A DNA stretch of 64,000 bases, from IMG/VR virus record IMGVR_UViG_3300010885_038456, positions 1 to 64,000 of that record; one strand, 5' to 3'. Under the pieces are notes generated by a model, which saw only the letters and a list, made by a program, of their open reading frames with translations, did not search any database and was not told the DNA's origin. Both the position numbers and the translations under genes were made by a program. The stretch comes from a virus. This document shows, in pieces, positions 1 through 64,000 of this stretch (positions are counted from its first letter, which is position 1; the number at the start of each line of letters is the position of its first letter).

Positions 1-2
1 CA

Positions 3-470
3 AAGAAGCCTTGTTTGATTCATGTTAATGCTTTTAGTGATTTGCCTTCTACCGATGAGGTTATTAAGTATGATATTAAGAATGTAGCAGATGTTGTTAG
101 TTCGTATTATCCAGATATTAGGAGAATCATCAATACCTGTCAGTTACAATCTGCAAAGGGTGAGTTAAAGGTAGACCATAAGATTATGGTTGAATCAAAT
201 TTTCAGTTGAAGTTGGTAGACTTGCTAAAATCATCAGATGATAAACGAAATCTATTTCTAAAAATCAGACAAGCAGTTGCTGATAATAAGTTAAATGATT
301 ATTCGGAAATGTATACAATGTTATATGATAAAGTTGATGAGTATGCAGCTGGAAATGTAGCAAATGTAATTCTAATAATCGCAGATTCATTATCAAAAGA
401 TGTGCTCGTTGTGGACAAGGAGATTGTGTTTATGGGAACAATTATTCAAATTTTAAACATTATTAAATAA
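3..470 (+). CDS. 44: Clamp-loader large subunit, T4 gp44-like, C-terminal part (5' partial)
   Basis: The reading frame is open to the left edge, so the gene begins outside the window and only about 155 C-terminal residues are seen. In T4-type phages gp44 is the AAA+ ATPase that, with gp62, loads the sliding clamp gp45 onto primer-template DNA. The visible part has no Walker motifs; it corresponds to the helical C-terminal collar domain. The stretch around YYPDIRRII followed by SAKGEL matches the FPDFRK and SSKG segments of T4 gp44 as I remember that protein. The gp62-like gene two genes downstream strongly supports the call, because 44 and 62 are adjacent in T4. Confidence 0.72.
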   Translation, partial: KKPCLIHVNAFSDLPSTDEVIKYDIKNVADVVSSYYPDIRRIINTCQLQSAKGELKVDHKIMVESNFQLKLVDLLKSSDDKRNLFLKIRQAVADNKLNDYSEMYTMLYDKVDEYAAGNVANVILIIADSLSKDVLVVDKEIVFMGTIIQILNIIK

Positions 471-476
471 ATAAAG

Positions 477-716
477 ATGGAACAACAACAACAATTACCA
501 CCTAACTTTTCACTATCAGAAGCAAAGGATATCCAATGTGAGTGTGGTAACATAATTTTTATGACAGGATACAGATTTAAGAAAGCATCTCGTATTGCAA
601 CAGGTGCACCAAATGATACAATTCTTCCAATTGAGTTGTATTTATGTACGGCTTGTGCAAAACCATTACAAGAACTTTTACCAGAAGAACTTAAATCTAA
701 GAAAATAGTAGAGTAA
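477..716 (+). CDS. Small protein with two Cys pairs, probable zinc ribbon
   Basis: This 79-residue protein has a CxC pair near residue 22 (CECG) and a CxxC pair near residue 61 (CTAC), spaced as in a zinc ribbon. A glutamine-rich N-terminus and a Lys/Glu-rich C-terminus flank the core. It lies between the two clamp-loader genes, six bases after the first and one base before the second, so it is almost certainly co-transcribed with them. Such small zinc proteins in replication operons are often transcription or replication accessory factors, but I recognise no specific family. Confidence 0.6.
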   Translation: MEQQQQLPPNFSLSEAKDIQCECGNIIFMTGYRFKKASRIATGAPNDTILPIELYLCTACAKPLQELLPEELKSKKIVE

Positions 717-717
717 T

Positions 718-1170
718 ATGGCAGTAAAGAAACTATTCGACCATTTGGCAGCATTAACGGCTGACCAGAATCCGGCATACTTTGATACTTTAACACAAGA
801 AGACCTTAAAAGTTGGAGTAACTTTATGATTAACAGGTTTCTTTCAATGAATCCGGATTGGGTTGAACTTATTGCTACATTACTACCATTGACACAAACC
901 TTAGAACCAAAAGAAATGTATAAGTTATATATTGATATATTACCAAAGGGTAGACAATATCTAAAATATACAAAGAGTAAAGCAGCTGATAAATACGAAG
1001 ATTTTATTGTTGAGTTGGTAGCAAAGGATTTTCAATGTTCTACGTTGCAGGCATCTGATTATTTGGAGATACTATATGCAACACGAGAAGGTAGAGAGAA
1101 TATCAAATACATCTGTGAAAGATATGGTATTCCAACGAAAGAAATAACTAAGCTAAAACTCAAAATTTAA
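718..1170 (+). CDS. 62: Clamp-loader small subunit, T4 gp62-like
   Basis: This 150-residue protein is slightly shorter than T4 gp62 (about 187 residues). The central block ILPKGRQYLKY followed by ELVAKDFQC and ASDYLEIL parallels AVPRGKRYGKW, KLLAKRYQV and AINYKSIL in T4 gp62 as I remember it. gp62 is the non-ATPase subunit that bridges the gp44 tetramer and opens the clamp. Position just after the gp44-like gene reproduces the T4 order. The gene starts one base after the preceding stop, which suggests translational coupling. The match rests on recalled T4 sequence, not on an alignment run. Confidence 0.7.
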   Translation: MAVKKLFDHLAALTADQNPAYFDTLTQEDLKSWSNFMINRFLSMNPDWVELIATLLPLTQTLEPKEMYKLYIDILPKGRQYLKYTKSKAADKYEDFIVELVAKDFQCSTLQASDYLEILYATREGRENIKYICERYGIPTKEITKLKLKI

Positions 1171-1179
1171 TCATAAATA

Positions 1180-1211
1180 TTTGGTAAATCCGAATATTTT
1201 AGTTATATTTG
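1180..1211 (+). promoter_or_regulatory. Bacteroidota-type promoter, nearly leaderless
   Basis: TTTG at 1180-1183 and TATATTTG at 1204-1211 are separated by 20 bases, matching the -33 TTTG and -7 TANNTTTG signature of the primary sigma factor of Bacteroidota. The ATG of the next gene follows only 4 bases after the -7 box, so the transcript would have almost no leader. Confidence 0.75.
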
Positions 1212-1215
1212 TAGT

Positions 1216-2082
1216 ATGGCAAAAGTAAGTTATTCTCAATATAGTAAGTGGAGTGGATGTCCACAACAATATAAATTAAGTTATATTGATAAACTATCCG
1301 AATCTACATCTAACATTCATTTGGTATTTGGAACGGCAACCCATGAAGTTCTACAAGAATATCTAAAGGAGTGTTTTACTACTTCAAAGAGTAAAGCAGA
1401 TAAGAATATGAATCTGACTGAACTTCTGAAGGAGAAGATGCGGGCATTGTATCTCAAAGAATCTAATAACGGAGAGATACCAATTTGCACAAAGGAAGAG
1501 TTAGTGGAGTTTTTAGACGATGGAAATACAATCTTAGATTATTTTCAGAAATCAAAAAACTTCAATAACTTTTTTTCTTTGAAATATGATGAGTTAGTTG
1601 CGATTGAACACCAAGTCGATGTGCAAGTTACACCGAGTATCAACTTCGTAGGGTATATCGATATGGTTATGAAAAATACCCAAAATGGTATGTATCGTAT
1701 CATTGACTTTAAAACATCTACAAAGGGCTGGAGTAAGTATCAAAAAACAGATCCTGTAAAGAATGCACAAATCTTATTGTATAAGAAGTTCTATTCGGAG
1801 ATTTTAGGTATACCAGAAGATATGATTGAAGTAGAGTTCATCATTCTCAAACGAAAAGTAGCAGATAATACAGAATACACAATACCGCGTATCAGTAGAC
1901 ATGCACCTGCAAATGGTAAGATATCAGTAAATAAGGCATGGAGTGGTTTTAAGGAGTTTACAGATAGCGTGTTTGATAGTGGGGGTAACTATCGACTTGA
2001 TATTCAATACGTTAAAAAACCATCTAAATTGTGTAATTGGTGTGAGTTCTACGAACGTAAGATATGTGATGGAAAATTATAA
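1216..2082 (+). CDS. PD-(D/E)XK nuclease, RecB/Cas4-like with Fe-S cysteines
   Basis: The 288-residue protein has the ordered motifs of the RecB-family exonuclease fold: H43-E44 in THEVL, D149 in YIDMV, D164 and K166 in IDFKTS, and the QILLY motif at 185-189. Four cysteines are placed as in Cas4, AddB and Dna2 iron-staple nucleases: C15 near the N-terminus and C273, C276 and C284 at the C-terminus, although the last spacing is longer than usual. The expected activity is Mg-dependent single-strand DNA exonuclease in replication or recombination. It has its own promoter directly upstream and follows the clamp-loader genes. The nuclease family is clear; the exact substrate is not. Confidence 0.85.
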   Translation: MAKVSYSQYSKWSGCPQQYKLSYIDKLSESTSNIHLVFGTATHEVLQEYLKECFTTSKSKADKNMNLTELLKEKMRALYLKESNNGEIPICTKEELVEFLDDGNTILDYFQKSKNFNNFFSLKYDELVAIEHQVDVQVTPSINFVGYIDMVMKNTQNGMYRIIDFKTSTKGWSKYQKTDPVKNAQILLYKKFYSEILGIPEDMIEVEFIILKRKVADNTEYTIPRISRHAPANGKISVNKAWSGFKEFTDSVFDSGGNYRLDIQYVKKPSKLCNWCEFYERKICDGKL

Positions 2083-2108
2083 AATACAATATTTATTTTA
2101 AAAAAGTT

Positions 2109-3491
2109 ATGGCAAAAAAACGCAAAATACTTCTGCTATCAGATGACCTCCGAATGTCAAGCGGAATAGCAAACGTTTCCAAACAATTAGTTATGGGAAC
2201 TGTTGATAAATACGATTGGGTTCAATTAGGAGCGGCAATCAAACATCCAGAAGCAGGTAAGGTATTAGACCTAAACGAAGATGTCCGAGCTAGGACAGGA
2301 GTTGCTGATGCTAATGTTAAGATATATCCATTTGATGGGTATGGTGATGCGAGTATCCTTAGACAACTTCTAATGGTTGAACAACCCGATGCAATCTTAC
2401 ATTTTACAGACCCAAGATATTGGATTTGGTTATACGAAATTGAACACGAAATTCGTCAATCAGTTCCATTATTATTTTATCATATTTGGGATGACCTACC
2501 AGACCCAAAATACAACAGAAATTACTACGAAAGTTGTGATTGGATTGGGTGTATCTCTAAACAAACATATGGTATTACCAAACGAGTATGGAGTTGGGAT
2601 AAAGAGAAACATTGGAAGAAACCTGCCGATTGGCAAGTGAGTTATGTTCCTCATGGTATCAATTCTGATTTATACAAACCTGTCGATGTTCCTGTTGAGT
2701 TTAGGAAACGAGTAATTGGTGATGGTGATTATGATTTCATTGTATATTGGAACAACCGAAATATCAGAAGAAAACAACCAATTGATGTGATGTTAGCATT
2801 TGAAGAGTTCAGAAAAACACTAACTCCTGAGAAAGCAGCTAAAACATTACTATTGATGAAAACTGCGCCAGTTGAAGAGCATGGTACGGATTTAGTAACC
2901 GTAGCTGAACATCTAATGCCAGAAGCAAATGTTAAATTCTTCGATGATAGATTAACAGAAGAAGAATTGAATTACCTATATAATATGGCAGATATCACAA
3001 TCAATATCGCATCTAACGAAGGATTTGGTTTGGCTACTGCAGAAAGTTTAATGGCAGGTACTCCTATCATTGTAAATGTGACAGGTGGTATGCAAGACCA
3101 ATGTGGATTCAGAGATAAAGGTACTGGTAAGTTATTAACCGCTGAAGATTATGTAAAGATTGGTTCATTGCATGATAAATACACAAAACCAACGGTGGTA
3201 TGGGGAGATTGGGTTAAACCAATATGGCCGACTCGTTCAACAACTGGTTCAGTTCCTACACCATATATCTTTGATGATAGAGTTGATTTTGGTGATGTAG
3301 CACCACTTATCGCAGAATGGTACGCTACTCCAAAAGAAGACCGTACAAACGCAGCATTAAAAGGTAGAAAATGGATGTTGGGTGAAGGTTTATTAAGTAG
3401 AGAAGCAATGTGTTCTACATTAGTAGATGGTATAGAAGGTACGTTTACCAATTGGAAACCACGTCAGAAGTATAATTTAGTAAAAATATAA
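2109..3491 (+). CDS. Glycosyltransferase, GT-B fold, family 4-like
   Basis: This 460-residue protein opens the glycan cluster. The C-terminal half carries the hallmark of GT-B retaining enzymes, the segment EGFGLATAE near residues 300-310, where two glutamates bind the sugar nucleotide, followed by a Gly-rich turn. It would transfer a sugar from a nucleotide donor in the cytoplasm. The N-terminal half reads like a degenerate acceptor domain, with KILLLSDDLRMSSG typical of the first strand-loop. The start follows AAAAAAGTTATG, a context used repeatedly in this genome, and the next gene begins six bases after the stop. Donor and acceptor cannot be read from sequence. Confidence 0.85.
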   Translation: MAKKRKILLLSDDLRMSSGIANVSKQLVMGTVDKYDWVQLGAAIKHPEAGKVLDLNEDVRARTGVADANVKIYPFDGYGDASILRQLLMVEQPDAILHFTDPRYWIWLYEIEHEIRQSVPLLFYHIWDDLPDPKYNRNYYESCDWIGCISKQTYGITKRVWSWDKEKHWKKPADWQVSYVPHGINSDLYKPVDVPVEFRKRVIGDGDYDFIVYWNNRNIRRKQPIDVMLAFEEFRKTLTPEKAAKTLLLMKTAPVEEHGTDLVTVAEHLMPEANVKFFDDRLTEEELNYLYNMADITINIASNEGFGLATAESLMAGTPIIVNVTGGMQDQCGFRDKGTGKLLTAEDYVKIGSLHDKYTKPTVVWGDWVKPIWPTRSTTGSVPTPYIFDDRVDFGDVAPLIAEWYATPKEDRTNAALKGRKWMLGEGLLSREAMCSTLVDGIEGTFTNWKPRQKYNLVKI

Positions 3492-3497
3492 GAAGTT

Positions 3498-4766
3498 ATG
3501 AATAGACCAACGTTAGTATACCAAGCTCCAGTAGCAACTCGAAGTGGTTATGGAGAACATTCGAGAGATTTATTACATTCTCTATATACATTAAATAGGT
3601 TTGATATTAAAATCGTTTCTACGAGATGGGGTTCGACTCCAATGGATGCATTAAACTATGATAATGCATTTCATAAATGGGTAGTTGATAACATAGTTCA
3701 GAATGTATCAGAGAAGCCAGATATCTATATTCAGGTAACCGTACCAAATGAGTTCCAACCAATGGGACATTATAACATAGGCATTACAGCCGGTATCGAA
3801 ACTACCGCATGTGCTATTGATTGGATACATGGGTGTAACAGAATGGACTTAATAATTGCACCATCTGAACATGCTAAGTTGAGTTTAGTTGGAACAATCT
3901 ATACCGAAACGGATAAGAACACCAAACAACTGATTAAACAACATAGAGTTGAGAAACCGGTTCATGTATTATTTGAAGGGTTCGATGAAGAGGATTTTGC
4001 TACAAAGGAGATAGCACCTATTGCACAATTAGATGAGATTCCCGAAGAGTTTGCATTCTTATTCGTTGGACATTGGTTACGTGGTAACTTAGGAGAAGAC
4101 CGTAAGAATATCGGTATGATGATAAAAGCATTTGCTACATCATTTAAGAATGAAAAGGTTAAGCCAGCATTGGTTTTAAAAACATCAGCAGGTGCATTTA
4201 GTATATTGGATAGAGAACGAGTTGTGAGTATGATTCGTCAGACATTAGGTTCTGATTATGGTACTGTTCCGGTTTATCTATTGCATGGTGATTTAACTCA
4301 AGCTGAGATGAATGGATTATACGAACATCCAAAGGTGAAAGCAATGTTAAACTTTACCAAAGGTGAAGGATTCGGCAGACCACTATTAGAGTTTAGTTTG
4401 ACTGGTAAACCAATCTTAGTAAGTAATTGGAGTGGACATTTAGATTTTCTAAAAGAAGGAGCAGTATTATTGGAAGGTGAGTTGAAAGAAGTACATGAAT
4501 CGGCAGCAGACCAATTTCTACTTAAAGAATCAAAATGGTTTAATGTAAATATTTCGAAAGCATTACCACTAATCAAAGATGTATATAAGAACTATAAAAA
4601 GTATAAGATATCAGCTGAGAAGTTAGCTAAGCACAACATTGCAACATTTGGGTTATCGAAAATGACGGAAGGGTTTGATAATATATTACAAACTTACGAT
4701 ATTTATAATAAGATACAACCTAAATTTGAGAAACTGAAACTACCAAAGTTGAAAACGCTTAACTAA
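3498..4766 (+). CDS. Glycosyltransferase, GT-B fold, family 4-like
   Basis: This second GT-B enzyme has 422 residues. The N-terminus (VYQAPVATRSGYGEHSRDLL) shows the Gly-rich acceptor-side loop, and the C-terminal half holds KGEGFGRPLLEF, the nucleotide-sugar glutamate motif, followed by KPILVSNWSGHLDFL. The architecture parallels the preceding gene but sequence similarity looks low, so the two probably make different linkages. Its last base overlaps the first base of the following gene (TAATG), indicating translational coupling. It is predicted to be cytoplasmic. Confidence 0.83.
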   Translation: MNRPTLVYQAPVATRSGYGEHSRDLLHSLYTLNRFDIKIVSTRWGSTPMDALNYDNAFHKWVVDNIVQNVSEKPDIYIQVTVPNEFQPMGHYNIGITAGIETTACAIDWIHGCNRMDLIIAPSEHAKLSLVGTIYTETDKNTKQLIKQHRVEKPVHVLFEGFDEEDFATKEIAPIAQLDEIPEEFAFLFVGHWLRGNLGEDRKNIGMMIKAFATSFKNEKVKPALVLKTSAGAFSILDRERVVSMIRQTLGSDYGTVPVYLLHGDLTQAEMNGLYEHPKVKAMLNFTKGEGFGRPLLEFSLTGKPILVSNWSGHLDFLKEGAVLLEGELKEVHESAADQFLLKESKWFNVNISKALPLIKDVYKNYKKYKISAEKLAKHNIATFGLSKMTEGFDNILQTYDIYNKIQPKFEKLKLPKLKTLN

Positions 4767-5239
4767 TGAGAAGCTATAATCCCATATATCGTAAGTTTAT
4801 TGATGATAAGAAACGAATTGTGCCCGAAACTATGGTTAGGGCAAAATTCTATCTTATAAAACAATACGAATATGTGGATGGCACTAAGGGTGTTTATGGC
4901 GAATCTACTGCACCTATTATATACACATTGTTTGTATCAAAATCAAAAGATGTAGTTCATTGTGTTAAGGTATCAACGATTAATCCACAATTGATAAAGA
5001 AGTTCTTTGGTAAGTTCGTAAATGAGAATACTGAAAAGCTGGAAATGAAGGGTGGAGCAAAAGCATTCTACCAATCAGTAGTTAGTAAAGTTCCCATAAT
5101 TACAAATGATTCGTATAGAACATATAAGTTAAGTGGACTTGGTTCTGTTGTTGAATTGAATATGGATGTAAATGAGCTAACACCTACACATAAGAATGTA
5201 ACGGGCATAGATGAAAATACACAAACACGTAATAAATAA
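4766..5239 (+). CDS. Unknown protein of the phage glycan operon
   Basis: I do not recognise this 157-residue protein. It starts RSYNPIYRKFIDDKKRIVP and has a mixed alpha/beta pattern with hydrophobic strands around IIYTLFVSKS and VHCVKVST. There is no signal peptide, membrane helix or cysteine motif. It overlaps the previous glycosyltransferase by one base and the next gene follows after five bases, so it sits inside the operon; its role in glycan synthesis is only positional inference. Confidence 0.6.
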   Translation: MRSYNPIYRKFIDDKKRIVPETMVRAKFYLIKQYEYVDGTKGVYGESTAPIIYTLFVSKSKDVVHCVKVSTINPQLIKKFFGKFVNENTEKLEMKGGAKAFYQSVVSKVPIITNDSYRTYKLSGLGSVVELNMDVNELTPTHKNVTGIDENTQTRNK

Positions 5240-5244
5240 TAGAT

Positions 5245-5490
5245 ATGGATTCACATGATTTTACACTTTGGTTAAGAGGGTTTGCAGCAGGTAATACTTC
5301 GGCATTAACAAAGGAACAATGGAGTATTGTGGTAGATAAACTGAACTCAGTAGTTGACGCAGTAAATCCACATATACTATTGGATAGTAACAAAAACACA
5401 TCTCCAAATCCATATAAACCAAGTTGGACACCACCTACTATGGAAAAAGAAGGTACAGCTACTATTCGTTCTAAATACGAACGTTGGTAG
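5245..5490 (+). CDS. Small unknown phage protein
   Basis: The 81-residue product begins with a short helical module (FTLWLRGFAAGN) and a second helix LTKEQWSIVVDKLNSVVDAV, followed by a Pro-rich disordered tail. I have seen this helix-turn-helix-like layout in small proteins of large marine and myovirus-type phages but cannot name a function. It is cytoplasmic by composition and co-directional with both neighbours. Confidence 0.6.
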   Translation: MDSHDFTLWLRGFAAGNTSALTKEQWSIVVDKLNSVVDAVNPHILLDSNKNTSPNPYKPSWTPPTMEKEGTATIRSKYERW

Positions 5491-5517
5491 AATTATTAAA
5501 GTATAAATTAAAAGGTT

Positions 5518-6150
5518 ATGGAAAATATAAAGATATCATACGCAATTACCGTATGCAACGAGTTCGATGAAACAATTACATTACTGACTCAACTATTAAA
5601 CTATAAAGGTGAGAATAGTGAGATAGTGGTATTATTGGATACACCCAAAGCATCGCCAGAATTAATTGAGTATTTAGAGTTACATGCTGATTCCGAACGA
5701 ATAAAACTTATCGAATCGGAGTTTGGTAATGATTTTGCACACTGGAAGAACTTTCTCAATTCAAATTGTAGTGGAGAGTGGATTTTTCAATTGGATGCAG
5801 ATGAAAACTTAGACCCCAATCTTATTATTAATTTAGAAGAACTACTTGATACCAACTCTGATAAGGATTTGATTATAGTTCCACGTATTAATATTGTCAA
5901 TGGTATTACTGATGAACATATTCAAAAATGGGGATGGGTTGTAAATGAGAAAGGATATATCAACCACCCCGATTATCAGACAAGAATTTACAAACGTTCT
6001 GATAAAATAGGTTGGGTGAATAAAGTGCATGAAAAGATTGTAGGATTTGAAAGTTATACATCATTTCCAACAGATGATATCTACTGCATCAGACACATTA
6101 AAGAGATTAATAGACAAGAGAAGCAAAACGATTTCTATAATACATTATGA
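5518..6150 (+). CDS. Glycosyltransferase family 2, GT-A fold
   Basis: The N-terminus (ISYAITVCNEFDETITLL) is the classic first strand and loop of GT2 enzymes. D93-A94-D95-E96 forms the DXD metal and nucleotide site, and a His-rich C-terminal part (KVHEKI) follows. At 210 residues the enzyme is short but contains the whole catalytic GT-A core. GT2 enzymes are inverting and use UDP-, GDP- or dTDP-sugars. The stop overlaps the start of the next gene by four bases (ATGA). It has its own GGTTATG start context after a 27-base gap. Confidence 0.85.
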   Translation: MENIKISYAITVCNEFDETITLLTQLLNYKGENSEIVVLLDTPKASPELIEYLELHADSERIKLIESEFGNDFAHWKNFLNSNCSGEWIFQLDADENLDPNLIINLEELLDTNSDKDLIIVPRINIVNGITDEHIQKWGWVVNEKGYINHPDYQTRIYKRSDKIGWVNKVHEKIVGFESYTSFPTDDIYCIRHIKEINRQEKQNDFYNTL

Positions 6151-7037
6151 AAATAACGTTTATATACGCATACGAAGGTGGTGAAGAGTGGAGTACACCA
6201 ATGGCGTTGGTTAATGAATTCAAACTAAAAGGTTGGGATACTGAGATAATATCAATAGGTTCTAATCGTACAGGGCATTATCACGATATCGATTTAAAAC
6301 AATGGGTTGAATCAAAGCCGGATACTGATATTGTATTGTTTATGGATTGGGGTAGGTTTGATTCTCAATATCTAAACAAAGAGTTAGTTCCTAACGCATT
6401 TTGGATACAAGAGAGTGGAGATGACCCACAAAACTTCGATAGAAATTCACCAAAGGCAAATCGATTCCATATAACAATTACAACCGATACTCGTGCTTGT
6501 GATGAATATCGTAATAGAGGTATAGATGCAATATGGATACCACACTTTGCAGATACTGCTGTTCAGTTTCCGATGAATTTAGAACCAAAATATGTAGCAG
6601 TTACCACTCGAGGGCTTGGAAATTCGGAATTTTTAGATTATATTACGAACTGGGCAGAAGGTTCAATCGGAAATAAAGGTGGAATGGGTGCATTAGACCA
6701 TACTGAGTTTTTGAATACGGGATTAATGGTTATTCAGAATAGCAGATGGAAAGAAATCACTCGTAGAATCTTCGAAGGAATGGCTTGTGGTAAGTTGGTA
6801 ATAACGGATAGGTTACCAATAGAAACAAAACTACAAGAGTTATTCATAGAAGGTGAGGATATCATTTATTACGATGATATGTTTGATTGTATTGAGAAGA
6901 TGAACTATTATACGGATAATGAAGATGAACGTGAGAGAATAGCTCACAACGGAATGATAAAAGTATTACATAATTACACACAAGTACAAGTTGTGGATAA
7001 ATTAATAGAAAAATGGAAAAGTTACCAATCAGTATAG
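6147..7037 (+). CDS. Glycosyltransferase with GT-B C-terminal domain (CgeB-like)
   Basis: This 296-residue protein begins with MKITFIYAYEGGEEW, an N-terminal Rossmann strand. The C-terminal portion has RIFEGMACGKLVITDRL, the short Glyco_trans_1_2 motif seen in CgeB-like glycosyltransferases, in which Glu contacts the donor ribose. The segment NAFWIQESGDDPQNF resembles the CgeB-type linker. It overlaps the preceding gene by four bases and the following one by 25, so all three are probably translationally coupled. Retaining chemistry is inferred from family. Confidence 0.75.
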   Translation: MKITFIYAYEGGEEWSTPMALVNEFKLKGWDTEIISIGSNRTGHYHDIDLKQWVESKPDTDIVLFMDWGRFDSQYLNKELVPNAFWIQESGDDPQNFDRNSPKANRFHITITTDTRACDEYRNRGIDAIWIPHFADTAVQFPMNLEPKYVAVTTRGLGNSEFLDYITNWAEGSIGNKGGMGALDHTEFLNTGLMVIQNSRWKEITRRIFEGMACGKLVITDRLPIETKLQELFIEGEDIIYYDDMFDCIEKMNYYTDNEDERERIAHNGMIKVLHNYTQVQVVDKLIEKWKSYQSV

Positions 7038-7753
7038 GAGTATTAGCATGGCATAGTGGGCAGGTATTAGTAGACACGCTAACCACATATTACGAAAATG
7101 GATTATTTGATATTTCAAATGATATTACAATACTTTTTCAAGAGGCAAACGGAATAGATAAAGAAATAGCAGAACATTTTGGATTAAAAGCTATTTATGA
7201 AGTTGAAAATATTGGAATAGGAAAAGCATTCATCAAACTTACAGAATCAGCACAGACTGATAATGTAATGGTATTGGAGCATGATTGGAACTTAATTGAA
7301 AATCCAACAACTACATATGATAGATTACAGAGTGGAATTGGATTATTGGATAATGGATATGCGTGTGTAAGATACAGACATAGAGAACAACCAGGTCACC
7401 CACACTTTTCATTTAGACATAGAGGTAATGAGTTAAACTACTATGATCCAGAGATTGAGTGTACTTCTCCGCATCTATTGGATTCTGTACATTGGTTAGA
7501 CCCTGCTGTTGAGTTTCCAGATAAGATACAACGTGATGGTGATTATTTTGTTTCAACATCTCGTTGGGCAAATTGGACCAATAATCCATCTTTATATAAG
7601 AGAAACTTCTATTTAGATACAGTTGAAGGATTTGCAGGAGATGGTATTGCATTAGAAGGAAACATTAGTAAATGGTGGGCACAGCAAACATATAAAGTAG
7701 CACACGGTGAAGGATTATTTAAACATAATGATTGGGCAAAATATGGAAGATAA
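7013..7753 (+). CDS. GT-A-like glycosyltransferase
   Basis: The 246-residue protein starts with PISIGVLAWHSGQVLVDTL, which resembles the GT2 first strand, and has LEHDWNLIENP near residues 90-100 at the place where GT-A enzymes keep the DXD element. The C-terminal region is rich in Trp, Tyr and His, as in many acceptor sites. The start lies 25 bases inside the previous gene; ATG at 7013 is the first in-frame methionine and leaves no gap. The fold assignment is moderate because the catalytic metal motif is degenerate (EHD). Confidence 0.65.
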   Translation: MEKLPISIGVLAWHSGQVLVDTLTTYYENGLFDISNDITILFQEANGIDKEIAEHFGLKAIYEVENIGIGKAFIKLTESAQTDNVMVLEHDWNLIENPTTTYDRLQSGIGLLDNGYACVRYRHREQPGHPHFSFRHRGNELNYYDPEIECTSPHLLDSVHWLDPAVEFPDKIQRDGDYFVSTSRWANWTNNPSLYKRNFYLDTVEGFAGDGIALEGNISKWWAQQTYKVAHGEGLFKHNDWAKYGR

Positions 7754-8459
7754 AAAATTAAATATTCTCATACCAATGGCAGGTGCGGGAAGTAGATTTC
7801 AATCGGTGGGATATAAATTACCAAAACCATTGATTAATGCGAATGGTAAACCTATGATACAGGTTGTAGTTGATAATATAAAGTTAGATGCTACGTTTAC
7901 ATTTGTTGTTCAATCATCACATAGAAAATTATACGATTTAGATAATATATTGGGTACAATTGCACCTGGATGTAATATCGTAGAAGTTGATGGAGTAACA
8001 GAAGGAGCAGCATGTACTACATTGTTAGCAAAGGAATACATTAACAACCAACTACCACTTATTATATCTAACTCAGATGAGTTCTTAGAGTGGGATGAAT
8101 TTGATTTCATTGAAAAGTGTAAAGGTATCGATGGCAATATTGTTACATTCAAGCATTTGGATACAAAGTGGTCTTTTGCTAAAGTAGTTGATGGGTATGT
8201 AACAGAAGTAGCTGAGAAGAGACCAATATCAGATAATGCAACTGCTGGAATTTATTATTGGACAAAGGGGTCGGATTATGTAAAATATGCTGAACAGATG
8301 ATAGATAAGAATATCAGAGTTAATAATGAGTTCTATGTAGCACCTGTTTATAACGAAGCAATCGCAGATGGTAAATTAGTTAAAATATATAACATAGAAA
8401 AAGTTTGGGGATTGGGTACACCTGAAGACTTGAACTATTATTTAGAAAATCACAAATGA
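7743..8459 (+). CDS. Sugar-nucleotide pyrophosphorylase (nucleotidyltransferase)
   Basis: LNILIPMAGAGSRF followed by LPKPLINANGKPMI is the signature of NTP_transferase enzymes that join a sugar 1-phosphate to NTP: the GAGSRF loop binds the nucleotide and the KP lysine the phosphate. The later NSDEFLEWDEF matches the metal-binding Asp region. I start at ATG 7743, where the conserved strand begins six residues later; the upstream ATG at 7707 would overlap the previous gene by 47 bases and add nothing conserved. About 238 residues fits the short single-domain form. It supplies an activated sugar, probably the first step of the amino-sugar route encoded downstream. Confidence 0.85.
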   Translation: MEDKKLNILIPMAGAGSRFQSVGYKLPKPLINANGKPMIQVVVDNIKLDATFTFVVQSSHRKLYDLDNILGTIAPGCNIVEVDGVTEGAACTTLLAKEYINNQLPLIISNSDEFLEWDEFDFIEKCKGIDGNIVTFKHLDTKWSFAKVVDGYVTEVAEKRPISDNATAGIYYWTKGSDYVKYAEQMIDKNIRVNNEFYVAPVYNEAIADGKLVKIYNIEKVWGLGTPEDLNYYLENHK

Positions 8460-8911
8460 TACTAATTTCTCACAGAGGTAACATAAATGGCCGGATTGAA
8501 GAGGTAGAAAACAATCCCGAATACATAGATTCTGCAATCAAAGCAGGATATGATGTTGAAATAGATGCATGGGTAGTAAATGGGTTTATAATGTTAGGAC
8601 ACGATGAACCAACGTATCCAGTAGATATTGAGTGGTTGCGTAGTAGAATAACTAAGTTATGGATTCATTGTAAGAATATAGCAGCATTGGAATTATTTGA
8701 TGAGTTAGTTGAGTTCCATTATTTTTGGCATGAATCTGATACCGTTACTATAACATCACAAATGGTAATTTGGGCATATCCAGGTAATCAACCAATTAAG
8801 AATAGTATAGCAGTAATGCCTGAAATGTGTAAAGATAACATTACAGAGTGTTTAGGAATTTGTTCGGATTATATAAAACTTTACAGAAATGAAATTAAAC
8901 AAGCTGAGTGA
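8456..8911 (+). CDS. Glycerophosphodiester phosphodiesterase-like protein, compact
   Basis: The 151-residue protein has the GDPD catalytic set: H6-R7 in SHRGN, E35 and D37 in EIDAW, and H49 in LGHDE. Full GDPDs are about 250 residues and form a TIM barrel; this one is much shorter, so later barrel strands are reduced. Similar compact GDPD-like proteins occur in bacterial and phage polysaccharide clusters. The start ATG overlaps the preceding TGA by four bases and the end overlaps the cupin gene by 23. It may act on a phosphodiester-linked glycan or glycerol-phosphate substituent; this is inferred from context. Confidence 0.72.
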   Translation: MILISHRGNINGRIEEVENNPEYIDSAIKAGYDVEIDAWVVNGFIMLGHDEPTYPVDIEWLRSRITKLWIHCKNIAALELFDELVEFHYFWHESDTVTITSQMVIWAYPGNQPIKNSIAVMPEMCKDNITECLGICSDYIKLYRNEIKQAE

Positions 8912-9209
8912 TATGGTTAAAGGGTGGTTTGTAGGAAACTTTGAACCAACTTTATATAAGACAACCGATGTTGAAGTAGCAGTAAAGAGATACAAAGCCG
9001 GAGAGCGTGATACTAAGCATTATCATAAAATAGCAACAGAAATATCAGTAATATTGGATGGACGAGCTATTATGAATGGTGTTGAATATTCCGATGGAGA
9101 TATAATAACGGTAGAACCAAACGATGTAACTGAGTTTGAAGCAATTGATGATATCACAATTATCGTAGTTAAGATTCCAGGTGCAGAAAACGATAAATAT
9201 TTAGTATGA
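8889..9209 (+). CDS. Cupin-domain protein
   Basis: The 106-residue single-domain protein shows the two cupin motifs. The first is around KAGERDTKHYHKIATEI, giving a metal-site His pair and Glu, and the second around GDIITVEPNDVTEFEA. Small cupins in sugar clusters often act as isomerases or epimerases on nucleotide sugars, but the FdtA-type signature is not obvious here. It is inserted between the GDPD-like gene and a glycosyltransferase with overlaps at both ends, so it belongs to the same operon. Confidence 0.75.
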   Translation: MKLNKLSDMVKGWFVGNFEPTLYKTTDVEVAVKRYKAGERDTKHYHKIATEISVILDGRAIMNGVEYSDGDIITVEPNDVTEFEAIDDITIIVVKIPGAENDKYLV

Positions 9210-9853
9210 AAGTAGCATTAGTATTATCCGGATTACCCAGAAAAGTTGTAGAAGCATATGATATGTGTTGGGGGCATATCATTGAAAACTATGATACGGA
9301 TGTATACCTGCACTTTTGGAAGAATGAAGAATATGAGAAAGTATTGCAAGTGTATACTCCAAAAAAATACATATGTGAAGAACCATTTTCATTTGAGGAT
9401 TTCAGAAAAGGAGTAACAAAAACGGGAGATAACCCATTTAATTTGGAAACACCATATGAGTTTAATGATAACTTTGGTGGATTTCCAATGTATCACGGGT
9501 GGCAACAATCGGTTAAACTAATAGAAGGTGAATATGATTGTGTTATTCGAAGTAGATATGATTTAGGAAGTGAACGTATATTCTTAGAAAAGTTAGATTT
9601 AACAAAGATAAACATATCTGCTCACCACTGGGAAGGTAGTGTTATACCGGATGATAATCTATTCATAACAAATCAAACACTTACAACCTTATTATTTTCT
9701 GATATATTTGATGAGTTTGTTTCGTATGTTAGAAAGACTGGACAAGTTTCAACTCCAGAACGAAATCTTATGGAGATATTAAATAGAAAAGACTTATATA
9801 AATATATTAACAAAACATACGATTTGAATTTTAAATTATTACGAGAAAAATAG
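9206..9853 (+). CDS. Putative glycosyltransferase, unknown family
   Basis: MKVALVLSGLPRKVVEAYDMCW followed by YDTDVYLHFW is the opening seen in a group of viral and bacterial proteins annotated as glycosyltransferases of the WavE/DUF type. CVIRSRYDLGSE near residues 115-125 supplies an Arg-rich RSRYD element where those proteins place their Asp. The length of 215 residues is a minimal GT-A domain. It overlaps the cupin gene by four bases and precedes the aminotransferase by two. The family assignment is from recalled pattern only. Confidence 0.6.
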   Translation: MKVALVLSGLPRKVVEAYDMCWGHIIENYDTDVYLHFWKNEEYEKVLQVYTPKKYICEEPFSFEDFRKGVTKTGDNPFNLETPYEFNDNFGGFPMYHGWQQSVKLIEGEYDCVIRSRYDLGSERIFLEKLDLTKINISAHHWEGSVIPDDNLFITNQTLTTLLFSDIFDEFVSYVRKTGQVSTPERNLMEILNRKDLYKYINKTYDLNFKLLREK

Positions 9854-9855
9854 AT

Positions 9856-11049
9856 ATGAAAACAATCAACACACCAATTCAGTTATTTAAAGTCCATATG
9901 AATCCAAACGCCAAAGTAGAAGTTGGTAAGGTATTGGATAGTGGTTACATTGGACAAGGACCTAAAGTAGAAGAGTTCGAAGCAAATTTGAATGAATACT
10001 TCAATTCAGATAAGGTAATCACATTAAATTCTGGAACTTCCGGATTACATTTGGCATTACAATTATTAAAGAAACCATTAGTTTCTGAGAAAACACCATG
10101 GCCGGGTGTAATGTATACAGACCGATGGCCTGGAATCCAACCTGGTGATGAAATACTTGCAACTGCATTGACTTGTACTGCTTCTAATTGGCCGATATTA
10201 GCAAATGGATTAAGCATTAAGTGGGTTGACATCGATGAGAAAACATTGAATATGGATTTAGATGATTTGGAAAGAAAGTTAAGTCCAAAAACCAAAGCAA
10301 TTATGGCAGTTCATTGGGGTGGGTATCCATTGGATTTAGATAGACTTGCTGAGATACAATCCAAATGTCAGAAAATGTATGGATTTAAACCTGCGATAAT
10401 CGAAGATGGTGCACATTCATTTGGGTCTGAGTATAAAGGAAAGAAGCTCGGTAATCATGGTAATATTGTTATGTATTCATTGCAGGCAATTAAACACATT
10501 ACTGCAATTGATGGTGGGTTGTTGATATTACCACATACTGAATTATACAATAGAGCAAAACTACTTCGTTGGTATGGTATCGACAGGAATAGTAATAAGA
10601 AGGATTTCAGATGTGAAGCAGATATACCAGAGTGGGGATTTAAGTTTCATATGAACGATGTATGTGCTACTGTTGGTATTGAGAATCTAAAAGATGCAGA
10701 CACTATTATCTCAAAGCACAGAGCAAATGCTAAGTTCTATGATGTAAACCTAAAAGGAGTTAATGGTGTTACATTATTGGAAAGAAAAGAAGGACATAAT
10801 TCAGCATTTTGGATTTATAGTATGTTAGTAGAAAACAGAGATGCATTCTATGCATGGATGAAAAAATGCAATATTGTAGTATCACAGGTACATGAACGAA
10901 ATGATAAACATACGTGTGTAAATGAGTTTGTATCGGCGTTACCAACATTGGATAGGGTATTACCAAAAGTAGTATCAATACCGGTTGGATGGTGGGTAAC
11001 TGAAGAAGAAAGACAATATATTGTTGATTGTATTAAGCAGGGTTGGTAA
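9856..11049 (+). CDS. DegT/DnrJ/EryC1/StrS-family sugar aminotransferase
   Basis: The 397-residue enzyme has the family core: LNSGTSGLHLAL for phosphate binding of PLP, IIEDGAHSFG with D184 and H187, and the Schiff-base lysine K213 in SLQAIKHIT followed by DGG. These enzymes convert keto-deoxy nucleotide sugars into 3- or 4-amino sugars using glutamate or glutamine. An insertion of about 25 residues at 72-97 lengthens the usual loop. The stop overlaps the next gene (TAATG). With the pyrophosphorylase upstream and the formyl- and acyl-transfer genes downstream, it is the likely source of a free amino group on the sugar. Confidence 0.92.
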   Translation: MKTINTPIQLFKVHMNPNAKVEVGKVLDSGYIGQGPKVEEFEANLNEYFNSDKVITLNSGTSGLHLALQLLKKPLVSEKTPWPGVMYTDRWPGIQPGDEILATALTCTASNWPILANGLSIKWVDIDEKTLNMDLDDLERKLSPKTKAIMAVHWGGYPLDLDRLAEIQSKCQKMYGFKPAIIEDGAHSFGSEYKGKKLGNHGNIVMYSLQAIKHITAIDGGLLILPHTELYNRAKLLRWYGIDRNSNKKDFRCEADIPEWGFKFHMNDVCATVGIENLKDADTIISKHRANAKFYDVNLKGVNGVTLLERKEGHNSAFWIYSMLVENRDAFYAWMKKCNIVVSQVHERNDKHTCVNEFVSALPTLDRVLPKVVSIPVGWWVTEEERQYIVDCIKQGW

Positions 11050-11645
11050 TGGATATACTAATATATGGTTCAACATATTTGACTCAAAAAGTATGTGAAG
11101 AATTATTGAAATACGATGAGTATAATATAATTGGATATATCCCATCAGCCAATCCTACGATAAAAGGGATTATACCACCATCGATTAAACCAATAGAATT
11201 TACCGATAAATATGATATAGCTATTTCGATACAATATGATAAAAAAATATTAAATTTGGATAATTGTTTTAACTTACATACGGGATTACTTCCTGAGTGG
11301 GGTGGTTGTGATATTTTATATCATAGTATTAAACAAAAGATCAAATATCAGGGGTTAACTTTTCATAAAATAAATAATAAGTTTGATTCTGGAGAAATAA
11401 TTTCAAAAATATCATATCCAATATTACCTACTGATACCATTTTAGAACTATATGATAATATGGTATTATTATCTCCGTTATTTGTAAAAAATTGTATAGA
11501 GTTGGTATCCAAAATGGGTAATGGTGCATTACAATATTTGGAAATCAATGAACCAACGATATACAACCGAGGTAATATTTTAGATGAGGATATTGGGTTG
11601 TACAAAGAAACATTGAAGAAATTAAAAGATAGGTACGAACTATAA
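11049..11645 (+). CDS. N10-formyltetrahydrofolate-dependent sugar formyltransferase-like
   Basis: The protein of 198 residues keeps the catalytic triad of the formyltransferase fold: N75 and H77 in FNLHTGLLPEWGG and D113 in NNKFDSGEII, with GLTFHKI between. This matches methionyl-tRNA and sugar N-formyltransferases, and the length equals the catalytic domain without the tRNA-binding domain. I choose ATG 11049, which overlaps the previous TAA, rather than TTG two codons upstream. Next to an amino-sugar aminotransferase, formylation of a sugar amine is the natural reading. The gene looks more A+T-rich than those upstream. Confidence 0.82.
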   Translation: MDILIYGSTYLTQKVCEELLKYDEYNIIGYIPSANPTIKGIIPPSIKPIEFTDKYDIAISIQYDKKILNLDNCFNLHTGLLPEWGGCDILYHSIKQKIKYQGLTFHKINNKFDSGEIISKISYPILPTDTILELYDNMVLLSPLFVKNCIELVSKMGNGALQYLEINEPTIYNRGNILDEDIGLYKETLKKLKDRYEL

Positions 11646-11665
11646 AATATTAAAACGGCTAATAA

Positions 11666-12601
11666 ATGAAAATAAATAATATTGGTATAATTGGAATTGG
11701 TTCATATGTTCCAGAAAAGATATTAACCAATGCGGATATTGATTTATTGGGTAATGGTACGAACTCAGATTGGACAAGAGAAAAATTAGGAATCGAAGAA
11801 AGAAGAATTGTACAAGATGAAGTTCCATCTGATTTGGCATACCATGCAGCGATGGCAGCGATAGAAGATGCTGGTATAACTAAGGATGATATTGATTTAA
11901 TTATAGTTGCAACATCAAGTCCCGATAGAATTTCACCATCTACTGCTATTATTATGGCTAAGAGGTTGGGTATTAAAAAACCAGCGTTTGATATAAATGC
12001 AGTTTGTACCGGATTTGTATATGGGTTACAGATGGCATCAAGTTTAATAAGTGTAAAACAATATAAGAATATTTTATTAATCGGAGCAGATGCATATTCC
12101 AGAATAACAGATTGGAATAGAAAAGATTGTGTTTTCTTTGGCGATGGGGCAGGTGCTATAATCTTATCTGAAGTAAAAAACGGATGGATAAATACCGATT
12201 TATATGGTGATGCAAATGGTAAAGAAGCATTTACGTGTCATCATTCGGGTACATTTAAAATGGATGGTAAAGCCGTATATGATTTTGGTACTAGTATTTT
12301 ACCTTCAACTATTAAAAGTTCATTGGAGAACTTAAACATTTCTAACGAAGATGTTGCATGGATTATTCCACATCAACCTGGTCATAGGGTTTTATTAAAA
12401 ACGGCAGAGGTACTTGATTTCCCAGTTGAAAAGATAGTATTCAATATGGCAAAGTTTGCTAACACAGCAGGTGCTTCGATTCCAATGGCATTGGATAGTA
12501 TATATAAACAAAATAAAATAAAAAACGGAGATATACTTGTTATGCCAGCGATTGGGTCCGGGTGGACATATGGTGTTAGTATTTTAAAATATATTAAATG
12601 A
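11666..12601 (+). CDS. 3-oxoacyl-ACP synthase III (FabH-like) ketoacyl synthase
   Basis: This 311-residue protein has the length and motifs of KAS III. The catalytic triad is intact: C114 in NAVCTGF, H236 in IIPHQPGHR and N266 in FANTAGASIP. The C-terminal GSGWTYGVSILK corresponds to the usual GAGFTWG element. KAS III condenses an acyl-CoA with malonyl-ACP to give a 3-oxoacyl chain. No acyl carrier protein gene is seen here, so host ACP would be used. It overlaps the following SDR gene by four bases, pairing synthase and reductase. In a glycan cluster the product may be a short 3-hydroxyacyl group for an amino sugar. It is very unusual in a phage. Confidence 0.92.
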   Translation: MKINNIGIIGIGSYVPEKILTNADIDLLGNGTNSDWTREKLGIEERRIVQDEVPSDLAYHAAMAAIEDAGITKDDIDLIIVATSSPDRISPSTAIIMAKRLGIKKPAFDINAVCTGFVYGLQMASSLISVKQYKNILLIGADAYSRITDWNRKDCVFFGDGAGAIILSEVKNGWINTDLYGDANGKEAFTCHHSGTFKMDGKAVYDFGTSILPSTIKSSLENLNISNEDVAWIIPHQPGHRVLLKTAEVLDFPVEKIVFNMAKFANTAGASIPMALDSIYKQNKIKNGDILVMPAIGSGWTYGVSILKYIK

Positions 12602-13242
12602 AAAAAATAATAGTATTTGGTGGAACTGGTGGGCTTGGTAGTAAATTAGTACCACTATTGGAACAAAAATACAATGTAGTATCGGTTGGAAGTAAGGATG
12701 TCGATATCATATCATTTGATGCAGTTAAACACTTTTTTGATTCAAATGAGTATGATATTGTTTTAAATATGAGTGCAAAAAAGTATGATGTATTTTTGAG
12801 TAAAATAACAAAAGATGACCAAGAAGAAATAGATAAAATGATTGATGTAAATATAAAAGGTAATATTAATATAATATCATCTTGTTTACCAAAAATGATT
12901 GAAAAAAGATATGGTAGAATTATAGCAATATCATCAGTATTTTCTGAAATGAATATACCAAAAAATTCAGTTTATTGCGCATCAAAAGCATTTGTAGATA
13001 GGTTAGTTAGTAATGCAAATAAAGAAAATGTAAAATTTGGAATCACTTGTAATACCATTCAATTGGGATATTGGGATGGTGGTATGGGCCAAAGAGTTGA
13101 AGAAAAGTATCAAGAGATGGCTAAAGAAACGATTGGTTTAAAAAGATGGGGAAATATTCAAGAGTTGTACAATACTATTGATTATATCATAGAAAATGAG
13201 TATGTTTCTGGTACAAATCTAAGAATAGATGGGGGATTATAA
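12598..13242 (+). CDS. Short-chain dehydrogenase/reductase, FabG-like
   Basis: The 214-residue protein shows the SDR Rossmann motif GGTGGLG at residues 8-14 and the active site S112/S113 with Y126-x3-K130 (YCASK). The C-terminal YVSGTNLRIDGG is the typical FabG-like ending. It would reduce a 3-oxoacyl thioester, or another ketone, with NAD(P)H. Its start overlaps the ketoacyl-synthase stop by four bases (ATGA), which argues that the two act in sequence. NADP preference cannot be read. The gene is notably rich in AAA, ATA and TTA codons. Confidence 0.88.
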   Translation: MKKIIVFGGTGGLGSKLVPLLEQKYNVVSVGSKDVDIISFDAVKHFFDSNEYDIVLNMSAKKYDVFLSKITKDDQEEIDKMIDVNIKGNINIISSCLPKMIEKRYGRIIAISSVFSEMNIPKNSVYCASKAFVDRLVSNANKENVKFGITCNTIQLGYWDGGMGQRVEEKYQEMAKETIGLKRWGNIQELYNTIDYIIENEYVSGTNLRIDGGL

Positions 13243-13251
13243 ATTAATGTT

Positions 13252-13830
13252 ATGTATATACACAAAAATGGAATTGCTTTACGCAAAATAGAAAAAACTG
13301 ATTTACCAAAATTAAAAGATTTAAAAAATGAGTCTTGGTTTGGTACACATAACATTACATTACTAAATGATTATGAACAAGAAAAATGGTTTGAATCTTT
13401 AAATAGACATACTCATTTAATTCTAATTGCAATTGATACTAAGACAGATAATGAAGTTGGATTATATAAAATACAGAATATTGATTGGTATAATAGGACA
13501 TATGCTTCTTCTCATGATGTTTTTAAAGAACATAGAGGTAGGGGATTTTCTAAACCCATACTGTGTGCAGGTACGGATTTTGCATTTGAGGTTTTAAATA
13601 TGAATAGAATTGATGGTGAAATATTAGAAAATAATTTAGCAAGTATTAAATCAGCAGAATATGCCGGTTTTAAACAAGAAGGTATTAGGAGAAAATCAAT
13701 TCATAAATGTGGAGAATATCTAGATAGTATTTACATAGGTATACTAAAAGAAGATTGGGTAAATTTAGAAAGAATAAAAAACTATGGTGGTATATGCAAT
13801 ATATCATATACACCTAAAAATAATTTATAA
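13252..13830 (+). CDS. GNAT-family N-acetyltransferase (RimJ/RimL-like)
   Basis: GIALRKIEKTDLPKLKDL at the N-terminus and EHRGRGFSKPILCAG (acyl-CoA pyrophosphate loop) followed by NRIDGEILENNLASIKSAEYAGF are the standard GNAT blocks. The enzyme has 192 residues. RimJ/RimL-type GNATs in glycan clusters acetylate or acylate amino sugars. It follows the FabG-like gene after nine bases and belongs to the same run of A+T-rich genes. Acceptor identity, sugar amine against protein N-terminus, is inferred from context only. Confidence 0.85.
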   Translation: MYIHKNGIALRKIEKTDLPKLKDLKNESWFGTHNITLLNDYEQEKWFESLNRHTHLILIAIDTKTDNEVGLYKIQNIDWYNRTYASSHDVFKEHRGRGFSKPILCAGTDFAFEVLNMNRIDGEILENNLASIKSAEYAGFKQEGIRRKSIHKCGEYLDSIYIGILKEDWVNLERIKNYGGICNISYTPKNNL

Positions 13831-13844
13831 AAATAAATAAAATT

Positions 13845-14615
13845 ATGAAAACTTCAATTGCAATAGCTTGTTATTTTTCAGGAAATAGAGATAGAGTTCC
13901 TGATGCATATATAAATGATTATTTGTATTTTGTTAAAAAGCATGTGGAAGTATTTGAAAAAATTGGTAATCAATTGCACAAAATATACTTAGTTTGTACA
14001 TATGATGAATTATCAGTTGATATGGGATATATATATTCTTATTTTTCTGAATTATTAAAAACGCAATCAAACATTGTAATATTCAATAGACCCAATTTAG
14101 GAGGTTCATATGCGGGCTGGCAAGTTGTTTCCGATTTTGATGAAAATGCTTCCGATTATATTGTATTCACAGAAGATGATTATACTATAATTGACACTTC
14201 TATTGATGATATGTTAGAATATTATAAAGAAACCCCTGATATGATTTATCTTTGTCAAAGGTGGAGTAATGAAAGATATATGAAAGATGGGTTGGATATC
14301 ATTGGCCATGCTCAAATGGCAGGTGGTATGCTAAATGCAAACTTATATAATAAATTAAAAAAAGAAAATAATATAAATTTTACAATATTTACATTTCCTG
14401 GAAAAACGGCAATATATAATAACCAAGTTTGCTTTTTAGAAGAGTATAGGAAAAATGGTATATTGATTAGGGATATGAAAGAAAAACATGCATGTCTATA
14501 TTTGACTGATAATGATTCAGTTATAAATTTTGGAAATAGAGATGGTAGAGATATATTAATTCCAATTACAAATTGGTATCCAAATGATTGCCCAAACTTA
14601 CGATATAACTGGTAA
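13845..14615 (+). CDS. GT-A-like glycosyltransferase, paralog A
   Basis: This 256-residue protein begins SIAIACYFSGNRDRVPDAYI. NRPNLGGSYAGWQ precedes FTEDDYTI, an EDD element at the position of the GT-A DXD. It is clearly related to the gene at 15156, which has the same opening, the GGSY segment, the EDDYTI element and the same length, so the two arose by duplication. It overlaps the following acetyltransferase gene by one base. Donor and linkage are unknown. Confidence 0.68.
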   Translation: MKTSIAIACYFSGNRDRVPDAYINDYLYFVKKHVEVFEKIGNQLHKIYLVCTYDELSVDMGYIYSYFSELLKTQSNIVIFNRPNLGGSYAGWQVVSDFDENASDYIVFTEDDYTIIDTSIDDMLEYYKETPDMIYLCQRWSNERYMKDGLDIIGHAQMAGGMLNANLYNKLKKENNINFTIFTFPGKTAIYNNQVCFLEEYRKNGILIRDMKEKHACLYLTDNDSVINFGNRDGRDILIPITNWYPNDCPNLRYNW

Positions 14616-15109
14616 TGAACTTAACTTTTGTAAAAATAACAAGAAATGATTTGGAATTTGTAAATAGGGTGCGTAATGAATACGCATCCGAATATTTACA
14701 TAATAGTCAAACATATTCATTGGAAGAAACATACGATTGGTTTAAAAAAACTAATCCAGATTTTTGGATAATATGGGATTTAGATAATGAGATGCGAGTT
14801 GGGTATTTCAGAGTATCAAATCACTCAATTCAGAATAAAAACATATACATTGGCGCGGATATTGCGCCTGAGTATAAATCTAAAGGGTACGGTAAAGTAG
14901 CTTACCGTATCTTTATACCATATTTATTTGAACAATATGATTTACACAAAATAACACTTGAGGTTCTTTCTACAAATACATTGGCTAAAAGTATATATGA
15001 GAAATTGGGATTTGTAATCGATGGTATAAAAAGAGATGATGTATATAAAAATGGAAAGTATGTCGATTCGGTTATAATGTCAATTATAAAATCAGAATAT
15101 AAAAAATAA
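14615..15109 (+). CDS. GNAT-family N-acetyltransferase (RimJ/RimL-like)
   Basis: A second GNAT of 164 residues. NLTFVKITRNDLEFVNRVRNE opens the fold, SKGYGKVAYRIFIPYLF is the acyl-CoA loop and HKITLEVLSTNTLAKSIYEKLGF is the closing motif. It is shorter than and only distantly similar to the GNAT at 13252, so the two probably modify different positions or sugars. It is the last gene before a clear promoter, and its overlap with the upstream glycosyltransferase (TAATG) couples the pair. Confidence 0.87.
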   Translation: MNLTFVKITRNDLEFVNRVRNEYASEYLHNSQTYSLEETYDWFKKTNPDFWIIWDLDNEMRVGYFRVSNHSIQNKNIYIGADIAPEYKSKGYGKVAYRIFIPYLFEQYDLHKITLEVLSTNTLAKSIYEKLGFVIDGIKRDDVYKNGKYVDSVIMSIIKSEYKK

Positions 15110-15118
15110 TAATAAAAA

Positions 15119-15150
15119 TTTGGAAAATTCAAAAAAATAACTTAAATTTG
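15119..15150 (+). promoter_or_regulatory. Bacteroidota-type promoter inside the glycan cluster
   Basis: TTTG at 15119-15122 and TAAATTTG at 15143-15150 are separated by 20 bases. The next ATG lies five bases downstream, so the mRNA is nearly leaderless, as for the promoter at 1180. It divides the glycan cluster into two transcription units. Confidence 0.65.
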
Positions 15151-15155
15151 TAAAG

Positions 15156-15884
15156 ATGAAAATTGGATACGTTATAGCTGCATACTTTGGGAAAAGAGAT
15201 AATTGTAATGATGGGTATTACCATGATTTTTTATTTTATATAAAAACTCATTTAGATTTGATAAACAAATTTAAATTAGATATTCATAAGATATATGTAG
15301 TTTGCACATCCGACTTAGGAGAAGCTACTATGGTACATGCAACCAACTATCTACAACATCTACAAAATATAGATGATAGAGTATCAGTAATCCATCGTGA
15401 AAATACCGGTGGTTCGTATTGTTCGTGGAAAGCGGCTTTGGATGCTGATAATAATGAATGTGATTATATGTTATTATTGGAAGATGATTACACAATTGCA
15501 TCTGAAAAATCTATTGAATATGCTTTAGAATATTGGGAAGAACATACCGATTTACTATACCTATGCATGATGTGGACAGATGTACCATATCAGGGAATAC
15601 CAAATCACGCCGCTATTTCTCCAGGTATTATAAATAATAAACTATACAATAAACTTAGAACTGAAAACAACATAGATTTTACGTTGGAGTATGGAGTGGG
15701 TAAGGATAATATGTTTAAGAATCAGGCAACTTTTTTAGAAGATTTCCGATTATGTGGTTCACTTATTATGGATATAAGAGAAAAATATAGTTCACTGTTC
15801 AATGGTGACAAGGAGTTAGTTATAGAATATGGTAATCCAAATGGTGAATGTATCTTCATACCGATTGCCGATAAATTTTTTTAG
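15156..15884 (+). CDS. GT-A-like glycosyltransferase, paralog B
   Basis: This 242-residue protein is a paralog of the gene at 13845. It shares the opening IGYVIAAYFGKRDNC, the ENTGGSYCSWKAALDA segment and LLEDDYTI, where EDD occupies the GT-A metal site. It is the first gene after the promoter at 15119. The start at 15156 is fixed by the promoter, which leaves only five bases of leader. Enzymatic specificity is unknown. Confidence 0.68.
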   Translation: MKIGYVIAAYFGKRDNCNDGYYHDFLFYIKTHLDLINKFKLDIHKIYVVCTSDLGEATMVHATNYLQHLQNIDDRVSVIHRENTGGSYCSWKAALDADNNECDYMLLLEDDYTIASEKSIEYALEYWEEHTDLLYLCMMWTDVPYQGIPNHAAISPGIINNKLYNKLRTENNIDFTLEYGVGKDNMFKNQATFLEDFRLCGSLIMDIREKYSSLFNGDKELVIEYGNPNGECIFIPIADKFF

Positions 15885-15885
15885 T

Positions 15886-16650
15886 ATGAGTAAATTAATA
15901 AGTGGTTACCTTTGGGCATTTAGAAACTATGAGAGTGGTAAGATGTCTGTAAATAGTTTGAGAAAGTTCTATCCGGACTCTGATATTTTTATAAATGTGG
16001 ATTTCGAAGGAGATATCACAAATTATACCAATGTTTGTGATGAGATTAATGCTACGGTTAGTAGAAACAATTTTCAGTTAGGATATTGTGGTAACTTTGG
16101 TGGTAGGGAATTTGGTTATGAATGTTGGTCAAAAGAAAGCACATTCGAATGGTTGCGTGGTATATATGATGCATGTAATAAAACAGATTCCAAATATATG
16201 ATGTTACTGGAAGAGGATGATTTTGTATTAAGGAATATATCAATACTGGATACGGATTTCTCTATGGCAATACATCCGACTGCACCATCACCAACTGGTA
16301 GAATGAGACCTAATTTTATACCTGAGCAATTTATTTCATATGTAAGTACGTTTGGTGGTAATCCGATAGTAAACGGATACGCATCGGGTGGAGGAACTAT
16401 CTTTAACAGAGTTGAATTTATCGATGCATGGAATAGATGCAAAGCATCACTTTGGAAAGATTACGATGATTTAAAAAAGATAAATAAGATAATAGGTTGG
16501 GCAGATTTTATACTACAATTTGTAATGATGTTGGGTGGGTATAAAATAATTCAGAATGATAACCTATGTGAACATTGGGAAGTTGAAGATAGTTGGATTA
16601 ATTTTGAAGTAGTTACGGGGTTTAAAGACCATGCATTAATAAAGTTATAA
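15886..16650 (+). CDS. Putative GT-A-like glycosyltransferase
   Basis: I start this 254-residue protein at ATG 15886, one base after the previous stop, because the predicted protein then begins MSKLISGYLWAFRNYESG, a natural first strand; the upstream in-frame start lies inside the previous gene. A MMLLEEDDFVL segment near residue 105 resembles the EDD metal site of the two neighbouring paralogs. The remainder is Gly- and Trp-rich. Family membership is weaker than for its neighbours. Confidence 0.62.
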   Translation: MSKLISGYLWAFRNYESGKMSVNSLRKFYPDSDIFINVDFEGDITNYTNVCDEINATVSRNNFQLGYCGNFGGREFGYECWSKESTFEWLRGIYDACNKTDSKYMMLLEEDDFVLRNISILDTDFSMAIHPTAPSPTGRMRPNFIPEQFISYVSTFGGNPIVNGYASGGGTIFNRVEFIDAWNRCKASLWKDYDDLKKINKIIGWADFILQFVMMLGGYKIIQNDNLCEHWEVEDSWINFEVVTGFKDHALIKL

Positions 16651-16651
16651 T

Positions 16652-17443
16652 ATGAAATACACAATAGTAGGTTGTATAACCAAATACGGAGTAGATGATA
16701 TCAGACCATATGTAGAGTCGATTAAACAGAGTGGGTTCACAGGTGAGAAGCTTATGCTGGTCTATGAGGTTTCTAATGAAGTAGTTGACTATCTGAATGT
16801 TAATGGTTGGAAATTAATCCAATCTGAACCATTTGAGCACATCATATTACAAAGATTCAAAGATATGTATATGATATTACATCAATACGAAACCGATGTG
16901 ATAATTTGGACAGATGTAAAGGATGTTGTATTTCAAAAAGACCCAATTGATTGGCTTAATAAAAATATGACAGGAGATATATTGGCATTTTCCGAATGTG
17001 TAGTTATGAAGAACGAACCATGGGCTTGTGTAAATAGTGGGACTAGTTTTCCGATGGAGTGGGAATGGTTAAAGAATGAAATTAGTTATTGCGCAGGAAC
17101 ATTGGTTGGTAAGAAAGATGCACTTAGAGATTTATTCATTGAGATATATAGATGGGCAAAAACAACAGATAACCCACAGCAACTATCCGACCAAGCTGCA
17201 ATGAATGTTCTAATACATTTAGACCATTTTAAACATTCTGTACAGTTCGTAGAGCAAGAAGCAGGATTTGCGACTCAATTAGGAACTGTATTGATAAAAG
17301 CAAATGAAATACCACTAACAGAACCAACACCAAAATATGTAGATGGTAAGTTCTACACAAATAATAATGAAGAGTTTGTAGTGGTACATCAATATGATAG
17401 GAATCCTACCATAAAATCGCAGATATTAGAAAAATATAAGTAG
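16652..17443 (+). CDS. Putative glycosyltransferase with DxxDV element
   Basis: This 263-residue protein begins KYTIVGCITKYGVDDIRPYVES and has IIWTDVKDVVFQKDPIDWL near residues 85-105, which resembles the GT8 or GT-A sugar-nucleotide site in which the WTDV.D residues bind metal. The following FSECV and CAGTLVG blocks match the order seen in such enzymes. It begins one base after the previous stop. The call is glycosyltransferase-like; the donor is not predictable. Confidence 0.65.
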   Translation: MKYTIVGCITKYGVDDIRPYVESIKQSGFTGEKLMLVYEVSNEVVDYLNVNGWKLIQSEPFEHIILQRFKDMYMILHQYETDVIIWTDVKDVVFQKDPIDWLNKNMTGDILAFSECVVMKNEPWACVNSGTSFPMEWEWLKNEISYCAGTLVGKKDALRDLFIEIYRWAKTTDNPQQLSDQAAMNVLIHLDHFKHSVQFVEQEAGFATQLGTVLIKANEIPLTEPTPKYVDGKFYTNNNEEFVVVHQYDRNPTIKSQILEKYK

Positions 17444-17446
17444 GTT

Positions 17447-17935
17447 ATGATTATAGGTAACGGTGATATAGGTTCTATCTTAAATGATAGGGATGGTGCA
17501 ATCTTTTTTGCAGCGGGAGTATCTAATAGCTCGGAAACACGTGAATCTGAATTTCAAAGGGAGATAGAACTATTGAATGTACAAGATAGAAGTAAGTGTT
17601 TGTTTTATTTCAGTTCGATTGTATTAGATATTAAAGATAATGGATATAGTAGATATCGTGAACATAAGAGAAGTATGGAATCTTTGGTTAAAACTAACTT
17701 CGAAAATCACAATATTATTCGAATCGGTAATATAGCATGGGGAGTAAATCCACATACCGTAATAAACTACATTAGAAATAAAATGAAATTGAAAGAGCCG
17801 GTTGAAATACGAGATGAATATCGGTTTGTAATAGATAAGAAAGAACTACTTCTATTAACAGATAATTTACCATTAGTAGGGCAGAATCAAATAAGTGTAT
17901 TTGGTAAGATGGTAAAAGTAAAGGATTTAATTTAA
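17447..17935 (+). CDS. Short NAD-binding epimerase/dehydratase-like protein
   Basis: The 162-residue protein opens MIIGNGDIGSIL, a Rossmann GxGxxG-type loop. It has YFSSIVL and Y-R-E-H-K within YSRYREHKRSME, which fits the Ser and YxxxK catalytic set of extended SDR enzymes. The usual length is about 300 residues, so this is a compact version lacking much of the substrate domain. It may be a reduced nucleotide-sugar epimerase or dehydratase. No frameshift is visible, and the gene is intact and tightly packed between neighbours. Confidence 0.6.
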   Translation: MIIGNGDIGSILNDRDGAIFFAAGVSNSSETRESEFQREIELLNVQDRSKCLFYFSSIVLDIKDNGYSRYREHKRSMESLVKTNFENHNIIRIGNIAWGVNPHTVINYIRNKMKLKEPVEIRDEYRFVIDKKELLLLTDNLPLVGQNQISVFGKMVKVKDLI

Positions 17936-17940
17936 TAAGC

Positions 17941-18846
17941 ATGTTAGAAATTGTAATATGGATATCACCGACTGATTTGAATGATTTGGAAAAATCACTA
18001 CACAGATTAGGTATCGGTCAGAAACTATTATCAGATAAGCAACGTTCACAGATACGGTTTAATATCGTAATGGGTGTATCGGATGAGATTATAGATTGGA
18101 GTAAGAGTACTGTAAGTAAAGAACAATGTATAGATGAGTTTCAGGCATTGAAACCACTAACAGATTGGGCAGGGGTAAGTGAGTTCATATCATCTACTGA
18201 GATTAGTGGGTGTACATCTATGCGTAGAATATCATCATATAGTGATTCTAAATGGTATTTGTGGTTAGATACCGATATAGTGTATGACCCAAAAACATTA
18301 GTATATATGTTACACTCAATAGAATCAGTTGAATCGGCTGGATATTCTAAGTTTGTAATATCACCTGAGATAGTAAGACAGTGGGATGAGACCTGGGATT
18401 GTTTAGTAAATGAAAGATTTATAGCAAAACCAATCGGATACCAAGCTACAAATAACCCATATATTGATACTATAATAGATTCTGAGTCTGAAATGGAACT
18501 GGAGGTAGTTCATAATAGAAATCCAATAGATTGGCCATTTATGAAGTTTGGTGGTGGGTGGTTTACGCTTATATCAAAACCATTATTAGATGCTGCACAA
18601 TTTCCTAAGAACTATGGTCACTATGGACTGGATGATACCTATGTAATGTGGGCTGCACAAATACTAAATGACCCGATGATACTGCAATTCAAAATTAGAA
18701 ATGTAATAGTGTGTGAGAACTATTTCGATAGAATAACCACACATAAGGATAAGATTTCGTTCATAGATAGAAGAGAAGAATACCTAAAGCAAAATGAAGA
18801 ATTGTTTACAATTGGACTGAATGAGTTAATAAAATCCAATTCGTAA
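17941..18846 (+). CDS. Glycosyltransferase with DXD motif (Anp1/GT62-like)
   Basis: This 301-residue protein is the last gene of the cluster. WYLWLDTDIVYDPKTL places a DTD motif next to hydrophobic strands, typical of GT-A enzymes, and is reminiscent of the Anp1-like mannosyltransferase fold. WPFMKFGGGWFTLISKPLL and YGLDDTYVMWAAQ resemble acceptor-side elements that recur in phage glycosyltransferases. It is followed by a 53-base gap with a different promoter-like motif, so it probably ends the operon. Confidence 0.72.
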   Translation: MLEIVIWISPTDLNDLEKSLHRLGIGQKLLSDKQRSQIRFNIVMGVSDEIIDWSKSTVSKEQCIDEFQALKPLTDWAGVSEFISSTEISGCTSMRRISSYSDSKWYLWLDTDIVYDPKTLVYMLHSIESVESAGYSKFVISPEIVRQWDETWDCLVNERFIAKPIGYQATNNPYIDTIIDSESEMELEVVHNRNPIDWPFMKFGGGWFTLISKPLLDAAQFPKNYGHYGLDDTYVMWAAQILNDPMILQFKIRNVIVCENYFDRITTHKDKISFIDRREEYLKQNEELFTIGLNELIKSNS

Positions 18847-18899
18847 TATATTTTAATTAAAAGTTTGATATTTATAGCAGTATATACAACTCATTTATT

Positions 18900-19334
18900 A
18901 TGAAATTTGAAGTAACAAACCCTAAAATTTGGAAACGATTAGCAGAAACGAATCTGCCAATGGCTCATAAAGTTAAGATTTATGAGAAACTCGGTGGAGC
19001 ATATAGAATGGGTGAAGATGGTGGAGAGCAGGTATTCAATAAAATGACCGAACTGGTTAAGTATAAGAATTCACTTGCAGAAGGTAAGCAGATTGCTAAA
19101 GATAAGTATGTAGTTCAAACCGATGGTAACTATGTTGTGGTAACCTATAATGGTATAAAAATTGGATATGGTGAATTTGATGCACCATCTCAATCATATT
19201 GGATAAAATTTGATGGAGTTCTACAACAACACTCATTTAACGCATTAGAAGATATTATAGATTACGCAATCGCATATCATATAGATAAACCATATAATAT
19301 ACAGCAGGAACAACGTAATAGACGAGTTAAATAA
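18900..19334 (+). CDS. Unknown protein, 144 residues
   Basis: I do not recognise this protein. It has an N-terminal helical part (VTNPKIWKRLAETNLPMAHKV) and a C-terminal beta-rich part with YVVVTYNGIKIGYG. It has no signal peptide or membrane segment. It opens a new transcription unit: GATATTTATAGC lies about 30 bases before its start, a motif that recurs upstream of several genes in the 19-39 kb part. The role is unknown; a virion or morphogenesis protein is possible from its position. Confidence 0.6.
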   Translation: MKFEVTNPKIWKRLAETNLPMAHKVKIYEKLGGAYRMGEDGGEQVFNKMTELVKYKNSLAEGKQIAKDKYVVQTDGNYVVVTYNGIKIGYGEFDAPSQSYWIKFDGVLQQHSFNALEDIIDYAIAYHIDKPYNIQQEQRNRRVK

Positions 19335-19372
19335 AACCAATCGTTATAACTACCTAACCCTAACTACAACAA

Positions 19373-19684
19373 ATGGAAAATTTATATGGAGTCATTGTAA
19401 CGCTTATAACCGTAATAGGAGGTTCTACTGCATTTTCTTATTATGAAAGACGAGCTAACAGAAGGCATCGAGACGATGAATACATTAGAGTTGATTATAG
19501 TAAACGAATTGCTAAATTAGAATCCTTATTACTAACGGCAGGAAAAGAGAAAGATGATTTAAGAGCACTCGTATTATCATTAACAAGTCAAGTTGCAGAA
19601 CTTAGAGTTAAAGTTGAGTTCTTAACTGACGAAAATGGAAAGTTAACAAGAGCAACAAAAAAGAAACAGATATTAAATGATTAG
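19373..19684 (+). CDS. Membrane-anchored coiled-coil protein, i-spanin-like
   Basis: This 103-residue protein has one N-terminal transmembrane helix (VIVTLITVIGGSTAF, about residues 6-22), an Arg-rich stretch on its cytoplasmic or periplasmic border and then about 60 residues of heptad-like coiled coil ending in a Lys-rich tail. That layout fits inner-membrane spanins of phage lysis systems, although the position is 4 kb from the endolysin. Its stop overlaps the next gene by eight bases. A structural or membrane-tether role is equally possible. Confidence 0.55.
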   Translation: MENLYGVIVTLITVIGGSTAFSYYERRANRRHRDDEYIRVDYSKRIAKLESLLLTAGKEKDDLRALVLSLTSQVAELRVKVEFLTDENGKLTRATKKKQILND

Positions 19685-20354
19685 CAATTTTACATCAGGA
19701 ATTTGGGAAGGTATGAAGGTTGAGTTTGGGAAGATATACGGAAACCCAGCAGTAAACGCATTCACACCATTATTCGAATTAAATAGTGAACGTAAGTTGC
19801 GTGTGTTTGACTTTGATGATACACTTGTCAAAACCAGTTCAAACATATATATTACACATAAGGATGGTAAGAAATCAACACTTACTCCTGGTGAATACGC
19901 AGTTTATACACCAAAGGTTGGGGATACGTTTGATTTCTCAGATTTCAACCAAGTAAGACAACCACAAGAAATAAAAGGAGTTACAAAGTTACTGAAAACA
20001 TTTGCAAGTGCCGAAGGAGAAAGAACAATAGTTATTCTTACTGCACGTTCGGCATATAAGCCGGTTAAGGATTACTTACGTGATATTGGATTAGATGGTA
20101 TCTACGTTGAAGCGCTTGCTGATAATAATCCACAAAAGAAAGCAGATTGGATAGAAGACCAAATCAAACGTGGTTTTAATGATGTGTTCTTTATTGATGA
20201 TTCACAAAAGAATGTATCTGCGGTAGGTGGATTAAAGAAGAAATACCCAAATGTTAAGTTTCAAGTAAGACGAGTTAAACACGATATACCAAATGCACCC
20301 AAACAGGTATCGGAACATTCATTACAATTAACTACCCTAATACCAAAGAAATAA
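19677..20354 (+). CDS. HAD-superfamily phosphatase, polynucleotide-phosphatase-like
   Basis: RKLRVFDFDDTLV contains the HAD nucleophile D45 and acid D47. VILTAR near residue 122 is motif II, and VFFIDDSQKN near residue 173 is motif IV. This set and the 225-residue length resemble the 3'-phosphatase domain of phage polynucleotide kinase and related phage HAD proteins. About 40 residues precede the HAD core and have no clear fold. An APS-kinase-like P-loop protein follows 66 bases downstream after its own promoter; the pair could act on nucleic-acid or nucleotide ends, which is inference. Confidence 0.78.
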   Translation: MISNFTSGIWEGMKVEFGKIYGNPAVNAFTPLFELNSERKLRVFDFDDTLVKTSSNIYITHKDGKKSTLTPGEYAVYTPKVGDTFDFSDFNQVRQPQEIKGVTKLLKTFASAEGERTIVILTARSAYKPVKDYLRDIGLDGIYVEALADNNPQKKADWIEDQIKRGFNDVFFIDDSQKNVSAVGGLKKKYPNVKFQVRRVKHDIPNAPKQVSEHSLQLTTLIPKK

Positions 20355-20363
20355 TAAATTATA

Positions 20364-20395
20364 TTTGGAAAATCCAAATATTTTAGTTATATTTG
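20364..20395 (+). promoter_or_regulatory. Bacteroidota-type promoter
   Basis: TTTG at 20364-20367 and TATATTTG at 20388-20395 are separated by 20 bases. Around the -33 box the sequence TTTGGAAAATCC.AATATTTTAG closely resembles the promoter at 1180, so both may also share an operator. The next start is 25 bases downstream. Confidence 0.75.
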
Positions 20396-20420
20396 ACAAA
20401 CAGTTATAAATTATTCATAG

Positions 20421-20870
20421 ATGGCAGTATTCCTATTAACAGGACAACCAGGTAGTGGCAAAACTACCATTGGTAAACGATTACAATTTTGGTTACAGAC
20501 TGATAAAAAGAATTGGAGAAAATCAGTATTTCACATCGATGGGGATGATTTACGAAAGGTATTTCCAAACGATGATTATTCCAAAGTAGGTAGAGAACAG
20601 AATATGGAGTTGGCATTTAATACTGCTAAGTATCTAAACTCGTGCGGTAATGATGTAGTTATATCATTAGTAGCACCTTATAGAGAGTTACGGGATAAGT
20701 TTAAAGCAGATTGTAAGGTACAAGAGATATATTGTCACACTAAACGTAATAGAGGTAAAGAATCATTCTTTGCTATGGATTACGAAACACCACAATCATT
20801 CTTTATAGATTTAGATACTTCGGAATCAATTGATGAAACATTTGGTAAATTGATGAAACTAATTGTATAA
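20421..20870 (+). CDS. Adenylylsulfate-kinase-like P-loop protein
   Basis: The 149-residue protein has the P-loop GQPGSGKT at residues 8-15 and HIDGDDLRKVF, the adenosine phosphosulfate-binding DGDxxR signature of CysC. The EQNMELAFNTAKYL and VVISLVAPYRELRD blocks also follow APS kinase order. It is shorter than cellular CysC (about 200 residues) and lacks its C-terminal region, as often in phage versions that phosphorylate other small substrates. It is the first gene after the promoter at 20364. Confidence 0.8.
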   Translation: MAVFLLTGQPGSGKTTIGKRLQFWLQTDKKNWRKSVFHIDGDDLRKVFPNDDYSKVGREQNMELAFNTAKYLNSCGNDVVISLVAPYRELRDKFKADCKVQEIYCHTKRNRGKESFFAMDYETPQSFFIDLDTSESIDETFGKLMKLIV

Positions 20871-20873
20871 AGT

Positions 20874-21446
20874 ATGGAAGAAATAAATGATGAACAATAC
20901 TTTCCAAATATACAGGAACGTATTACAAAAAGAGGGCTTGGGTTTAAACCTATCTTAGAATCACAGATTCGTGCAGCACAAGATAAAGCCAAATCGGCAG
21001 CAGAAGCAGCTAGAATGTTAAATGTATCGTATAACACATACAAAAAGTATGCTACCTTATATGGTATATTCGAAGACTTATTAAATCCATCGTGTAAGGG
21101 TATCGTTCGTAAGACAAATTATCATAATCGCAAGTTTGATGTTGAAGATTTGGCGAATGGGAAGTATATGAAGTATCCGATGTATAAGTTTAAGAATAAG
21201 TTATTCAATAGTGGTATTATTCCAAAGATATGTAGTAGTTGCGAATTTAGTGAAGAACGTATTACAGATGGTAAATCACCACTACTGATTGATTTCATTG
21301 ATGGGAACTTAAATAACAGAAACATAGAGAATATAAGACCATTATGTTACAATTGTTTCTTTCTATTAGTTGGTGAAAGAAATGTAAAACATTGGTATGC
21401 TGAGCATGGTTATCCAGATGAAGCAGAATCATTAAAAAATCAATAA
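20874..21446 (+). CDS. HTH plus degenerate HNH-type zinc protein
   Basis: The N-terminal third holds a helix-turn-helix (SAAEAARMLNVSYNTYKKYA). The C-terminal third holds a zinc site with CSSC and CYNC bracketing a beta-beta-alpha segment, IDFIDGNLNNRNIENIRPLC, which is the HNH layout. The usual HH pair before DGN is replaced by DF, so the catalytic His is missing. It may therefore be a DNA-binding protein derived from an HNH homing endonuclease rather than an active nuclease. It begins three bases after the kinase-like gene. Confidence 0.7.
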   Translation: MEEINDEQYFPNIQERITKRGLGFKPILESQIRAAQDKAKSAAEAARMLNVSYNTYKKYATLYGIFEDLLNPSCKGIVRKTNYHNRKFDVEDLANGKYMKYPMYKFKNKLFNSGIIPKICSSCEFSEERITDGKSPLLIDFIDGNLNNRNIENIRPLCYNCFFLLVGERNVKHWYAEHGYPDEAESLKNQ

Positions 21447-21447
21447 A

Positions 21448-21660
21448 ATGGCAGTAAAAACATCCAAAGAATCGGAAAAGGTTACAAAGTTTCAATACAT
21501 CTTTAAAGATGATGATTGTATTTCAATTTGGAAATATGACCTTAGTAAAACTAAAGGTGGGCCTGTTTCGGTAGAGAATCGATATACAGCAAGTCACAAT
21601 AAGATGATGGAAGAATTGCGTATTGCAAAAAGAAAGAAAAGAAAAACGGCTAAATCGTAG
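21448..21660 (+). CDS. Small basic unknown protein
   Basis: This 70-residue protein has a beta-rich middle (FQYIFKDDDCISIWKYDL) and a strongly basic C-terminal helix (RIAKRKKRKTAKS) that could contact nucleic acid. It starts one base after the HNH-like gene and ends before a -7 promoter element. The function is unknown. Confidence 0.6.
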   Translation: MAVKTSKESEKVTKFQYIFKDDDCISIWKYDLSKTKGGPVSVENRYTASHNKMMEELRIAKRKKRKTAKS

Positions 21661-21680
21661 GTAATTACGATTATTTTCCG

Positions 21681-21688
21681 TATATTTG
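21681..21688 (+). promoter_or_regulatory. Putative -7 promoter element without a clear -33 box
   Basis: TATATTTG precedes the small gene at 21715 by 26 bases and is preceded by TTTTCCG, as at the groEL promoter. No TTTG stands at the expected distance upstream, so this is a weaker candidate that may need an activator. Confidence 0.45.
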
Positions 21689-21714
21689 TTTATTATTAAT
21701 TAAAATTAGAAATC

Positions 21715-21885
21715 ATGAGTAAAAAAGAAGAAACGTTCGCAACCTTAAAAGGTCTATGGACTAAGTTTGAAGAAGAGCACAACAAAGCAACAAAAACATC
21801 ACAGAAAAACGCAAGAGGTTTAATCGGTGATATTAAGAAGTTGGTTACAGAGTATCGTGCAGCATCAGTAGAAGAATCTAAGTAA
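21715..21885 (+). CDS. Small helical protein, possibly histone H1-like (Hc1 type)
   Basis: The 56-residue product is short and helical, rich in Lys and Glu. The segment KFEEEHNKATKTSQKNARGL followed by IGDIKKLVTEYR resembles the FYEKGNKAAGTRVRKGM and DLKNLAQEIR layout of the small Hc1-like proteins widespread in Bacteroidota. If correct it would be a DNA-compacting protein. The similarity is by eye only. It follows the -7 element at 21681 and opens a group of small genes. Confidence 0.6.
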   Translation: MSKKEETFATLKGLWTKFEEEHNKATKTSQKNARGLIGDIKKLVTEYRAASVEESK

Positions 21886-21907
21886 ATCATTAAAAACAGA
21901 AAAGGTT

Positions 21908-22114
21908 ATGGCAAAGTATTATTCAGTTACGGTTTCAGTTGAAATCGAAGATGCAAAAGGAAAGATTAAAAAACAAAAAGAAAACTACTTAGTGGATGCA
22001 TTAAGTGTTACGGAAGCAGAAGCAAAGTTAGTGAAGAAATTCGTTAACGAAGCAGTTCAGCTAGAATATGAAGTAGTTAAAGTTTCTGAAACTCGTATAC
22101 TGGAGGTATTCTAA
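21908..22114 (+). CDS. DUF4494-like protein
   Basis: This 68-residue protein has the pattern of DUF4494: a strand ending in KKQKENYLVDALSVTEAEAKL, the LVDALSFTEAE signature of that family in Bacteroidota, followed by strand VQLEYEVVKVSE. The function of the family is unknown. It supports a Bacteroidota host for the phage. The start follows AAAAGGTTATG. Confidence 0.7.
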   Translation: MAKYYSVTVSVEIEDAKGKIKKQKENYLVDALSVTEAEAKLVKKFVNEAVQLEYEVVKVSETRILEVF

Positions 22115-22116
22115 CT

Positions 22117-22368
22117 ATGACAACGGAACTCAAAGAACAGAGAACCGCAGTTCTTAAACGAGTCCCACCTGGAGATAGATGGACATTTGCGAACCCTGCA
22201 AAGGGAACGCAAGTGTTCCAATCTCTTACAGATGCATTGGAAGGGTGGTATCAACTTACAGATGAAACACAATTCTTTATGGATGCCAGAAATGGTATCG
22301 TTGAAACTATCGAAATGGAAGAAGTTGAAAGACCCGTAAAACGTTTTTCTTTATATGGTGAAGAATAA
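22117..22368 (+). CDS. Unknown protein, 83 residues
   Basis: The protein is soluble, with PPGDRWTFANPAKGTQVFQSL at its centre and an acidic C-terminus. I recognise no family. The start is two bases after the preceding stop. Upstream is GGAGG eleven bases before the ATG, one of few Shine-Dalgarno-like runs in the window, probably by chance. Its end overlaps the next gene by 14 bases. Confidence 0.6.
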   Translation: MTTELKEQRTAVLKRVPPGDRWTFANPAKGTQVFQSLTDALEGWYQLTDETQFFMDARNGIVETIEMEEVERPVKRFSLYGEE

Positions 22369-22594
22369 TCTTATAGAATTAATCGAACAATACATTAGTA
22401 GGTATTGTGTAGAGATACAAGAAAACGAAACCGAAGAATATGTTAAGACAAAACTTCGAAGACATTCTATTATAGAAAGATATAAAGTGAAATACTACAT
22501 TCCAGATTGGGATTTAGAATACACCGTAGATGATGATATGATGCGTGAATTATTAATGTTTAGATATAAAATAAAAGACACTAACAAAATATGA
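22355..22594 (+). CDS. Unknown protein, 79 residues
   Basis: A small alpha/beta protein with NLIELIEQYISRYCVEI at the N-terminus and a patch of charged residues in the middle (KTKLRRHSIIERYKVKYYI). It has no membrane helix. It overlaps both neighbours, by 14 bases upstream and 4 downstream, which shows that it is part of the translationally coupled run leading to the cytidylyltransferase. Confidence 0.6.
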   Translation: MVKNNLIELIEQYISRYCVEIQENETEEYVKTKLRRHSIIERYKVKYYIPDWDLEYTVDDDMMRELLMFRYKIKDTNKI

Positions 22595-23025
22595 AATCGA
22601 ATACTCAAACATTAGTTATTGCAAGTGGATATTTCAACCCATTACATATGGGGCATATTGAATATTTAGAACGTAGTAAAGAATTAGGAGATAAGCTGAT
22701 AGTAATAGTGAACTCAGACCACCAAATAAAATTGAAAGGTTCAAAAGAGTTTCAGAATGAGTTGGAACGTTTATTGATAATCAATAGTTTGAGATGTGTA
22801 GATTACGCAGTATTATCAATTGATACCGATAGAAGTGTTAATAAAACGATTGAACTCCTAAAGGAAAAGAATTCGGAGATGGAAACAATTCTATTCGCAA
22901 ATGGTGGAGACCAAACATTGGAAACCATTTTAGAAAGAGAAACTTGCGAAAGATTGGGTATACAATTAGTAGATAGTTTAGGTGAAAAGATACAATCATC
23001 ATCGTGGTTAAAGGATAAGCAATGA
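22591..23025 (+). CDS. Cytidylyltransferase-family nucleotidyltransferase
   Basis: ASGYFNPLHMGHIEYLERSKELGD contains the HxGH nucleotide-binding motif (HMGH) of the cytidylyltransferase fold shared by glycerol-3-phosphate cytidylyltransferase, RfaE and related enzymes. The C-terminal equivalent of the second motif is weak (KIQSSSWL in place of ISST). At 144 residues it matches the single-domain form. It could activate a glycan precursor, for example glycerol phosphate or heptose phosphate, or act in cofactor metabolism. It overlaps the ferredoxin gene by four bases. Confidence 0.82.
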   Translation: MKSNTQTLVIASGYFNPLHMGHIEYLERSKELGDKLIVIVNSDHQIKLKGSKEFQNELERLLIINSLRCVDYAVLSIDTDRSVNKTIELLKEKNSEMETILFANGGDQTLETILERETCERLGIQLVDSLGEKIQSSSWLKDKQ

Positions 23026-23330
23026 CTCATATAATTGGTTCAGCTTGTATAGATTGTGTAGATGGTGGATGTTTAGCAGTTTGTCCAGTAGATTGTATTC
23101 ATGGACCAATTAACCCAACTGGTAAATCAGCTGAGTTGGCAGGTATGAGTGAAGATGAAAAGCGAGGGATGCAGTTATACATAAACCCAAAGACATGTAT
23201 CAATTGTGCAGCATGTATACCAGAATGTCCCGTAGATGCAATATACTCAACAGAAGCAAAAGCCATTGCTAATGGTGAGTTAAACGCAGTTAATGCAAAT
23301 TATGAGTTTTTCGGACTTAAATTTAATTAA
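23022..23330 (+). CDS. Bacterial-type ferredoxin, two clusters (FdxA-like)
   Basis: The 102-residue protein has nine cysteines at 9, 12, 17, 21, 25, 59, 62, 65 and 69. The second set, CINCAACIPECP, is a standard 4Fe-4S motif. The first set, ending in CLAVCPVDC, is the modified pattern of 7Fe ferredoxins, and an insertion separates the halves. It would carry electrons in the host cytoplasm. A flavin-dependent ferredoxin reductase-like enzyme is encoded at 44884 in the same window. It overlaps the cytidylyltransferase gene by four bases. Confidence 0.9.
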   Translation: MTHIIGSACIDCVDGGCLAVCPVDCIHGPINPTGKSAELAGMSEDEKRGMQLYINPKTCINCAACIPECPVDAIYSTEAKAIANGELNAVNANYEFFGLKFN

Positions 23331-23382
23331 AAACTTTTTATATTTATATTTAAAAACAAACAATTATTAAAACAATTAAATT

Positions 23383-23688
23383 ATGGTAACAGGATTATTA
23401 ATTACAGTAGGAGCAATAGTGTTTCTTGCAGTAGGTATTTATTTAGCAATGAAGAGCGATAAAATCGCAGATGCTAACAATAACAATATTCCAGATGTAT
23501 TGGAAACTGCATTTGAGAATTTGAAAGCAGAAGCTGAAGTTGCTGCTAAAACAATTAAAAAAGTAGTTAAGGCGGTAGAAACTGAAGTTGAAGCAGATGT
23601 TAAGAAAGTTGCAGCAGAAGTTAAGAACGTAGAAACTAAAGTTGAAGATACGGTAAAACGTTTGACAAAAAAACCTATTAAGAAGTAG
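23383..23688 (+). CDS. Membrane-anchored amphipathic-helix protein with EF-hand-like loop
   Basis: One N-terminal transmembrane helix (LLITVGAIVFLAVGIYLAM) is followed by a Ca-loop-like DANNNNIPDVLE (positions 1, 3, 5, 9 and 12 as in an EF-hand). After it come about 60 residues of repeating Ala/Lys/Val/Glu 11-residue units, an apolipoprotein- or LEA-like amphipathic helix. It could lie on the inner face of the envelope. A TATATTTATATTT motif sits about 35 bases upstream. Confidence 0.65.
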   Translation: MVTGLLITVGAIVFLAVGIYLAMKSDKIADANNNNIPDVLETAFENLKAEAEVAAKTIKKVVKAVETEVEADVKKVAAEVKNVETKVEDTVKRLTKKPIKK

Positions 23689-23719
23689 GTAGTATTCACA
23701 TTTAATAAATAACTTCCCA

Positions 23720-23854
23720 ATGGCTAAAGGAAAAAAATCAGATTCATCCGGAGTAACCAAAGTTGTATTTGGTAAAAAGGTTAGTGGTAATGCACATAAA
23801 CGTTGGAATAAGCGCGATAAGAGTGAAAGAAACTATCGAGGGCAAGGTAGGTAG
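23720..23854 (+). CDS. Very small basic protein
   Basis: A 44-residue product, rich in Lys, Arg and Gly, with VVFGKKVSGNAHKRWNKR at its centre. It has an in-frame ATG 32 bases after the previous stop and ends 61 bases before the endolysin. The basic composition suggests nucleic-acid contact or packaging with DNA, but no family is recognised. Confidence 0.5.
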   Translation: MAKGKKSDSSGVTKVVFGKKVSGNAHKRWNKRDKSERNYRGQGR

Positions 23855-23915
23855 TTAATCTAATGTGTGTAAAATTGAAGAGGTTATTTATTAAAAAATT
23901 AAAAATTAAAAAAGT

Positions 23916-24785
23916 ATGCTACTAAAAAGAGGTGACAACAACGAAAACGTAAAGCAATTACAAATTAAATTGGGATTAGACCCAATCGGTAATTATGGAC
24001 CAAAAACCGAAGATGCAGTTAAAGCATACCAATCAAAGAACGGATTAACTGCGGATGGTATTGTTGGTGATGGTACTTGGGCTAAGATTATGGGTAACTC
24101 AGTTGAAACTGAAGAAGTAGAAGATGATGATGTAGTAGAAACAACTACTACAACAACTGCAACTACTACAACGAACAACACCGGTATCAATTTGGATAAA
24201 CTTAAAGGACACGTTCCAGATTCAGTTATCGCACAGATTCCAGATACAGCAGCTAAGTTCGAAATTAACACACCACTGCGATTAGCACATTTCTTAGCAC
24301 AATGTGGACACGAAAGTGGTGGATTTAAATTGGTACAAGAAAACCTAAACTATGGTGCTAAAGGTTTGTTAGGATTATTCAAAAAGTATTTCCCAACAGA
24401 AGAGAAAGCATTAGCATACGAACGTAAACCTGAGAAGATTGCCAATTTGATTTATGGTGGTAGAATGGGTAACGGAGATGAAGCAAGTGGTGAAGGTTGG
24501 AAGTTCCATGGCAGAGGATTTATTCAGTTAACTGGTAAAGATAACTACACAGCATTTACCAAATCAATTGGTGAGGATTGTGTATCTAATCCAGATTTAG
24601 TTGCAACTAAGTATCCATTAGCATCAGCAGCGTGGTTCTTCAATAAGAATGGTTTACACAAACTATCCGATGGTGGAGCAAACGAAGCAACTGTGACAGT
24701 AGTTACCAAACGAGTTAATGGCGGAACTATCGGGTTAGAAGACAGGATAAAACATTTTAATGAGTTTTACAAACTCTTATCTTAA
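23916..24785 (+). CDS. Endolysin: peptidoglycan-binding domain plus GH19 muramidase/chitinase-like domain
   Basis: Residues 1-60 form a PG_binding_1 domain (RGDNNENVKQLQIKLGL and DGIVGDGTWAKIM). A Glu- and Thr-rich linker (about 64-88) leads to a GH19-type lysozyme domain with the catalytic glutamate E133 in AQCGHESGGF, and GRGFIQLTGKDNY, the family's substrate-cleft block. It hydrolyses peptidoglycan at lysis. No signal peptide is present, so export relies on a holin; candidates lie immediately downstream and at 31636. The start is preceded by an A-rich stretch. Confidence 0.93.
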   Translation: MLLKRGDNNENVKQLQIKLGLDPIGNYGPKTEDAVKAYQSKNGLTADGIVGDGTWAKIMGNSVETEEVEDDDVVETTTTTTATTTTNNTGINLDKLKGHVPDSVIAQIPDTAAKFEINTPLRLAHFLAQCGHESGGFKLVQENLNYGAKGLLGLFKKYFPTEEKALAYERKPEKIANLIYGGRMGNGDEASGEGWKFHGRGFIQLTGKDNYTAFTKSIGEDCVSNPDLVATKYPLASAAWFFNKNGLHKLSDGGANEATVTVVTKRVNGGTIGLEDRIKHFNEFYKLLS

Positions 24786-24789
24786 TAAA

Positions 24790-24975
24790 ATGAAAGAATT
24801 GTTATTTGGTACATTTAAGATTTTGTTAGTAACAACTATAATAGGGTTAGCATTATCATACGCAACTCAATTATTAGATTCAGTACGTGATTTGAATTTC
24901 TTAGAAGCAGTTGGAGTATATTGTTTATGGATTCCGATACATGAGATGATAACTACGATGGGTAAAGGAAAGTAA
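24790..24975 (+). CDS. Small membrane protein, holin candidate
   Basis: I start at ATG 24790, four bases after the endolysin stop, giving 61 residues; an upstream start would overlap the endolysin. Two hydrophobic segments (FGTFKILLVTTIIGLALSYA and AVGVYCLWIPIHEMI) suggest two transmembrane helices. Placement directly behind the endolysin and before a terminator fits a holin or antiholin. Sequence alone does not separate these. Confidence 0.6.
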   Translation: MKELLFGTFKILLVTTIIGLALSYATQLLDSVRDLNFLEAVGVYCLWIPIHEMITTMGKGK

Positions 24976-25010
24976 TTCATTACGATAATACGATTTTTTT
25001 GAAGTAAATT

Positions 25011-25042
25011 AATGGGGAGGTAACACTTCCCATTATTTTTTG
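25011..25042 (+). terminator. Rho-independent terminator after the lysis genes
   Basis: An 8-base-pair stem (AATGGGGA against TTCCCATT, one G-T pair) with an 8-base loop is followed by ATTTTTT. It closes the transcription unit that contains the endolysin. Confidence 0.85.
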
Positions 25043-25102
25043 CTTAAAAACAGAATATTTCAATCATTTTTTATATATATATAAGTAATAAAAAATGGTA
25101 GT

Positions 25103-25663
25103 ATGATAGATAAACTTATAGAATTAAAGCAAAGTATAGGTAGAAGAATTATTCAATCTACCACATTACGCATAATTGTACTTACTGTAATTGCATTATT
25201 GTTGCAACTATGTACAACACGTCTATATGGAGCAACTCCCAGTGGTACTGTATTCGTAGAGAGTGTGACAAACCGAGTAGTTATCGGTAAATTAGCAGGA
25301 AACAGAAAATTAGAATTCGGTGTCAAAAATATCTTAGAAGAGTATTTACAAGACAGCGGGTATGATATATCTCCATCAGCACAGAATAAGATTAAGGTGG
25401 ACATAGTTTATTTAGATGTTCTAACTACAAAAAAGAATATCTCCGTCTTCCACAAAAATGAGGAAGAAGTTGTTATCAGACTTAAAGGTACACTTTATAA
25501 GGATGGCAAAAAGGATAAAGAGGTTATGGTTGAAGAATCTTCATCAGAAATCTCGATATCAACTTTGATAGTAGATGAGGGTGGTAAGTTCAACCAAACT
25601 TCGTTGAGTAATGCACTCAAAAAAGGTTGCGATAAACTTATAACCAAACTACTACCAAAGTAA
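25103..25663 (+). CDS. Membrane-anchored CsgG/LPP20-like protein
   Basis: The 186-residue protein has a hydrophobic helix at about 21-38 (LRIIVLTVIALLLQLCT) after a basic N-terminus, then a mixed domain ending in FNQTSLSNALKKGCDKLITKLLP. This end is like the FNQSSISTATKKALDVACANIL end of the protein at 31971, so the two are paralogs. The fold is reminiscent of CsgG-type outer-membrane or periplasmic proteins in which a C-terminal helix closes the domain. It heads the envelope operon and its stop is one base before the next start. Confidence 0.6.
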   Translation: MIDKLIELKQSIGRRIIQSTTLRIIVLTVIALLLQLCTTRLYGATPSGTVFVESVTNRVVIGKLAGNRKLEFGVKNILEEYLQDSGYDISPSAQNKIKVDIVYLDVLTTKKNISVFHKNEEEVVIRLKGTLYKDGKKDKEVMVEESSSEISISTLIVDEGGKFNQTSLSNALKKGCDKLITKLLPK

Positions 25664-25664
25664 T

Positions 25665-27320
25665 ATGAGAAAACTACTAGCTTTTATTGGAATAATATTA
25701 CTATCCGCATTTACTACAAATGCGCAACTGACTGTAAACCAGTCAATAGTAACAAAATCGTCTTACAAAGTAGGCGATACTATACAAGTCAAATATACCG
25801 TCAATCGTGGTTCAACTACTCCACGTTATTTTTGGTTACGATACCAATACAATAATAAAGCATTGACATATGTATCTACAACTTGGTCACAAGGTACTTC
25901 CGTACAAACTTACTACACAGGTTGGAATAACTACAAATTCACAGAGAACTCATCCGCTGATGCAACTAGTTTGTATGGACAATATCAATCATCGAATTGG
26001 GCATATACTGCAAATTCAGATTGGAATGTTGGGCAATTAACCGTACAACGAACAGATGCTTCGATTGATGGTGATATTGCAACTCAAAAATACATACTTA
26101 AAGATTTAGTGGATTATACTGATATTCATAAGTTAGATTTATCTTATGCAGTTAATACCGCTTCCACAAACATTTCACCAATCACTACTACAACTGGTAA
26201 AGTATCATTAGGCACTGTTACGGGTGCTACTTCGCAATTCAAAGTAAGAGTATTATATCCATCTGGATACACAATCGCAGACCATAGTATACAATTAATG
26301 CCATTACTATCGGATGGTGTTAGTATAAATTCAGCAGGAACACCTATTGCAACTAAAGCATTGGATTCGAATGGTGAAGTCACATTTACAACTGAAGTTA
26401 AAGTAGGGGATATATTTGGTGTAATGGTAACACCAGCATCTCAGAAGAGTTGGATGGATAATGTAGTAACTGTTGCAGATGCTTATAAAGCATTCTTAGG
26501 TGTTACGAGTGTTGGATTGGATGGTACTTCTAATTACTTTACATATCCTGTCAGAGACCAAAGAATTGGTAATGTATCAAAAGATGATGGAACGGGTACT
26601 AGTACATTTAACGAAACCGATGCGTACTATTTATTCTCTTATATAATGGGCATTGATATGAGTTCCAAAGCATATATACCAACCTCAACTGCTACTTCAT
26701 TCCGTTTTGAAAGCGCATTGTTAAATCAGAATTGGATTGATGGTACTAATAAAAACAAAGTAACGATAACTGCGCCTGTTCAAACCGTTAATATGGTATA
26801 TGCATGGGCTGGTGATTTGGATTATTCACATTCATCTTCTCCAACAGAAATTGCAAGTAGAATTACATCTGGTAATGTTTCAACTGGAATGAATACAATT
26901 ACATATCTAAAGAGTTCAGCAATCACAACGATGTCATACACACCACCGGTATTGGAGAATGTTAAATTAAGTGTGGCTTCTAAGTTAGAAAATGGTAAAG
27001 TGATATTAACTACAACATTGACAAGAGCTGATTTAGCAGGGTTGGAAGTGATTATGAACTATGATAATGCAAAATTGACATTAGATAATGTTTTATTTGA
27101 TTCTGGTAATACGATAACAAACTTTTCAACACACGAAAATGGTAGATTAACATTTGGTTCTATTGACCAATTGAAATCGGCAAGAATTAAAGTAGGAACA
27201 CCATACACATTGATATTCACACCAAAAACTACCTTAACAAATACTGCTGGATTATTCTACTTTATATTATCAGACGCTATCGATTCGACCGGAAAGAAAG
27301 TTAATTTGATTGTGGAATAA
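25665..27320 (+). CDS. Secreted protein with dockerin-like and cohesin-like domains
   Basis: This 551-residue protein has an N-terminal signal peptide (LLAFIGIILLSAFTTNAQ) cut after TNA. A beta-sandwich (about 22-170) is followed by a second Ig-like part. Near residues 270-335 lies a dockerin-like segment, VADAYKAFLGV followed by TFNETDAYYLFSYIMG. The last 120 residues (LENVKLSVASKLENGKV to the end) read as a cohesin-like beta-sandwich. It shares this order with the next gene. It should be exported through Sec to the periplasm or surface. The stop overlaps the next ATG by one base. Confidence 0.68.
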   Translation: MRKLLAFIGIILLSAFTTNAQLTVNQSIVTKSSYKVGDTIQVKYTVNRGSTTPRYFWLRYQYNNKALTYVSTTWSQGTSVQTYYTGWNNYKFTENSSADATSLYGQYQSSNWAYTANSDWNVGQLTVQRTDASIDGDIATQKYILKDLVDYTDIHKLDLSYAVNTASTNISPITTTTGKVSLGTVTGATSQFKVRVLYPSGYTIADHSIQLMPLLSDGVSINSAGTPIATKALDSNGEVTFTTEVKVGDIFGVMVTPASQKSWMDNVVTVADAYKAFLGVTSVGLDGTSNYFTYPVRDQRIGNVSKDDGTGTSTFNETDAYYLFSYIMGIDMSSKAYIPTSTATSFRFESALLNQNWIDGTNKNKVTITAPVQTVNMVYAWAGDLDYSHSSSPTEIASRITSGNVSTGMNTITYLKSSAITTMSYTPPVLENVKLSVASKLENGKVILTTTLTRADLAGLEVIMNYDNAKLTLDNVLFDSGNTITNFSTHENGRLTFGSIDQLKSARIKVGTPYTLIFTPKTTLTNTAGLFYFILSDAIDSTGKKVNLIVE

Positions 27321-29632
27321 TGAGGAATATTTTCGTTACACTATTGTTGTTGGTATGTTCGTTCATATCATATGGGCAAACGGTTACTGCTCCAGACTCT
27401 AAATCATTCTTACAAAGTACATCTGGACAAGATGCTAGTGGGTTTGCGTTGAATGGGTTTAATGCTACCGATGTTCTATTTGCATCAATTAGTTTAGTAT
27501 CACCACCAACCGGAACAACGTTTACCGTATCAACTACAACGGGATTAACTTACTCAAGTGGATATACTACTTGGAGTAATATAACACGTATATCTTTCAC
27601 CGGAACTCAATCGGATATCAACAACGCATTGGCATCTCTGAAGATAAACACAAGTACAACGAAAGGTAATGTGGTTATATCGGTAGCGGCGTGTGTTAAT
27701 CCAACTGGGTATTACTTTAATGGTGTGAATGGGCACTTTTACAAACCCGTAACAACTGGTACAACCTATACGAATGCAAGGGCATTATCATTATTAACTA
27801 CATTCAAAGGACAGACGGGATATTTAGTAACAATTACATCTTCTCAGGAAGATTTATTCATTCAAGCCAATGTTCCACAAACTAATATATGGTTTGCAGC
27901 AACGGATGAAGTAAAAGATGGTACATGGGTAATTGATGCAGGACCTGAAAAAGGAACTATTATGAAAACTGCAAATGGACCAACTGCTGGAAATATAGTC
28001 GGAGTTTATAACAACTGGGCAAATGGTGAACCAAATGGTGCAAATCATAGTGAGGATTACGCAGTAACAAAATGGAATGGTAATAAGTGGAATGATTTAT
28101 CTAACAATTGGAGTAACCCATATGTAATTGAGTATGGAACTTGGAGTAACCCAGATGATCAAACCTTTACTGATTTCTTTTCAAATAGTGTATCTAATAC
28201 AAATGGTGATGTATTGGCAGCTAAGTTCAACTTTAACTTTGGTGGTAATGTAGATGAAACAAAATTCTCATCAAAAGCATATACCTATATTAATAGTGCA
28301 TGGAACACAACCACAACAACACAGACCCGAACGTTGAGTGGATTGGGTAAAGTGGATATAAGTAATGATGTTGATACTGCAAAAGTTAATAGTGGTACAT
28401 ATAAGGCAACGATATCTAATGGCAATGTAGAGTGGTCTTATTGTGAACCTAATTCATTTGGAAACGGGTATAGTAGATTACTAATCGATATGAGGCAATT
28501 TACTACTACAACACCGAGTTCAGTATCATCTGTAAACCTAATGGGAATATACAATGGTAGTGTAGAGTATCTAACAGCAGACCCTAATGGTTGGGCTGAG
28601 TATCGAGTTCCATCGGATTTAGCAGGTGTAACAACGAGTACAAACGCCAGTATCAGAAATGCTGGATATGGTGGATGGGCATTTGCTTGTAATGTATCAT
28701 TTGGTGTTAGTAATGTATACAAACAACATGGAATTGAATTAACTGCAAACAATCAAACAGAACTAAATACATTATACAATAGTATAGTAACGGTATCCGA
28801 TGTATATTTGGCATTTAAAGAATTGGCAAATATTGGTATACTCGGAAACGAAAGTGGAAAAGAGTTCACATCGGGTATTCAATATATGAACGCAGATGTG
28901 GATGATAATGGCGTATTTAATGAAGCGGATTGTTTTAAATTATTACAACATCTTACCGGAGTACAATCCCTAACACAATCCACTTCGCTAACGTATCTGA
29001 TGAAACTGATTGATAAAACACAATACGATGCCGTTACTAAAACAAATTGGAATGTAGCTAGAACGGGAACAGACTTTAGTAATTTGACACGAAACCTGTA
29101 TCCATTTAGTTTAAATACAGGTGCACTTAACAATACATATAATATAGATGTAACTTGGAAGGGTGATGTAAATCTATCACACTCAGCATTACAATCTGGC
29201 ACAAATGGGGCAAGTGGTAAAAGTTTGAATACACTATTATTAAAATCTACAAGTTCACTAAACCAAATACAATCGGCAATCGTAACCGAATTGAGTGATG
29301 GTAAGGTATATGCATATATAAATGTAGACCCATTACAAGAAGAAGTAGTTGGTACTCAATTCCAATTAAACTACGATAATACTGTATTAAAATTTGAGAA
29401 GGTAGATTTCACTACAAAAGGAAATCCAACCAATTACGGAACTAATAGAGGTGATTATGTGAACGTTGGCTCATTAGTAAGTGATGGCAGTACCACATTG
29501 GATAATGCAACTGAATATAAAATCACATTTACACCAATAAAACCCATCAGTAATACATTGGGGTTAATATCTATTGGAGCAACTGATGCAGTTAGTAAAA
29601 GTGGATTACAATTAAATGTTAAGGTAAACTAA
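27320..29632 (+). CDS. Secreted protein: adhesin repeat, C-type lectin, dockerin-like and cohesin-like domains
   Basis: The 770-residue protein has a signal peptide (TLLLLVCSFISYGQ). Residues 30-125 resemble adhesin repeats (GTQSDINNALASL). Residues about 130-275 are a C-type lectin domain: ALSLLTTFKGQTGYLVTI, then WANGEPNG with SEDYA and NKWNDL, the WxxGEPN and WND hallmarks. Around 500-550 is a dockerin-like Ca loop (NADVDDNGVFNEADCFKLL). The C-terminal 110 residues are cohesin-like (VVGTQFQLNYDNTVLKFEKV). Lectin plus cohesin in one phage protein suggests glycan binding and self-association at the host surface. Confidence 0.72.
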   Translation: MRNIFVTLLLLVCSFISYGQTVTAPDSKSFLQSTSGQDASGFALNGFNATDVLFASISLVSPPTGTTFTVSTTTGLTYSSGYTTWSNITRISFTGTQSDINNALASLKINTSTTKGNVVISVAACVNPTGYYFNGVNGHFYKPVTTGTTYTNARALSLLTTFKGQTGYLVTITSSQEDLFIQANVPQTNIWFAATDEVKDGTWVIDAGPEKGTIMKTANGPTAGNIVGVYNNWANGEPNGANHSEDYAVTKWNGNKWNDLSNNWSNPYVIEYGTWSNPDDQTFTDFFSNSVSNTNGDVLAAKFNFNFGGNVDETKFSSKAYTYINSAWNTTTTTQTRTLSGLGKVDISNDVDTAKVNSGTYKATISNGNVEWSYCEPNSFGNGYSRLLIDMRQFTTTTPSSVSSVNLMGIYNGSVEYLTADPNGWAEYRVPSDLAGVTTSTNASIRNAGYGGWAFACNVSFGVSNVYKQHGIELTANNQTELNTLYNSIVTVSDVYLAFKELANIGILGNESGKEFTSGIQYMNADVDDNGVFNEADCFKLLQHLTGVQSLTQSTSLTYLMKLIDKTQYDAVTKTNWNVARTGTDFSNLTRNLYPFSLNTGALNNTYNIDVTWKGDVNLSHSALQSGTNGASGKSLNTLLLKSTSSLNQIQSAIVTELSDGKVYAYINVDPLQEEVVGTQFQLNYDNTVLKFEKVDFTTKGNPTNYGTNRGDYVNVGSLVSDGSTTLDNATEYKITFTPIKPISNTLGLISIGATDAVSKSGLQLNVKVN

Positions 29633-30525
29633 TGAAAAAACTAATAATAATTCTGTCACTAATTTCGATAACATTTGTGACAAACGCACAGTTACAGCAA
29701 CCTGATACATTACAATTATCACCAAAAGAACAATTTGATTTCAGTTCTAAGTGGAGTAATGTAGGAACAATGCAATCATACATAGATTTTCAAAAAGACG
29801 TGCTCTCATCATCAAACCTTTCAATTGGTATAGTTGGAAAGGCAATAACATCGACTTTGAATTTGGGATACAACAAATCATCTCAGAATGGTAAATGGGA
29901 ACATATATTTTCAACATCAATAAATCCAAAATGGAAATATTATGGATTTGGATATGGGTTTGCTAAGAATACAGATAAAAGAATCTCAACAATTCAGGCA
30001 TACTATTCAACTGACTTTGATTTTCAAAAAGATGTTTCATTATCAATTATAGATGTATTCAAAACAAAGAAGTTTGGTTCTTTTGGGTATAGTTTAATGG
30101 TAGAAAAAACATTTTGGGGAGAATATGAAGGTGAATGGCAAGGAAAATACACAGTCGATGTAAATGGAAATTGGGTTAAGAATATATATCCAATCAACCC
30201 ACCATCATCTCAATTAATATATAGATGTATGCTAATGTACACTTATACATTCAAAACACATTTGGTTAATATTTCACCACAAATATTTGGTATGAGTGAT
30301 TTTTATACTGTTTTTAAAAATGGAGGGACTAGTGATTATTCATATAAAAATGATTTCAATTTGGACTTATATTATGCTATATCTATGGATTGGAAAATAA
30401 CTAAAAAATTCATTCTAAATACAAATATCAGATTTAATAAAACATTTGATAAATTTGGTGAATCGGTTGGGTTTAAGAAAGTTAACCCAATAGTTTTTGC
30501 AATAGGAACAAACTTCAAATTTTAA
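29632..30525 (+). CDS. Outer-membrane beta-barrel protein
   Basis: A signal peptide (IIILSLISITFVTNAQ) leads into 275 residues dominated by alternating hydrophobic and polar strands with aromatic ends (WKYYGFGYGFAK, FGSFGYSLMVEKTF). The protein ends in AIGTNFKF, with the terminal Phe required by the BAM machinery. It is related by eye to the C-terminal half of the protein at 33599 (shared SPQIFGM and SPQVFTM). It is cotranscribed with the lectin/cohesin genes and overlaps both neighbours by one base (TAATG), so it may anchor or export that assembly. Confidence 0.78.
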   Translation: MKKLIIILSLISITFVTNAQLQQPDTLQLSPKEQFDFSSKWSNVGTMQSYIDFQKDVLSSSNLSIGIVGKAITSTLNLGYNKSSQNGKWEHIFSTSINPKWKYYGFGYGFAKNTDKRISTIQAYYSTDFDFQKDVSLSIIDVFKTKKFGSFGYSLMVEKTFWGEYEGEWQGKYTVDVNGNWVKNIYPINPPSSQLIYRCMLMYTYTFKTHLVNISPQIFGMSDFYTVFKNGGTSDYSYKNDFNLDLYYAISMDWKITKKFILNTNIRFNKTFDKFGESVGFKKVNPIVFAIGTNFKF

Positions 30526-30863
30526 TGAAAAAACTATTATTCATATTATTAGTATTGGCATCTTGTAAGAAGATGGACATACCTAAACCTATTATACCCA
30601 TAGCTGACATTTTTAGTGTTAGCCAAAGTAGTGTAATGGATGGACAGGATATTCATTTCAATCTGCAAACCGCAGGTATTTATACACTAACATTGATAAA
30701 TAAAACAAACAATCAAGTAGTTTCGAGAGAACGATTTACTGGTAAAGTTGGAGAAAATGCATTAAAACTTTATACAAACACATTATCGGTAAAAACTTTA
30801 TATTTATTGCTAGAAAATAATAGTAAAGTTCAAATAGGAAAAACAATTGTAATAACTAACTAA
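30525..30863 (+). CDS. Lipoprotein with type IX sorting-domain-like fold
   Basis: The SPII signal (LFILLVLASC) gives a lipidated Cys at residue 14, followed by KKMD. The rest is a small beta-sandwich: YTLTLINKTNNQVVSRERF, then GENALKLYTNTL and KVQIGKTIVI. This is the strand order of the type A C-terminal sorting domain of the type IX secretion system. It is carried on a lipoprotein rather than at the end of a large cargo. It overlaps the barrel gene by one base. The domain match is by eye. Confidence 0.62.
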   Translation: MKKLLFILLVLASCKKMDIPKPIIPIADIFSVSQSSVMDGQDIHFNLQTAGIYTLTLINKTNNQVVSRERFTGKVGENALKLYTNTLSVKTLYLLLENNSKVQIGKTIVITN

Positions 30864-30874
30864 ACTAAATAAAA

Positions 30875-31237
30875 ATGAAAAACGTATTTTTAATATTACT
30901 AATATCTATCATAATGGTAGGGTGCAGTAAAGATAATTTTGCACCAACAAACTCAAATTCCAATCTGAATATGACTACACCGGTAGGTATTAAGTTGGAA
31001 ACGCCATTTGTAACCTCTGGAGTTGCAATGAATGTGAAAGCTTCTGAAGCTGGAGTAGTTACTATTAAAATGTTTGACATTGCTAATAGAGTAATATCAA
31101 AAGAAGAGATACATATTAACGTAGGAGATAATATCCTAAATGTATATACAACAATACTTCCATCATCGGCATACCGAATTGGAATATATAATTCAGTTGG
31201 TAATGAGTTGGGAATAACAGATTTTAACAAACTATAA
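30875..31237 (+). CDS. Lipoprotein, paralog of the preceding one
   Basis: The SPII signal (FLILLISIIMVGC) places a lipid on Cys 17. After a short Asn/Ser linker the 85-residue beta-sandwich shows VVTIKMFDIANRVISKEEI and GDNILNVYTTIL, matching the preceding lipoprotein strand for strand. Both therefore belong to one family of sorting-domain-like lipoproteins. It is the penultimate member of the envelope operon. Confidence 0.62.
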   Translation: MKNVFLILLISIIMVGCSKDNFAPTNSNSNLNMTTPVGIKLETPFVTSGVAMNVKASEAGVVTIKMFDIANRVISKEEIHINVGDNILNVYTTILPSSAYRIGIYNSVGNELGITDFNKL

Positions 31238-31248
31238 ATTAAATTATT

Positions 31249-31596
31249 ATGGCAAAGGCAAAGAAAGAGCAAACGCCGGATGAGGCAATGGCTAAAAATG
31301 AAAAACACAACGATGGTACTGTAAGTGGGTTAAAGAAAACCATTATCGGTACAGTTGGTACGTTGGTAACCGCAGGTGGTGCGTTTTTAATGACTTATGT
31401 GAATACACCTAAGAACAATGATAAACCTGTACAACCACAAAGTATTAATATCAACATGCCAGCTCCTGCACCTGCTGCAGAAACTAAAACTATAATCATC
31501 AAAGAAAAAAGTGGTGAGACCGGAGCAACCGGAGCAACTACACCAGTTAAGAAAAAAGACGGTGATGAATTTAAGAAGAAAGAACCATTGTGGTAA
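31249..31596 (+). CDS. Membrane protein with short collagen-like tail
   Basis: The 115-residue product has a Lys/Glu-rich cytoplasmic N-terminus, one transmembrane helix (GTVGTLVTAGGAFLMTYV) and a Pro/Ala-rich segment with GETGATGATTP, a short collagen-like run. A basic C-terminal tail follows. It may be a tether in the envelope. It starts 12 bases after the second lipoprotein. Confidence 0.58.
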   Translation: MAKAKKEQTPDEAMAKNEKHNDGTVSGLKKTIIGTVGTLVTAGGAFLMTYVNTPKNNDKPVQPQSININMPAPAPAAETKTIIIKEKSGETGATGATTPVKKKDGDEFKKKEPLW

Positions 31597-31635
31597 TTTA
31601 ATACAATCAGTAAAAACAATCTAAAACAAATTATT

Positions 31636-31920
31636 ATGGGAAAAAGAGAAAAAGATTTATCATTTAAAGAATGGATAGTTGATATCTTTAAAGATGAACG
31701 TGGTGCAATATCGGTAAAACCAGTTATTGCATTTGTAGGAGCAATGTTCTTATGTATAACTATGGTTGCGAATAGCTACTCTGCAAAGGATATAGCACCA
31801 TCTGATAAATTAGTTGATGCGGTAATGATTATTACTGCAATCGGAATGGGAGCAGATACTTTAGACAAGTTTACTTCTAAGAAAGCAGAAGAACCTAAAA
31901 AAGAAGAAGAGTTAGGATAA
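31636..31920 (+). CDS. Holin-like protein, two transmembrane helices
   Basis: This 94-residue protein has two helices, VIAFVGAMFLCITMVANSY and VDAVMIITAIGMGADTLDKF, separated by a short Asp/Pro loop, with charged termini (KEEELG end). The layout and the GADTLDKF-type ending match small holins of phages of Bacteroidota as I recall them. It is followed by a terminator. It lies 7 kb from the endolysin, so its role as the main holin is uncertain. Confidence 0.68.
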   Translation: MGKREKDLSFKEWIVDIFKDERGAISVKPVIAFVGAMFLCITMVANSYSAKDIAPSDKLVDAVMIITAIGMGADTLDKFTSKKAEEPKKEEELG

Positions 31921-31927
31921 CATTAAG

Positions 31928-31959
31928 AGGGAAGAACCATAAAACTTCCCTTTTTTTTT
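31928..31959 (+). terminator. Rho-independent terminator of the envelope operon
   Basis: AGGGAAG pairs with CTTCCCT around a 10-base loop and runs into nine T residues. It closes the unit that starts at 25103. Confidence 0.88.
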
Positions 31960-31970
31960 AAATAAAAGAT

Positions 31971-32690
31971 ATGAAAAACTTATTAGTATTATTAGGTATG
32001 TTATTGATTGGGACTACCACTATGGCGCAAACCATTGGAACAACCAAAACAGAAGATTTCAAAGCAAGTTTTGAAAAGAAAAGAGATATCTCACAATATA
32101 TGGATTATGAAGGACCTAAAAAGAATATTCAAATCCTAAAATGTGGTATTGGTGATGAGGTATATGATATGTATCCAGAACTTAAAGAGAAGCGAGTAGG
32201 ATTGGGTGTTGCAAATATCGTATTAGAATATTTGGATAACCTTAATAGATTTGAATTTACCGAAGACAAAACAGAAATAAAGAACAGGATGATTACCCAG
32301 TACAAAGCATCAGCAGCAGGTATTTCCGAAAACAAATTGGATGGTAGAGGAAAGATTAAGTTGGCACACTACTTTGTAGAGGTAGAATGTTATGACTACT
32401 CTGTTAGTGAAGATGAAACAATTAATTTGAAAAATGGTATTAAGGATGATTTAACTACAAGAATTGGGTTGCAAGTTAGATTTACAAATTCTGAAAACGG
32501 AACAATTATAGCAGCATCTGGATTAGGAGAAGCAAGAACAAAAAGAGAACTAACTTTAATGAGTGATGCATCAGTAGACCCTATTAAGTTCAATCAGTCA
32601 TCTATAAGTACAGCAACTAAAAAAGCATTAGATGTGGCGTGTGCTAACATTTTAGATAAGATGATTAAGAAAAAAATATTTGAAAAATAA
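31971..32690 (+). CDS. Secreted CsgG/LPP20-like protein
   Basis: This protein has 239 residues. The signal peptide (LLVLLGMLLIGTTTMAQ) is typical. The mature part shows an N-terminal alpha/beta region (MDYEGPKKNIQILKCGIG) and YFVEVECYDYSVSED, with a C-terminal helix FNQSSISTATKKALDVACANILDKMI. The layout is like CsgG, an outer-membrane assembly protein. The C-terminal helix is shared with the gene at 25103. Both may be parts of one assembly. The previous gene ends in a terminator, so this one needs its own promoter. Confidence 0.6.
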   Translation: MKNLLVLLGMLLIGTTTMAQTIGTTKTEDFKASFEKKRDISQYMDYEGPKKNIQILKCGIGDEVYDMYPELKEKRVGLGVANIVLEYLDNLNRFEFTEDKTEIKNRMITQYKASAAGISENKLDGRGKIKLAHYFVEVECYDYSVSEDETINLKNGIKDDLTTRIGLQVRFTNSENGTIIAASGLGEARTKRELTLMSDASVDPIKFNQSSISTATKKALDVACANILDKMIKKKIFEK

Positions 32691-32722
32691 GTAAAAAACA
32701 GAATAGTGTGATATTTATATGT

Positions 32723-33385
32723 ATGAAGAATACATATATTTATATTAAAGAAAGTCCATTAGGCCTCAAGTATTTAGGAAAGACCGTATCCGACCCATAT
32801 CAATATAAGGGTAGTGGCAAAAAATGGAAGTTCCATCTTAAAAAACATAATATAACAGCAAATCAAATTAAAACAACTATATTATGTGAAACAAATAATT
32901 ACGATAAACTAAAAGAATTAGGATTGTATTATTCAAATTTTTATGATATAGTCAATTCATCTAATTGGGCAAATTTGAAACCTGAAGAAGGTGATGGTGG
33001 TGCTACTAGAAACGGTATGAAGCATTCATCCGAAACCAAAAAATTAATGAGTGAACAAAAAATTGGAGATAATAATCCAATGAAAAGACCTGAAATGAGA
33101 AAATTGATGAGTGAGATTGGAAAAAACAGAATACACAGTAATGAAAGTAATAAAAAAAGAAGTGAAGCATTGAAGGGAAAGAAAAGACCTTTAGATGTTG
33201 TAGAAAAAATAAAAAAAGGATTAACGGGCAAAAAGTTATCAGAAGAACACAAACAATCATTAAAAGGAAAACGAAATCCATATGGAGAGCAACCTAAAAT
33301 AAAATGTATTTATTGTGGATTAGAAGGTGGTAAAAACTCAATAAACAGGTGGCACAATGACAAATGTAAAAATAGAGTAATTTAA
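32723..33385 (+). CDS. GIY-YIG homing-type endonuclease with NUMOD repeats
   Basis: I start at ATG 32723, where the product begins with TYIYIKESPLGLKYLGKT, the GIY-YIG strand pair (YIY and YLG). The 220-residue protein continues with repeated KxMSEQKIG and SNKKRSEALKGK segments of the NUMOD3 type, and a CIYCG zinc-like end. Such enzymes cut DNA site-specifically and spread like the T4 Seg proteins. It sits next to a short, apparently cut gene at 33416, which could mark its insertion site. Confidence 0.85.
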   Translation: MKNTYIYIKESPLGLKYLGKTVSDPYQYKGSGKKWKFHLKKHNITANQIKTTILCETNNYDKLKELGLYYSNFYDIVNSSNWANLKPEEGDGGATRNGMKHSSETKKLMSEQKIGDNNPMKRPEMRKLMSEIGKNRIHSNESNKKRSEALKGKKRPLDVVEKIKKGLTGKKLSEEHKQSLKGKRNPYGEQPKIKCIYCGLEGGKNSINRWHNDKCKNRVI

Positions 33386-33415
33386 TAACTTGTTGATATT
33401 TAAAAAATAAATAAG

Positions 33416-33496
33416 ATGATAAAACTGACTAATATACTAAACGAAGACCTTAGAAAGTGGTTTGGTAAAGGTGGTACTTGGAAAACATGTAAATAA
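33416..33496 (+). CDS. Short ORF, probably a truncated gene remnant
   Basis: The 26-residue product MIKLTNILNEDLRKWFGKGG ends six residues later at a stop. Its first ten residues match the start of the protein at 38892. DLRKWFGKG resembles the start of longer proteins in marine phages, so a frameshift or loss may have cut the gene behind the homing endonuclease. A functional small peptide is possible but less likely. No continuation is recognisable in the next 100 bases. Confidence 0.4.
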   Translation: MIKLTNILNEDLRKWFGKGGTWKTCK

Positions 33497-33598
33497 ATAA
33501 TAAACTTTAGATTATCGATTAAACAATAGTTACAAACCAAAAAATCGTTACTGCAATAATTCGTTACAGCCAATTAATTAACGGCAATACGATAGTAG

Positions 33599-35131
33599 AT
33601 GAAAAGATGGTTAGTATATGTGATAATATCGGTTATATTATTTATTTCGCATAAAGCGAAAGGACAAACCTATACCCAAACGTTTGTTGACAGATGTACT
33701 GGTGAAACCAAATTAGCAGTAACTACCTATATAAATGGTAATGCAGTAGTTTCGTTTTACAATCAAATCAGAACATTCACACCAATTGAAGTTCAGAGTG
33801 GAGCATTGCAAGCTTGGTTGATAACAACTAAGGTAACATATGAAGCAATGACTTGTCCAACTGCTACCGTCATAACAAATGTAATATCAACTACCATATC
33901 TCAAACCGTTGCAAATACAGCAACGGCTGCAGCAGCTTCGGCAGCGGCAGCGGCAGCATCAGCAGCTGCATCTGCTGCATCTTCTGCTGCGAGTAGTTCG
34001 GCATCTTCTGCTGCGAGTAGTTCGGCATCGGCAGCTGCAAGTGCAGCGGTATCAGTTCCAACTCCAACAATGGCGCCACCACCACCAACACCAACTGCAA
34101 CACCACCACCTGCTCCGGCAGCAGCACCAGCTCCTGCACCTACCGAAAGTAAACCAGCAAGTGCAGCACCTGCTCCCGCTGAAAGTAAGAGTGAACCGAA
34201 ACCTGCTGAGAGTAAAACAGAAGCCAAAACCGAATCAAAGGAAGAAGCTAAAACCGAATCCAAAACCGAATCAAAGGAAGAAGCTAAATCGGAAAGTAAA
34301 TCTGAATCAAAGGAAGAAGCTAAATCGGAAGAAAAGAAATCAGAATCTAAATCAGAAGAAAAGAAATCAGAATCTAAATCTGAACAAAAGAAAGAACAGA
34401 AGAAGGAAGAAGCCAAAAAGAAAGAAGAAGAGAAGAAGAAAAAGGAAGAGGAACGGAAGAAGAAAGAACAACAACGTGCATTGAATCCAATGTTGCTAGC
34501 ATCCGACTTAACTGCTTCGCAAGGTGCTGATGGTAAATATACTGAATCCATAACCATTGGTGTTAGTAAATCTTCTATGATGGGAGATAAGAGTTGGAGT
34601 GGAACATCTATGATATACAGTAACCTTACTCAGTTTGTATTGGCAGGTGGATATACGAAGATGATGTTCAAAGATGGTGGGTTAAACGCAATACACTCAT
34701 ACTCAACAGCTGAGGCTTATTTACAAGGTAATTATATGAACTTAGTTGGATATACATATATCAAACCAAATCCAAAATATGGGACGTATGGGTACAATGT
34801 GGGGGTTATAAATCTATTCCTAAAGGATGGTACTAAATTTAACTATAATATGTCCTCATCTATCGTAGCATTTTGGACAAAACCATATCCGTATAGTAGG
34901 AAGTTAGTTATATCACCACAGGTATTCACAATGTTCTCACCCGTAGCATGGAATACGGTAAGTGGTGTTACTACGATAAATACGAATATGGGATATATGT
35001 TGGGGGCATCGTTTGATTATAAGATAAGTAAGAGATTCGGATTCAGTTTTAACTATAAGTTTAGTGGTTCTACTCAGAAGGGTATACCAATATTGAATAA
35101 CTTTTTAATAGGTAGTAGAGTGATACTTTAA
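33599..35131 (+). CDS. Outer-membrane beta-barrel with long low-complexity N-terminal arm
   Basis: The 510-residue protein has a signal peptide (YVIISVILFISHKAKGQ), a folded N-terminal part up to about residue 95, an Ala/Ser-rich stretch (about 104-150), a Pro-rich stretch (about 152-180) and a Lys/Glu/Ser repeat region (about 180-300). The last 210 residues form a beta-barrel with TyrxGly strands. Its C-terminal half is related to the barrel at 29632. The low-complexity arm could span the periplasm as in TonB. It ends in RVIL, not Phe, which is less typical for BAM substrates. Confidence 0.72.
   Translation: MKRWLVYVIISVILFISHKAKGQTYTQTFVDRCTGETKLAVTTYINGNAVVSFYNQIRTFTPIEVQSGALQAWLITTKVTYEAMTCPTATVITNVISTTISQTVANTATAAAASAAAAAASAAASAASSAASSSASSAASSSASAAASAAVSVPTPTMAPPPPTPTATPPPAPAAAPAPAPTESKPASAAPAPAESKSEPKPAESKTEAKTESKEEAKTESKTESKEEAKSESKSESKEEAKSEEKKSESKSEEKKSESKSEQKKEQKKEEAKKKEEEKKKKEEERKKKEQQRALNPMLLASDLTASQGADGKYTESITIGVSKSSMMGDKSWSGTSMIYSNLTQFVLAGGYTKMMFKDGGLNAIHSYSTAEAYLQGNYMNLVGYTYIKPNPKYGTYGYNVGVINLFLKDGTKFNYNMSSSIVAFWTKPYPYSRKLVISPQVFTMFSPVAWNTVSGVTTINTNMGYMLGASFDYKISKRFGFSFNYKFSGSTQKGIPILNNFLIGSRVIL
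33978..34028 (+). repeat. Direct repeat, 24-base period, within the barrel gene
   Basis: A 24-base unit that starts with CATCTTCTGCTGCGAGTAG and ends in TTCGG occurs twice in tandem and encodes Ser/Ala octapeptides. It probably arose by slippage or unequal recombination, and it marks the Ala/Ser-rich arm as a likely length-variable region. A second repeated block encoding Glu/Lys/Ser lies around 34225-34385. Confidence 0.75.
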
Positions 35132-35180
35132 TTGAAAAATATATACTTATACCTATACTAATTTAAACAGATATTTATTT

Positions 35181-35828
35181 ATGAAAAGAGTTTTTTTATC
35201 AATTGTTATGGTTCTATGGTTATCTGTAACATCACTTATCGCACAAGATTTGGTTACAATTAAGCACACAAACTATACAACCACATTTTCCAAATCAAAG
35301 AAATACCCAGTAGAAGTAGAATGGTGGATTACGAAAGCAAAGATTGCATGTACTAAACCATTGGCTAGAAAAGATAATTTTAAACCAGACCCACAATTAG
35401 TAGCAGAAACAAACATTGCGGCTGATTACGTTGGAAGTGGAACGGATAGAGGACACAATATGCCAGCAGCAGAGAATCTATGCCAGACACCTGCTGTGCA
35501 AGATGAGTGTTTTTACTTTACAAATATGACTCCCCAGTATCATTCACTCAACGCTGGAGATTGGAAATCCGTAGAGGTGTTGGAAAGACAATTAGCAAAC
35601 GAAAACGATTCTGTACATGTATGGTGTGGTTCAGTTGGAATTGCAAAAGTATTGGGAGCAAATAAGGTAGCAGTTCCTACACAATGTTGGAAAGTAATTT
35701 ACATTGTAAAGAGCAAAGAATGGAAAGCATATATATTCAATAACACAACAGATAAACCAACTGGTATACCATCCCACATTGTACCCGTTGCAAATGTAGA
35801 AAAATTAACAGGGTTTAAATTCAAATAA
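35181..35828 (+). CDS. Secreted DNA/RNA non-specific endonuclease (NucA/DRGH type)
   Basis: After a signal peptide (IVMVLWLSVTSLIAQ), this 215-residue protein has the DRGH motif at 89-92 with catalytic H92, FYFTNMTPQYHSLNAGDW with the metal-binding N124, and the expected strand order of the DNA/RNA non-specific endonuclease family. These Mg-dependent enzymes degrade nucleic acid in the periplasm or outside the cell. It could destroy competing DNA at the cell surface or clear released host DNA at lysis. The start is preceded by the TATTTATTTATG context. Confidence 0.9.
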   Translation: MKRVFLSIVMVLWLSVTSLIAQDLVTIKHTNYTTTFSKSKKYPVEVEWWITKAKIACTKPLARKDNFKPDPQLVAETNIAADYVGSGTDRGHNMPAAENLCQTPAVQDECFYFTNMTPQYHSLNAGDWKSVEVLERQLANENDSVHVWCGSVGIAKVLGANKVAVPTQCWKVIYIVKSKEWKAYIFNNTTDKPTGIPSHIVPVANVEKLTGFKFK

Positions 35829-35829
35829 T

Positions 35830-36048
35830 ATGATGCTACAACTCAACCCAATGATTCCGATTGTAAGAGTAAGTGACAAGATGAAAGGATATGTGTTCAT
35901 GGTGATTGATTATTCACAAGAACATGATATCCTTTTTACTTGCGCAATGGATAATGGTGAGATTTGGACATTACCAAATAAAGAGATTCGGTTTAATAAA
36001 AACATATCATTAGACCGGAAAGTAATTAGTTATAAGAATCCAAGCTAA
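35830..36048 (+). CDS. Unknown protein, 72 residues
   Basis: A small soluble protein with an SH3-like pattern of strands (IVRVSDKMKGYVFMVIDYS, then ILFTCAMDNGEIWTLPNKEI). It begins one base after the nuclease stop. No family is recognised; the pattern suits a small adaptor. It is followed by the AdoMet-decarboxylase-like gene after a short gap. Confidence 0.55.
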   Translation: MMLQLNPMIPIVRVSDKMKGYVFMVIDYSQEHDILFTCAMDNGEIWTLPNKEIRFNKNISLDRKVISYKNPS

Positions 36049-36069
36049 TTCTAACTTAATACTAAAACT

Positions 36070-36459
36070 ATGAGTACAGATGCACATTTACACTTATTAG
36101 TAAGAGGATATATTAAAACACCACCTAAGAATGAAAAACTTTTAAATATTTGGTTTAAACAATTGGCACTTGAAATTGGTATGAAGCACGTTACTCCACC
36201 AATTTCTAATTATATAGAAGATACCGGAATGGCCGGAACGGCACTATTTGATACGGCAGATACTTCTATACACATCTGGGATAATACTCCAACATCCCTA
36301 ATTCAATTTGATTTATATAGTTACACTAAATTAAAACCCAAAAAGGTATTGGCTCACATAAACGCGTGGTTTGAATTGGATAGTGTGTATTGGCAACTTA
36401 TCGATAGAAGTAACGATGGATTCAAAGTGATGGATTCTGGCGATAGTGTGAAGATTTAA
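36070..36459 (+). CDS. S-adenosylmethionine decarboxylase-like protein, probable pseudoenzyme
   Basis: The 129-residue protein matches the layout of AdoMetDC: an N-terminal HLHLLVRGYI strand, a TALFDTADTSIHIWD segment and LIQFDLYSYT. Active enzymes have E-S-H before (I/V)(A/S)xHxW and cleave at the Ser to form the pyruvoyl group. Here the equivalent residues are T62, A63 and D64 (D-T-A-D-T-S-I-H-I-W). The Ser and adjacent His are absent, so self-processing should not happen. It may bind AdoMet or act in a different role. Active AdoMetDC genes occur in other phages. Confidence 0.65.
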   Translation: MSTDAHLHLLVRGYIKTPPKNEKLLNIWFKQLALEIGMKHVTPPISNYIEDTGMAGTALFDTADTSIHIWDNTPTSLIQFDLYSYTKLKPKKVLAHINAWFELDSVYWQLIDRSNDGFKVMDSGDSVKI

Positions 36460-36521
36460 CATCTTTTAACATTATTTAACTAAATAAATTTGGCGGTTTG
36501 GATATAAATACCTATCTTTAG
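36455..36521 (+). promoter_or_regulatory. TTTAAC-repeat promoter 1
   Basis: TTTAAC occurs at 36455, 36465 and 36475, with period 10. TTTG follows at 36489-36492 and TATCTTTA at 36513-36520, with a 20-base spacer. The distance from the last hexamer to TTTG is 8. The first hexamer overlaps the stop codon of the previous gene. The leader AGGTATTGAGTTTAGAGAG and the ending AAAAGTTATG are shared with other copies. It drives the gene at 36565. Confidence 0.85.
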
Positions 36522-36564
36522 GTATTGAGTTTAGAGAGTTATTAACCACTAAAAATTAAAAGTT

Positions 36565-36864
36565 ATGAGTTACATTAGTTCAGAAAATGTTTTAGAAACA
36601 ATCACAGAGATTGGCGAGTTTGAAGGGTCTTTAGATAATATGTCGGGGACATTGGAATGGTATAATAAGAAATCCGGCGTTACCATATACGCCACTCCTA
36701 ATTGGAATATCGAAGGTGAAGTTCCGTTTGATGTTTCAACAAATGGTGGAGAGTGTGATTATCACAATGTATTTACCATTAAACTGATTAAAGGTGATAT
36801 TTCTACACAATGTACCCACTATCTGAATGTATTACGAATCGTTATGAATCACTATTCAATTTAA
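36565..36864 (+). CDS. Unknown protein, 99 residues
   Basis: A soluble protein with an even mix of strands and helices (GSLDNMSGTLEWYNKKSGVTI, then HNVFTIKLIKGD). It has no signal, membrane helix or recognised motif. It is the first gene behind TTTAAC-repeat promoter 1, so it belongs to the common regulon. Confidence 0.6.
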   Translation: MSYISSENVLETITEIGEFEGSLDNMSGTLEWYNKKSGVTIYATPNWNIEGEVPFDVSTNGGECDYHNVFTIKLIKGDISTQCTHYLNVLRIVMNHYSI

Positions 36865-36876
36865 TCCAAAAAAGTT

Positions 36877-37212
36877 ATGAAAACTGAAGAGTATTTAAAA
36901 TCCAATCCAATCGTTAACAACTTTATTAACGAAGTCAATACCAAAATTGAAACGTATTACAAAACCAAACTTAGTTCATTAAGATTTGAACCTGTGATAG
37001 TTGAAATTGGTAATAAGTTTATTAAAATCTCCCACAATACGTCAGTATGGGGATTCATCAGTAGAATAGATGGTAATCTCAAAGGAGCTCCAATCCGTAA
37101 AGGTGATTTATTGAAACCGGCATCCTGGAGAGCACCGGCTAAACACGCTAGAGGTAACATCATCGATGGTACTCAGAGTTATGATACTTACGGACCAAGT
37201 TATATGAGATAA
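36877..37212 (+). CDS. Conserved unknown protein with KPASWRAPAKHARG motif
   Basis: This 111-residue protein has a helical N-terminus and ends with GDLLKPASWRAPAKHARGN followed by YGPSYMR, a conserved-looking core which I have seen in proteins of phages and mobile elements without a known role. It is transcribed with the preceding gene. Promoter 2 begins at its stop codon. Confidence 0.62.
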   Translation: MKTEEYLKSNPIVNNFINEVNTKIETYYKTKLSSLRFEPVIVEIGNKFIKISHNTSVWGFISRIDGNLKGAPIRKGDLLKPASWRAPAKHARGNIIDGTQSYDTYGPSYMR

Positions 37213-37279
37213 TTAACAATTATTTAACATTATTTAACTAAAATAATTTGGCAGTTAGGATATAAATACTTACCTTTAG
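37212..37279 (+). promoter_or_regulatory. TTTAAC-repeat promoter 2
   Basis: ATTAAC at 37212 (11 bases before the next) is followed by TTTAAC at 37223 and 37233. TTTG is at 37247-37250 and TACCTTTA at 37271-37278, again with a 20-base spacer and 8 bases from the last hexamer to TTTG. The leader GGTATTGAGTTAAGAGAG is nearly identical to that of promoter 1. Confidence 0.85.
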
Positions 37280-37322
37280 GTATTGAGTTAAGAGAGTTGT
37301 TAATCACTAAAAATTAAAAGTT

Positions 37323-37670
37323 ATGAGTTTACCATTTAATCCAAGTTCCTTAGTTACAAAATTAGAAACCATAAAAGGTTGGGAATCACTTAAAAGTTCA
37401 ATCCCATATTGGGGTGATATTTGTTTTTCCGCATTGGAAGAAACAATTTCAGAATATGAAGAATGGCCAGAAGACCAGGGGTTCGGTAGTTCTGATACCA
37501 CTTATGCTGTTCAATCTTTCATTAATTCTATTATTCAACATAGTGCGTTAGGAGAAAAGTTTATGACTAGTTTCACTCCATCACTTTCAATCGTTGAATA
37601 TTCAGAATCACATATTCCAATCGATGAAAATCCTAATTGGTATGAAGTATATCCCAATTCTCAAAAGTAA
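37323..37670 (+). CDS. Unknown protein, 115 residues
   Basis: It has an aromatic-rich acidic character (EEYEEWPEDQGFG-like stretch) with no recognised motif. It is the first gene behind promoter 2 and is followed by the small gene at 37698. Cytoplasmic by composition. Confidence 0.6.
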   Translation: MSLPFNPSSLVTKLETIKGWESLKSSIPYWGDICFSALEETISEYEEWPEDQGFGSSDTTYAVQSFINSIIQHSALGEKFMTSFTPSLSIVEYSESHIPIDENPNWYEVYPNSQK

Positions 37671-37697
37671 TTAATCATTAAAAAAATAAAAGTTATT

Positions 37698-37862
37698 ATG
37701 AAAAAGTTTGAAATTAGTTATTATGGTTGGATTCCATTGTATGGTGATTTTGATGGTGATGAGATAGAAATCGAAGCCGAATCGGAAGCTGATGCTTGGA
37801 ATGAGTTCAATACTCGTGTTAAGTTTGTAAAGAGTGCATATTGTAAAGAAATCCTTAATTAG
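37698..37862 (+). CDS. Small acidic protein, 54 residues
   Basis: This 54-residue protein begins MKKFEISYYGWIPLYGDFDG and is acidic in the middle (DEIEIEAESEADAWNEF). The alternating strand and helix pattern fits a compact ubiquitin-like or ferredoxin-like half fold. The start is preceded by AAAAGTTATT, one codon longer than the common context. Function unknown. Confidence 0.55.
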   Translation: MKKFEISYYGWIPLYGDFDGDEIEIEAESEADAWNEFNTRVKFVKSAYCKEILN

Positions 37863-37870
37863 AAAAAGTT

Positions 37871-38197
37871 ATGAATAAGTTACCTCGTGGTTATAATATT
37901 GAAGTTGTTATTAGAGAATTGCGCACCAAAGATGGTATAGCAAAAACAACAACTTATCGGTTAGTACACATTCGAAAAGGGATAGATAAGATATTCATTT
38001 CAGAAGAAGCAGCATTCAAACATATCCAATTGTTAGAGTTTAAGAAGATAGAAGATAAAGCTCTATCTGGTAAAGGAGCATACTTTGCAGGAGCATCTAC
38101 TATAATAAACGCTGGGAAGGATTTAGAAGCAGCAAATGAGTTATCTACTATATGGGATGATTCGGTAGTTAACACCTCTCAAATCGAAGCAGAGTAA
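37871..38197 (+). CDS. Unknown protein, 108 residues
   Basis: A soluble alpha/beta protein with two strands at its N-terminus (YNIEVVIRELRT, TTYRLVHIRKG), then helices with KHIQLLEFKKIEDKAL. No signal or membrane helix. It uses the AAAAAGTTATG start context. The gene that follows is a small membrane protein two bases later. Confidence 0.58.
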   Translation: MNKLPRGYNIEVVIRELRTKDGIAKTTTYRLVHIRKGIDKIFISEEAAFKHIQLLEFKKIEDKALSGKGAYFAGASTIINAGKDLEAANELSTIWDDSVVNTSQIEAE

Positions 38198-38199
38198 CA

Positions 38200-38358
38200 A
38201 TGGCAAACATAATATCTCTGTGGGTAGGATACACTATATTGTGGATAGCAGTAAATATAGGTAGACGAGATTGTTGCAAGATAGAAAGGTTCTCAGAGGA
38301 CTGGTGGGTTATTATATTACTACTAATAATCGGGTCTACATTCTTAACAATTATTTAA
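38200..38358 (+). CDS. Small membrane protein, 52 residues
   Basis: Two hydrophobic stretches (ISLWVGYTILWIAVNI and WVIILLLIIGSTFLTII) flank a short charged loop with a Cys-Cys pair, giving a helical hairpin. The last 16 bases overlap the TTTAAC repeats of promoter 3. It could be a holin-like, toxin-like or anti-host membrane peptide; sequence does not decide. Confidence 0.55.
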   Translation: MANIISLWVGYTILWIAVNIGRRDCCKIERFSEDWWVIILLLIIGSTFLTII

Positions 38359-38410
38359 CATTATTTAACTAAAATAATTTGGTGGTTACGTTTAAATGTT
38401 GTATATTTGA
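38343..38410 (+). promoter_or_regulatory. TTTAAC-repeat promoter 3
   Basis: CTTAAC at 38343 and TTTAAC at 38354 and 38364 lead to TTTG at 38378-38381 and TATATTTG at 38402-38409, with the 20-base spacer and the 8-base hexamer-to-TTTG gap. The -7 box is the canonical host form, and the leader (GTATTGATTTTAGAGAGAG) is a divergent relative of the common one. It drives the HAD gene at 38452. Confidence 0.8.
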
Positions 38411-38451
38411 GTATTGATTTTAGAGAGAGTTATTAATTAAAATAAATTATT

Positions 38452-38835
38452 ATGAGTTTAAGAGAAAAAGGATTTAAGACAATTTTTAGTGATATCGATG
38501 GTACATTGATTGAGCAAGTATATTTTAACGAATTAGACCCGAATGTGGTTAATGTGTTAGAAGGAGTTAAAGAAAAGATGAATGAATGGTATGAAGCCGG
38601 ACATTGTATTCTACTTACTACTGCAAGACCGGAAGAGTTAAGAGAAGTGACCGTTAAACAAATGGAAATCGCTGGGATACGATATCATCAATTGATAATG
38701 GGTGTTGGAAGAGATGAGAGAATTCTAATCAACAACAACTCCAAAGGTACACCAAATGTTCCCAGAGCATTATCGGTGGCAGTACCGAGAGATAATGGTT
38801 TTGAAAACATCCAATGGAACGAAGTTGGTTTGTAA
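38452..38835 (+). CDS. HAD-like phosphatase
   Basis: IFSDIDGTLIEQV contains D14 and D16 of the DxDGT motif, and CILLTTARP is motif II. At 127 residues it is a minimal HAD core without a cap. It may dephosphorylate nucleotides or sugar phosphates; the substrate is not clear. It stands first behind promoter 3. The C-terminus has a basic-loop stretch but no motif IV that I could identify with certainty. Confidence 0.72.
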   Translation: MSLREKGFKTIFSDIDGTLIEQVYFNELDPNVVNVLEGVKEKMNEWYEAGHCILLTTARPEELREVTVKQMEIAGIRYHQLIMGVGRDERILINNNSKGTPNVPRALSVAVPRDNGFENIQWNEVGL

Positions 38836-38891
38836 TTGAATGATTTTAAAGATATTTTATATTTATAGGATATACATACATCAATAGAGTA

Positions 38892-39644
38892 ATGATAAAA
38901 CTAAAGAACTTATTAAGTAAGAAAGCACTGAACGAAGGTGTGTACGATCCTGGAATCCTAAAGTGTATCTTCTTAGCAGGTGGACCTGGAAGTGGTAAGA
39001 GTAAAGTATCACATGATATCTTTGGTATAAGTGATACCTTATCTTTTTCAGCAGGTGGATTAAAGATTATCAATTCCGATACTGCGTTTGAAACACAACT
39101 TAAAAAGAATGGAATTGACCCAAAAGACTTAGCAAAAATAGAAGTAGAAAATCCAGATTTATGGGATACCATTACAAAAGACCCACATGGTGCTAGAGAA
39201 ACTGCTAAGAGAACAACATTGGGTATTAAAGCATTCTATGAAGCCGGTAGAATTGGAATGATTATAGATGGTACTGGTGATGATGTTTTGAAGATTAGAA
39301 CACAGAAAGAAAGAGCAGAATCATTGGGATATGATACATATATGGTATTCGTAAATACTTCATTGGAAGTGGCAAAGTTCAGAAACTCAAAGAGAGATAG
39401 AGTATTGCCTGAGAATCTATTAGTTCCTATATGGAAAGAATGTCAGAACAACTTAGGTAAGTTCCAAACTATGTTTGGTGGTGGATTCCGTATTGTTGAT
39501 AATACAAATAATGGTAACAATGTTACTCCGGATATCCAAAAAGCAGTTGATGAATTCATTCGTAAACCTATCCGTAATGGTATCGGAAAGCAGTGGATGT
39601 TAAATGCAACGGCACTTAAAAACGCAAATATAATAAAACGATAA
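38892..39644 (+). CDS. P-loop kinase, zeta-toxin/polynucleotide-kinase-like, with packaging-signal-like N-terminus
   Basis: The protein of 250 residues has the P-loop GGPGSGKS at residues 30-37 and YDTYMVFVNTSLEVAKFRN, as in zeta-toxin-type and polynucleotide kinases. The first 15 residues (MIKLKNLLSKKALNEG) precede the fold and include LNE before Gly, which resembles a T4 prohead protease site (L-x-E). Similar starts are at 33416 and 40073. It could be an internal virion enzyme. A TATATTTATAGG motif lies upstream. Confidence 0.72.
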   Translation: MIKLKNLLSKKALNEGVYDPGILKCIFLAGGPGSGKSKVSHDIFGISDTLSFSAGGLKIINSDTAFETQLKKNGIDPKDLAKIEVENPDLWDTITKDPHGARETAKRTTLGIKAFYEAGRIGMIIDGTGDDVLKIRTQKERAESLGYDTYMVFVNTSLEVAKFRNSKRDRVLPENLLVPIWKECQNNLGKFQTMFGGGFRIVDNTNNGNNVTPDIQKAVDEFIRKPIRNGIGKQWMLNATALKNANIIKR

Positions 39645-39645
39645 T

Positions 39646-40020
39646 ATGTCAATGAATAGTGAACAATTCCGAAAACTACTTGAACGGACAATCCGAGAAG
39701 AAGTTAAGAATATAATCAATGAAGATACTCGGAAGTGGACTATTGAAGATATAACATACGATGATATCCAACAGATGTCAGTACGTGTCAAACTACCAAA
39801 TCAGCCGGGTGGGGCGTTGGAAATAAACAAAGAGCACAACTTTGATGATTGGAAAAAAGATTTTACTCGTCATTATGGTACTGATGGTAATATTTTACTA
39901 ATCGGTAAAGATAAGTTTGAGATACAAGGAAATCACAAATGGGATAAAGCCAATAAAGATATGGCGAATTCAATGGGTTCGTATTATGGTAAAGGAAATG
40001 GTAATTATACCGGTGATTGA
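39646..40020 (+). CDS. Unknown protein with helical N-terminus resembling phage internal proteins
   Basis: The 124-residue protein begins with a 25-residue amphipathic helix (SEQFRKLLERTIREEVKN) that ends in IINED, which has an I-x-E-like protease site. The rest is alpha/beta with charged loops. The N-terminal layout is common in myophage proteins, perhaps a capsid-targeting segment; this is inferred. It follows the kinase gene after one base. Confidence 0.55.
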   Translation: MSMNSEQFRKLLERTIREEVKNIINEDTRKWTIEDITYDDIQQMSVRVKLPNQPGGALEINKEHNFDDWKKDFTRHYGTDGNILLIGKDKFEIQGNHKWDKANKDMANSMGSYYGKGNGNYTGD

Positions 40021-40051
40021 TTTGGAAATGTAAAAAAATTGTTGTATATTT
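40021..40051 (+). promoter_or_regulatory. Bacteroidota-type promoter
   Basis: TTTG at 40021-40024 and TATATTTA at 40044-40051 are separated by 19 bases; the last base of the -7 box is A instead of G. It drives the gene at 40073. Confidence 0.6.
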
Positions 40052-40072
40052 ACAAAAACGAATAAAAAGATA

Positions 40073-40648
40073 ATGACAAAATTGACTGATATATTAAAGA
40101 AAGTATTGGGTAATACCACATATCATGAGAACTCTATATATCCAAAGAATCTACATGAAGCATTCCGTCTTAATGGATTTTCAGTTGATAAACGTAATGG
40201 AAAACTATATGAAACTACCTACTATAATATAAAAGGTGAGAGTGTTTTATTAGAAGATAATGATAAAAAAACGTTTTACAATAAGGGTGGTATCATATCA
40301 TTCTCAACCGATGTAAATGCAGTTCAGAGTTCTAAAAATAAAGTGTTGAACTTTATTAAAAACAAAGTGGCAACTTACAAAAATAGATTTATGAAGAATG
40401 CAAAGATATATAAGGTATTAAACCGGCATTCTGAAATATATGGAGTTACTATTGGTAATTTTGTTAAAGGAAGATACAAAGATAAGGATGGTAATTTTTA
40501 TAATGAAAAATCGTTATCAATTGAAATCATTGGTATCACAACCGAAGTATTGGATGCGGTAGCTAAAGATTTAACAAAAGAATTCACACAAGAAAGTGTA
40601 TTGGTAAAGAACTACGCAACGAATGATATATACCTAATTTATAAGTAA
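40073..40648 (+). CDS. Unknown protein, N-terminus similar to the putative packaged group
   Basis: This 191-residue protein begins MTKLTDILKKVLGN, similar to the starts at 33416 and 38892. The rest is basic and beta-rich (GRYKDKDGNFYNEKSLSIEI), without recognised fold. There is no clear L-x-E site in the first 20 residues. Preceded by its own promoter. Confidence 0.58.
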   Translation: MTKLTDILKKVLGNTTYHENSIYPKNLHEAFRLNGFSVDKRNGKLYETTYYNIKGESVLLEDNDKKTFYNKGGIISFSTDVNAVQSSKNKVLNFIKNKVATYKNRFMKNAKIYKVLNRHSEIYGVTIGNFVKGRYKDKDGNFYNEKSLSIEIIGITTEVLDAVAKDLTKEFTQESVLVKNYATNDIYLIYK

Positions 40649-40690
40649 AGCATTATTGCATACTTAATTTCCCAAAAATTATTAGGAATA

Positions 40691-40722
40691 TTTGGAAATC
40701 TAAAAAATTTATTGTATATTTG
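40691..40722 (+). promoter_or_regulatory. Bacteroidota-type promoter without a gene of its own
   Basis: TTTG at 40691-40694 and TATATTTG at 40715-40722 are separated by 20 bases. The transcript would begin just before an inverted repeat (40731-40776), and the next promoter comes 76 bases later. No convincing gene lies between them. Confidence 0.65.
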
Positions 40723-40730
40723 TAATGTAC

Positions 40731-40776
40731 TAACTAAGTATGGTTATCCTACTAACACAACTAGCGGACTTAGTTA
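40731..40776 (+). ncRNA. Possible small RNA or leader: 9-bp hairpin with 28-base loop
   Basis: TAACTAAGT pairs with ACTTAGTTA (9 bp). It begins about 8 bases downstream of the -7 box at 40715 and therefore near the RNA 5' end. There is no poly-U tract behind it. A 21-codon ORF (ATG 40740) overlaps but lacks any support. Confidence 0.4.
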
Positions 40777-40797
40777 TTAAAAAAACTACTGAGAATA

Positions 40798-40829
40798 TTT
40801 GGTAATATCAAATATTTTTTGTATATTTG
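40798..40829 (+). promoter_or_regulatory. Bacteroidota-type promoter for the lipoprotein gene
   Basis: TTTG at 40798-40801 and TATATTTG at 40822-40829 have a 20-base spacer. Sequence around it (TTTGGTAATATCAAATATTTT) repeats that of the groEL and 1180 promoters. The leader has 33 bases and is A-rich. Confidence 0.72.
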
Positions 40830-40862
40830 TAAAATTAATTAATTAAAAATCAAAAAAAAAGT

Positions 40863-41468
40863 ATGTGTATGAAAAGAATGATGTTTGTTATTAGTGTAGT
40901 GGTTGGTTCAGCAATGTTGTTTACATCTTGTGCAAAATTTCCACAAGCAGAGTACGATTCTGCAAAAGCAAGTGTGAGTGAAGTTAAAGCAGCTGGAGCA
41001 GATGTGTATGTTCCAACAGATTTTAAAGTGTTAACCGATTCTTTACAGAAAACAGAAGTTACTCTTAATTATGAAAACTCTAAATGGTTTAAAACATTTA
41101 AACAATCTAAACTAAGTTTAGCAGGAGTTAGTAACTTAGCAGTTGAAGTTAAAGGTAAAAACACTAACAGAAAAGACCAATTAAAAAAGGAAAATGAAAC
41201 TTTAATCAAAGAAACTACTGAGTTAGTTGCACTTGATAAAGAATTGTTAACCAAAGCACCAAAGGGTAAAGATGGTAGGGCAGCATTAGCAGCAATCGCT
41301 GGTGATATCGCAGTTGTTGAAACTACGGTTACTGAAGCAACTACATTGAACGCATCTAATGATTTCTTAGGAGCAAATGGTAAACTTAAATCAGCAAAGG
41401 ACAAAGCAGTGACAATTCAAACTGAATTGCAGAACGCTATTGACAAATCAAAAGGGCATACGAAGTAA
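40863..41468 (+). CDS. Lipoprotein, DUF4398-like helical protein
   Basis: A lipoprotein signal (MMFVISVVVGSAMLFTSC) lipidates Cys 23. The mature part is mostly helical with FPQAEYDSAKASVSEVKAAGADVY, which resembles DUF4398 lipoproteins, and a Lys/Glu-rich coiled coil. The start may be ATG 40863 or ATG 40869. It probably sits on the inner leaflet of the outer membrane. It has its own promoter and is followed by the RNA region. Confidence 0.72.
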   Translation: MCMKRMMFVISVVVGSAMLFTSCAKFPQAEYDSAKASVSEVKAAGADVYVPTDFKVLTDSLQKTEVTLNYENSKWFKTFKQSKLSLAGVSNLAVEVKGKNTNRKDQLKKENETLIKETTELVALDKELLTKAPKGKDGRAALAAIAGDIAVVETTVTEATTLNASNDFLGANGKLKSAKDKAVTIQTELQNAIDKSKGHTK

Positions 41469-41483
41469 TTCTTATTCCAAAAA

Positions 41484-41580
41484 ATTGATTGATGGTTGAA
41501 GCCATCAAATAATAAAACCGATTGAGTGACCACTTTCTCTATATGTAGGGGGTTAATAAAGCCGGATATCATCAATCAAT
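41484..41580 (+). ncRNA. Structured RNA candidate closed by an 11-bp stem
   Basis: ATTGATTGATG (41484-41494) pairs perfectly with CATCAATCAAT (41570-41580). The 5' strand can instead form a local hairpin of 7 bp, TTGATGG with CCATCAA just downstream, so two exclusive folds exist. This is typical of riboswitch-like or processing elements. It directly precedes the tRNA array and may be a processing leader. Confidence 0.4.
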
Positions 41581-41584
41581 ACCT

Positions 41585-41655
41585 GCGGTGGAAGTGTTAC
41601 GGTAGCACAACAGACTTCCAGTTTGAAAGAGAATGTTCAATTCATTCCCACCGCT
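41585..41655 (+). tRNA. tRNA-Gly (UCC), copy 1
   Basis: This 71-base RNA folds as a tRNA: acceptor GCGGTGG with CCACCGC, D arm GTGT with GCAC and a GG-containing loop, anticodon loop CTTCCAG giving UCC, T stem GAATG with CATTC and T loop TTCAATT. U73 fits glycine. Four pairs of the anticodon stem form; the first position is A-A. CCA is not encoded. The most canonical of the three. Confidence 0.82.
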
Positions 41656-41673
41656 CTTTAATTTAATTACCTC

Positions 41674-41741
41674 GCGGGTTAAGTGTTACGGTAGCACAGA
41701 AACATTCCAGTTTCAGGAGAGATTCGACTTCTCAACCCGCT
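41674..41741 (+). tRNA. tRNA-Gly (UCC)-like, copy 2, unusual geometry
   Basis: This 68-base RNA has acceptor GCGGGTT with AACCCGC, the same D arm as copy 1, a 5-bp anticodon stem GAAAC with GTTTC around a six-base loop (ATTCCA), and a T stem of only 4 bp (GAGA with TCTC) around TTCGACT. U73 is present. The anticodon reads UCC if the six-base loop lacks position 38. Whether it is charged or functional is uncertain. Confidence 0.62.
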
Positions 41742-41780
41742 CACTTAGTTATGGTTCTAATAAGTAAAAACCAACATATT

Positions 41781-41849
41781 GCGGTATAAGTGTTATGGTA
41801 GCATAATGTACTTCCAGTACAAAGGAGCTGTTCAATTCAGCATACCGCT
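41781..41849 (+). tRNA. tRNA-Gly (UCC)-like, copy 3, short T stem
   Basis: This 69-base RNA has acceptor GCGGTAT with ATACCGC, a D arm like the others, anticodon loop CTTCCAG (UCC), and a 4-bp T stem GCTG with CAGC around TTCAATT. U73 is present. The first position of the anticodon stem is A-A as in copy 1. Its acceptor stem differs from the other copies with compensating changes, which shows selection for structure. Confidence 0.66.
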
Positions 41850-41873
41850 CATTCTCTTAGGAGAAACAGAATC

Positions 41874-41926
41874 GCATCGTTTTAGCTTGTATGGTTATTG
41901 ATAATGAGTTCAAGCTTGGTTCGATG
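41874..41926 (+). ncRNA. Imperfect hairpin RNA candidate
   Basis: CATCG (41875-41879) pairs with CGATG (41922-41926), AGCTTG (41884-41889) with CAAGCT (41911-41916), and an inner TTAT with ATAA closes a small loop. Together these make a long interrupted hairpin of 53 bases between tRNA genes. It could be a remnant of a tRNA or a processing element. Confidence 0.35.
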
Positions 41927-41969
41927 TAAAACTAAACTAAAATTAAAAAAAGTGGGTTATCCGATTTTA

Positions 41970-42055
41970 TGGGAGATTTCTCGTTAAAAAATGGCATGTT
42001 CGATGAAGTGCATAACGTGGTAATTAAAAACTACCGATGAAAGGCGTTACTCCCA
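41970..42055 (+). ncRNA. Three-stem RNA candidate upstream of tRNA-Asp
   Basis: An outer 6-bp stem TGGGAG with CTCCCA (41970-41975, 42050-42055) encloses CGTTA with TAACG (41982-41986, 42013-42017) and GGTA with TACC (42019-42022, 42032-42035). The total is 86 bases. It has no coding potential. It does not fold as a tRNA by eye. Confidence 0.38.
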
Positions 42056-42073
42056 AACCTTTCTTTATATATT

Positions 42074-42146
42074 GTGGTGTTAGTGAAGTGGTTATCATGC
42101 TACACTGTCACGGTAGAGATCGTGAGTTCGAATCTCACACACCACG
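42074..42146 (+). tRNA. tRNA-Asp (GUC)
   Basis: This 73-base tRNA has acceptor GTGGTGT with ACACCAC, a canonical D arm, the anticodon loop CTGTCAC (GUC), T stem GTGAG with CTCAC and loop TTCGAAT, and G73 as expected for tRNA-Asp. One anticodon-stem mismatch (A31-G39) is visible. CCA is not encoded. Its geometry is regular, unlike the glycine copies. Confidence 0.88.
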
Positions 42147-42186
42147 CTAAGTTATTTCATACATTTTATTAACCAACATTAACAAT

Positions 42187-42651
42187 ATGAATATTGCTAA
42201 TATATTAGAAAGTGTATTACTTGCGTTAGTTCTTATACTTGTACCAATCCATACTTCGAAGATGAAACAACATCCACCCGAAGTATTTAAGTTTATGAAG
42301 CCGGATATTGTAACGGTAACAACTTACACAATCCAATCAGCCGGTATAAGACCGGATACGATATCAACAACAACTGCAAGTGGATTCGAAATCAATGAAC
42401 GTAATCCGAGAGCACACCGAATAATAGCGATAAGTAGGGATTTACGAAAGAAATACGGATTCGGCCAGAAAGTTAGGATTGAAGGTACAGGTATCTACGA
42501 TGGTATATATGTAGTACGAGATTTGATGGATTCCAGATGGAAAAAGAGAATCGATATATTGATTAACGATGTAGATAAACAGATAAAGATTTACAATGTT
42601 AAGATTTATAAACTACTGAAGAAACAACCAACGTTAGAAAAGATTGCATAA
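42187..42651 (+). CDS. 3D-domain (MltA/RlpA-like) envelope protein
   Basis: The 154-residue protein has an N-terminal transmembrane or signal helix (ILESVLLALVLILVPIH) and a double-psi beta-barrel: VTVTTYTIQSAGIRP, HRIIAISRDLRKKYGFGQKV and YVVRDLMDSRWKKRIDIL, with the Asp residues that give the 3D domain its name. Such domains bind or cleave peptidoglycan. It follows the tRNA array and ends before a terminator. Confidence 0.82.
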   Translation: MNIANILESVLLALVLILVPIHTSKMKQHPPEVFKFMKPDIVTVTTYTIQSAGIRPDTISTTTASGFEINERNPRAHRIIAISRDLRKKYGFGQKVRIEGTGIYDGIYVVRDLMDSRWKKRIDILINDVDKQIKIYNVKIYKLLKKQPTLEKIA

Positions 42652-42654
42652 GTT

Positions 42655-42681
42655 AAAGGGGGTACATTGTATCCCTTTTTT
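42655..42681 (+). terminator. Rho-independent terminator
   Basis: AAAGGGGGTAC pairs with GTATCCCTTT around ATT, followed by TTTT. It ends the unit containing tRNA and the 3D-domain gene, directly before the next promoter. Confidence 0.82.
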
Positions 42682-42738
42682 GTTAACAAATATTTAACAT
42701 TAAACATTTGGAATGTACAGATAAATTTTGTATATTTG
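42682..42738 (+). promoter_or_regulatory. TTTAAC-repeat promoter 4, two-hexamer form
   Basis: GTTAAC at 42682 and TTTAAC at 42693 are followed by TTTG at 42707-42710 and TATATTTG at 42731-42738, again 8 and 20 bases apart. The third hexamer is missing and the leader is not of the common type. It drives the gene at 42766. Confidence 0.72.
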
Positions 42739-42765
42739 TGTATTAATCATTAAAATTTAAAAGTT

Positions 42766-43125
42766 ATGGGTAGGTATTACATTGGCGACATTGAAGGAAA
42801 GTTTTGGTTCGGGACACAATCAAGTTGCGCAGCTGACAGGTTTGGTGTGGAAGGAACTCAACCTGAGTATTTGGAGTATAACTTTGGAGAAAGCCATTTA
42901 GAAATGGTTGAAGCTGAAATAGTAAGGATTGAAGAGTTCTTAGGTGATAAGAAGAAAGCCATTGATGAATTCTTTGAAGTACGGGATAGTTACAACGATG
43001 AAATACTATTAGAGATTGGTGTTACTGCAGAAGAATTATCAGAGTATGCCGATTTGGGGTTAGGTATCAAAATTAGAGATTGTATAAAAGAGTTAGGTTA
43101 TTGCTCATTTGAAGCAGAATTGTAA
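42766..43125 (+). CDS. Unknown protein, 119 residues
   Basis: The N-terminal part has YYIGDIEGKFWFGTQSSCAAD, the rest is helical and acidic. The region resembles no family that I know. First gene behind promoter 4, so co-regulated with the other TTTAAC genes. It starts with the AAAAGTTATG context. Confidence 0.58.
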   Translation: MGRYYIGDIEGKFWFGTQSSCAADRFGVEGTQPEYLEYNFGESHLEMVEAEIVRIEEFLGDKKKAIDEFFEVRDSYNDEILLEIGVTAEELSEYADLGLGIKIRDCIKELGYCSFEAEL

Positions 43126-43151
43126 TATTTAATTAAAAGAAGAAAAAAGTT

Positions 43152-43445
43152 ATGGAAGCATTAGTAAAAATGTTAGAAGAGATTTATAGTAATTACGATG
43201 TTAGGTTTATCATTGAACAGGTACAATTTGATCAAGAAAAGCCGGTATTTCGCTTGAAAAGACGTAAAGTGGTAAAGTTCTTTGGTAGGGTAAAGTATAT
43301 GGATGAGTATGAACTAAACTCAATCAGTAAGAGAATCAATTTCAAATCGGTAAAAGATATCGAAATGTATTTAAGATTCCAATTTTCAGAACCAGAAGGA
43401 TTTATGACAAATGTGTTTGACCTATCACAAAACGATAACGATTAA
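43152..43445 (+). CDS. Unknown protein, 97 residues
   Basis: A basic alpha/beta protein with VFRLKRRKVVKFFGRVKYM, ending in an acidic Asn/Asp tail. No recognisable motif. It starts after AAAAAAGTTATG and is closely followed by the next gene. Confidence 0.56.
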   Translation: MEALVKMLEEIYSNYDVRFIIEQVQFDQEKPVFRLKRRKVVKFFGRVKYMDEYELNSISKRINFKSVKDIEMYLRFQFSEPEGFMTNVFDLSQNDND

Positions 43446-43448
43446 GGT

Positions 43449-43718
43449 ATGGATTTAGATTACAAAACCAATTATAGTGCGTTGTACGATGTAGCACCTA
43501 AGTTAAAGGATGCAACACTACAACGTACTAAGTTAGATGAAGCTGGTAAGGAATCCGTTATTTCGGATATCAATTCCAGCGTCAATCTTGCCAACGAAAC
43601 ATTGAAGTTGTTAAACAATTCATATGAACTACATTCGGATAGACATATTGGAGATGCCATTGTAACTATTACGGCAACAATTAAATCAATTAATTTATTC
43701 AGAAACTCACTACAATAG
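43449..43718 (+). CDS. Helical protein, 89 residues
   Basis: Almost entirely helical, with NLANETLKLLNNSYELHSD and AIVTITATIKSINLFRN, suggesting a small helical bundle. No family recognised. It begins 3 bases after the previous stop and the following gene starts two bases after its own stop. Confidence 0.55.
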   Translation: MDLDYKTNYSALYDVAPKLKDATLQRTKLDEAGKESVISDINSSVNLANETLKLLNNSYELHSDRHIGDAIVTITATIKSINLFRNSLQ

Positions 43719-43720
43719 TT

Positions 43721-43870
43721 ATGAAAGTAATATATATGGAGTGTACACTAGGGTATATGCAGAGTTTGGGAATGCAAGATGAGATAGATGAATTACTTGC
43801 ACATTCGGAACTTTACAAAGTTAAAGATATTAACTACATAAAACTAACAGAAACAGAGGAAACGTTATGA
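43721..43870 (+). CDS. Small acidic protein, 49 residues
   Basis: The 49-residue product begins MKVIYMECTLGYMQSLG and ends ETEETL. Its TGA overlaps the next ATG (ATGA), so it is translationally coupled to the gene at 43867. No function is apparent. Confidence 0.5.
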   Translation: MKVIYMECTLGYMQSLGMQDEIDELLAHSELYKVKDINYIKLTETEETL

Positions 43871-44208
43871 AAAACAAAGGGTTATTTACAAAGCAGTTAT
43901 TTATAGATACAATCAATGCAATTCAGGTACAAAGAGAACGGGATATAGATAACGCTGATAAACTTAGTGATATCTTTGATTCATATGTTATGCCATACGA
44001 TAATGGTGAACTATATGACCAATTACTGGCAATTATGTATTATAATTTTGATATGGATAATGAATCTCAAATATATAATAATGATATTGAGTATTTCATT
44101 TGGGAGTTGGATTTCGGAAAGAAATATAGACCTGGTTGTTATACCATCAATGGTAACCCAGTTACACTAAAAACTGCCGAAGACCTTTGGGATGTATTAA
44201 ATAGATAA
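43867..44208 (+). CDS. Unknown protein, 113 residues
   Basis: Acidic alpha-helical N-terminus and a C-terminal GCYTINGNPVTLKTAEDLWD. It overlaps the preceding small gene by four bases. No fold or signal recognised. It is part of the run of small accessory genes behind promoter 4. Confidence 0.55.
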   Translation: MKNKGLFTKQLFIDTINAIQVQRERDIDNADKLSDIFDSYVMPYDNGELYDQLLAIMYYNFDMDNESQIYNNDIEYFIWELDFGKKYRPGCYTINGNPVTLKTAEDLWDVLNR

Positions 44209-44211
44209 CCA

Positions 44212-44316
44212 ATGGAAGATAAAAGAGTAAAGTGTGCATCGTGTGGTGTTATCCATTACGATAGCATTTGTCCAAATTGTGGTTCAGTTATTTCAACAGA
44301 TGTAAAAGATAAATAA
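44212..44316 (+). CDS. Zinc-ribbon miniprotein, 34 residues
   Basis: CASCGVIH and CPNCGSV form two CxxCG knuckles, 17 residues apart, in a 34-residue protein. This is a complete zinc ribbon and nothing more. It could bind nucleic acid or protein. The gene is fitted between its neighbours with 3 bases on each side, which supports it as real. Confidence 0.62.
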   Translation: MEDKRVKCASCGVIHYDSICPNCGSVISTDVKDK

Positions 44317-44319
44317 ATT

Positions 44320-44574
44320 ATGGTAGATAATTCTTCAGGTAAACTAAGCAATTTGCAGTATCACGAAGCAATGGACAGGACTCAGTTAGTAGCTCAGTTC
44401 ATTGATGATACATTAAGAATACACCCAGTATATACTAATAACGATGAGTTGTTAACTAAAGTGGATTCGGCAATTGAAATATTAGTTCAATTGTATGGTG
44501 AAATATTAGAAATGGGTATCAAAGATTCGGAATCTGATGATGATTTTGATTACCCTAATTTATTCGAAGAATAA
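44320..44574 (+). CDS. Unknown helical protein, 84 residues
   Basis: Helical N-terminal two thirds (HEAMDRTQLVAQFIDDTL, KVDSAIEILVQLYGEIL) and an acidic tail (DSESDDDFDYPNLFEE). The acidic tail could mimic DNA or bind a basic partner. It overlaps the next gene by one base (TAATG). Confidence 0.55.
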   Translation: MVDNSSGKLSNLQYHEAMDRTQLVAQFIDDTLRIHPVYTNNDELLTKVDSAIEILVQLYGEILEMGIKDSESDDDFDYPNLFEE

Positions 44575-44879
44575 TGGAAGATAACGAAGATATGATTATC
44601 AGAAAAGGGTTTAAGATTAAGTATGATGGCAAAGCATTGACCAACGTAGATAGTCTTACATACAATGGTTATATTGAATCCGTTGCCAATCTAATGAAAG
44701 CACATATCCTATTGATGAGAGAAGTGTTTCCCGAATCAAAAGAGAATTGGTTTTGTGGTAGTGCTACGATATGCGACCTATACCACTATTCTGATAATCT
44801 CATTCTAACATATGGTAGGGAAGAAGAATCGGCTGGGTTATCGGATGTGAGTGATATATATGTTGAAATAGATTTTTAA
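44574..44879 (+). CDS. Unknown protein, 101 residues
   Basis: Mixed fold with IESVANLMKAHILLMREVF, then SATICDLYHYSDNLILTYG. No recognised family, no signal peptide. It ends four bases before the ferredoxin-reductase-like gene and is coupled to the upstream gene. Confidence 0.55.
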   Translation: MEDNEDMIIRKGFKIKYDGKALTNVDSLTYNGYIESVANLMKAHILLMREVFPESKENWFCGSATICDLYHYSDNLILTYGREEESAGLSDVSDIYVEIDF

Positions 44880-44883
44880 AAAT

Positions 44884-45591
44884 ATGGATGAAGTAATAGT
44901 AGTTGAAATTATAAAGGAATCACCGGCGAATTGGAGATTCATATTACAATACAAAACTCCAGAACCTATTAGATTTATACCTGGACAACTAATTCAACTT
45001 GCGGTAGAAGATATACCATGTGATTTAGTGACAAGAAACTTCTCAGTTGCATCGTGGCCAGATGGTACTAATAAGTTAGAGATTATAGTTACAAATATAG
45101 TAGGTGGTAGAATGTCTAACTATCTATTCAATAAATGTAAGGTTGGCGATGTAGTTGCAATTGGAGCACCAGTTGGTGGATTCATTTTACCAACACCATT
45201 GGAACGAGATGTGGTATTTGTATGTACGGGTTCTGGCATATCACCATTCCGTTCTATGATAAACTATGTGACAATTAATAAGGTATCAACAAAGCAAATC
45301 TATATGGTGTTTGGTTGTAGAACGCAGGAGGATATACTATACAGAGCTGAGATGGAAGCGTTGGAAAGAATCAATCCAAACTTTCACTATATTCCAGTAC
45401 TATCGCGTGAAGAGTGGGATGGTGCAAATGGATATGTTCATCAGCAGTATTTGGATATTATTAAAGATATGGAAAACAAACCACTATTTTATCTATGTGG
45501 TTGGAGTGGAATGATTGATGATGTTAGAACAAATCTTACTAAATTGGGATATCAGCTTAGACACGATATCCGTATAGAGTTATTTGGGTAA
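44884..45591 (+). CDS. Ferredoxin/flavodoxin-NAD(P) reductase-like enzyme
   Basis: FIPGQLIQLAV and TRNFSVASWP (the FAD-binding RxxS pattern), then VFVCTGSGISPFRSMI (nucleotide pyrophosphate) and LFYLCGWSGMIDDVR make this an FNR-family oxidoreductase of 235 residues. It moves electrons between NAD(P)H and a ferredoxin. A ferredoxin gene is at 23022. The last residues lack the aromatic that often stacks on FAD (it ends IELFG), as in the flavodoxin-reductase-like branch. Confidence 0.88.
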   Translation: MDEVIVVEIIKESPANWRFILQYKTPEPIRFIPGQLIQLAVEDIPCDLVTRNFSVASWPDGTNKLEIIVTNIVGGRMSNYLFNKCKVGDVVAIGAPVGGFILPTPLERDVVFVCTGSGISPFRSMINYVTINKVSTKQIYMVFGCRTQEDILYRAEMEALERINPNFHYIPVLSREEWDGANGYVHQQYLDIIKDMENKPLFYLCGWSGMIDDVRTNLTKLGYQLRHDIRIELFG

Positions 45592-45596
45592 TATTT

Positions 45597-45815
45597 ATGG
45601 AGCTATACGATACATTGATTCTGAAATGTGGAGGGCAGATAGTTAAAGAGCTGAGGTATATTGCTAATTGTAATAGTAGATACTTACTTGCTCCGAGTGA
45701 TGGTAGGGCCGATATTCGTTCCCTACTATGGATAAAAAAGAAGCACGATATAATTCAATTAGATGATAAGACATGGCAATTGGATATATCAGAGATTGGA
45801 TTGGCAGATTTATAA
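45597..45815 (+). CDS. Unknown protein, 72 residues
   Basis: Small soluble protein with YDTLILKCGGQIVKELRYI and SLLWIKKKHDIIQL strands. No family recognised. It starts five bases after the reductase stop with an ATG preceded by TAATATTT. Confidence 0.52.
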   Translation: MELYDTLILKCGGQIVKELRYIANCNSRYLLAPSDGRADIRSLLWIKKKHDIIQLDDKTWQLDISEIGLADL

Positions 45816-45826
45816 AACAATAAGTT

Positions 45827-46285
45827 ATGATTAAAGGAAAAACAATTGCGTTAATAGCACACGATGCTAGAAAAGCAGACATGGTTGAGTGGGTAGAGCA
45901 TAATGCATTCACCCTATTAAACAACAATTTGGTATGTACTGGAACAACTGGTGGGTTGATTGATAAGATACTACAAACAATCGCAACCGATACGATATCC
46001 AACAAACACCCAAATGTTAATAAGAAGAAATCAGGTCCGATGGGTGGTGATGCGCAGATTGCGGCAATGGTAGTTGAAGGTAAGATAGAACTATGTGTAT
46101 TTCTTATAGATGACCTTACTGCAAACCCACACGAAGCTGATATTCAAATGTTACTTCGTCAATGTAGAATACATAATATCCCAGTAGCTTGTAATCGGCA
46201 TTCAGCAGACTTAATGATTACATCTGATTTGTGGGGCACTGATTATGACCCATCTATTCCAACTTATACTGAGTTTTTTAGATAG
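45827..46285 (+). CDS. mgsA: Methylglyoxal synthase
   Basis: The 152-residue protein matches MgsA closely: IALIAHDARKADM with H12, GTTG phosphate loop (39-42), SGPMGGDAQ with D75 (the equivalent of catalytic Asp71 in E. coli), D95/D96 in FLIDD, and H102/D105 in NPHEAD. It turns dihydroxyacetone phosphate into methylglyoxal and phosphate. The full set of active-site residues is present, so it should be active. Methylglyoxal is toxic and relieves sugar-phosphate stress. Starts with ATAAGTTATG. Confidence 0.94.
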   Translation: MIKGKTIALIAHDARKADMVEWVEHNAFTLLNNNLVCTGTTGGLIDKILQTIATDTISNKHPNVNKKKSGPMGGDAQIAAMVVEGKIELCVFLIDDLTANPHEADIQMLLRQCRIHNIPVACNRHSADLMITSDLWGTDYDPSIPTYTEFFR

Positions 46286-46290
46286 AACTT

Positions 46291-46357
46291 TTTAACATTT
46301 TTTAACGTTTTTTAACTAAAATAATTTGGTGGTTACAGCAAAAATGATTACCTTTAG
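46291..46357 (+). promoter_or_regulatory. TTTAAC-repeat promoter 5
   Basis: TTTAAC occurs at 46291, 46301 and 46311, perfectly 10 bases apart. TTTG is at 46325-46328 and TACCTTTA at 46349-46356, with gaps of 8 and 20 bases. The common leader follows. It drives the gene at 46402. Confidence 0.87.
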
Positions 46358-46401
46358 GTATTGAGTTTAAAGAGTTACTAATCACTAAAAATTAAAAAAT
46401 T

Positions 46402-46629
46402 ATGAGTTACGCAGGTTCTAACAGTTGGGAAAGTATTGGTTTGTATTTGAGTGGTTCAACCGCTCCATCAGGTAATGTTTCGGGTTTACCTGAGTTATTA
46501 GTTACAGATGGTGTTGGAAATACCAGAAGGTTTCCGTTCAAAAGTAAAAAAGCATTATTGAAGATTAAAGAAACGATTAAACAAGCCAAAGCAAACGCTG
46601 TGGCAAATGGTAGTGTATTTACCTTTTAA
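46402..46629 (+). CDS. Unknown protein, 75 residues
   Basis: It begins MSYAGSNSWESIGLYLSGS and ends with a Lys-rich helix (KSKKALLKIKETIKQAKAN). The N-terminus is Gly/Ser-rich. First gene behind promoter 5. No family recognised. Confidence 0.56.
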   Translation: MSYAGSNSWESIGLYLSGSTAPSGNVSGLPELLVTDGVGNTRRFPFKSKKALLKIKETIKQAKANAVANGSVFTF

Positions 46630-46640
46630 TTATATAAACA

Positions 46641-46805
46641 ATGGATAGCAGTACATTTAAAGAAATTGTATCCGCCGCTAAACGTGCCGGAGTACACAAC
46701 TACCCAACTCTAGAAGAGTTTGTGGCGTATGAGTTGGATGAGTCATTAGCAGAACAAATGACCGGTAGTGATTACTATAAGGTCTTAGAAAAGCTAGAAG
46801 ATTAA
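46641..46805 (+). CDS. Small helical protein, 54 residues
   Basis: The 54-residue product (MDSSTFKEIVSAAKRAGVHN at the start) is helical with an acidic C-terminal half. It fits between two genes, with 11 bases before and 1 after, and has no other open alternative. Function unknown. Confidence 0.5.
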   Translation: MDSSTFKEIVSAAKRAGVHNYPTLEEFVAYELDESLAEQMTGSDYYKVLEKLED

Positions 46806-46806
46806 G

Positions 46807-47157
46807 ATGATTAACGCAAAGGATGAATTAAAAAGCATTCTGCCTAAACAAACATTGGCAGAAAACGATGGGTACACAATTAAGTGTGCTAAGATTGAGA
46901 AGCGTGATTCCAAATATTGGGGAGATGACTATACTGAAACTGTATACGAACATATCTTACCAACTGGATATAGTCCTCAACAATGGGATGAGTTTTGGAA
47001 TGGAATTGATTTCGAATACAATGCCGGGTATGGTCAGCAAGAGTTGTTCGGAAACGTATGGTTCTACGGACCAAGTTGGTTAGAACGTAGTGAATACGAT
47101 GGTTCGGAGTGGTGGGTTCTTAGAGAACTACCAACAATACCAAACGAACTATTGTAA
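46807..47157 (+). CDS. Unknown protein, 116 residues, aromatic-rich
   Basis: A protein rich in Trp and Tyr (SPQQWDEFWNGIDFEYNAGYG, then NVWFYGPSWLERSEYDG). Similar aromatic small proteins are frequent in large phages, but I cannot name a family. It overlaps the following gene by one base (TAATGG). Confidence 0.58.
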   Translation: MINAKDELKSILPKQTLAENDGYTIKCAKIEKRDSKYWGDDYTETVYEHILPTGYSPQQWDEFWNGIDFEYNAGYGQQELFGNVWFYGPSWLERSEYDGSEWWVLRELPTIPNELL

Positions 47158-47507
47158 TGGATTACGCTACACATGGTATATTTGTCATAAGACACGTAAA
47201 GCATGGGACTAGAAAATCGGCAGGTGTTATGTGGAGAGGTTCTATAACTACCACATATAACCAGCTGATTACATTATTAGGAGAACCAACTATCACCAGA
47301 CCTACTTCGGATGGTAAAACACAAAGACAGTGGGTAATTTATTTCAGAGATGAGATATTTACAATATACGATTGGAAGGTATACGATATAAACATTGTTA
47401 CCACTACACTAAATGAGTTTCAGGTTGCCGGATTTACGGAAGCAACTGAATTTATAGAACGGATTAATCATTACATTGGAGAGTTAGAAAACGTTAATAA
47501 TTTTTAA
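47157..47507 (+). CDS. Conserved phage protein of the LLGEPT...IYDWK type
   Basis: This 116-residue protein has ITTTYNQLITLLGEPTIT, then WVIYFRDEIFTIYDWK, the strand-turn pair of a small protein family common in phages (FGEP and TIYNWK), function unknown. The N-terminus is basic. It overlaps the previous gene. Confidence 0.62.
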   Translation: MDYATHGIFVIRHVKHGTRKSAGVMWRGSITTTYNQLITLLGEPTITRPTSDGKTQRQWVIYFRDEIFTIYDWKVYDINIVTTTLNEFQVAGFTEATEFIERINHYIGELENVNNF

Positions 47508-47508
47508 T

Positions 47509-47754
47509 ATGGCATACTTAAAGAGTTATTTGTACGAAGTATCGGAAGAAATATATGAAAACATTCCGAAGGAAGTAACATTGGAAACCGGAACATATGA
47601 GTTGACTGAGTTATCCGAATATGATTTGGAAAAGATAGTGGATTACGCAGTAAATCGTTATGTGGATAAGGTGTATGATGTTGTAAAGCAAGAAATGCTT
47701 GAAGAAAGCAAAATGTATTTGAGAGAATTAGTTATAGAACAAATCCTAAATTAG
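47509..47754 (+). CDS. Unknown helical protein, 81 residues
   Basis: Two acidic helices around LEKIVDYAVNRYVDKVYDVV, otherwise no recognised feature. The gene starts one base after the preceding stop. Likely cytoplasmic. Confidence 0.54.
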   Translation: MAYLKSYLYEVSEEIYENIPKEVTLETGTYELTELSEYDLEKIVDYAVNRYVDKVYDVVKQEMLEESKMYLRELVIEQILN

Positions 47755-47759
47755 AAGTT

Positions 47760-47855
47760 ATGAATTGGTTACATAAAACAGACCCTATCGTAGTATTAGT
47801 AGTTGGTATACTAATAGTAGTTGCATTGTTAGCATTCGTATATACACAGATTTAA
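47760..47855 (+). CDS. Single-helix membrane peptide, 31 residues
   Basis: One transmembrane helix (IVVLVVGILIVVALLAFVY) with a short polar N-terminus. The stop codon overlaps the first TTTAAC hexamer of promoter 6. Preceded by AGAAGTTATG. Role unknown; such peptides are often regulators of membrane protein complexes. Confidence 0.52.
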   Translation: MNWLHKTDPIVVLVVGILIVVALLAFVYTQI

Positions 47856-47907
47856 CAATTTGTTAACATTAAAAGTTTGGTAGTTTCAATGGTATTGATT
47901 ATATTTG
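47851..47907 (+). promoter_or_regulatory. TTTAAC-repeat promoter 6, two-hexamer form
   Basis: TTTAAC at 47851 and GTTAAC at 47862 precede TTTG at 47876-47879 and TATATTTG at 47900-47907. The gaps of 8 and 20 bases are conserved, but the common leader is missing. Drives the gene at 47934. Confidence 0.7.
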
Positions 47908-47933
47908 TAGTATAACATTAAGAGATAGAAATT

Positions 47934-48023
47934 ATGACTGTTACATTTTGGATTGATTTATTTTGGATTGGGTTGATTTTCGTTGGATTTGGGTATTGTG
48001 CTTACTTAGAAAGAAATAAGTAG
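47934..48023 (+). CDS. Single-helix membrane peptide, 29 residues
   Basis: The product begins MTVTFWIDLFWIGLIFVGFG and ends in a charged ERNK. It is one membrane helix rich in Trp and Phe. It stands alone behind promoter 6, one base before the zincin gene, so it is likely coexpressed with it. Confidence 0.5.
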   Translation: MTVTFWIDLFWIGLIFVGFGYCAYLERNK

Positions 48024-48024
48024 T

Positions 48025-48429
48025 ATGTATACATTGGAGTATGGATTAGGTAATCGGGCTGAAACAGTCCGTATCGGTGGTATCGTAGCCAGATGGTGTA
48101 AACGTACATTCGGTGTAAATAAACGTAGGAAGTTTGCACCTATATGGAGTTTCCAAAAATCAGATCAGATAGATACACAAAACCACACAACCGGTGTATT
48201 TCACTATTGGGATAATGAAGTTATTATCTATTGGAACAATGTTCAAAACATTGAAGAGTTGATACGAGTATGTATCCATGAGTGGACACATCAGAATCAA
48301 CCACTAACCACACATTACGATAAACAAACAGAATCATACGATAACAACAAATATGAGATAGAAGCTAGAAAAGCTGAAGATACTCATTATTTGAATTGTT
48401 GGGGTTACATTTCAACTAAGTTAAACTAA
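48025..48429 (+). CDS. Zincin-type metalloprotease-like protein
   Basis: The HEWTH motif at 85-89 (VCIHEWTHQ) gives zinc ligands H85 and H89 with the catalytic E86. YEIEARKAED, about 20 residues later, supplies a third glutamate as in gluzincins. The 134-residue protein is compact. It could cleave a host protein or have a lost function; no partner is seen. It has no signal peptide, so it is cytoplasmic. Confidence 0.72.
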   Translation: MYTLEYGLGNRAETVRIGGIVARWCKRTFGVNKRRKFAPIWSFQKSDQIDTQNHTTGVFHYWDNEVIIYWNNVQNIEELIRVCIHEWTHQNQPLTTHYDKQTESYDNNKYEIEARKAEDTHYLNCWGYISTKLN

Positions 48430-48441
48430 CATTTATATATT

Positions 48442-48591
48442 ATGCAAGAAGCAATTACGGTATTAGAAAAAGCAGAATCAGTATTATTACGGAGAGCAAT
48501 GCAGATGAGAGAAGGATTACCTAAATGGTCAGCATTGGAAAGATTGAGAGAGATTAAAGCAGCTCTAAAGTTAATAAAACAAAGTGCATAA
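48442..48591 (+). CDS. Small helical protein, 49 residues
   Basis: The product begins MQEAITVLEKAESVLLRRAM and continues as one long basic amphipathic helix or two helices. No family recognised. It ends three bases before promoter 7 begins. Confidence 0.5.
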   Translation: MQEAITVLEKAESVLLRRAMQMREGLPKWSALERLREIKAALKLIKQSA

Positions 48592-48593
48592 GA

Positions 48594-48660
48594 TTTAACA
48601 TTCTTTAACGTTTTTTAACTAAAATAATTTGGCGGTTAACTTAAAAATGCGTATCTTTAG
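48594..48660 (+). promoter_or_regulatory. TTTAAC-repeat promoter 7
   Basis: TTTAAC at 48594, 48604 and 48614, period 10, then TTTG at 48628-48631 and TATCTTTA at 48652-48659, gaps 8 and 20. The leader AGGTATTGAGTTAAGAGAG with ATTAATCATTAAAA is the common one. Drives the gene at 48706. Confidence 0.87.
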
Positions 48661-48705
48661 GTATTGAGTTAAGAGAGTTATTAATCATTAAAAACAAAAA
48701 AAGTT

Positions 48706-49308
48706 ATGAAAAACAAAATCACATTGACATTAAGTGGAGTTAAATTGGAATTACAAATTAAGTGTTTAAAAACTACCGATTGGAGTGGTAACAAATTAGA
48801 AAAACCTATCATCAGAATCGGACAAGTTGAATCGGCTTCGTTAATCAAACAATTCGTTAAACAAAAGTTTCCAAACATTGTTGTGGCTTCCGCTTCTGAT
48901 TCTTATAGTGGTGGTTGTAGTTGTAGAGTTTACCTTTCAGATAAGTATGGTAATCCGGTTAATGAAACGATTACAACGGTAGTTAACGATTTCGCTAAAC
49001 AATTCCAAGAAGGAAGGTTCAACGGAATGATTGATTGTTACGAATACAACGATACAAAGTTGGTAAGTGATAATGGAACAACAATCGATGGTGGTTGTAG
49101 TTATGTTTTCGTTGAGAATCGACCAAAGTTTGGTTCAGCTCCCGATATCATTCGTTGTATCAGAGAACATATCGCTGGTAATTATGTTTGTGGAGTTCAA
49201 ACATTGGAAGGCGCTAAACACCAAATCAAAGGTTACTACAAAGAATTGGATATTACGAAAGCTCTGATTGGAGTTAATCTTACAGAAGCTTTAAACACTA
49301 ACATTTAA
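48706..49308 (+). CDS. Protein with LPD29-like domain
   Basis: This 200-residue protein has VVASASDSYSGGCSCRVYL, then FQEGRFNGMIDCYEY, and GGCSYVFVENRP. The pattern of a Gly/Ser-rich strand-turn and the FxGMxDxY element recalls the LPD29 domain found in polyvalent proteins of phages and mobile elements. The function is unknown. It is the first gene behind promoter 7 and is strongly Cys-rich for a cytoplasmic protein. Confidence 0.6.
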   Translation: MKNKITLTLSGVKLELQIKCLKTTDWSGNKLEKPIIRIGQVESASLIKQFVKQKFPNIVVASASDSYSGGCSCRVYLSDKYGNPVNETITTVVNDFAKQFQEGRFNGMIDCYEYNDTKLVSDNGTTIDGGCSYVFVENRPKFGSAPDIIRCIREHIAGNYVCGVQTLEGAKHQIKGYYKELDITKALIGVNLTEALNTNI

Positions 49309-49319
49309 TTCATAAAGTT

Positions 49320-49532
49320 ATGATAAAGACTAAGAAAAACGTAGGAATTGAAATTGACCTAACAGGTCCACAAGGTAACGCTTATTTCCTAATCGGAACA
49401 GCTAACAACTTAGCTAAACAATTAGGATTTGATTCTACTACTATTAAAACCGAAATGATGAGTGGTGATTACGAAAACTTAGTTACCACATTTGATAAGT
49501 ATTTCGGGTCAGTTGTAACACTATACAGATAA
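49320..49532 (+). CDS. Conserved phage protein of the IDLTGPQGNA type
   Basis: The 70-residue protein has IEIDLTGPQGNAYFLIGTA, then MMSGDYENLVTTFDKYFG and VVTLYR, a family that I have seen in many large phages without assigned function. It is soluble. It starts with ATAAAGTTATG. Confidence 0.65.
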   Translation: MIKTKKNVGIEIDLTGPQGNAYFLIGTANNLAKQLGFDSTTIKTEMMSGDYENLVTTFDKYFGSVVTLYR

Positions 49533-49544
49533 TACTTAAACGTT

Positions 49545-49769
49545 ATGGCTCTAAAAGAATATATTCAGGAAATTATAGATTCGGCAGTTCTAAAAACCAA
49601 AGTTGTAACTATGTATACTCCCAATCACGGAAGTTCAACTGGAGAACCGGTTGAGCTTACATACTATTGGGATGAATACGAATGTGAATGGACTACTAAG
49701 GAGTTCGCATTGAAAAGATATGTGTTTAATCAAATAGAACCACTAATAAGAATTACAAGTTATGAGTAA
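49545..49769 (+). CDS. Unknown protein, 74 residues
   Basis: Small protein with LTYYWDEYECEWTTKEFAL in its centre and a helical N-terminus. It overlaps the following gene by eight bases. No function recognised. Confidence 0.54.
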   Translation: MALKEYIQEIIDSAVLKTKVVTMYTPNHGSSTGEPVELTYYWDEYECEWTTKEFALKRYVFNQIEPLIRITSYE

Positions 49770-50064
49770 ATACGAAATATACTATGATATAGATTTGTTC
49801 CAATGGGTTAAATCCAACAGAACATTTTACGCAGATGGTTGGGATTTATGGCCAGAGCCGGCCGGAGATTACAAAACCGCATTTCCAAATGGAAAACAGC
49901 AGTTCCTAATAATAAACAACAGAACCAAAGGATTCAGAAGATTCCGTTATGTAGAAGATTTTGAATATACGCAGGAGTTTGATGGACAATCGGTTGTAGT
50001 GGAGCGTGGTTGGTTATTTACATCGGAAGATGGTATTTTATGTAAGGTATATTTTGAGAGATAG
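49762..50064 (+). CDS. Unknown protein, 100 residues
   Basis: Beta-rich, aromatic protein (RTFYADGWDLWPEPAGD and GFRRFRYVEDFEYTQ). It uses the ACAAGTTATG context inside the previous gene's end. No motif known. Confidence 0.54.
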   Translation: MSKYEIYYDIDLFQWVKSNRTFYADGWDLWPEPAGDYKTAFPNGKQQFLIINNRTKGFRRFRYVEDFEYTQEFDGQSVVVERGWLFTSEDGILCKVYFER

Positions 50065-50068
50065 GAAC

Positions 50069-50245
50069 ATGATACAGAAACTAAAATCAAAATTACTGAC
50101 AATGTTATTTGTTAGTTGGGTAAACGATGAATACGATTTAGAGCTATTAGCAATGACTCGTAGTTTAATTGAGAAGCAAGAGACGAGAATCAAATGGTAT
50201 ATACATTTCGGAAATAGAGTTGAAATTAAAGGATTCAGAGGATGA
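50069..50245 (+). CDS. Small basic protein, 58 residues
   Basis: I start at ATG 50069, four bases after the previous stop, because an upstream start would run inside the previous gene. The protein (MIQKLKSKLLTMLFVSWVND) is basic and may have an amphipathic or membrane-associated N-terminal helix. Its TGA overlaps the start of the lipoprotein gene. Confidence 0.5.
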   Translation: MIQKLKSKLLTMLFVSWVNDEYDLELLAMTRSLIEKQETRIKWYIHFGNRVEIKGFRG

Positions 50246-50754
50246 GAATATTAATAGTTATATTAGCAATAGTTTTAAGTAGTTGTGTAGATGGTAATCT
50301 ATTTGATTTAAACCATAAAGATATCCAATTATCAATTAACCCAAAGTTACCCAAAGATTCAAACGGATACTATTACTTTGAATTGTATTCAACACAACTT
50401 CAGAACATTCATACGGTGACGGGTTCAATTCGTGTCAATGGAGATATACCAAACTCACCCAGAGAAAAGGTAGAATGGGAAAGCTCATTGTATTGGGTAT
50501 TAAGACAAGGTGAAACCATTGGTACAATCTATCGAAGGACTTGGAGAGGACTGGGTTGGCAAGTTGTGGATAGTATAAAGGTGACAAACCTAAAGGAAGC
50601 AATCGTTCCAACAATCAATCCAGCATGTTATAATTCATCCGATGGCAGTATCAATACCGTAATAGCACCAATGTGGAATATGAAAGGTGATACTATGGTA
50701 ATCGTAGCAAGATGTGGTGAAGCAGTAACTTCTGTTAAAATAATTTTGAAATAA
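50242..50754 (+). CDS. Lipoprotein, 170 residues
   Basis: The SPII signal (ILIVILAIVLSSC) lipidates Cys 15, followed by VDGN, with Asp at +2, which in Bacteroidota does not mean inner-membrane retention. The mature part is beta-rich (YYYFELYSTQLQNIHTVTG). No fold recognised. It overlaps the preceding gene by four bases. It may be an envelope factor for exclusion. Confidence 0.62.
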   Translation: MRILIVILAIVLSSCVDGNLFDLNHKDIQLSINPKLPKDSNGYYYFELYSTQLQNIHTVTGSIRVNGDIPNSPREKVEWESSLYWVLRQGETIGTIYRRTWRGLGWQVVDSIKVTNLKEAIVPTINPACYNSSDGSINTVIAPMWNMKGDTMVIVARCGEAVTSVKIILK

Positions 50755-50775
50755 CAAAAAAATATCGTATATTTA
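50745..50775 (+). promoter_or_regulatory. Bacteroidota-type promoter
   Basis: TTTG at 50745-50748 (within the end of the lipoprotein gene) and TATATTTA at 50768-50775 are separated by 19 bases. Drives the small acidic genes that follow. Confidence 0.6.
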
Positions 50776-50797
50776 CTAAACATTAAAATCTAAAGGT

Positions 50798-51010
50798 ATG
50801 AGTACAGCATCGGATTTATTTGAAGAAGAAACAGAAGACCGCTGGGTTGAGCAGGAGTTCTTAGATGAACAAATGCAACTTGAATGGATTAGACAATGTG
50901 AAATAGCATTTGAATATATTTATGGTAAATACGAACCAATTGTATTTTCAGAAAATGAAACAATATATGATGATGGCAGTTTCAAAGCCAGATTCGAACC
51001 TAATATTTAA
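50798..51010 (+). CDS. Small acidic protein, 70 residues
   Basis: Highly acidic and Trp/Tyr-containing (FEEETEDRWVEQEFLDEQM). No motif known. Acidic small proteins of this kind can mimic DNA or bind host proteins; this is only a possibility. First gene behind the promoter at 50745. Confidence 0.55.
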   Translation: MSTASDLFEEETEDRWVEQEFLDEQMQLEWIRQCEIAFEYIYGKYEPIVFSENETIYDDGSFKARFEPNI

Positions 51011-51031
51011 TTTACACTTAATAAAACAAAG

Positions 51032-51523
51032 ATGAGCGACAACACAAATTACAATGAGAAAGCAGTATTTACCGGAAAAGCGTATGGTACTGAGATAAAT
51101 GTTACATTAGACCATTCCGATTTGGAAATCGATGAAATATTCGATGCATTCCAAACTATTGTAACGGGATTAGGATTCCACCAAGATAGTTGGAAAGAAT
51201 GGATATTGGATAGAGCAGAAGAGTATATCGAAGAAGATGGTTGGGATTGTACCGATGAAGATGATGAGTGGGATGTGACCTTAGAAGATGGACTGGAAGA
51301 TTGGAAAGAAGAATGTTGTAAAGAAGGAAGCACTCAATGTGGATGTGGTAATTCTGCTATAATATCAGAATCGTATTGGTCTAATCCTATATCAGCATTT
51401 TCTACTACTGGGCCTTTCATAACTACAACATCATATCCAAATAACGCTTCTGTTTCTTTTACAGCAGCAAATGGTACACCAACTGATAAAGTGTGTTGTA
51501 AAGATAAACCAAAGAAATCTTAA
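51032..51523 (+). CDS. Acidic protein with C-terminal Cys cluster
   Basis: The 163-residue protein has a very acidic central region (YIEEDGWDCTDEDDEWDVTLE) and a CCKEGSTQCGCGN cluster that may bind metal. The C-terminal 50 residues are Ser/Thr-rich with a final CCKDKPKKS. The overall makeup is unusual, and no family is known. It ends one base into the next gene. Confidence 0.55.
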   Translation: MSDNTNYNEKAVFTGKAYGTEINVTLDHSDLEIDEIFDAFQTIVTGLGFHQDSWKEWILDRAEEYIEEDGWDCTDEDDEWDVTLEDGLEDWKEECCKEGSTQCGCGNSAIISESYWSNPISAFSTTGPFITTTSYPNNASVSFTAANGTPTDKVCCKDKPKKS

Positions 51524-51864
51524 TGAACACTCTAAACGAAATAATCGAAACTACTGATAATATAATGTCTGTATTAGTAGATGCAGAATTCTTTTATTTA
51601 AATGAGTTTGTAGATGGTCTTTCGGTAAGAACAAAGCTGGAAACTCAGATGCAACGTAATTGGGAACAAAAAGATGATATGTATCTAACAGATGCACAAT
51701 TTATGGATATAATCAGAGAATCTCTATTAGAAGCATACGATATCCATTCTACCTATGCATTTATAAATGGATTATGGACAGCAGATTCATTAGATTCGAA
51801 TGGAAAATTAGTTTATAAGATTAACGAAAGTAACGAAATCCGTCAGTATTTACAATCCATTTAA
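51523..51864 (+). CDS. Unknown protein, 113 residues
   Basis: Mostly helical (NTLNEIIETTDNIMSVLVD), acidic, no recognised motif. The start overlaps the previous stop (TAATG). It is followed by a gap with a TATATTTATT motif. Confidence 0.54.
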   Translation: MNTLNEIIETTDNIMSVLVDAEFFYLNEFVDGLSVRTKLETQMQRNWEQKDDMYLTDAQFMDIIRESLLEAYDIHSTYAFINGLWTADSLDSNGKLVYKINESNEIRQYLQSI

Positions 51865-51927
51865 TTATATTAGTATATTTATTCACATAGAGTAAACGAT
51901 TTAATAAAACTAAAATGGACGCAGACG

Positions 51928-52152
51928 GTGATAGTAAAGGCGAAAGACAGATTTCGAAGAAAAGCAATGTTTTACAAAGAAGTGTCACTTATGTTGGCAA
52001 TGTTCTTTCTTCCATTCGGATACGATGCATTATTCAAAATGATAATGGATATGAGCGGTTCTTATTGGGTAGCGGATATAGTTTTCTACTCAATTTCAGG
52101 TTTCTTTTGGTTGTGCTATATATTACTTACGAAATATCTAAATAAAAACTAA
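51928..52152 (+). CDS. Small membrane protein, two helices, uncertain start
   Basis: Two hydrophobic helices (VSLMLAMFFLPFGYDALF and IVFYSISGFFWLCYILL) identify this frame as the real one over the overlapping frame that starts with ATG 51915. The GTG at 51928 gives a basic N-terminus (IVKAKDRFRRK); the first ATG is at 51967. The function is unknown. Confidence 0.5.
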   Translation: MIVKAKDRFRRKAMFYKEVSLMLAMFFLPFGYDALFKMIMDMSGSYWVADIVFYSISGFFWLCYILLTKYLNKN

Positions 52153-52199
52153 AGTTATCTATACTTATTTCCAATAACACAACTTAATATTGAATAAGG

Positions 52200-52376
52200 A
52201 TGGAAGAAGCACTTAGAAGGATTATCTTTGAGATTAAAGATATATTAAAGGAAATTGATGAGGATGGAACATACCACCCGTTATTAGAAGAAATATCTGA
52301 ATATCTTGAGGAAATGCAAGAAGTTATTGAGAATTACGAAGAAGATTTACAAGACGAAGATTCTGACGATTATTAG
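52200..52376 (+). CDS. Small acidic helical protein, 58 residues
   Basis: The product begins MEEALRRIIFEIKDILKEID and continues helical and strongly acidic to EDLQDEDSDDY. It resembles a short coiled coil with a DNA-mimic-like acidic tail. No family recognised. Confidence 0.52.
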   Translation: MEEALRRIIFEIKDILKEIDEDGTYHPLLEEISEYLEEMQEVIENYEEDLQDEDSDDY

Positions 52377-52392
52377 GAATTAAAAACAATTA

Positions 52393-52734
52393 ATGAATAA
52401 GTTACTTTTAGGTAGTGTGTACGGAATACTTGCACAGATACTTACGTTCCTGCAACTGCAAGGGAACATAAAATACAATTGGTTTCAGAAAGCACCTATA
52501 CTTACATTATTGGTTGGAATACCATTAGCATACCTTTATATAAAATCAGTAGAGAACTTTGTATTGGCTTACGATGGACAAGTCTGGCCGAGTAGATTAC
52601 TAGGTTTCGGTCTGGGTATGATTGTGTTTGGTGTAATGAGTTATACAATGTTCGATGAACCTGTTACATTGAAAACCACAACCTGTCTTGCGTTAGCAGT
52701 ATCTATAATCTTAATACAAATACTTTGGAAATGA
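52393..52734 (+). CDS. Polytopic membrane protein, 113 residues
   Basis: Three to four hydrophobic helices: LLLGSVYGILAQILTFL, PILTLLVGIPLAYLYI, LGFGLGMIVFGVMSYTM and TCLALAVSIILIQILW. Resembles small phage-encoded integral membrane proteins. Its stop overlaps the next start (ATGA). Role unknown. Confidence 0.6.
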   Translation: MNKLLLGSVYGILAQILTFLQLQGNIKYNWFQKAPILTLLVGIPLAYLYIKSVENFVLAYDGQVWPSRLLGFGLGMIVFGVMSYTMFDEPVTLKTTTCLALAVSIILIQILWK

Positions 52735-52961
52735 GAAAATTAGATGTTGTTAGAATGGGTGATGAGTTATTTGAGGTTAAACACAGAATACCTGTCAGCC
52801 GATTTACCATAGAAATCAATTCTGAAAATAGTGCTCTACTAAAGGAATACTATAAAGTGGATAAGGTATTACGAAATGCTCAGACCAATGAGTATATGTT
52901 TGCCAATCGTATCGAAGATGCAATAATAGTTGAAGATGATATTGAAAATACACCAATTTAA
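52731..52961 (+). CDS. Unknown protein, 76 residues
   Basis: I start at ATG 52731, which overlaps the previous stop; the upstream TTG is less likely. Beta-rich N-terminus (VVRMGDELFEVKHRIPV) and acidic tail. It ends directly before the groEL promoter. Confidence 0.54.
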   Translation: MRKLDVVRMGDELFEVKHRIPVSRFTIEINSENSALLKEYYKVDKVLRNAQTNEYMFANRIEDAIIVEDDIENTPI

Positions 52962-52993
52962 TTTGGAAATACTAAATATTTTTCGTATATTTG
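52962..52993 (+). promoter_or_regulatory. Bacteroidota-type promoter of groEL
   Basis: TTTG at 52962-52965 and TATATTTG at 52986-52993 are separated by 20 bases. The surrounding sequence (TTTGGAAATACTAAATATTTTTC) resembles the promoters at 1180, 20364 and 40798. No CIRCE-like repeat is visible, so groEL is not under HrcA control here. The leader is 43 bases, A-rich. Confidence 0.78.
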
Positions 52994-53030
52994 AAACAAT
53001 AAATAATAATAACCAAAAAATCATAAATAA

Positions 53031-54653
<1,623 letters not shown>

Positions 54654-54680
54654 TGGTGTAGGAATACAACATTAACGAAT

Positions 54681-54866
54681 ATGAAACCAGAGAAAGAAAA
54701 ACGGATTAGACGTGTACGAGATATCGAAGAGTGGGAAGAATTACCCAGTTCTGAAACTATGAGTGGTTACACTAAATCTAAAAAAGTAAGAGTAACACCA
54801 AAGTATCCAAGTAAATCATCAAAAAGAAAACAAAACTTCAATGAGAGCGAGGGCTTTGACGATTAA
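54681..54866 (+). CDS. Small basic protein, 61 residues
   Basis: It is dominated by Lys, Arg and Ser (KKVRVTPKYPSKSSKRKQN) and probably disordered and nucleic-acid binding. It ends 26 bases inside the next gene. No family known. Confidence 0.52.
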   Translation: MKPEKEKRIRRVRDIEEWEELPSSETMSGYTKSKKVRVTPKYPSKSSKRKQNFNESEGFDD

Positions 54867-55152
54867 AAACCCAGACATAATTATCGGACTCGATTGGGTA
54901 GAGCCATTCACTAAGAATGAAGCAACCGATGATTATTACATTTGGAAAACAAAGAATTATACACTATTCCTATCACGTCATAGTAGCGAGGTTGACACTG
55001 ACTTAGGTATGAATATGTATAAACTAATATGTGTAGATGAGAGAACAAGCCAAAAGAAATGGGTTTGGGTCTCATCTCACCAATTGGAGAATAGAGAAGA
55101 GTTTTTACATCAGGCGTGGGATTTAGTAGATATATTAGAAGATAAGTTTTAA
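54841..55152 (+). CDS. Unknown protein, 103 residues
   Basis: Alpha/beta protein with IIIGLDWVEPFTKNEATDD, and WVWVSSHQLENREEFLHQA. It overlaps the upstream gene in another frame. No motif recognised. Confidence 0.54.
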   Translation: MRARALTIKNPDIIIGLDWVEPFTKNEATDDYYIWKTKNYTLFLSRHSSEVDTDLGMNMYKLICVDERTSQKKWVWVSSHQLENREEFLHQAWDLVDILEDKF

Positions 55153-55163
55153 ATTTAATTGAT

Positions 55164-55340
55164 ATGATTGACGGAAATATTATTGAAGATACCGCAATAG
55201 TGAATGAATTACTATTAAGCGCAGGTGATTACGGAATGCAATCCGAAGTTGTTACATGGGCATTGTATAATATGAAAAGAAACCCAAACCTAAGTATTAC
55301 AGATGCTATGCAGCTGGGTTATTCGGAATGGATTAAATAA
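55164..55340 (+). CDS. Small helical protein, 58 residues
   Basis: Begins MIDGNIIEDTAIVNELLLSA, helical, with YNMKRNPNLSITDAMQLGY. It resembles short helical phage proteins with a three-helix layout. Function unknown. Confidence 0.52.
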   Translation: MIDGNIIEDTAIVNELLLSAGDYGMQSEVVTWALYNMKRNPNLSITDAMQLGYSEWIK

Positions 55341-55358
55341 TTTAAATAATAAGAGGTT

Positions 55359-55592
55359 ATGAAGACAGCAGAAGAATTAATAGAAATAAGTAACGCAATT
55401 GATTTACTCAGAAAAGAAGGATACTTTGTAGATGCACTATGGCATACCGATGATATCCAACTTACATACGATTGTAGTGATGAAGATGCGACTTCACTAT
55501 TAGATAAAGCATTTACTAGTGATAGTTTATACGATACTATTTGGGATGAGATAGATTTCTACGCTAACGATATGGAATTAGTAAAAAAATAG
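55359..55592 (+). CDS. Acidic protein, 77 residues
   Basis: Alpha/beta protein with ELIEISNAIDLLRKEGYFV and acidic middle (DCSDEDATSLLDKAF). Starts after AAGAGGTTATG. No function recognised. Confidence 0.54.
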   Translation: MKTAEELIEISNAIDLLRKEGYFVDALWHTDDIQLTYDCSDEDATSLLDKAFTSDSLYDTIWDEIDFYANDMELVKK

Positions 55593-55596
55593 TAAG

Positions 55597-56193
55597 ATGG
55601 CAATAAGATTCACCGATACGTTCAGAATCAAGCTGAATAGGATAATACTACATCAAAGTGGATTATTCACAGCATATTCTGCATTACGATACAATGTTCC
55701 TAACTTCTTTGCTAACATATGGAGATTTAGGAAAGTCCTATGGAGGCATCAATGGTGGGATTACGCTTACCATTTGGAAGCAATGCATACTTCACTATCC
55801 ATTATGGAGAAAGGGATTCGAACCAAAGGTCACCACGAGCGAGATAAAGTTGTAGCAAAGATGCAGAGGGCAATACAAATACTAAAGGACAAAGCCGAAT
55901 ACAATTATATCGATAGAGCAGAGTCGATGATGGGTAAGTTGGTAGAGTATGATTGGATTTTTGAACCCGTTGAAGAAAATCCAAAATTGGCTAGGTTGGT
56001 TGATAAGTTGACACCAATTGAAAGAGAACACAATGGTAAGGTATATGCATACGCTGATAGATTAGAACGTGAAGAGTGGGATGAGTTATGGAGAATATAC
56101 AGAGGACCTGAACCATATTCAAAAGAAATATCAGAGCAAACCAATTACGATGCATATTTTGACGGCAGCGGTTTGAATAACTGGTGGGACTAA
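55597..56193 (+). CDS. Unknown protein, 198 residues, Trp/His-rich
   Basis: This protein has an N-terminal part rich in Arg, Trp and aromatic residues (WRFRKVLWRHQWWDYAYHL) and EAMHTSLSIMEKGIRTKGHHE, then charged helices. I have seen similar proteins in large phage genomes without assigned role. The His/Glu-rich central helix suggests metal binding, but there is no standard motif. It starts four bases after the preceding stop. Confidence 0.58.
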   Translation: MAIRFTDTFRIKLNRIILHQSGLFTAYSALRYNVPNFFANIWRFRKVLWRHQWWDYAYHLEAMHTSLSIMEKGIRTKGHHERDKVVAKMQRAIQILKDKAEYNYIDRAESMMGKLVEYDWIFEPVEENPKLARLVDKLTPIEREHNGKVYAYADRLEREEWDELWRIYRGPEPYSKEISEQTNYDAYFDGSGLNNWWD

Positions 56194-56205
56194 TATAATA
56201 AAATT

Positions 56206-56463
56206 ATGACAAAGGCAATCTTAAAGTTTCAGTTAAACGATTTTGATGATAAACTTGATCATTTCAGATGTGTAAAATCCGAAGAGATGGCAATAGCATT
56301 ATTCGAAATCAATACTGCTAGAAGGAAGTGTAACTCTATCGCAGATGATAGAGTGGATAAGCTCGAAGAGTTAGATGTTTATGATGGAATCGATATAGTA
56401 TTCGATGAGATACTTCGTATTTTGGATAAGAATGATATCAACTTAGACACACTAATTTATTAG
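56206..56463 (+). CDS. Unknown protein, 85 residues
   Basis: A helical acidic protein with KLEELDVYDGIDIVFDEIL. No family known. The gene is followed by an 86-base gap that shows TATATATAC and no promoter I can define. Confidence 0.52.
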   Translation: MTKAILKFQLNDFDDKLDHFRCVKSEEMAIALFEINTARRKCNSIADDRVDKLEELDVYDGIDIVFDEILRILDKNDINLDTLIY

Positions 56464-56549
56464 TAAATAACGTATCGTTGTTAATAATTATTTCTCAATA
56501 TATATACTTGAGATATTAACTATAATTATTAACGAATTCTGCATACGTT

Positions 56550-56717
56550 ATGAACGAGCTTTTAAAGGATTTTAGTGAAATGGATTGTGGTTATGGCGTA
56601 GCAGCACTAACCATATTATACGCAACATTAGTAGTATCGTTTGCGTATATTACCATTAAATCGTTATGTATTTTAATTAAATCGTTATATAATTCAAAAA
56701 TTGGCAGCAAAAAGTAA
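56550..56717 (+). CDS. Small membrane protein, 55 residues
   Basis: The product begins MNELLKDFSEMDCGYGVAAL with a hydrophobic helix (ALTILYATLVVSFAYITI) and a second (LCILIKSLYN). It overlaps the gene at 56701 by 17 bases. The start is preceded by ACGTT. Role unknown. Confidence 0.5.
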   Translation: MNELLKDFSEMDCGYGVAALTILYATLVVSFAYITIKSLCILIKSLYNSKIGSKK

Positions 56718-56913
56718 TAGTACGGCGGATGTTACCGCATGGCTTGAAAAGGTTTTACAATCGTGTGAAACAGAGGAACAACAGGATTCCGCATTGAGGT
56801 TGATTGATATATTTGAACGTAGGGCTGTTCAAGTAAAAGCAAACAAATGGCATGTTGAGTTAAGTATGTATGGTGGGAATTACAAAAAGTATGGTGGGTT
56901 AAAAACGTTCTAA
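56701..56913 (+). CDS. Unknown protein with TTG start, 70 residues
   Basis: The frame opens at TTG 56701 (AAAAATTGGCAGC) and there is no ATG upstream in frame before a stop, so TTG is the most likely start. The product MAAKSNSTADVTAWLEKVLQ is helical, with a Gly/Tyr-rich end (YGGNYKKYGG). Function unknown. Confidence 0.5.
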   Translation: MAAKSNSTADVTAWLEKVLQSCETEEQQDSALRLIDIFERRAVQVKANKWHVELSMYGGNYKKYGGLKTF

Positions 56914-56929
56914 AAACATTAAGTGAGTT

Positions 56930-57091
56930 ATGGGTTGGCTCAAAAAGAAGGTCTTACTACATTGGCAAATGGTGGGTAGGAAGACAGCGGTAACTATTGT
57001 TAGGGATTACAAACGTAATCGCGTGGTTATATACATCAAAAATGGCAGATGTATGATATACACGTATAATGGGGAATGGATATCTGGTTAA
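56930..57091 (+). CDS. Small basic protein, 53 residues
   Basis: Basic, with WLKKKVLLHWQMVGRKTAV, then RVVIYIKNGRCMIYTYNG, an SH3-like strand pair. Start context GTGAGTTATG. It may bind nucleic acid. No family known. Confidence 0.5.
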   Translation: MGWLKKKVLLHWQMVGRKTAVTIVRDYKRNRVVIYIKNGRCMIYTYNGEWISG

Positions 57092-57100
57092 AAAAAGGTT

Positions 57101-57301
57101 ATGAAAATAGAAACAGAAGAACAATTCAATGAGTTTGTGAGTGAAACAATTCCACAAGCTCTTTTTCACGTCGAACGGACTGATATGGATGATGAGTATG
57201 GAGTCCGAATAGATGAGTTGACAATACTCAGATTATTAAACCAACACCCCGAAGTGTTAAAGTTCAAATCACTCACGTGGTTTGTTCGGAGCTTCGTATA
57301 A
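57101..57301 (+). CDS. Unknown protein, 66 residues
   Basis: Acidic N-terminus (KIETEEQFNEFVSETI), then RTDMDDEYGVRIDELTIL. Starts after AAAAAGGTTATG. No motif known. Confidence 0.52.
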   Translation: MKIETEEQFNEFVSETIPQALFHVERTDMDDEYGVRIDELTILRLLNQHPEVLKFKSLTWFVRSFV

Positions 57302-57313
57302 AACTATAATGTT

Positions 57314-57418
57314 ATGCTGATATTGAAGGTGTGTTATTTGGTTGTTGTATTTTGGTGTGCAGCACTACTGGTTTTGGAGTTAACAAATGTGTCTGACAAA
57401 TCGAAGGACGATAAATAA
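57314..57418 (+). CDS. Single-helix membrane peptide, 34 residues
   Basis: One transmembrane helix (ILKVCYLVVVFWCAALLVL) followed by a charged tail. The gene fits exactly between neighbours and starts after ATGTTATG. Function unknown. Confidence 0.48.
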   Translation: MLILKVCYLVVVFWCAALLVLELTNVSDKSKDDK

Positions 57419-57429
57419 AATAGTTATAT

Positions 57430-57618
57430 ATGGGACAAGAACGAACTGAGGCTGAATACCAACAAATGGTAATCAACTTATTGATGGGGATAACAGATAT
57501 CCTCAAAGAAATGCAACAACAACAACAATCGGGTAATTCTACTAAGATAACCGTAGTTGGTAACAGAGGAACATCAAGTCCGAAAGGATTTAATTCTAAA
57601 GATGATTTTGTATTATAA
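57430..57618 (+). CDS. Small protein with Gln run, 62 residues
   Basis: Helical with a run of glutamines (MQQQQQSG) and a basic Gly/Ser tail. It probably forms an oligomer or linker. No family known. Confidence 0.52.
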   Translation: MGQERTEAEYQQMVINLLMGITDILKEMQQQQQSGNSTKITVVGNRGTSSPKGFNSKDDFVL

Positions 57619-57629
57619 AAGGTATTAAG

Positions 57630-57761
57630 ATGGAAGATGCACAAGAACAAGAGATTTTAGAAAGAATCGATAGACTCATTCAGAAATCAAAAGAAATTGA
57701 TGAGAAGTTGGAATTACTACGAATCGAATTACAATTAAATAAAATTAAAAAGGGAAGTTAA
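57630..57761 (+). CDS. Coiled-coil miniprotein, 43 residues
   Basis: The 43-residue product begins MEDAQEQEILERIDRLIQKS and continues as one heptad-patterned helix (EIDEKLELLRIELQL). The stop codon lies inside the terminator hairpin that ends the operon. Confidence 0.5.
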   Translation: MEDAQEQEILERIDRLIQKSKEIDEKLELLRIELQLNKIKKGS

Positions 57762-57776
57762 TCACTTCCTTTTTTT
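57751..57776 (+). terminator. Rho-independent terminator
   Basis: AGGGAAGT pairs with ACTTCCTT around a 5-base loop, with a run of T residues. It ends the run of small genes and overlaps the stop of the last one. Confidence 0.85.
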
Positions 57777-57785
57777 ATGCCATAA

Positions 57786-57841
57786 TTTAACATTATTTAA
57801 CTAAAATAATTTGGCGGTTAGAAAAATAATGAGTACCTTAC
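57786..57841 (+). promoter_or_regulatory. TTTAAC-repeat promoter 8, degenerate, without a gene
   Basis: TTTAAC at 57786 and 57796 and TTTG at 57810-57813 keep the exact spacing, but the -7 box is TACCTTAC (57834-57841), one T shorter than the consensus, and the common leader is missing. No gene follows; promoter 9 begins 35 bases later. It may be a relic of a deleted or duplicated unit. Confidence 0.6.
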
Positions 57842-57876
57842 CGTGTCAAACACTTCACTACTCACCATTAATATAA

Positions 57877-57943
57877 TTTAACATCTTTTAACATTATTTA
57901 ACTAAAATAATTTGGTAGTGTGTATATAATTTTGTATCTTTAC
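57877..57943 (+). promoter_or_regulatory. TTTAAC-repeat promoter 9 (VWA gene)
   Basis: TTTAAC at 57877, 57887 and 57897 with period 10, then TTTG at 57911-57914 and TATCTTTA at 57935-57942, with gaps 8 and 20. The leader is short (26 bases) and differs from the common leader. Drives the VWA gene at 57968. Confidence 0.85.
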
Positions 57944-57967
57944 TATGTAATCAATGAGAGATAAGTT

Positions 57968-60016
57968 ATGAATGTAAAAACTATGAGTAAAAAGGTTTTC
58001 AAACCACAAGCTTCTTCGTTCTGGACAGATGTTTGGGATTCGTATGAAGAAAATGATTCTTACACTCCAGAAGAATCGAAATCGATTAACCTAATGAAGT
58101 TGAGTGGTCATCGCAGGGCGATAGCTAACTTTGTTAATATCCTAACCAACCAAAATATTCCGGTTGAGTTTAAACAATCGGGTGGGTCTTACACCGATGG
58201 TAAGAGTGTTACAATTTCTTCGGATGTTAAACCAGAAAAGTTTGATATCGCAGTTGGGTTGGCGTTGCACGAAGCTTCTCACATTAAACTTACCGATTTT
58301 CAGTTATTTCCAAACTACTATGTTCCAGATGAGTTATTCAAATTGGGACAATCTAAGGGATTGGATGTTAACTCCAATACAGGTCATCGGAGTACATATC
58401 AATTCAAAACCATCAAAGATTTAACGAATTGGGTTGAAGACCGTAGAATTGATACTTTTATCTTTAAGACCTGTCCAGGTTATAGAGATTACTATCGGGC
58501 TTTGTATAACGAATACTTCTACGCTGATATCGTAGCAAAGGGATTGAAATCTGACGAGTATACCGATGAAACAATTGATTCGTATCTGTTCCGAATTATC
58601 AATATCAATAACGAATCTACTGACCTTACTAAGTTGAAAGGTTTAAAATCGATATACAGAATATTGGATTTGGCTAATATAGAACGTTTAACTTCAACCA
58701 CCGATTCACTCAAAGTTGCCGAAGCAATCTTTGATGTTATCCTTACTCACATTGACAACACCGATTGTGGTGAAGGTGATAATGATGAGGAAATCGAAGA
58801 TGGTGACGGAGAAGCCGGTGAAGGTACTGACGGTGAAAGTAAAGAAGGCGATGGCACTAACGAAAGTGAAGGTGGTGCAGCTTCAAATGGTGGTGGTGAA
58901 TCAGAAGAATCTGATAAATCACCCAAAGGTAGTTCAGATAAACCACTTTCGGACGCAGCTAAAAAGCAATTGGCTAAAGCAATTGATAAACAAAAGCAGT
59001 TCATTAATGGTGATGTGAATAAGAAAGGAATTACCAAATCACAGGCATCAACACTTAACTCATTAGAACAATCTGGAACTGAAATGGTGACAGTAGGTGG
59101 ACAGGTGATTGACGGACTTGGTAGAGCAATGGGACAGACTCAGGTGATGGTTTCAAAACGAATGACCGAATCACTAATGAAACAACAAACATTCCCATTC
59201 GCCTATACAAATTACAAAGGTGAATTGAATGACTATTGTGGTACAGAAGTTTCCAAAGGTATTCAATTGGGTACTATCTTAGGTAAACGTTTGGCAGTTC
59301 GTTCTGAAGAGCGTGAAACGATTAACACCAGACAACAAAGTGGTAAAATTGATAAGAGATTAATCGCTGGTTTGGGATTTGGTTACGAAGCAGTATTCTC
59401 AACGAGAGATATTTCAAAGTTTAAAAAGGTAGCATTACATATTTCAATTGATGCAAGTGGTTCGATGGACGGAAGACGTTGGGACCAAACAATCGTTACA
59501 ACGGTTGCCATTTGTAAGGCGGCATCTATGATTAGTAATTTAGATGTGCAAGTTTCTATTAGAGGTACTTGGAATGATAGTGGTTCTAAACCATACGTTG
59601 TTATCGCTTATGATTCTAAGATTGACAAATTTGAAAAGGTTAAACGTTTATTTCCATCACTAAGAGCTAGTGGTACAACACCTGAAGGACTTTGTTACGA
59701 AGCAATTATGAATCACTTTATAGAATCTTCCAGAGATACTGAATCGTACTTTGTTAATATATGTGATGGTGAACCAAACTGGGAAGGTAATGGTTTTTAT
59801 TACACCGGCCAAATCGCTTTGAATCACACAAAATTAATGGTTAATAAGATACGTTCGAAAGGTATAAAGGTTCTAAGTTATTTCGTAGATGGTAATTCAT
59901 CAGGGCATTCACAAGACCGTTTCAAAGTAATGTATGGCGATTCAAGCAGATTCGTAGATATCAACAATATCGTACCAATTACCAAAACGTTAAACGAACT
60001 TTTCCTAACTAGATAA
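57968..60016 (+). CDS. VWA protein with HExxH domain, CobT/DUF2201-like
   Basis: The 682-residue protein has an N-terminal domain with HEASH at 101-105 (HExxH zinc motif), typical of the putative metallopeptidase half of DUF2201 proteins. An acidic linker (about 262-320, Glu/Asp/Gly-rich) follows, and then a VWA domain with the MIDAS motif DASGS near residue 494. The acidic linker plus VWA is the build of CobT. It pairs with the AAA+ protein at 62383; both stand behind the same promoter type. Such pairs act as chaperones that insert metals or remodel complexes. Confidence 0.82.
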   Translation: MNVKTMSKKVFKPQASSFWTDVWDSYEENDSYTPEESKSINLMKLSGHRRAIANFVNILTNQNIPVEFKQSGGSYTDGKSVTISSDVKPEKFDIAVGLALHEASHIKLTDFQLFPNYYVPDELFKLGQSKGLDVNSNTGHRSTYQFKTIKDLTNWVEDRRIDTFIFKTCPGYRDYYRALYNEYFYADIVAKGLKSDEYTDETIDSYLFRIININNESTDLTKLKGLKSIYRILDLANIERLTSTTDSLKVAEAIFDVILTHIDNTDCGEGDNDEEIEDGDGEAGEGTDGESKEGDGTNESEGGAASNGGGESEESDKSPKGSSDKPLSDAAKKQLAKAIDKQKQFINGDVNKKGITKSQASTLNSLEQSGTEMVTVGGQVIDGLGRAMGQTQVMVSKRMTESLMKQQTFPFAYTNYKGELNDYCGTEVSKGIQLGTILGKRLAVRSEERETINTRQQSGKIDKRLIAGLGFGYEAVFSTRDISKFKKVALHISIDASGSMDGRRWDQTIVTTVAICKAASMISNLDVQVSIRGTWNDSGSKPYVVIAYDSKIDKFEKVKRLFPSLRASGTTPEGLCYEAIMNHFIESSRDTESYFVNICDGEPNWEGNGFYYTGQIALNHTKLMVNKIRSKGIKVLSYFVDGNSSGHSQDRFKVMYGDSSRFVDINNIVPITKTLNELFLTR

Positions 60017-60021
60017 TCAAT

Positions 60022-60405
60022 ATGGCTAATTCAAAAGGCAACGATGGTGTGGTGTTAAACTTTCTTATGAGGAATGGGTTTAAGTGGCAAGATAAAGAAG
60101 TAGTTACGGAAGATGGTGTAACCTATCTAAAGCTGAAAGATATTAAGATAGCAGCACTCGGTGAAGATGGTAGGTTATGGATATCGACAGAACGAGCAAG
60201 ACGTATCAAAGGGTTTAAAACTAAATGTAAAGACCTACTGAATGAATTACCCAATGTTAAGATAGTCCAAACCAACTTTGAATGGATATTGAATGGTACA
60301 CGTTGGACAGGTAAACCGATATGTGTAGTATCAACTGCGAGTTTGGATATAAATGATTTTTTGGACACCATTAATAATACAATCAGTAATGCTAACAATA
60401 CATAA
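60022..60405 (+). CDS. Unknown protein, 127 residues
   Basis: Mixed fold with VLNFLMRNGFKWQDKEVV and KLKDIKIAALGEDGRLWIS, ending in an Asn-rich tail. It starts five bases after the VWA gene, so it is likely a partner of that system. It overlaps the next gene by 17 bases. No family known. Confidence 0.57.
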   Translation: MANSKGNDGVVLNFLMRNGFKWQDKEVVTEDGVTYLKLKDIKIAALGEDGRLWISTERARRIKGFKTKCKDLLNELPNVKIVQTNFEWILNGTRWTGKPICVVSTASLDINDFLDTINNTISNANNT

Positions 60406-60832
60406 CATAGAGGAATTCGCACATAATATACCACTAGATACGGATAATACATCTGTACCTGCATCTGGTATGATACAAATACGATACGCTGGGACAGCGG
60501 TATTAGATGAGTTATTGGAAGGAGATGATAACCGAATTAAAAAATATGGATTTGACGTAAGATATATTGATACATCATACACTAGAACTATGACACCTTC
60601 ACTAATTGGTAGAATGTATTTAAGTAGGACTACCCATAGGAGCAAGGGCGGGTTTGATTATTACAAATTGGTGTTCCCAACTTCTAAGACATCATTTCCA
60701 TACCCAACTGCGGTGATTGGTGCAAAGATGGAAGCAGAGGTTACGACTCATTTGGTATTGAGTGATGCAGAGAGTTTCAAACTATTTCTGACGATGTGGA
60801 TACAATCGAATTTAATTCCACCAATAGCATAG
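60389..60832 (+). CDS. Unknown protein, 147 residues
   Basis: I start at ATG 60389 (MLTIHNIEEFAHNIPLD) because it is the first with a natural N-terminus; a farther start overlaps the previous gene by 50 bases. The protein is beta-rich with IQIRYAGTAVLDELL and TSFPYPTAVIGAKMEAEV. Third member of the VWA operon by position. No family known. Confidence 0.55.
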   Translation: MLTIHNIEEFAHNIPLDTDNTSVPASGMIQIRYAGTAVLDELLEGDDNRIKKYGFDVRYIDTSYTRTMTPSLIGRMYLSRTTHRSKGGFDYYKLVFPTSKTSFPYPTAVIGAKMEAEVTTHLVLSDAESFKLFLTMWIQSNLIPPIA

Positions 60833-61140
60833 TTACCAAAAGCAAAATCAAATCCATTACAAAATGGACACATATAATAATTCAGCTAAAACGAGTAATA
60901 CTACAAGTAATACATACATAGCATAAGAGTATACATAAGAAGTAATAGATAATAAATAATCAGTATAAGTAACTGTACATAGTACCAGAGTAAGAGTATA
61001 TACTGCTGTATAGTAATACTAATGTATGACTGTATAGAATACCACTGTACATAGTACGAGATGGTTAGCCACACTACCCAACTGACTACATTAATACGAA
61101 CGACTAATTCAACTACGGATACACTAATACGAACGACTTT

Positions 61141-61202
61141 GTACATTCGTAGCAATAGTACATTCGTAGCAATAGTACATTCGTAGCAATAGTACATTCG
61201 TA
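61141..61202 (+). repeat. Tandem repeat, 17-base unit, about 3.6 copies
   Basis: The unit GTACATTCGTAGCAATA starts at 61141, 61158 and 61175, and a partial copy starts at 61192. The copies are perfect. No spacer is present, so it is not a CRISPR array; iterons of a replication origin are a better analogy. Confidence 0.9.
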
Positions 61203-61257
61203 CAGTTGTACAAACAATATTGACACCTACCAACTCACTGCTACTACTACCATATGA

Positions 61258-61307
61258 AATACACTACTATGTATAACATACTACTACCTATAACATAGTA
61301 GTGTATT
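61258..61307. repeat. Perfect 15-base inverted repeat
   Basis: AATACACTACTATGT (61258-61272) and ACATAGTAGTGTATT (61293-61307) are perfect reverse complements around a 20-base loop. There is no T run, so it is not a simple terminator. It lies 50 bases after the 17-base tandem repeat. Confidence 0.88.
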
Positions 61308-61524
61308 AAACCCACCTACCCTATCATAATATATAAGTGCACCGGTTTAATAGACGTAGAATGGATTAAAAAAGGATTGGAAACCAGTCAGTATCAAAAA
61401 GAGTGATGAGACCATAGTAATACATACATACGATAGGTCACCATACACACGAGTTCATTTCGGATTAGACCACCCTTAAACGCTATGTAAACCACGTACG
61501 ATTGAAAGCAAAATAATAGCAGAA

Positions 61525-61591
61525 TTTAACATTTATTAACATTATTTAACTAAAAGGAGTTGGCAGTGTCAGCTGAATTAGTTACCTTTAG
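61525..61591 (+). promoter_or_regulatory. TTTAAC-repeat promoter 10
   Basis: TTTAAC at 61525, ATTAAC at 61535 and TTTAAC at 61545 are period 10. The -33 box is GTTG (61559-61562) instead of TTTG, and the -7 box TACCTTTA is at 61583-61590, gaps again 8 and 20. The common leader follows. The weak -33 box suggests dependence on the hexamer-binding factor. Confidence 0.82.
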
Positions 61592-61631
61592 GTATTGAGT
61601 TAAGAGAGTTATTAATTAAAACCAAAAAGTT

Positions 61632-61853
61632 ATGAGAAATTCAGAAAGTATTGTTGAGATTGCGAGTTCATTAAACGCTGTAGAGTTTACAAAGTTTTTA
61701 GATACAGAACAGATTTTCTATGAATTATTAGATTGTGATAACATTATGGACTATAACGATGGATTTTACAACATAGTTGTTTGTAATCCGGCTGATGGAA
61801 CTGGTGTTGAGGGTGAAGCATTTTTATTTATTGATGGTATTTACACAGCGTAA
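61632..61853 (+). CDS. Unknown acidic protein, 73 residues
   Basis: Acidic, with SLNAVEFTKFLDTEQIFYELL, then YNIVVCNPADGTGVEGEAF. First gene behind promoter 10. It starts with AAAAAGTTATG. No family known. Confidence 0.55.
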   Translation: MRNSESIVEIASSLNAVEFTKFLDTEQIFYELLDCDNIMDYNDGFYNIVVCNPADGTGVEGEAFLFIDGIYTA

Positions 61854-61864
61854 TTCAAAAAGTT

Positions 61865-62089
61865 ATGAGAGAAGTTAGATTAAGTATGGCAGTTCAGTCA
61901 CATCTGAGTGATGTTATGTATGAGAATGAATCAGGTAGAACACCAAAGCTACGTTTTATAAAGCAAATTATACATTGGAATCCAAATTTAGAAATAGAAG
62001 TTGAAACCCGTTATTTAGATTGGTTATGGGAACAGTGCTTAAACGGAGGGTTTGGTGGTGAGTATAGTAGTTGGAAAGAATGTAACTAA
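61865..62089 (+). CDS. Unknown protein, 74 residues
   Basis: Mixed fold with RLSMAVQSHLSDVMYENE and LEIEVETRYLDWLWEQC, ending Gly/Trp-rich. It follows 11 bases after its neighbour and also starts with AAAAAGTTATG. Function unknown. Confidence 0.54.
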   Translation: MREVRLSMAVQSHLSDVMYENESGRTPKLRFIKQIIHWNPNLEIEVETRYLDWLWEQCLNGGFGGEYSSWKECN

Positions 62090-62090
62090 C

Positions 62091-62272
62091 GGAATATTAA
62101 CAGGTTAGATAATTCAGCAGTGAATATTCCATTAGCTAAGCCGTGATGATGATGAGTATGTATTATCAAATTGTAAGTAAAACACACCAATCGCTTACAC
62201 TTTAGTTAGTGTATCACATACGAGACGTAACAGATTGTAAGTAAAACACCACATTCGCTATCAATTTGATAT
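62091..62272 (+). other. Non-coding stretch with inverted and direct repeats
   Basis: GGAATATT (62091-62098) pairs with AATATTCC (62123-62130). Further on, ATTGTAAGTAAAACAC occurs twice (around 62170 and 62234), the first copy followed by a TACACT...AGTGTA hairpin. This sits directly upstream of promoter 11 and could be an operator, an RNA structure, or a duplicated remnant. No credible gene is present. Confidence 0.5.
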
Positions 62273-62339
62273 TTTAACATAATTTAACATTGTTTAACAC
62301 TTCAAATTTGGCAGTCTAAGTAATAATGATTACCTTTAG
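62273..62339 (+). promoter_or_regulatory. TTTAAC-repeat promoter 11 (AAA+ gene)
   Basis: TTTAAC at 62273, 62283 and 62293 (period 10), TTTG at 62307-62310 and TACCTTTA at 62331-62338; gaps 8 and 20. The common leader GGTATTGAGTTGAGAGAG with ATTAATCACTAAAA follows. Drives the AAA+ gene at 62383. Confidence 0.87.
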
Positions 62340-62382
62340 GTATTGAGTTGAGAGAGTTATTAATCACTAAAAACAAACAGTT

Positions 62383-63600
62383 ATGAGTAAGAAAGAAATT
62401 AATGGTTCAGTAGGTTACACCAATGAAATCTACAAAGTGGAATTAATCAGTAATCGTTACCAATTGGTAGACACTGATGGTAAGGTAGTCCTGAATGGTA
62501 ATAAGATAACCGGTTCGGGCCATCGTAAGCAGGCATTCGAACGGGGATTGGCAATTCGGGCCTATGTGAATGGTAGTAATACCAGTTATCGTAAAGTACC
62601 TATTGAGCAGTACAACCTAATCGCTAAACCACTTCATACGGATACAGCAGAGACGGTTGTTGAGAACCCATCGGAACACATTGATGTTAAGGAGTTTATA
62701 CATAAGGAAGGTATTAAGTTAAAACCTAAGAATCTCCTAATGACTGAACTAAAATGGAAATACCTCATTCGTTCCGCAGTACGTGGTAGGAATATTATGA
62801 TGACAGGACCGGCAGGTAGTGGAAAGACAATGGCGGCTAAAGCATTAGTTGAGGCGTTGAACAGACCGTACTTCTACTTCAACTTAGGTTCAACACAAGA
62901 CCCGAGGGCAACGTTCATTGGTAATACCCACTTCAATAAGGAGACCGGTACTTACTTCTCAGAATCTACCTTTGTTAAGGCGATTAAAACACCATACGCA
63001 GTTATCCTATTGGATGAGTTGAGTAGAGCACACCCTGAGGCTTGGAACATTCTAATGAGTGTTATCGACCAGACACAGAGATACTTACGATTGGATGAGG
63101 CAGAAGGTTCACCTATTGTGAATGTGGCTGAAGGAGTTACTTTCATCGCTACGGCTAACATCGGTAATGAGTTCACCTCAACGAGAGTATTAGATAGGGC
63201 ATTAGTTGACCGATTCGTTACCATAGAGGTTGATGTTCTGAACGCTGAGCAGGAGTATGAGTTACTTCAAATGTTATATCCACAAGCTGATAGTGATGAT
63301 TTAAAGGCAGTTGCGGAGATTGTATCACATACCAGAGACCAAATCAAATCGGACGCCGGTAAGATAACAACCGCAGTATCGACCAGAACATCGGTTGAAA
63401 TGGCTGGGTTACTCTATGATGGGTTCACTCTAATCGAATCCGCTGAAGTGGCAATCTTCCCTATGTACTCCACAGATGGTGGCTTGGACTCGGAAAGGAC
63501 ATATATTAAACAATTGGTTCAGAAGTATATGAAAGACGAAAGTGGTGAGAAGTTATTCACCCTCGATCGAGACAAAGAAGATACTTCAATCAATTGGTAA
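62383..63600 (+). CDS. AAA+ ATPase of the MoxR/CobS type
   Basis: The 405-residue protein has Walker A GPAGSGKT at 142-149, Walker B VILLDE at 207-212, a sensor-like FIATANIG around 255 and an arginine-finger-like DRALVDRF. The N-terminal 120 residues are a separate, partly beta domain. It belongs to the MoxR/CobS group that works with VWA proteins such as the one at 57968. Codon use looks richer in G and C than in small neighbours (many CGG, ACC, GGC), a possible sign of a different history. Confidence 0.9.
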   Translation: MSKKEINGSVGYTNEIYKVELISNRYQLVDTDGKVVLNGNKITGSGHRKQAFERGLAIRAYVNGSNTSYRKVPIEQYNLIAKPLHTDTAETVVENPSEHIDVKEFIHKEGIKLKPKNLLMTELKWKYLIRSAVRGRNIMMTGPAGSGKTMAAKALVEALNRPYFYFNLGSTQDPRATFIGNTHFNKETGTYFSESTFVKAIKTPYAVILLDELSRAHPEAWNILMSVIDQTQRYLRLDEAEGSPIVNVAEGVTFIATANIGNEFTSTRVLDRALVDRFVTIEVDVLNAEQEYELLQMLYPQADSDDLKAVAEIVSHTRDQIKSDAGKITTAVSTRTSVEMAGLLYDGFTLIESAEVAIFPMYSTDGGLDSERTYIKQLVQKYMKDESGEKLFTLDRDKEDTSINW

Positions 63601-64000
63601 TAAGGCATATAGGGTATAGTATGGTAACTCTCTCAATATAACTCCCATACATACCCACATTAGGTAGGCGGAGGATAGGCACTCTTTTCATAACGGATGG
63701 CCAATGACCCCTACCTTACTGAATTTTTCATAGTTTTAGATTTAGTTTTTTACAAAGAATGCACCCGCTCATTTAGAGTGGGTGTTTTCACGTTGCCTTA
63801 CGGATTACAAATGTAATTTACAAATGTAACTAATTGACTACCAACCGCATCTGACCGGCATCGGACTAACCTAATAATAAAACAGCTAACACTAAGACAA
63901 GTACACACAATGGGTAAGTATAAGCATACCAGAGTATTACATAGGATATACAACACATAGAGTATAACGTTGGGATAACACTCAGTACCCACAGACCGGT
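63601..64000 (+). other. Non-coding right end of the window
   Basis: About 400 bases without a convincing gene. It has a terminator-like hairpin (63762-63788) and two near-palindromes of the form TTACAAATGTAA next to each other (around 63806-63829), which could be an operator. The last 170 bases are rich in AC and TA steps, like the non-coding repeats at 60.8-61.5 kb. Confidence 0.5.
63762..63788 (+). terminator. Rho-independent terminator
   Basis: CACCCGCTC pairs with GAGTGGGTG (9 bp with one G-T) around a 5-base loop, followed by TTTT. It lies 160 bases after the AAA+ gene and probably ends its transcript. Confidence 0.75.

What the first reader, a model, noticed from the sequence alone, without database searches (positions are those of the whole stretch)
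25665..29632. Two secreted phage proteins each joining dockerin-like and cohesin-like modules
Both large proteins carry a signal peptide, an internal segment of dockerin type (for example NADVDDNGVFNEADCFKLL) and a C-terminal cohesin-like sandwich. Having the two complementary modules in each chain would let them assemble head-to-tail into filaments or sheets on the host surface, fed by calcium. Such phage-encoded cellulosome-like scaffolding would be new.
Basis: partly seen in the sequence, partly recalled or inferred. Interest (0 to 1): 0.8.

Follow-up and report, generated by a model that had tools for sequence, protein, structure and literature searches.

The report
Phage-encoded lectin display on host surface
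Hundreds of large viruses of Bacteroidota bacteria carry a conserved gene cassette that appears to build a sugar-binding protein assembly on the infected cell, using the cohesin and dockerin connector parts otherwise known from bacterial cellulose-degrading machines; the parts are well supported, the function is inferred.

Summary
COH1 (25665-27320) and LEC (27320-29632) are adjacent secreted proteins of a large Bacteroidota phage. Both end in a genuine cohesin fold (Foldseek E about 1e-7 to 1e-6), and COH1 also has a cohesin-like N-terminus. Only LEC has an intact dockerin calcium loop (116 of 121 homologues, against 0 of 122 for COH1), so symmetric head-to-tail filaments are not supported.

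The pair is adjacent in all 124 loci that hold both, inside an outer-envelope cassette found in hundreds of viral contigs and in one isolated phage (Flavobacterium phage immuto). In immuto-type cassettes the cohesin protein ends in a type IX secretion sorting domain (16 of 16 fused representatives match), which points to the cell surface; the dockerin protein carries interchangeable heads (C-type lectin, PA14, laminin-G). Best reading: a phage-encoded lectin display system on the infected host, probably for adhesion. The window's own proteins lack the sorting domain, so their export route is open, and function is untested.

The parts
25010..25035 (+). terminator-like hairpin (10-pair stem, then TTTTTT) separating the cassette from the endolysin gene side
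   Evidence: a consensus match only (6 found, 6.1 expected in shuffles), but the longest stem and directly before the cassette
25103..25663 (+). 'CsgGa': exported envelope protein, YajG/TraT-like (Lipoprotein_16)
   Evidence: Pfam Lipoprotein_16 in 19 of 29 homologues, best 1.2e-5; TraT in 7 of 29, best 5e-4; present in 96 of 101 window-type loci
25665..27320 (+). COH1, 551 aa secreted protein: cohesin - beta domain - degenerate dockerin - cohesin
25728..26099 (+). COH1 N-terminal cohesin-like domain (residues 22-145)
   Evidence: Pfam Cohesin 28-82, Cohesin in 24 of 66 homologues, best 2.5e-5; beta-rich in the model
26448..26654 (+). COH1 dockerin-like helical segment (residues 262-330) without a calcium loop
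   Evidence: profile match to the LEC dockerin, probability 97.7%; 0 of 122 homologues keep the loop
26952..27317 (+). COH1 C-terminal cohesin-like domain (residues 430-551)
   Evidence: homologous to the LEC cohesin, probability 99%; nine strands in the model
27320..29632 (+). LEC, 770 aa secreted protein: beta domain - C-type lectin - beta domain - dockerin - cohesin
27725..28141 (+). C-type lectin domain (residues 136-274); EPN 237-239, WND 257-259
   Evidence: Pfam Lectin_C 1.2e-6; Foldseek CEL-I 4.8e-6; EPN and WND in 167 of 167
28772..28966 (+). LEC dockerin (residues 485-549); intact calcium loop DVDDNGVFNEAD at 28895-28930
29282..29629 (+). LEC C-terminal cohesin (residues 655-770)
   Evidence: Foldseek 2jh2 6.7e-7; Pfam Cohesin in 27 of 54 homologues
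29632..30525 (+). secreted protein that looks like an outer-membrane barrel (OMP), present in about half of window-type cassettes
   Evidence: 51 of 101 loci; barrel inferred from sequence, no family match
30525..30863 (+). lp1, small lipoprotein
   Evidence: lipobox-like start; paralogue of lp2, probability 99%; 100 of 101 loci
30875..31237 (+). lp2, small lipoprotein; weak resemblance to a T9SS sorting domain
   Evidence: profile probability 67% to the phage sorting domains; 99 of 101 loci
31249..31596 (+). tm, single-span membrane protein with a Pro/Ala/Lys-rich tail
   Evidence: 97 of 101 window-type and 58 of 58 immuto-type loci
31636..31920 (+). small membrane protein, holin-like by topology
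   Evidence: alignment; role inferred
31971..32690 (+). 'CsgGb', the most conserved secreted protein of the cassette; distant resemblance to CsgG not significant
   Evidence: about 51% identical in immuto phages; profile against CsgG probability 14%
33599..35131 (+). BARR: signal peptide, low-complexity linker, C-terminal part that looks like a barrel
   Evidence: repeats at 34213-34408

Best explanation
This is a phage-encoded lectin display system. The phage makes a secreted cohesin protein (COH1) and a secreted lectin (LEC); the lectin's dockerin docks into a cohesin, so that a calcium-dependent, mannose-type sugar-binding head stands out from the envelope of the infected cell, held by accompanying outer-membrane proteins and lipoproteins. 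In immuto-type cassettes the cohesin protein is sent to the surface by the host's own type IX secretion system. The likely benefit is adhesion: sticking the infected cell and its lysate to glycans of neighbouring cells or particles, so that progeny meet new hosts. Shown by computation: the domains, their homology, the conserved cassette, the sorting domain in immuto-type cassettes, and the exchange of heads. Inferred: the docking, the surface location in window-type phages, the ligand, and the benefit.
For: Cohesin folds in both chains and homology between their C-terminal modules. Dockerin calcium loop in 116 of 121 LEC homologues, shuffles 3.7%. C-type lectin in 111 of 121 LEC homologues, EPN and WND in 167 of 167 lectin-bearing proteins. 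COH1 and LEC adjacent in 124 of 124 loci holding both. Immuto gp15: Cohesin 5.9e-9 and T9SS type A sorting domain TIGR04183 9.3e-12, both above cut-off. 16 of 16 fused immuto-type representatives match the sorting domain, 14 the cohesin, 9 the dockerin. 284 of 295 genomes of the same class match the immuto-type anchor profile; nearly all listed matches fall on its sorting-domain end. Best viral fold match of LEC is a phage protein named for that sorting domain, 1.7e-13. Heads swap while the dockerin stays: C-type lectin, PA14, laminin-G, GEVED, Ig, with a PA14-like head in both cassette types.
Against: COH1 and LEC of the window have no recognised sorting domain, so surface location there is by analogy. 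No cohesin-dockerin complex was modelled. The LEC dockerin has one intact calcium loop of the usual two. The lectin could bind the host's own glycans, which fits receptor masking as well. Genes near an endolysin also fit an envelope or lysis role.
Confidence: 0.5

Rival explanations
1. Receptor masking: the lectin coat binds the infected cell's own surface glycans and blocks adsorption of other phages (superinfection exclusion).
For: EPN-type lectin motifs always conserved; CsgGa has a weak match to TraT, known from general knowledge as a surface-exclusion protein.
Against: Endolysin-side gene order hints at late expression; heads swap between unrelated fold types, more like changing external targets. 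Neither excludes it.
Confidence: 0.22
2. One reading: COH1 and LEC polymerise head to tail into filaments or sheets through calcium-dependent cohesin-dockerin contacts.
For: LEC has both a dockerin with an intact loop and a cohesin; COH1 has two cohesin-like domains.
Against: COH1 lacks the calcium loop in 122 of 122 homologues, so the chains are not equivalent. LEC alone could still self-assemble.
Confidence: 0.13
3. The modules are used as generic sandwich and EF-hand-like stalk parts and do not bind one another; the proteins are ordinary secreted adhesins.
For: Degenerate dockerin in COH1; single-loop dockerin in LEC.
Against: Strict pairing of cohesin and dockerin proteins in the cassette, also in split and fused forms.
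Confidence: 0.25
4. The cassette acts in lysis or outer-membrane disruption, with COH1 and LEC staying in the periplasm.
For: Endolysin in or beside the cassette in 38 of 58 immuto-type and 23 of 101 window-type loci of at least 14 kb; a holin-like protein inside; a paper proposes a lysis role for phage CsgGF pores (PMC9004378).
Against: Lectin and adhesin heads and a surface-sorting domain have no clear use in lysis.
Confidence: 0.15
5. The proteins end up on the virion, attached after lysis.
For: Lectin-like domains on phage particles are known in general (recalled, not tested).
Against: Sec signal peptides and T9SS sorting domains send proteins out of the cytoplasm where virions assemble.
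Confidence: 0.08

Closest known systems
Flavobacterium phage vB_FspM_immuto gp13-gp19 (NC_055915)
   Same: Same cassette logic: C-type lectin plus dockerin loop (gp13), dockerin protein (gp14), cohesin (gp15), tm (gp16), CsgGb about 51% identical (gp17), BARR (gp18), CsgGa-like (gp19)
   Different: gp15 carries a T9SS sorting domain; the window proteins instead end in cohesins and add lp1, lp2 and OMP
Cellulosomal and non-cellulosomal cohesin-dockerin modules
   Same: Cohesin fold; type I dockerin calcium loop in LEC
   Different: Phage-encoded, lectin cargo instead of enzymes, one intact calcium loop instead of two
Phage-encoded T9SS cargo of Cryophage (PMC7468147)
   Same: T9SS type A sorting domains in phage genes
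   Different: Cryophage cargo are an endoglucanase, a GH39 enzyme and a PA14 protein; the paper text has no cohesin, dockerin or lectin
Curli pore genes of pelagimyophages and phage Melnitz (PMC7029224, PMC9004378)
   Same: Phage-encoded outer-envelope genes; the 'sibling capture' idea proposed there resembles the adhesion reading
   Different: Those carry recognised CsgG and CsgF; the resemblance of CsgGb to CsgG is not significant here
Phage-encoded adhesins on the host surface such as PblA/PblB of a streptococcal phage (from memory)
   Same: Phage genes that give the host surface a binding property
   Different: Unrelated proteins, Gram-positive host; not compared here

Membership tests
Cohesin (PF00963) | nine-stranded cohesin sandwich | tested here: met
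   Foldseek 6.7e-7 and 4e-7; nine strands in both C-terminal domains
Cohesin (PF00963) | score above Pfam gathering cut-off | tested here: not met
   COH1 19.2 bits against 24.1; no Cohesin hit listed for LEC itself; met by the relative immuto gp15, 36.7 bits. Filed by fold, not by profile score
Type I dockerin (PF00404) | two calcium loop-helix repeats | tested here: not met
   LEC: one intact loop, first loop degenerate; COH1: none
Type I dockerin (PF00404) | binds a cohesin | not testable with these tools
   no complex prediction available
C-type lectin (PF00059) | fold and profile above cut-off | tested here: met
   29.6 bits against 22.6; CEL-I match
C-type lectin (PF00059) | EPN or QPD and WND sugar and calcium motifs | tested here: met
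   EPN and WND in 167 of 167
T9SS type A substrate (TIGR04183) | C-terminal sorting domain, window proteins | tested here: not met
   no hit for COH1 or LEC; cohesin C-termini unlike sorting domains
T9SS type A substrate (TIGR04183) | C-terminal sorting domain, immuto-type relatives | tested here: met
   gp15 44.8 bits against 23; 16 of 16 fused anchors match at E 0.01 or better
Curli secretion channel (CsgG) | profile homology of CsgGb | tested here: inconclusive
   hhalign probability 14%, colinear but not significant; no Pfam CsgG hit
Cellulosome scaffoldin | cohesins recruiting dockerin-borne carbohydrate-active enzymes | tested here: not met
   no catalytic domain convincingly matched in COH1, LEC or relatives

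The most novel reading that the evidence does not exclude
Large Bacteroidota phages build a modular, calcium-dependent lectin coat on infected cells, anchored through cohesin-dockerin contacts and in part through the host's type IX secretion system, with exchangeable sugar-binding heads that set which cells or particles the infected cell sticks to.
Probability: 0.4. Interest if true: 0.88.

Novelty: new variant of a known kind. Interest (0 to 1): 0.72.

Why it matters
If true, viruses borrow the host's surface-sorting route and a connector chemistry known from cellulosomes to re-dress the infected cell. It would explain an envelope cassette shared by hundreds of large phages, give a testable form of the proposed 'sibling capture' strategy, and offer a natural set of exchangeable lectin heads. 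One isolated phage with a cultured host makes it testable now.

Tried and rejected
Symmetric filament model: weakened, because COH1 has no calcium loop. CsgG homology of CsgGb and CsgGa: not significant. T9SS sorting domain in the window proteins: none found. Diversity-generating retroelement acting on the lectin: no reverse-transcriptase motif found in longer frames of the window, no template-like repeat in 22000-36000, and the lectin domain is among the best conserved parts. Cellular relatives: the scan of genome contigs with the COH1 profile found none, the CsgGb profile found only one metagenome-bin contig of 254 kb. PDB sequence searches with COH1, CsgGa and CsgGb profiles gave nothing useful. 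Promoter-like sites were fewer than in shuffles. Literature for phage cohesin-dockerin systems: nothing found in the held library.

Full report
What is there. The window lies in a virus record of 67,422 bases. At 25665-27320 and 27320-29632 are two genes, here COH1 (551 aa) and LEC (770 aa), each with a signal peptide by sequence. Neither has a clear relative among sequenced phage isolates except the lectin part of LEC in Flavobacterium phage immuto, but viral contigs hold many: 15 found with COH1, 127 with LEC (80 kept), on contigs up to 335 kb.

Domains. Pfam finds a C-type lectin domain in LEC at 1.2e-6 and a weak cohesin in COH1. Across homologues Pfam finds Cohesin in 24 of 66 COH1 members (best 2.5e-5) and in 27 of 54 LEC members (best 9.2e-6), Lectin_C in 49 of 54 and Dockerin_1 in 19 of 54 LEC members. 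The COH1 model is confident (mean pLDDT 87.7) and its best PDB fold matches are cohesins. The LEC model is moderate (78.6); by fold LEC matches cohesins at 6.7e-7 and the C-type lectin CEL-I at 4.8e-6. The C-terminal modules of the two proteins are homologous: cohesin 99%, dockerin segment 97.7%.

The dockerin question. In LEC the second loop keeps D, D or N, N or D and D at the calcium positions; the canonical pattern occurs in 116 of 121 homologues against 3.7% of shuffled sequences. In COH1 it occurs in 0 of 122. The chains are therefore not equivalent, which weakens symmetric head-to-tail filaments and favours a lectin that docks onto a cohesin protein.

The cassette. COH1 and LEC lie next to each other in all 124 loci that hold both. 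Around them stand the same genes in largely the same order: CsgGa, COH1, LEC, sometimes OMP, lp1, lp2, tm, a holin-like protein, CsgGb and BARR. Signal peptides and lipoprotein-type starts make it an envelope cassette. CsgGb scans returned 583 and 113 relatives in viral contigs and one contig in a collection of 84,980 species genomes. These counts include redundant contigs and truncated loci.

The immuto branch. In phage immuto, gp13 is a C-type lectin with a dockerin loop, gp15 is a cohesin (5.9e-9) followed by a T9SS type A sorting domain (9.3e-12), both above curated cut-offs, and gp16 to gp19 match the rest of the cassette. In many contigs gp14 and gp15 are fused into one anchor of about 630 aa; 16 of 16 representatives match the sorting domain, 14 the cohesin and 9 the dockerin. 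Genomes of the same bacterial class match this profile in 284 of 295 cases; nearly all listed matches fall on the sorting-domain end, and only the bin holding the phage-like contig matches full length. The window proteins lack this domain. The viral fold library links LEC to a phage protein named for that sorting domain (1.7e-13) and to proteins of 243 and 363 aa, the lengths of gp15 and gp14.

Swappable heads. The dockerin-bearing proteins carry a C-type lectin in 111 of 121 LEC-type and 56 of 68 gp13-type proteins; others carry PA14, laminin-G, GEVED or Ig-type domains. A PA14-like head occurs in both branches. Exchange of binding heads on a constant connector suggests that the target varies while the mounting stays.

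How it probably works. Inference: the proteins are exported, LEC docks by its calcium-loaded dockerin into a cohesin, and the lectin faces outward. In the immuto branch host T9SS would carry the anchor to the surface; in the window branch the route is unknown, and lp1 and lp2, present in 100 and 99 of 101 loci and weakly like sorting domains (about 67%), are candidates for a part in it. Adhesion to glycans of other cells or particles is the benefit I consider most likely; receptor masking is the main rival.

Relation to known work. Phage-encoded T9SS cargo has been reported in one of the papers read (PMC7468147), and phage curli pores with a 'sibling capture' proposal or a lysis proposal in two others (PMC7029224, PMC9004378). 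No paper on phage cohesin-dockerin assembly was found in the held library, which lacks most subscription journals. Whether CsgGb is a CsgG relative is unproven; the label is a working name only.

Noticed in passing
window 53037-54653: phage-encoded GroEL-type chaperonin (phrog_5725, 1.7e-180)
   Followed up: no
window 23916-24785: endolysin (phrog_181, 4.2e-70) with peptidoglycan-binding and GH19 parts, just upstream of the cassette
   Followed up: partly
window 32708-33385: protein that reads like a GIY-YIG or NUMOD-type homing endonuclease, inserted between CsgGb and BARR; not tested by profile
   Followed up: no
window 57968-60016 and 62383-63600: proteins matching phage families annotated as cobalamin and porphyrin biosynthesis (1.5e-7 and 2.9e-29); possibly a CobT/CobS-like pair
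   Followed up: no
window 2109-4766: two neighbouring glycosyltransferases (phrog_2170)
   Followed up: no
window 41585-42147: three tRNA genes, two tRNA-Gly (TCC) and one tRNA-Asp
   Followed up: no
window 22591-23330: small nucleotidyltransferase-like and ferredoxin-like genes, read from sequence only; relatives lie in 15 and 10 of the loci of the first survey
   Followed up: no
L110, L112, L116, L118 and others: third cassette type: single cohesin protein of 570-710 aa ending in IKLTGYNNF, without lp1, lp2 or sorting domain
   Followed up: partly

Follow-up and report, generated by a model that had tools for sequence, protein, structure and literature searches.

Why does a phage carry three consecutive glycine tRNA genes with one and the same anticodon, all of them with an altered anticodon loop? 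The genes lie in what we call the window, the whole stretch of DNA analysed here. It spans 64,000 of the 67,422 bases in a viral record and encodes GroEL as well as several glycosyltransferases. The GroEL protein (positions 53037-54653, 538 aa; phrog_5725, E 1.7e-180) is 64-73% identical to the GroEL of the window's relatives. Those GroEL-encoding relatives run to 245-266 kb, so the record probably covers just part of a giant phage genome. The answer that we favor, and consider quite likely, is that the three genes encode non-decoding glycine tRNAs that are charged by glycyl-tRNA synthetase (GlyRS) and supply glycine to the DNA-modifying enzyme Mom.

The first-pass annotation had described three tandem genes of the tRNA-Gly(UCC) type, and that description holds (Table 1): the genes are intact and covarying, carry UCC and U73, and have near-identical D arms and acceptor stems that differ yet are fully paired (GCGGTGG/CCACCGC, GCGGGTT/AACCCGC and GCGGTAT/ATACCGC in copies 1, 2 and 3, respectively). 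In each, T73 is followed by an encoded C, and the D-loop GG is present. The departures from a canonical elongator tRNA begin with the six-base anticodon loop of copy 2 and the four-pair T stems of copies 2 and 3 (GAGA/TCTC and GCTG/CAGC), also as first described, leaving copy 1 as the only one of the three with the canonical five pairs; the pairing of copy 2 is nonetheless perfect, its loop ATTCCA being held by the anticodon stem GAAAC/GTTTC. What had been overlooked is that the C32-G38 pair is found in copies 1 and 3 as well, and so in all three, a combination seen in only 2 of 1030 other phage tRNAs. The three copies all carry G1-C72, C2-G71, G3-C70, U73, C35 and C36, which are GlyRS identity elements.

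Table 1. The three glycine tRNA genes of the window and neighboring features.
Feature	Position	Strand	Description
Copy 1	41585..41656	+	tRNA-Gly(UCC)-type; 7-bp acceptor stem; C32-G38 closes UUCCA loop; 5-bp T stem; T73 (41655); encoded C74
Copy 2	41674..41742	+	Same tRNA family; C-G-closed six-base loop AUUCCA (41704-41709); 4-bp T stem; missed by Rfam
Copy 3	41781..41850	+	Same tRNA family; C32-G38 closes UUCCA; 4-bp T stem GCUG/CAGC
Spacer, copies 2-3	41743..41780	.	Among viral contigs, common only to L004
Ordinary tRNA-Asp(GUC)	42074..42147	+	Downstream context; outside glycine family; ARAGORN call
Inverted repeat ATTGATTGATG/CATCAATCAAT	41484..41580	+	Perfect 11 bp, 75 bases apart; ends 4 bases before copy 1

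Standard tRNA finders see only part of the array. ARAGORN reports copies 1 and 3 as tRNA-Gly(TCC), along with the tRNA-Asp, and the Rfam tRNA model scores the same two copies at 49.6 and 42.7 bits, above the gathering score of 29; copy 2 gives no Rfam tRNA match even at E<=10, probably because its loop has six bases and its T stem is short, and is recovered by relaxed ARAGORN with a two-base "anticodon". Our family covariance model R1 detects all three, at 88.2, 66.5 and 73.9 bits, a match that is partly by construction, the 26 training rows of R1 including these copies. Pseudogene-level scores without conservation had been named beforehand as grounds for refuting the interpretation; what is found instead is a conserved family with strong compensatory change. 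The unusual loop of copy 2 is not a matter of chance, for AUUCCA turns up again, on different stems, in L002/L003 and L004, and the spacer between copies 2 and 3 recurs in L004 between two family members (L004 is the locus of G011, a 266-kb phage with mom); the same loop is also found in L197 and L211. A DNA search of the phage collection with the array gave no match. The inverted repeat upstream of copy 1 occupies the spot where relatives often have the RNA called GOLLD, and with a folding z of -1.64 it may possibly, and weakly, be put forward as a leader hairpin.

The window genes belong to a family of about 100 distinct phage genes in which a C32-G38 pair leaves an anticodon loop of only 3-6 bases, U33 is usually absent and the T stem is often weakened. 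The search pattern consisted of the D arm and UCCAG, which prove nothing for the unity of the family because both are in the pattern; the acceptor, U73, base 33 and the stems lay outside it. The pattern was matched in 48 viral stretches as against 3 matches in bacterial and archaeal genomes totalling 257 Gb, and therefore this is not a host gene family. Two of those three matches, L217 and L218, are Bacteroidales MAG contigs that may have come from a phage or prophage and been binned into the bacterial genome. The D-arm sequence alone was dropped as a diagnostic, its matches being mostly tRNA-Trp, and the R1 matches in the control genomes inspected were canonical glycine tRNAs (with CTTCCAA or CTTCCAC loops, and one Gly-GCC), Trp tRNAs and Gln tRNAs.

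Common to the family are acceptor stems that begin GCG/CGC, U73, and an anticodon stem lengthened by C32-G38, around loops such as AUCCA, GUCCA, CUCCA and AUUCCA. Positions 32 and 38 are C-G in 32 of 35 members vs. 2 of 1030 among the other tRNAs found in these phage loci; base 33 is A in 15 of the 35, T in 10, G in 7 and C in 3, while U33 is found in 1018 of those 1030 others. Our reading of the acceptor and anticodon positions is based on the known identity elements of bacterial GlyRS, all of which are kept across the family. In the 65 distinct tRNAs that adjoin mom, this is true of G1-C72 (65/65), C2-G71 (65/65), G3-C70 (63/65), U73 (65/65) and the CC of the anticodon; what is not kept is U33, base 34 and the seven-base loop, which is here 3-6 bases long. 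In 58 of the 65, the T stem consists of 4 bp and contains a bulged A; the giant-phage branch, of which the window is part, lacks this bulge, which does not define the family as a whole. The fold is supported by 382 double-sided changes, compared with 109 in shuffles. Since GlyRS elements are kept while decoding features are lost, we infer selection for charging without decoding.

It could be argued that the window genes simply add to the tRNA supply, as three slightly worn copies of an ordinary tRNA that aid the decoding of GGA and GGG. They have the UCC anticodon, GGA accounts for 156 of the window's 484 glycine codons, second in frequency, and copies 1 and 3 pass the tRNA detectors; moreover these two keep U33 and all three copies are without the bulged A, so that decoding is compatible with their sequence, which counts against a non-decoding role in the window. 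However, canonical tRNA-Gly(UCC) and tRNA-Gly(GCC) with ordinary loops coexist with the odd gene in relatives (L052, L053, L054, L049 and L331), and the odd genes are therefore not the decoding glycine tRNAs of those phages. Across the family, U33 and the seven-base loop are systematically lost with the GlyRS elements kept, and even anticodon base 34 is inconstant (loops AACCA, AUACCA and ACCCU). We thus regard supplementary decoding as unlikely.

The partner of the family emerges from its neighborhood. In loci without GOLLD, the gene adjacent to the tRNA is a clear relative of Mom (PF25680, adenine DNA modification; Pfam E 1e-43 to 1e-50), 36% identical to the Mom of Mu over 129 residues and matching PDB 8bv8 at E 1.8e-38. 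To avoid bias, we retrieved 80 mom loci with the Mom protein alone as query, regardless of tRNA, and a family tRNA adjoins mom in 80 of 80; these loci are the best matches of one Mom branch, and the count does not extend to all Mom. R1 finds the abutting tRNA in 77 of them and a base-pairing descriptor finds the remaining three (L277, L280 and L293). The tRNA is on the same strand as mom in 42 loci and on the opposite strand in 38, and simple hitch-hiking in an operon is unlikely because adjacency holds while orientation is mixed. In Psychrobacter phage Y8A, a cultured isolate, two members without a D arm but with encoded CCA lie between mom and terminase; the paper describing this phage reports zero tRNA genes (PMC10434257). 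Against the proposed link, mom has no tRNA next to it in Mu and in most of the isolates checked: none of the family was found beside mom in Mu, Riggi, LP65, P12002L, AsFcp_2, PMBT8, pAEv1818, Melnitz-3 or MT835576. An R1 match in Melnitz-3 was rejected as a Trp-type tRNA.

This neighborhood bears on two further explanations. Donation of glycine to some other enzyme, such as a peptidoglycan bridge, lipid or peptide transferase, has a precedent in staphylococci, where a non-proteinogenic, non-ribosomal tRNA-Gly serves the pentaglycine bridges of the cell wall, and a peptidoglycan role had been suggested in the first-pass annotation. But the gene linked to the family, in the 80 loci retrieved by Mom protein, is mom, and we give such an enzyme hardly any credence. 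The same annotation had suggested resistance to a host anticodon nuclease, and the loops are indeed unusual; phage tRNAs with anticodon-loop changes have been proposed to evade tRNA-targeting defences (PMC10264068). As decoys or nuclease-proof replacements, however, the tRNAs would leave the linkage to mom, the T-stem bulge and the loss of the D arm in Y8A unexplained; a replacement must also be able to decode, and with a loop of 3-5 bases that is unlikely. Resistance is moreover not needed, as family-bearing genomes also carry a canonical tRNA-Gly(UCC) whose loop is ordinary, and we hold this explanation to be very improbable. Of the interpretation first offered, then, it is the non-ribosomal role as glycine donor that is well supported, and not its peptidoglycan or nuclease versions.

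In the giant phages, the association with mom is one of genome content rather than of adjacency: across 80 loci in giant phages, no family tRNA lies within 10 kb of mom, which is elsewhere in the genome. Of the 10 records that carry the family and measure 100 kb or more, 7 encode a full-length Mom (G009-G011 and G013-G016; not G012, G017 or G019) vs. none of 9 controls (Fisher p ~0.002, by hand), with G009 and G010 near-identical in the region concerned and the effective sample accordingly smaller. On the negative side, the available sequence of family-bearing records G005, G012, G017, G019, G022 and G023 yielded no mom. G011, which has the array closest to that of the window, has mom, and G054, a giant phage retrieved only through its mom gene, carries a family tRNA; G053, G055 and G037 have mom, with no family tRNA found in the sequence covered. 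Tandem pairs of family genes are frequent in these phages (G005, G011, G013-G016 and G019), the window having three. No mom was found in the 67,422-base record of the window, so its Mom partner is inferred from the family and the relatives.

The other neighbor of the family in giant phages is GOLLD. A family tRNA starts 5-12 bases after GOLLD in seven loci (L050, L179, L185, L187, L188, L194 and L199), and in the 642-kb phage LR756502.1 (L219) one odd Glu-type tRNA lies ten bases after it. Such spacing would suit a tRNA-like 3' processing element, in which an RNase P cut matures GOLLD or a similar phage RNA upstream, the tRNA being a by-product free to decay. No GOLLD was found in the window, however, and none was detected at the mom-linked members, and processing alone leaves the conserved glycine identity and the covariation of the anticodon hairpin unexplained; we consider it distinctly improbable. 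Our own first hypothesis, that GOLLD defines the family, was dropped once the mom-linked members proved free of it.

Several other tRNA genes near GOLLD deserve mention. L185 (10087-10156) and L188 (8121-8190) each have, directly after GOLLD, a second family-like glycine tRNA with the four-base loop AUCC and a compensated stem. The Glu(UUC)-type tRNAs of L219 (4404-4477 and 5423-5496) flank GOLLD and have the family's six-base loop architecture, here UUUUCA closed by C-G; they may be the glutamate equivalent of the glycine family, and no Mom (PF25680) was found in that record. On the minus strand of L048, a GOLLD RNA (2164-2651) contains a tRNA-like gene with an eight-base loop, and is followed by a Leu-type tRNA with a collapsed loop (2077-2151). 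In the giant-phage loci L048, L049 and L052-L055, N73 is followed in nearly all tRNA genes by the C that opens CCA, and the remainder is not encoded.

How the window tRNAs might serve Mom can be outlined. Because all identity elements are kept, the host GlyRS would be expected to charge them. The collapsed anticodon loop, with C32-G38 paired and U33 lost in most of the family, together with the weakened T stem, would then bar them from EF-Tu and the ribosome; judged from sequence, the poor EF-Tu binding that had been suggested for the window copies is plausible. The phage Mom, presumably encoded in the unsequenced part of this phage's genome, would pass the glycyl group to N6 of adenine in phage DNA, the modification shielding that DNA from restriction, and the tandem copies would increase the supply. 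A conference report states, in one sentence, that adenine hypermodification of Mu DNA depends on tRNA-Gly for glycyl transfer (PMC12908700). We found no published description of tRNAs of the present kind in the open-access literature, though the unpublished work behind that report may cover them.

The family as a whole would likely represent a new functional class of tRNA, in which decoding has been abandoned and the molecule is solely an aminoacyl donor for DNA base modification by Mom. Its members would extend from near-normal cloverleaves, as in the window, to minimal forms without a D arm, as in Y8A, that tRNA finders miss. To our knowledge, the donor for Mom's adenine modification of Mu DNA had long been unsettled. 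The dependence on tRNA-Gly was reported only recently (PMC12908700), and a family that keeps its charging elements, drops its decoding features and lies beside mom in all 80 loci is independent genomic support for the glycyl chemistry, as well as a source of ready partners for Mom biochemistry. It suggests that some phage tRNAs arm DNA instead of aiding translation, and that tRNA finders undercount or misjudge such genes, copy 2 and the Y8A members being examples.

With canonical phage and bacterial tRNA-Gly(UCC) the family shares the cloverleaf, the GCG/CGC acceptor start, U73 and UCC, differing in the paired C32-G38, the loop of 3-6 bases, the frequent loss of U33 and the 4-bp or bulged T stem; the window's relatives have canonical copies besides. 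Phage tRNA arrays with GOLLD (RF02032) are known, and a pseudo-tRNA is reported inside a mycobacterial GOLLD gene (PMC12286853, PMC6582537); here, in contrast, the odd glycine tRNA of giant phages is just 3' of GOLLD, and the window and the mom-linked loci are GOLLD-free. The staphylococcal cell-wall tRNA-Gly is likewise an extra UCC glycine tRNA with its glycine identity kept and its translation features weakened. Its G18-G19 is altered, however, whereas the window copies keep the D-loop GG and some of their relatives lack the D arm; the changes in the family are in the anticodon and T stems, and its partner is a DNA-modifying enzyme. The likeness to the Mom system of Mu (PF25680; structure 8bv8) lies in that partner, a clear Mom relative, and in the reported dependence of Mu modification on tRNA-Gly (PMC12908700). 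Mu, with no tRNA beside mom, presumably uses the tRNA-Gly of its host, whereas these phages bring a specialised one of their own.
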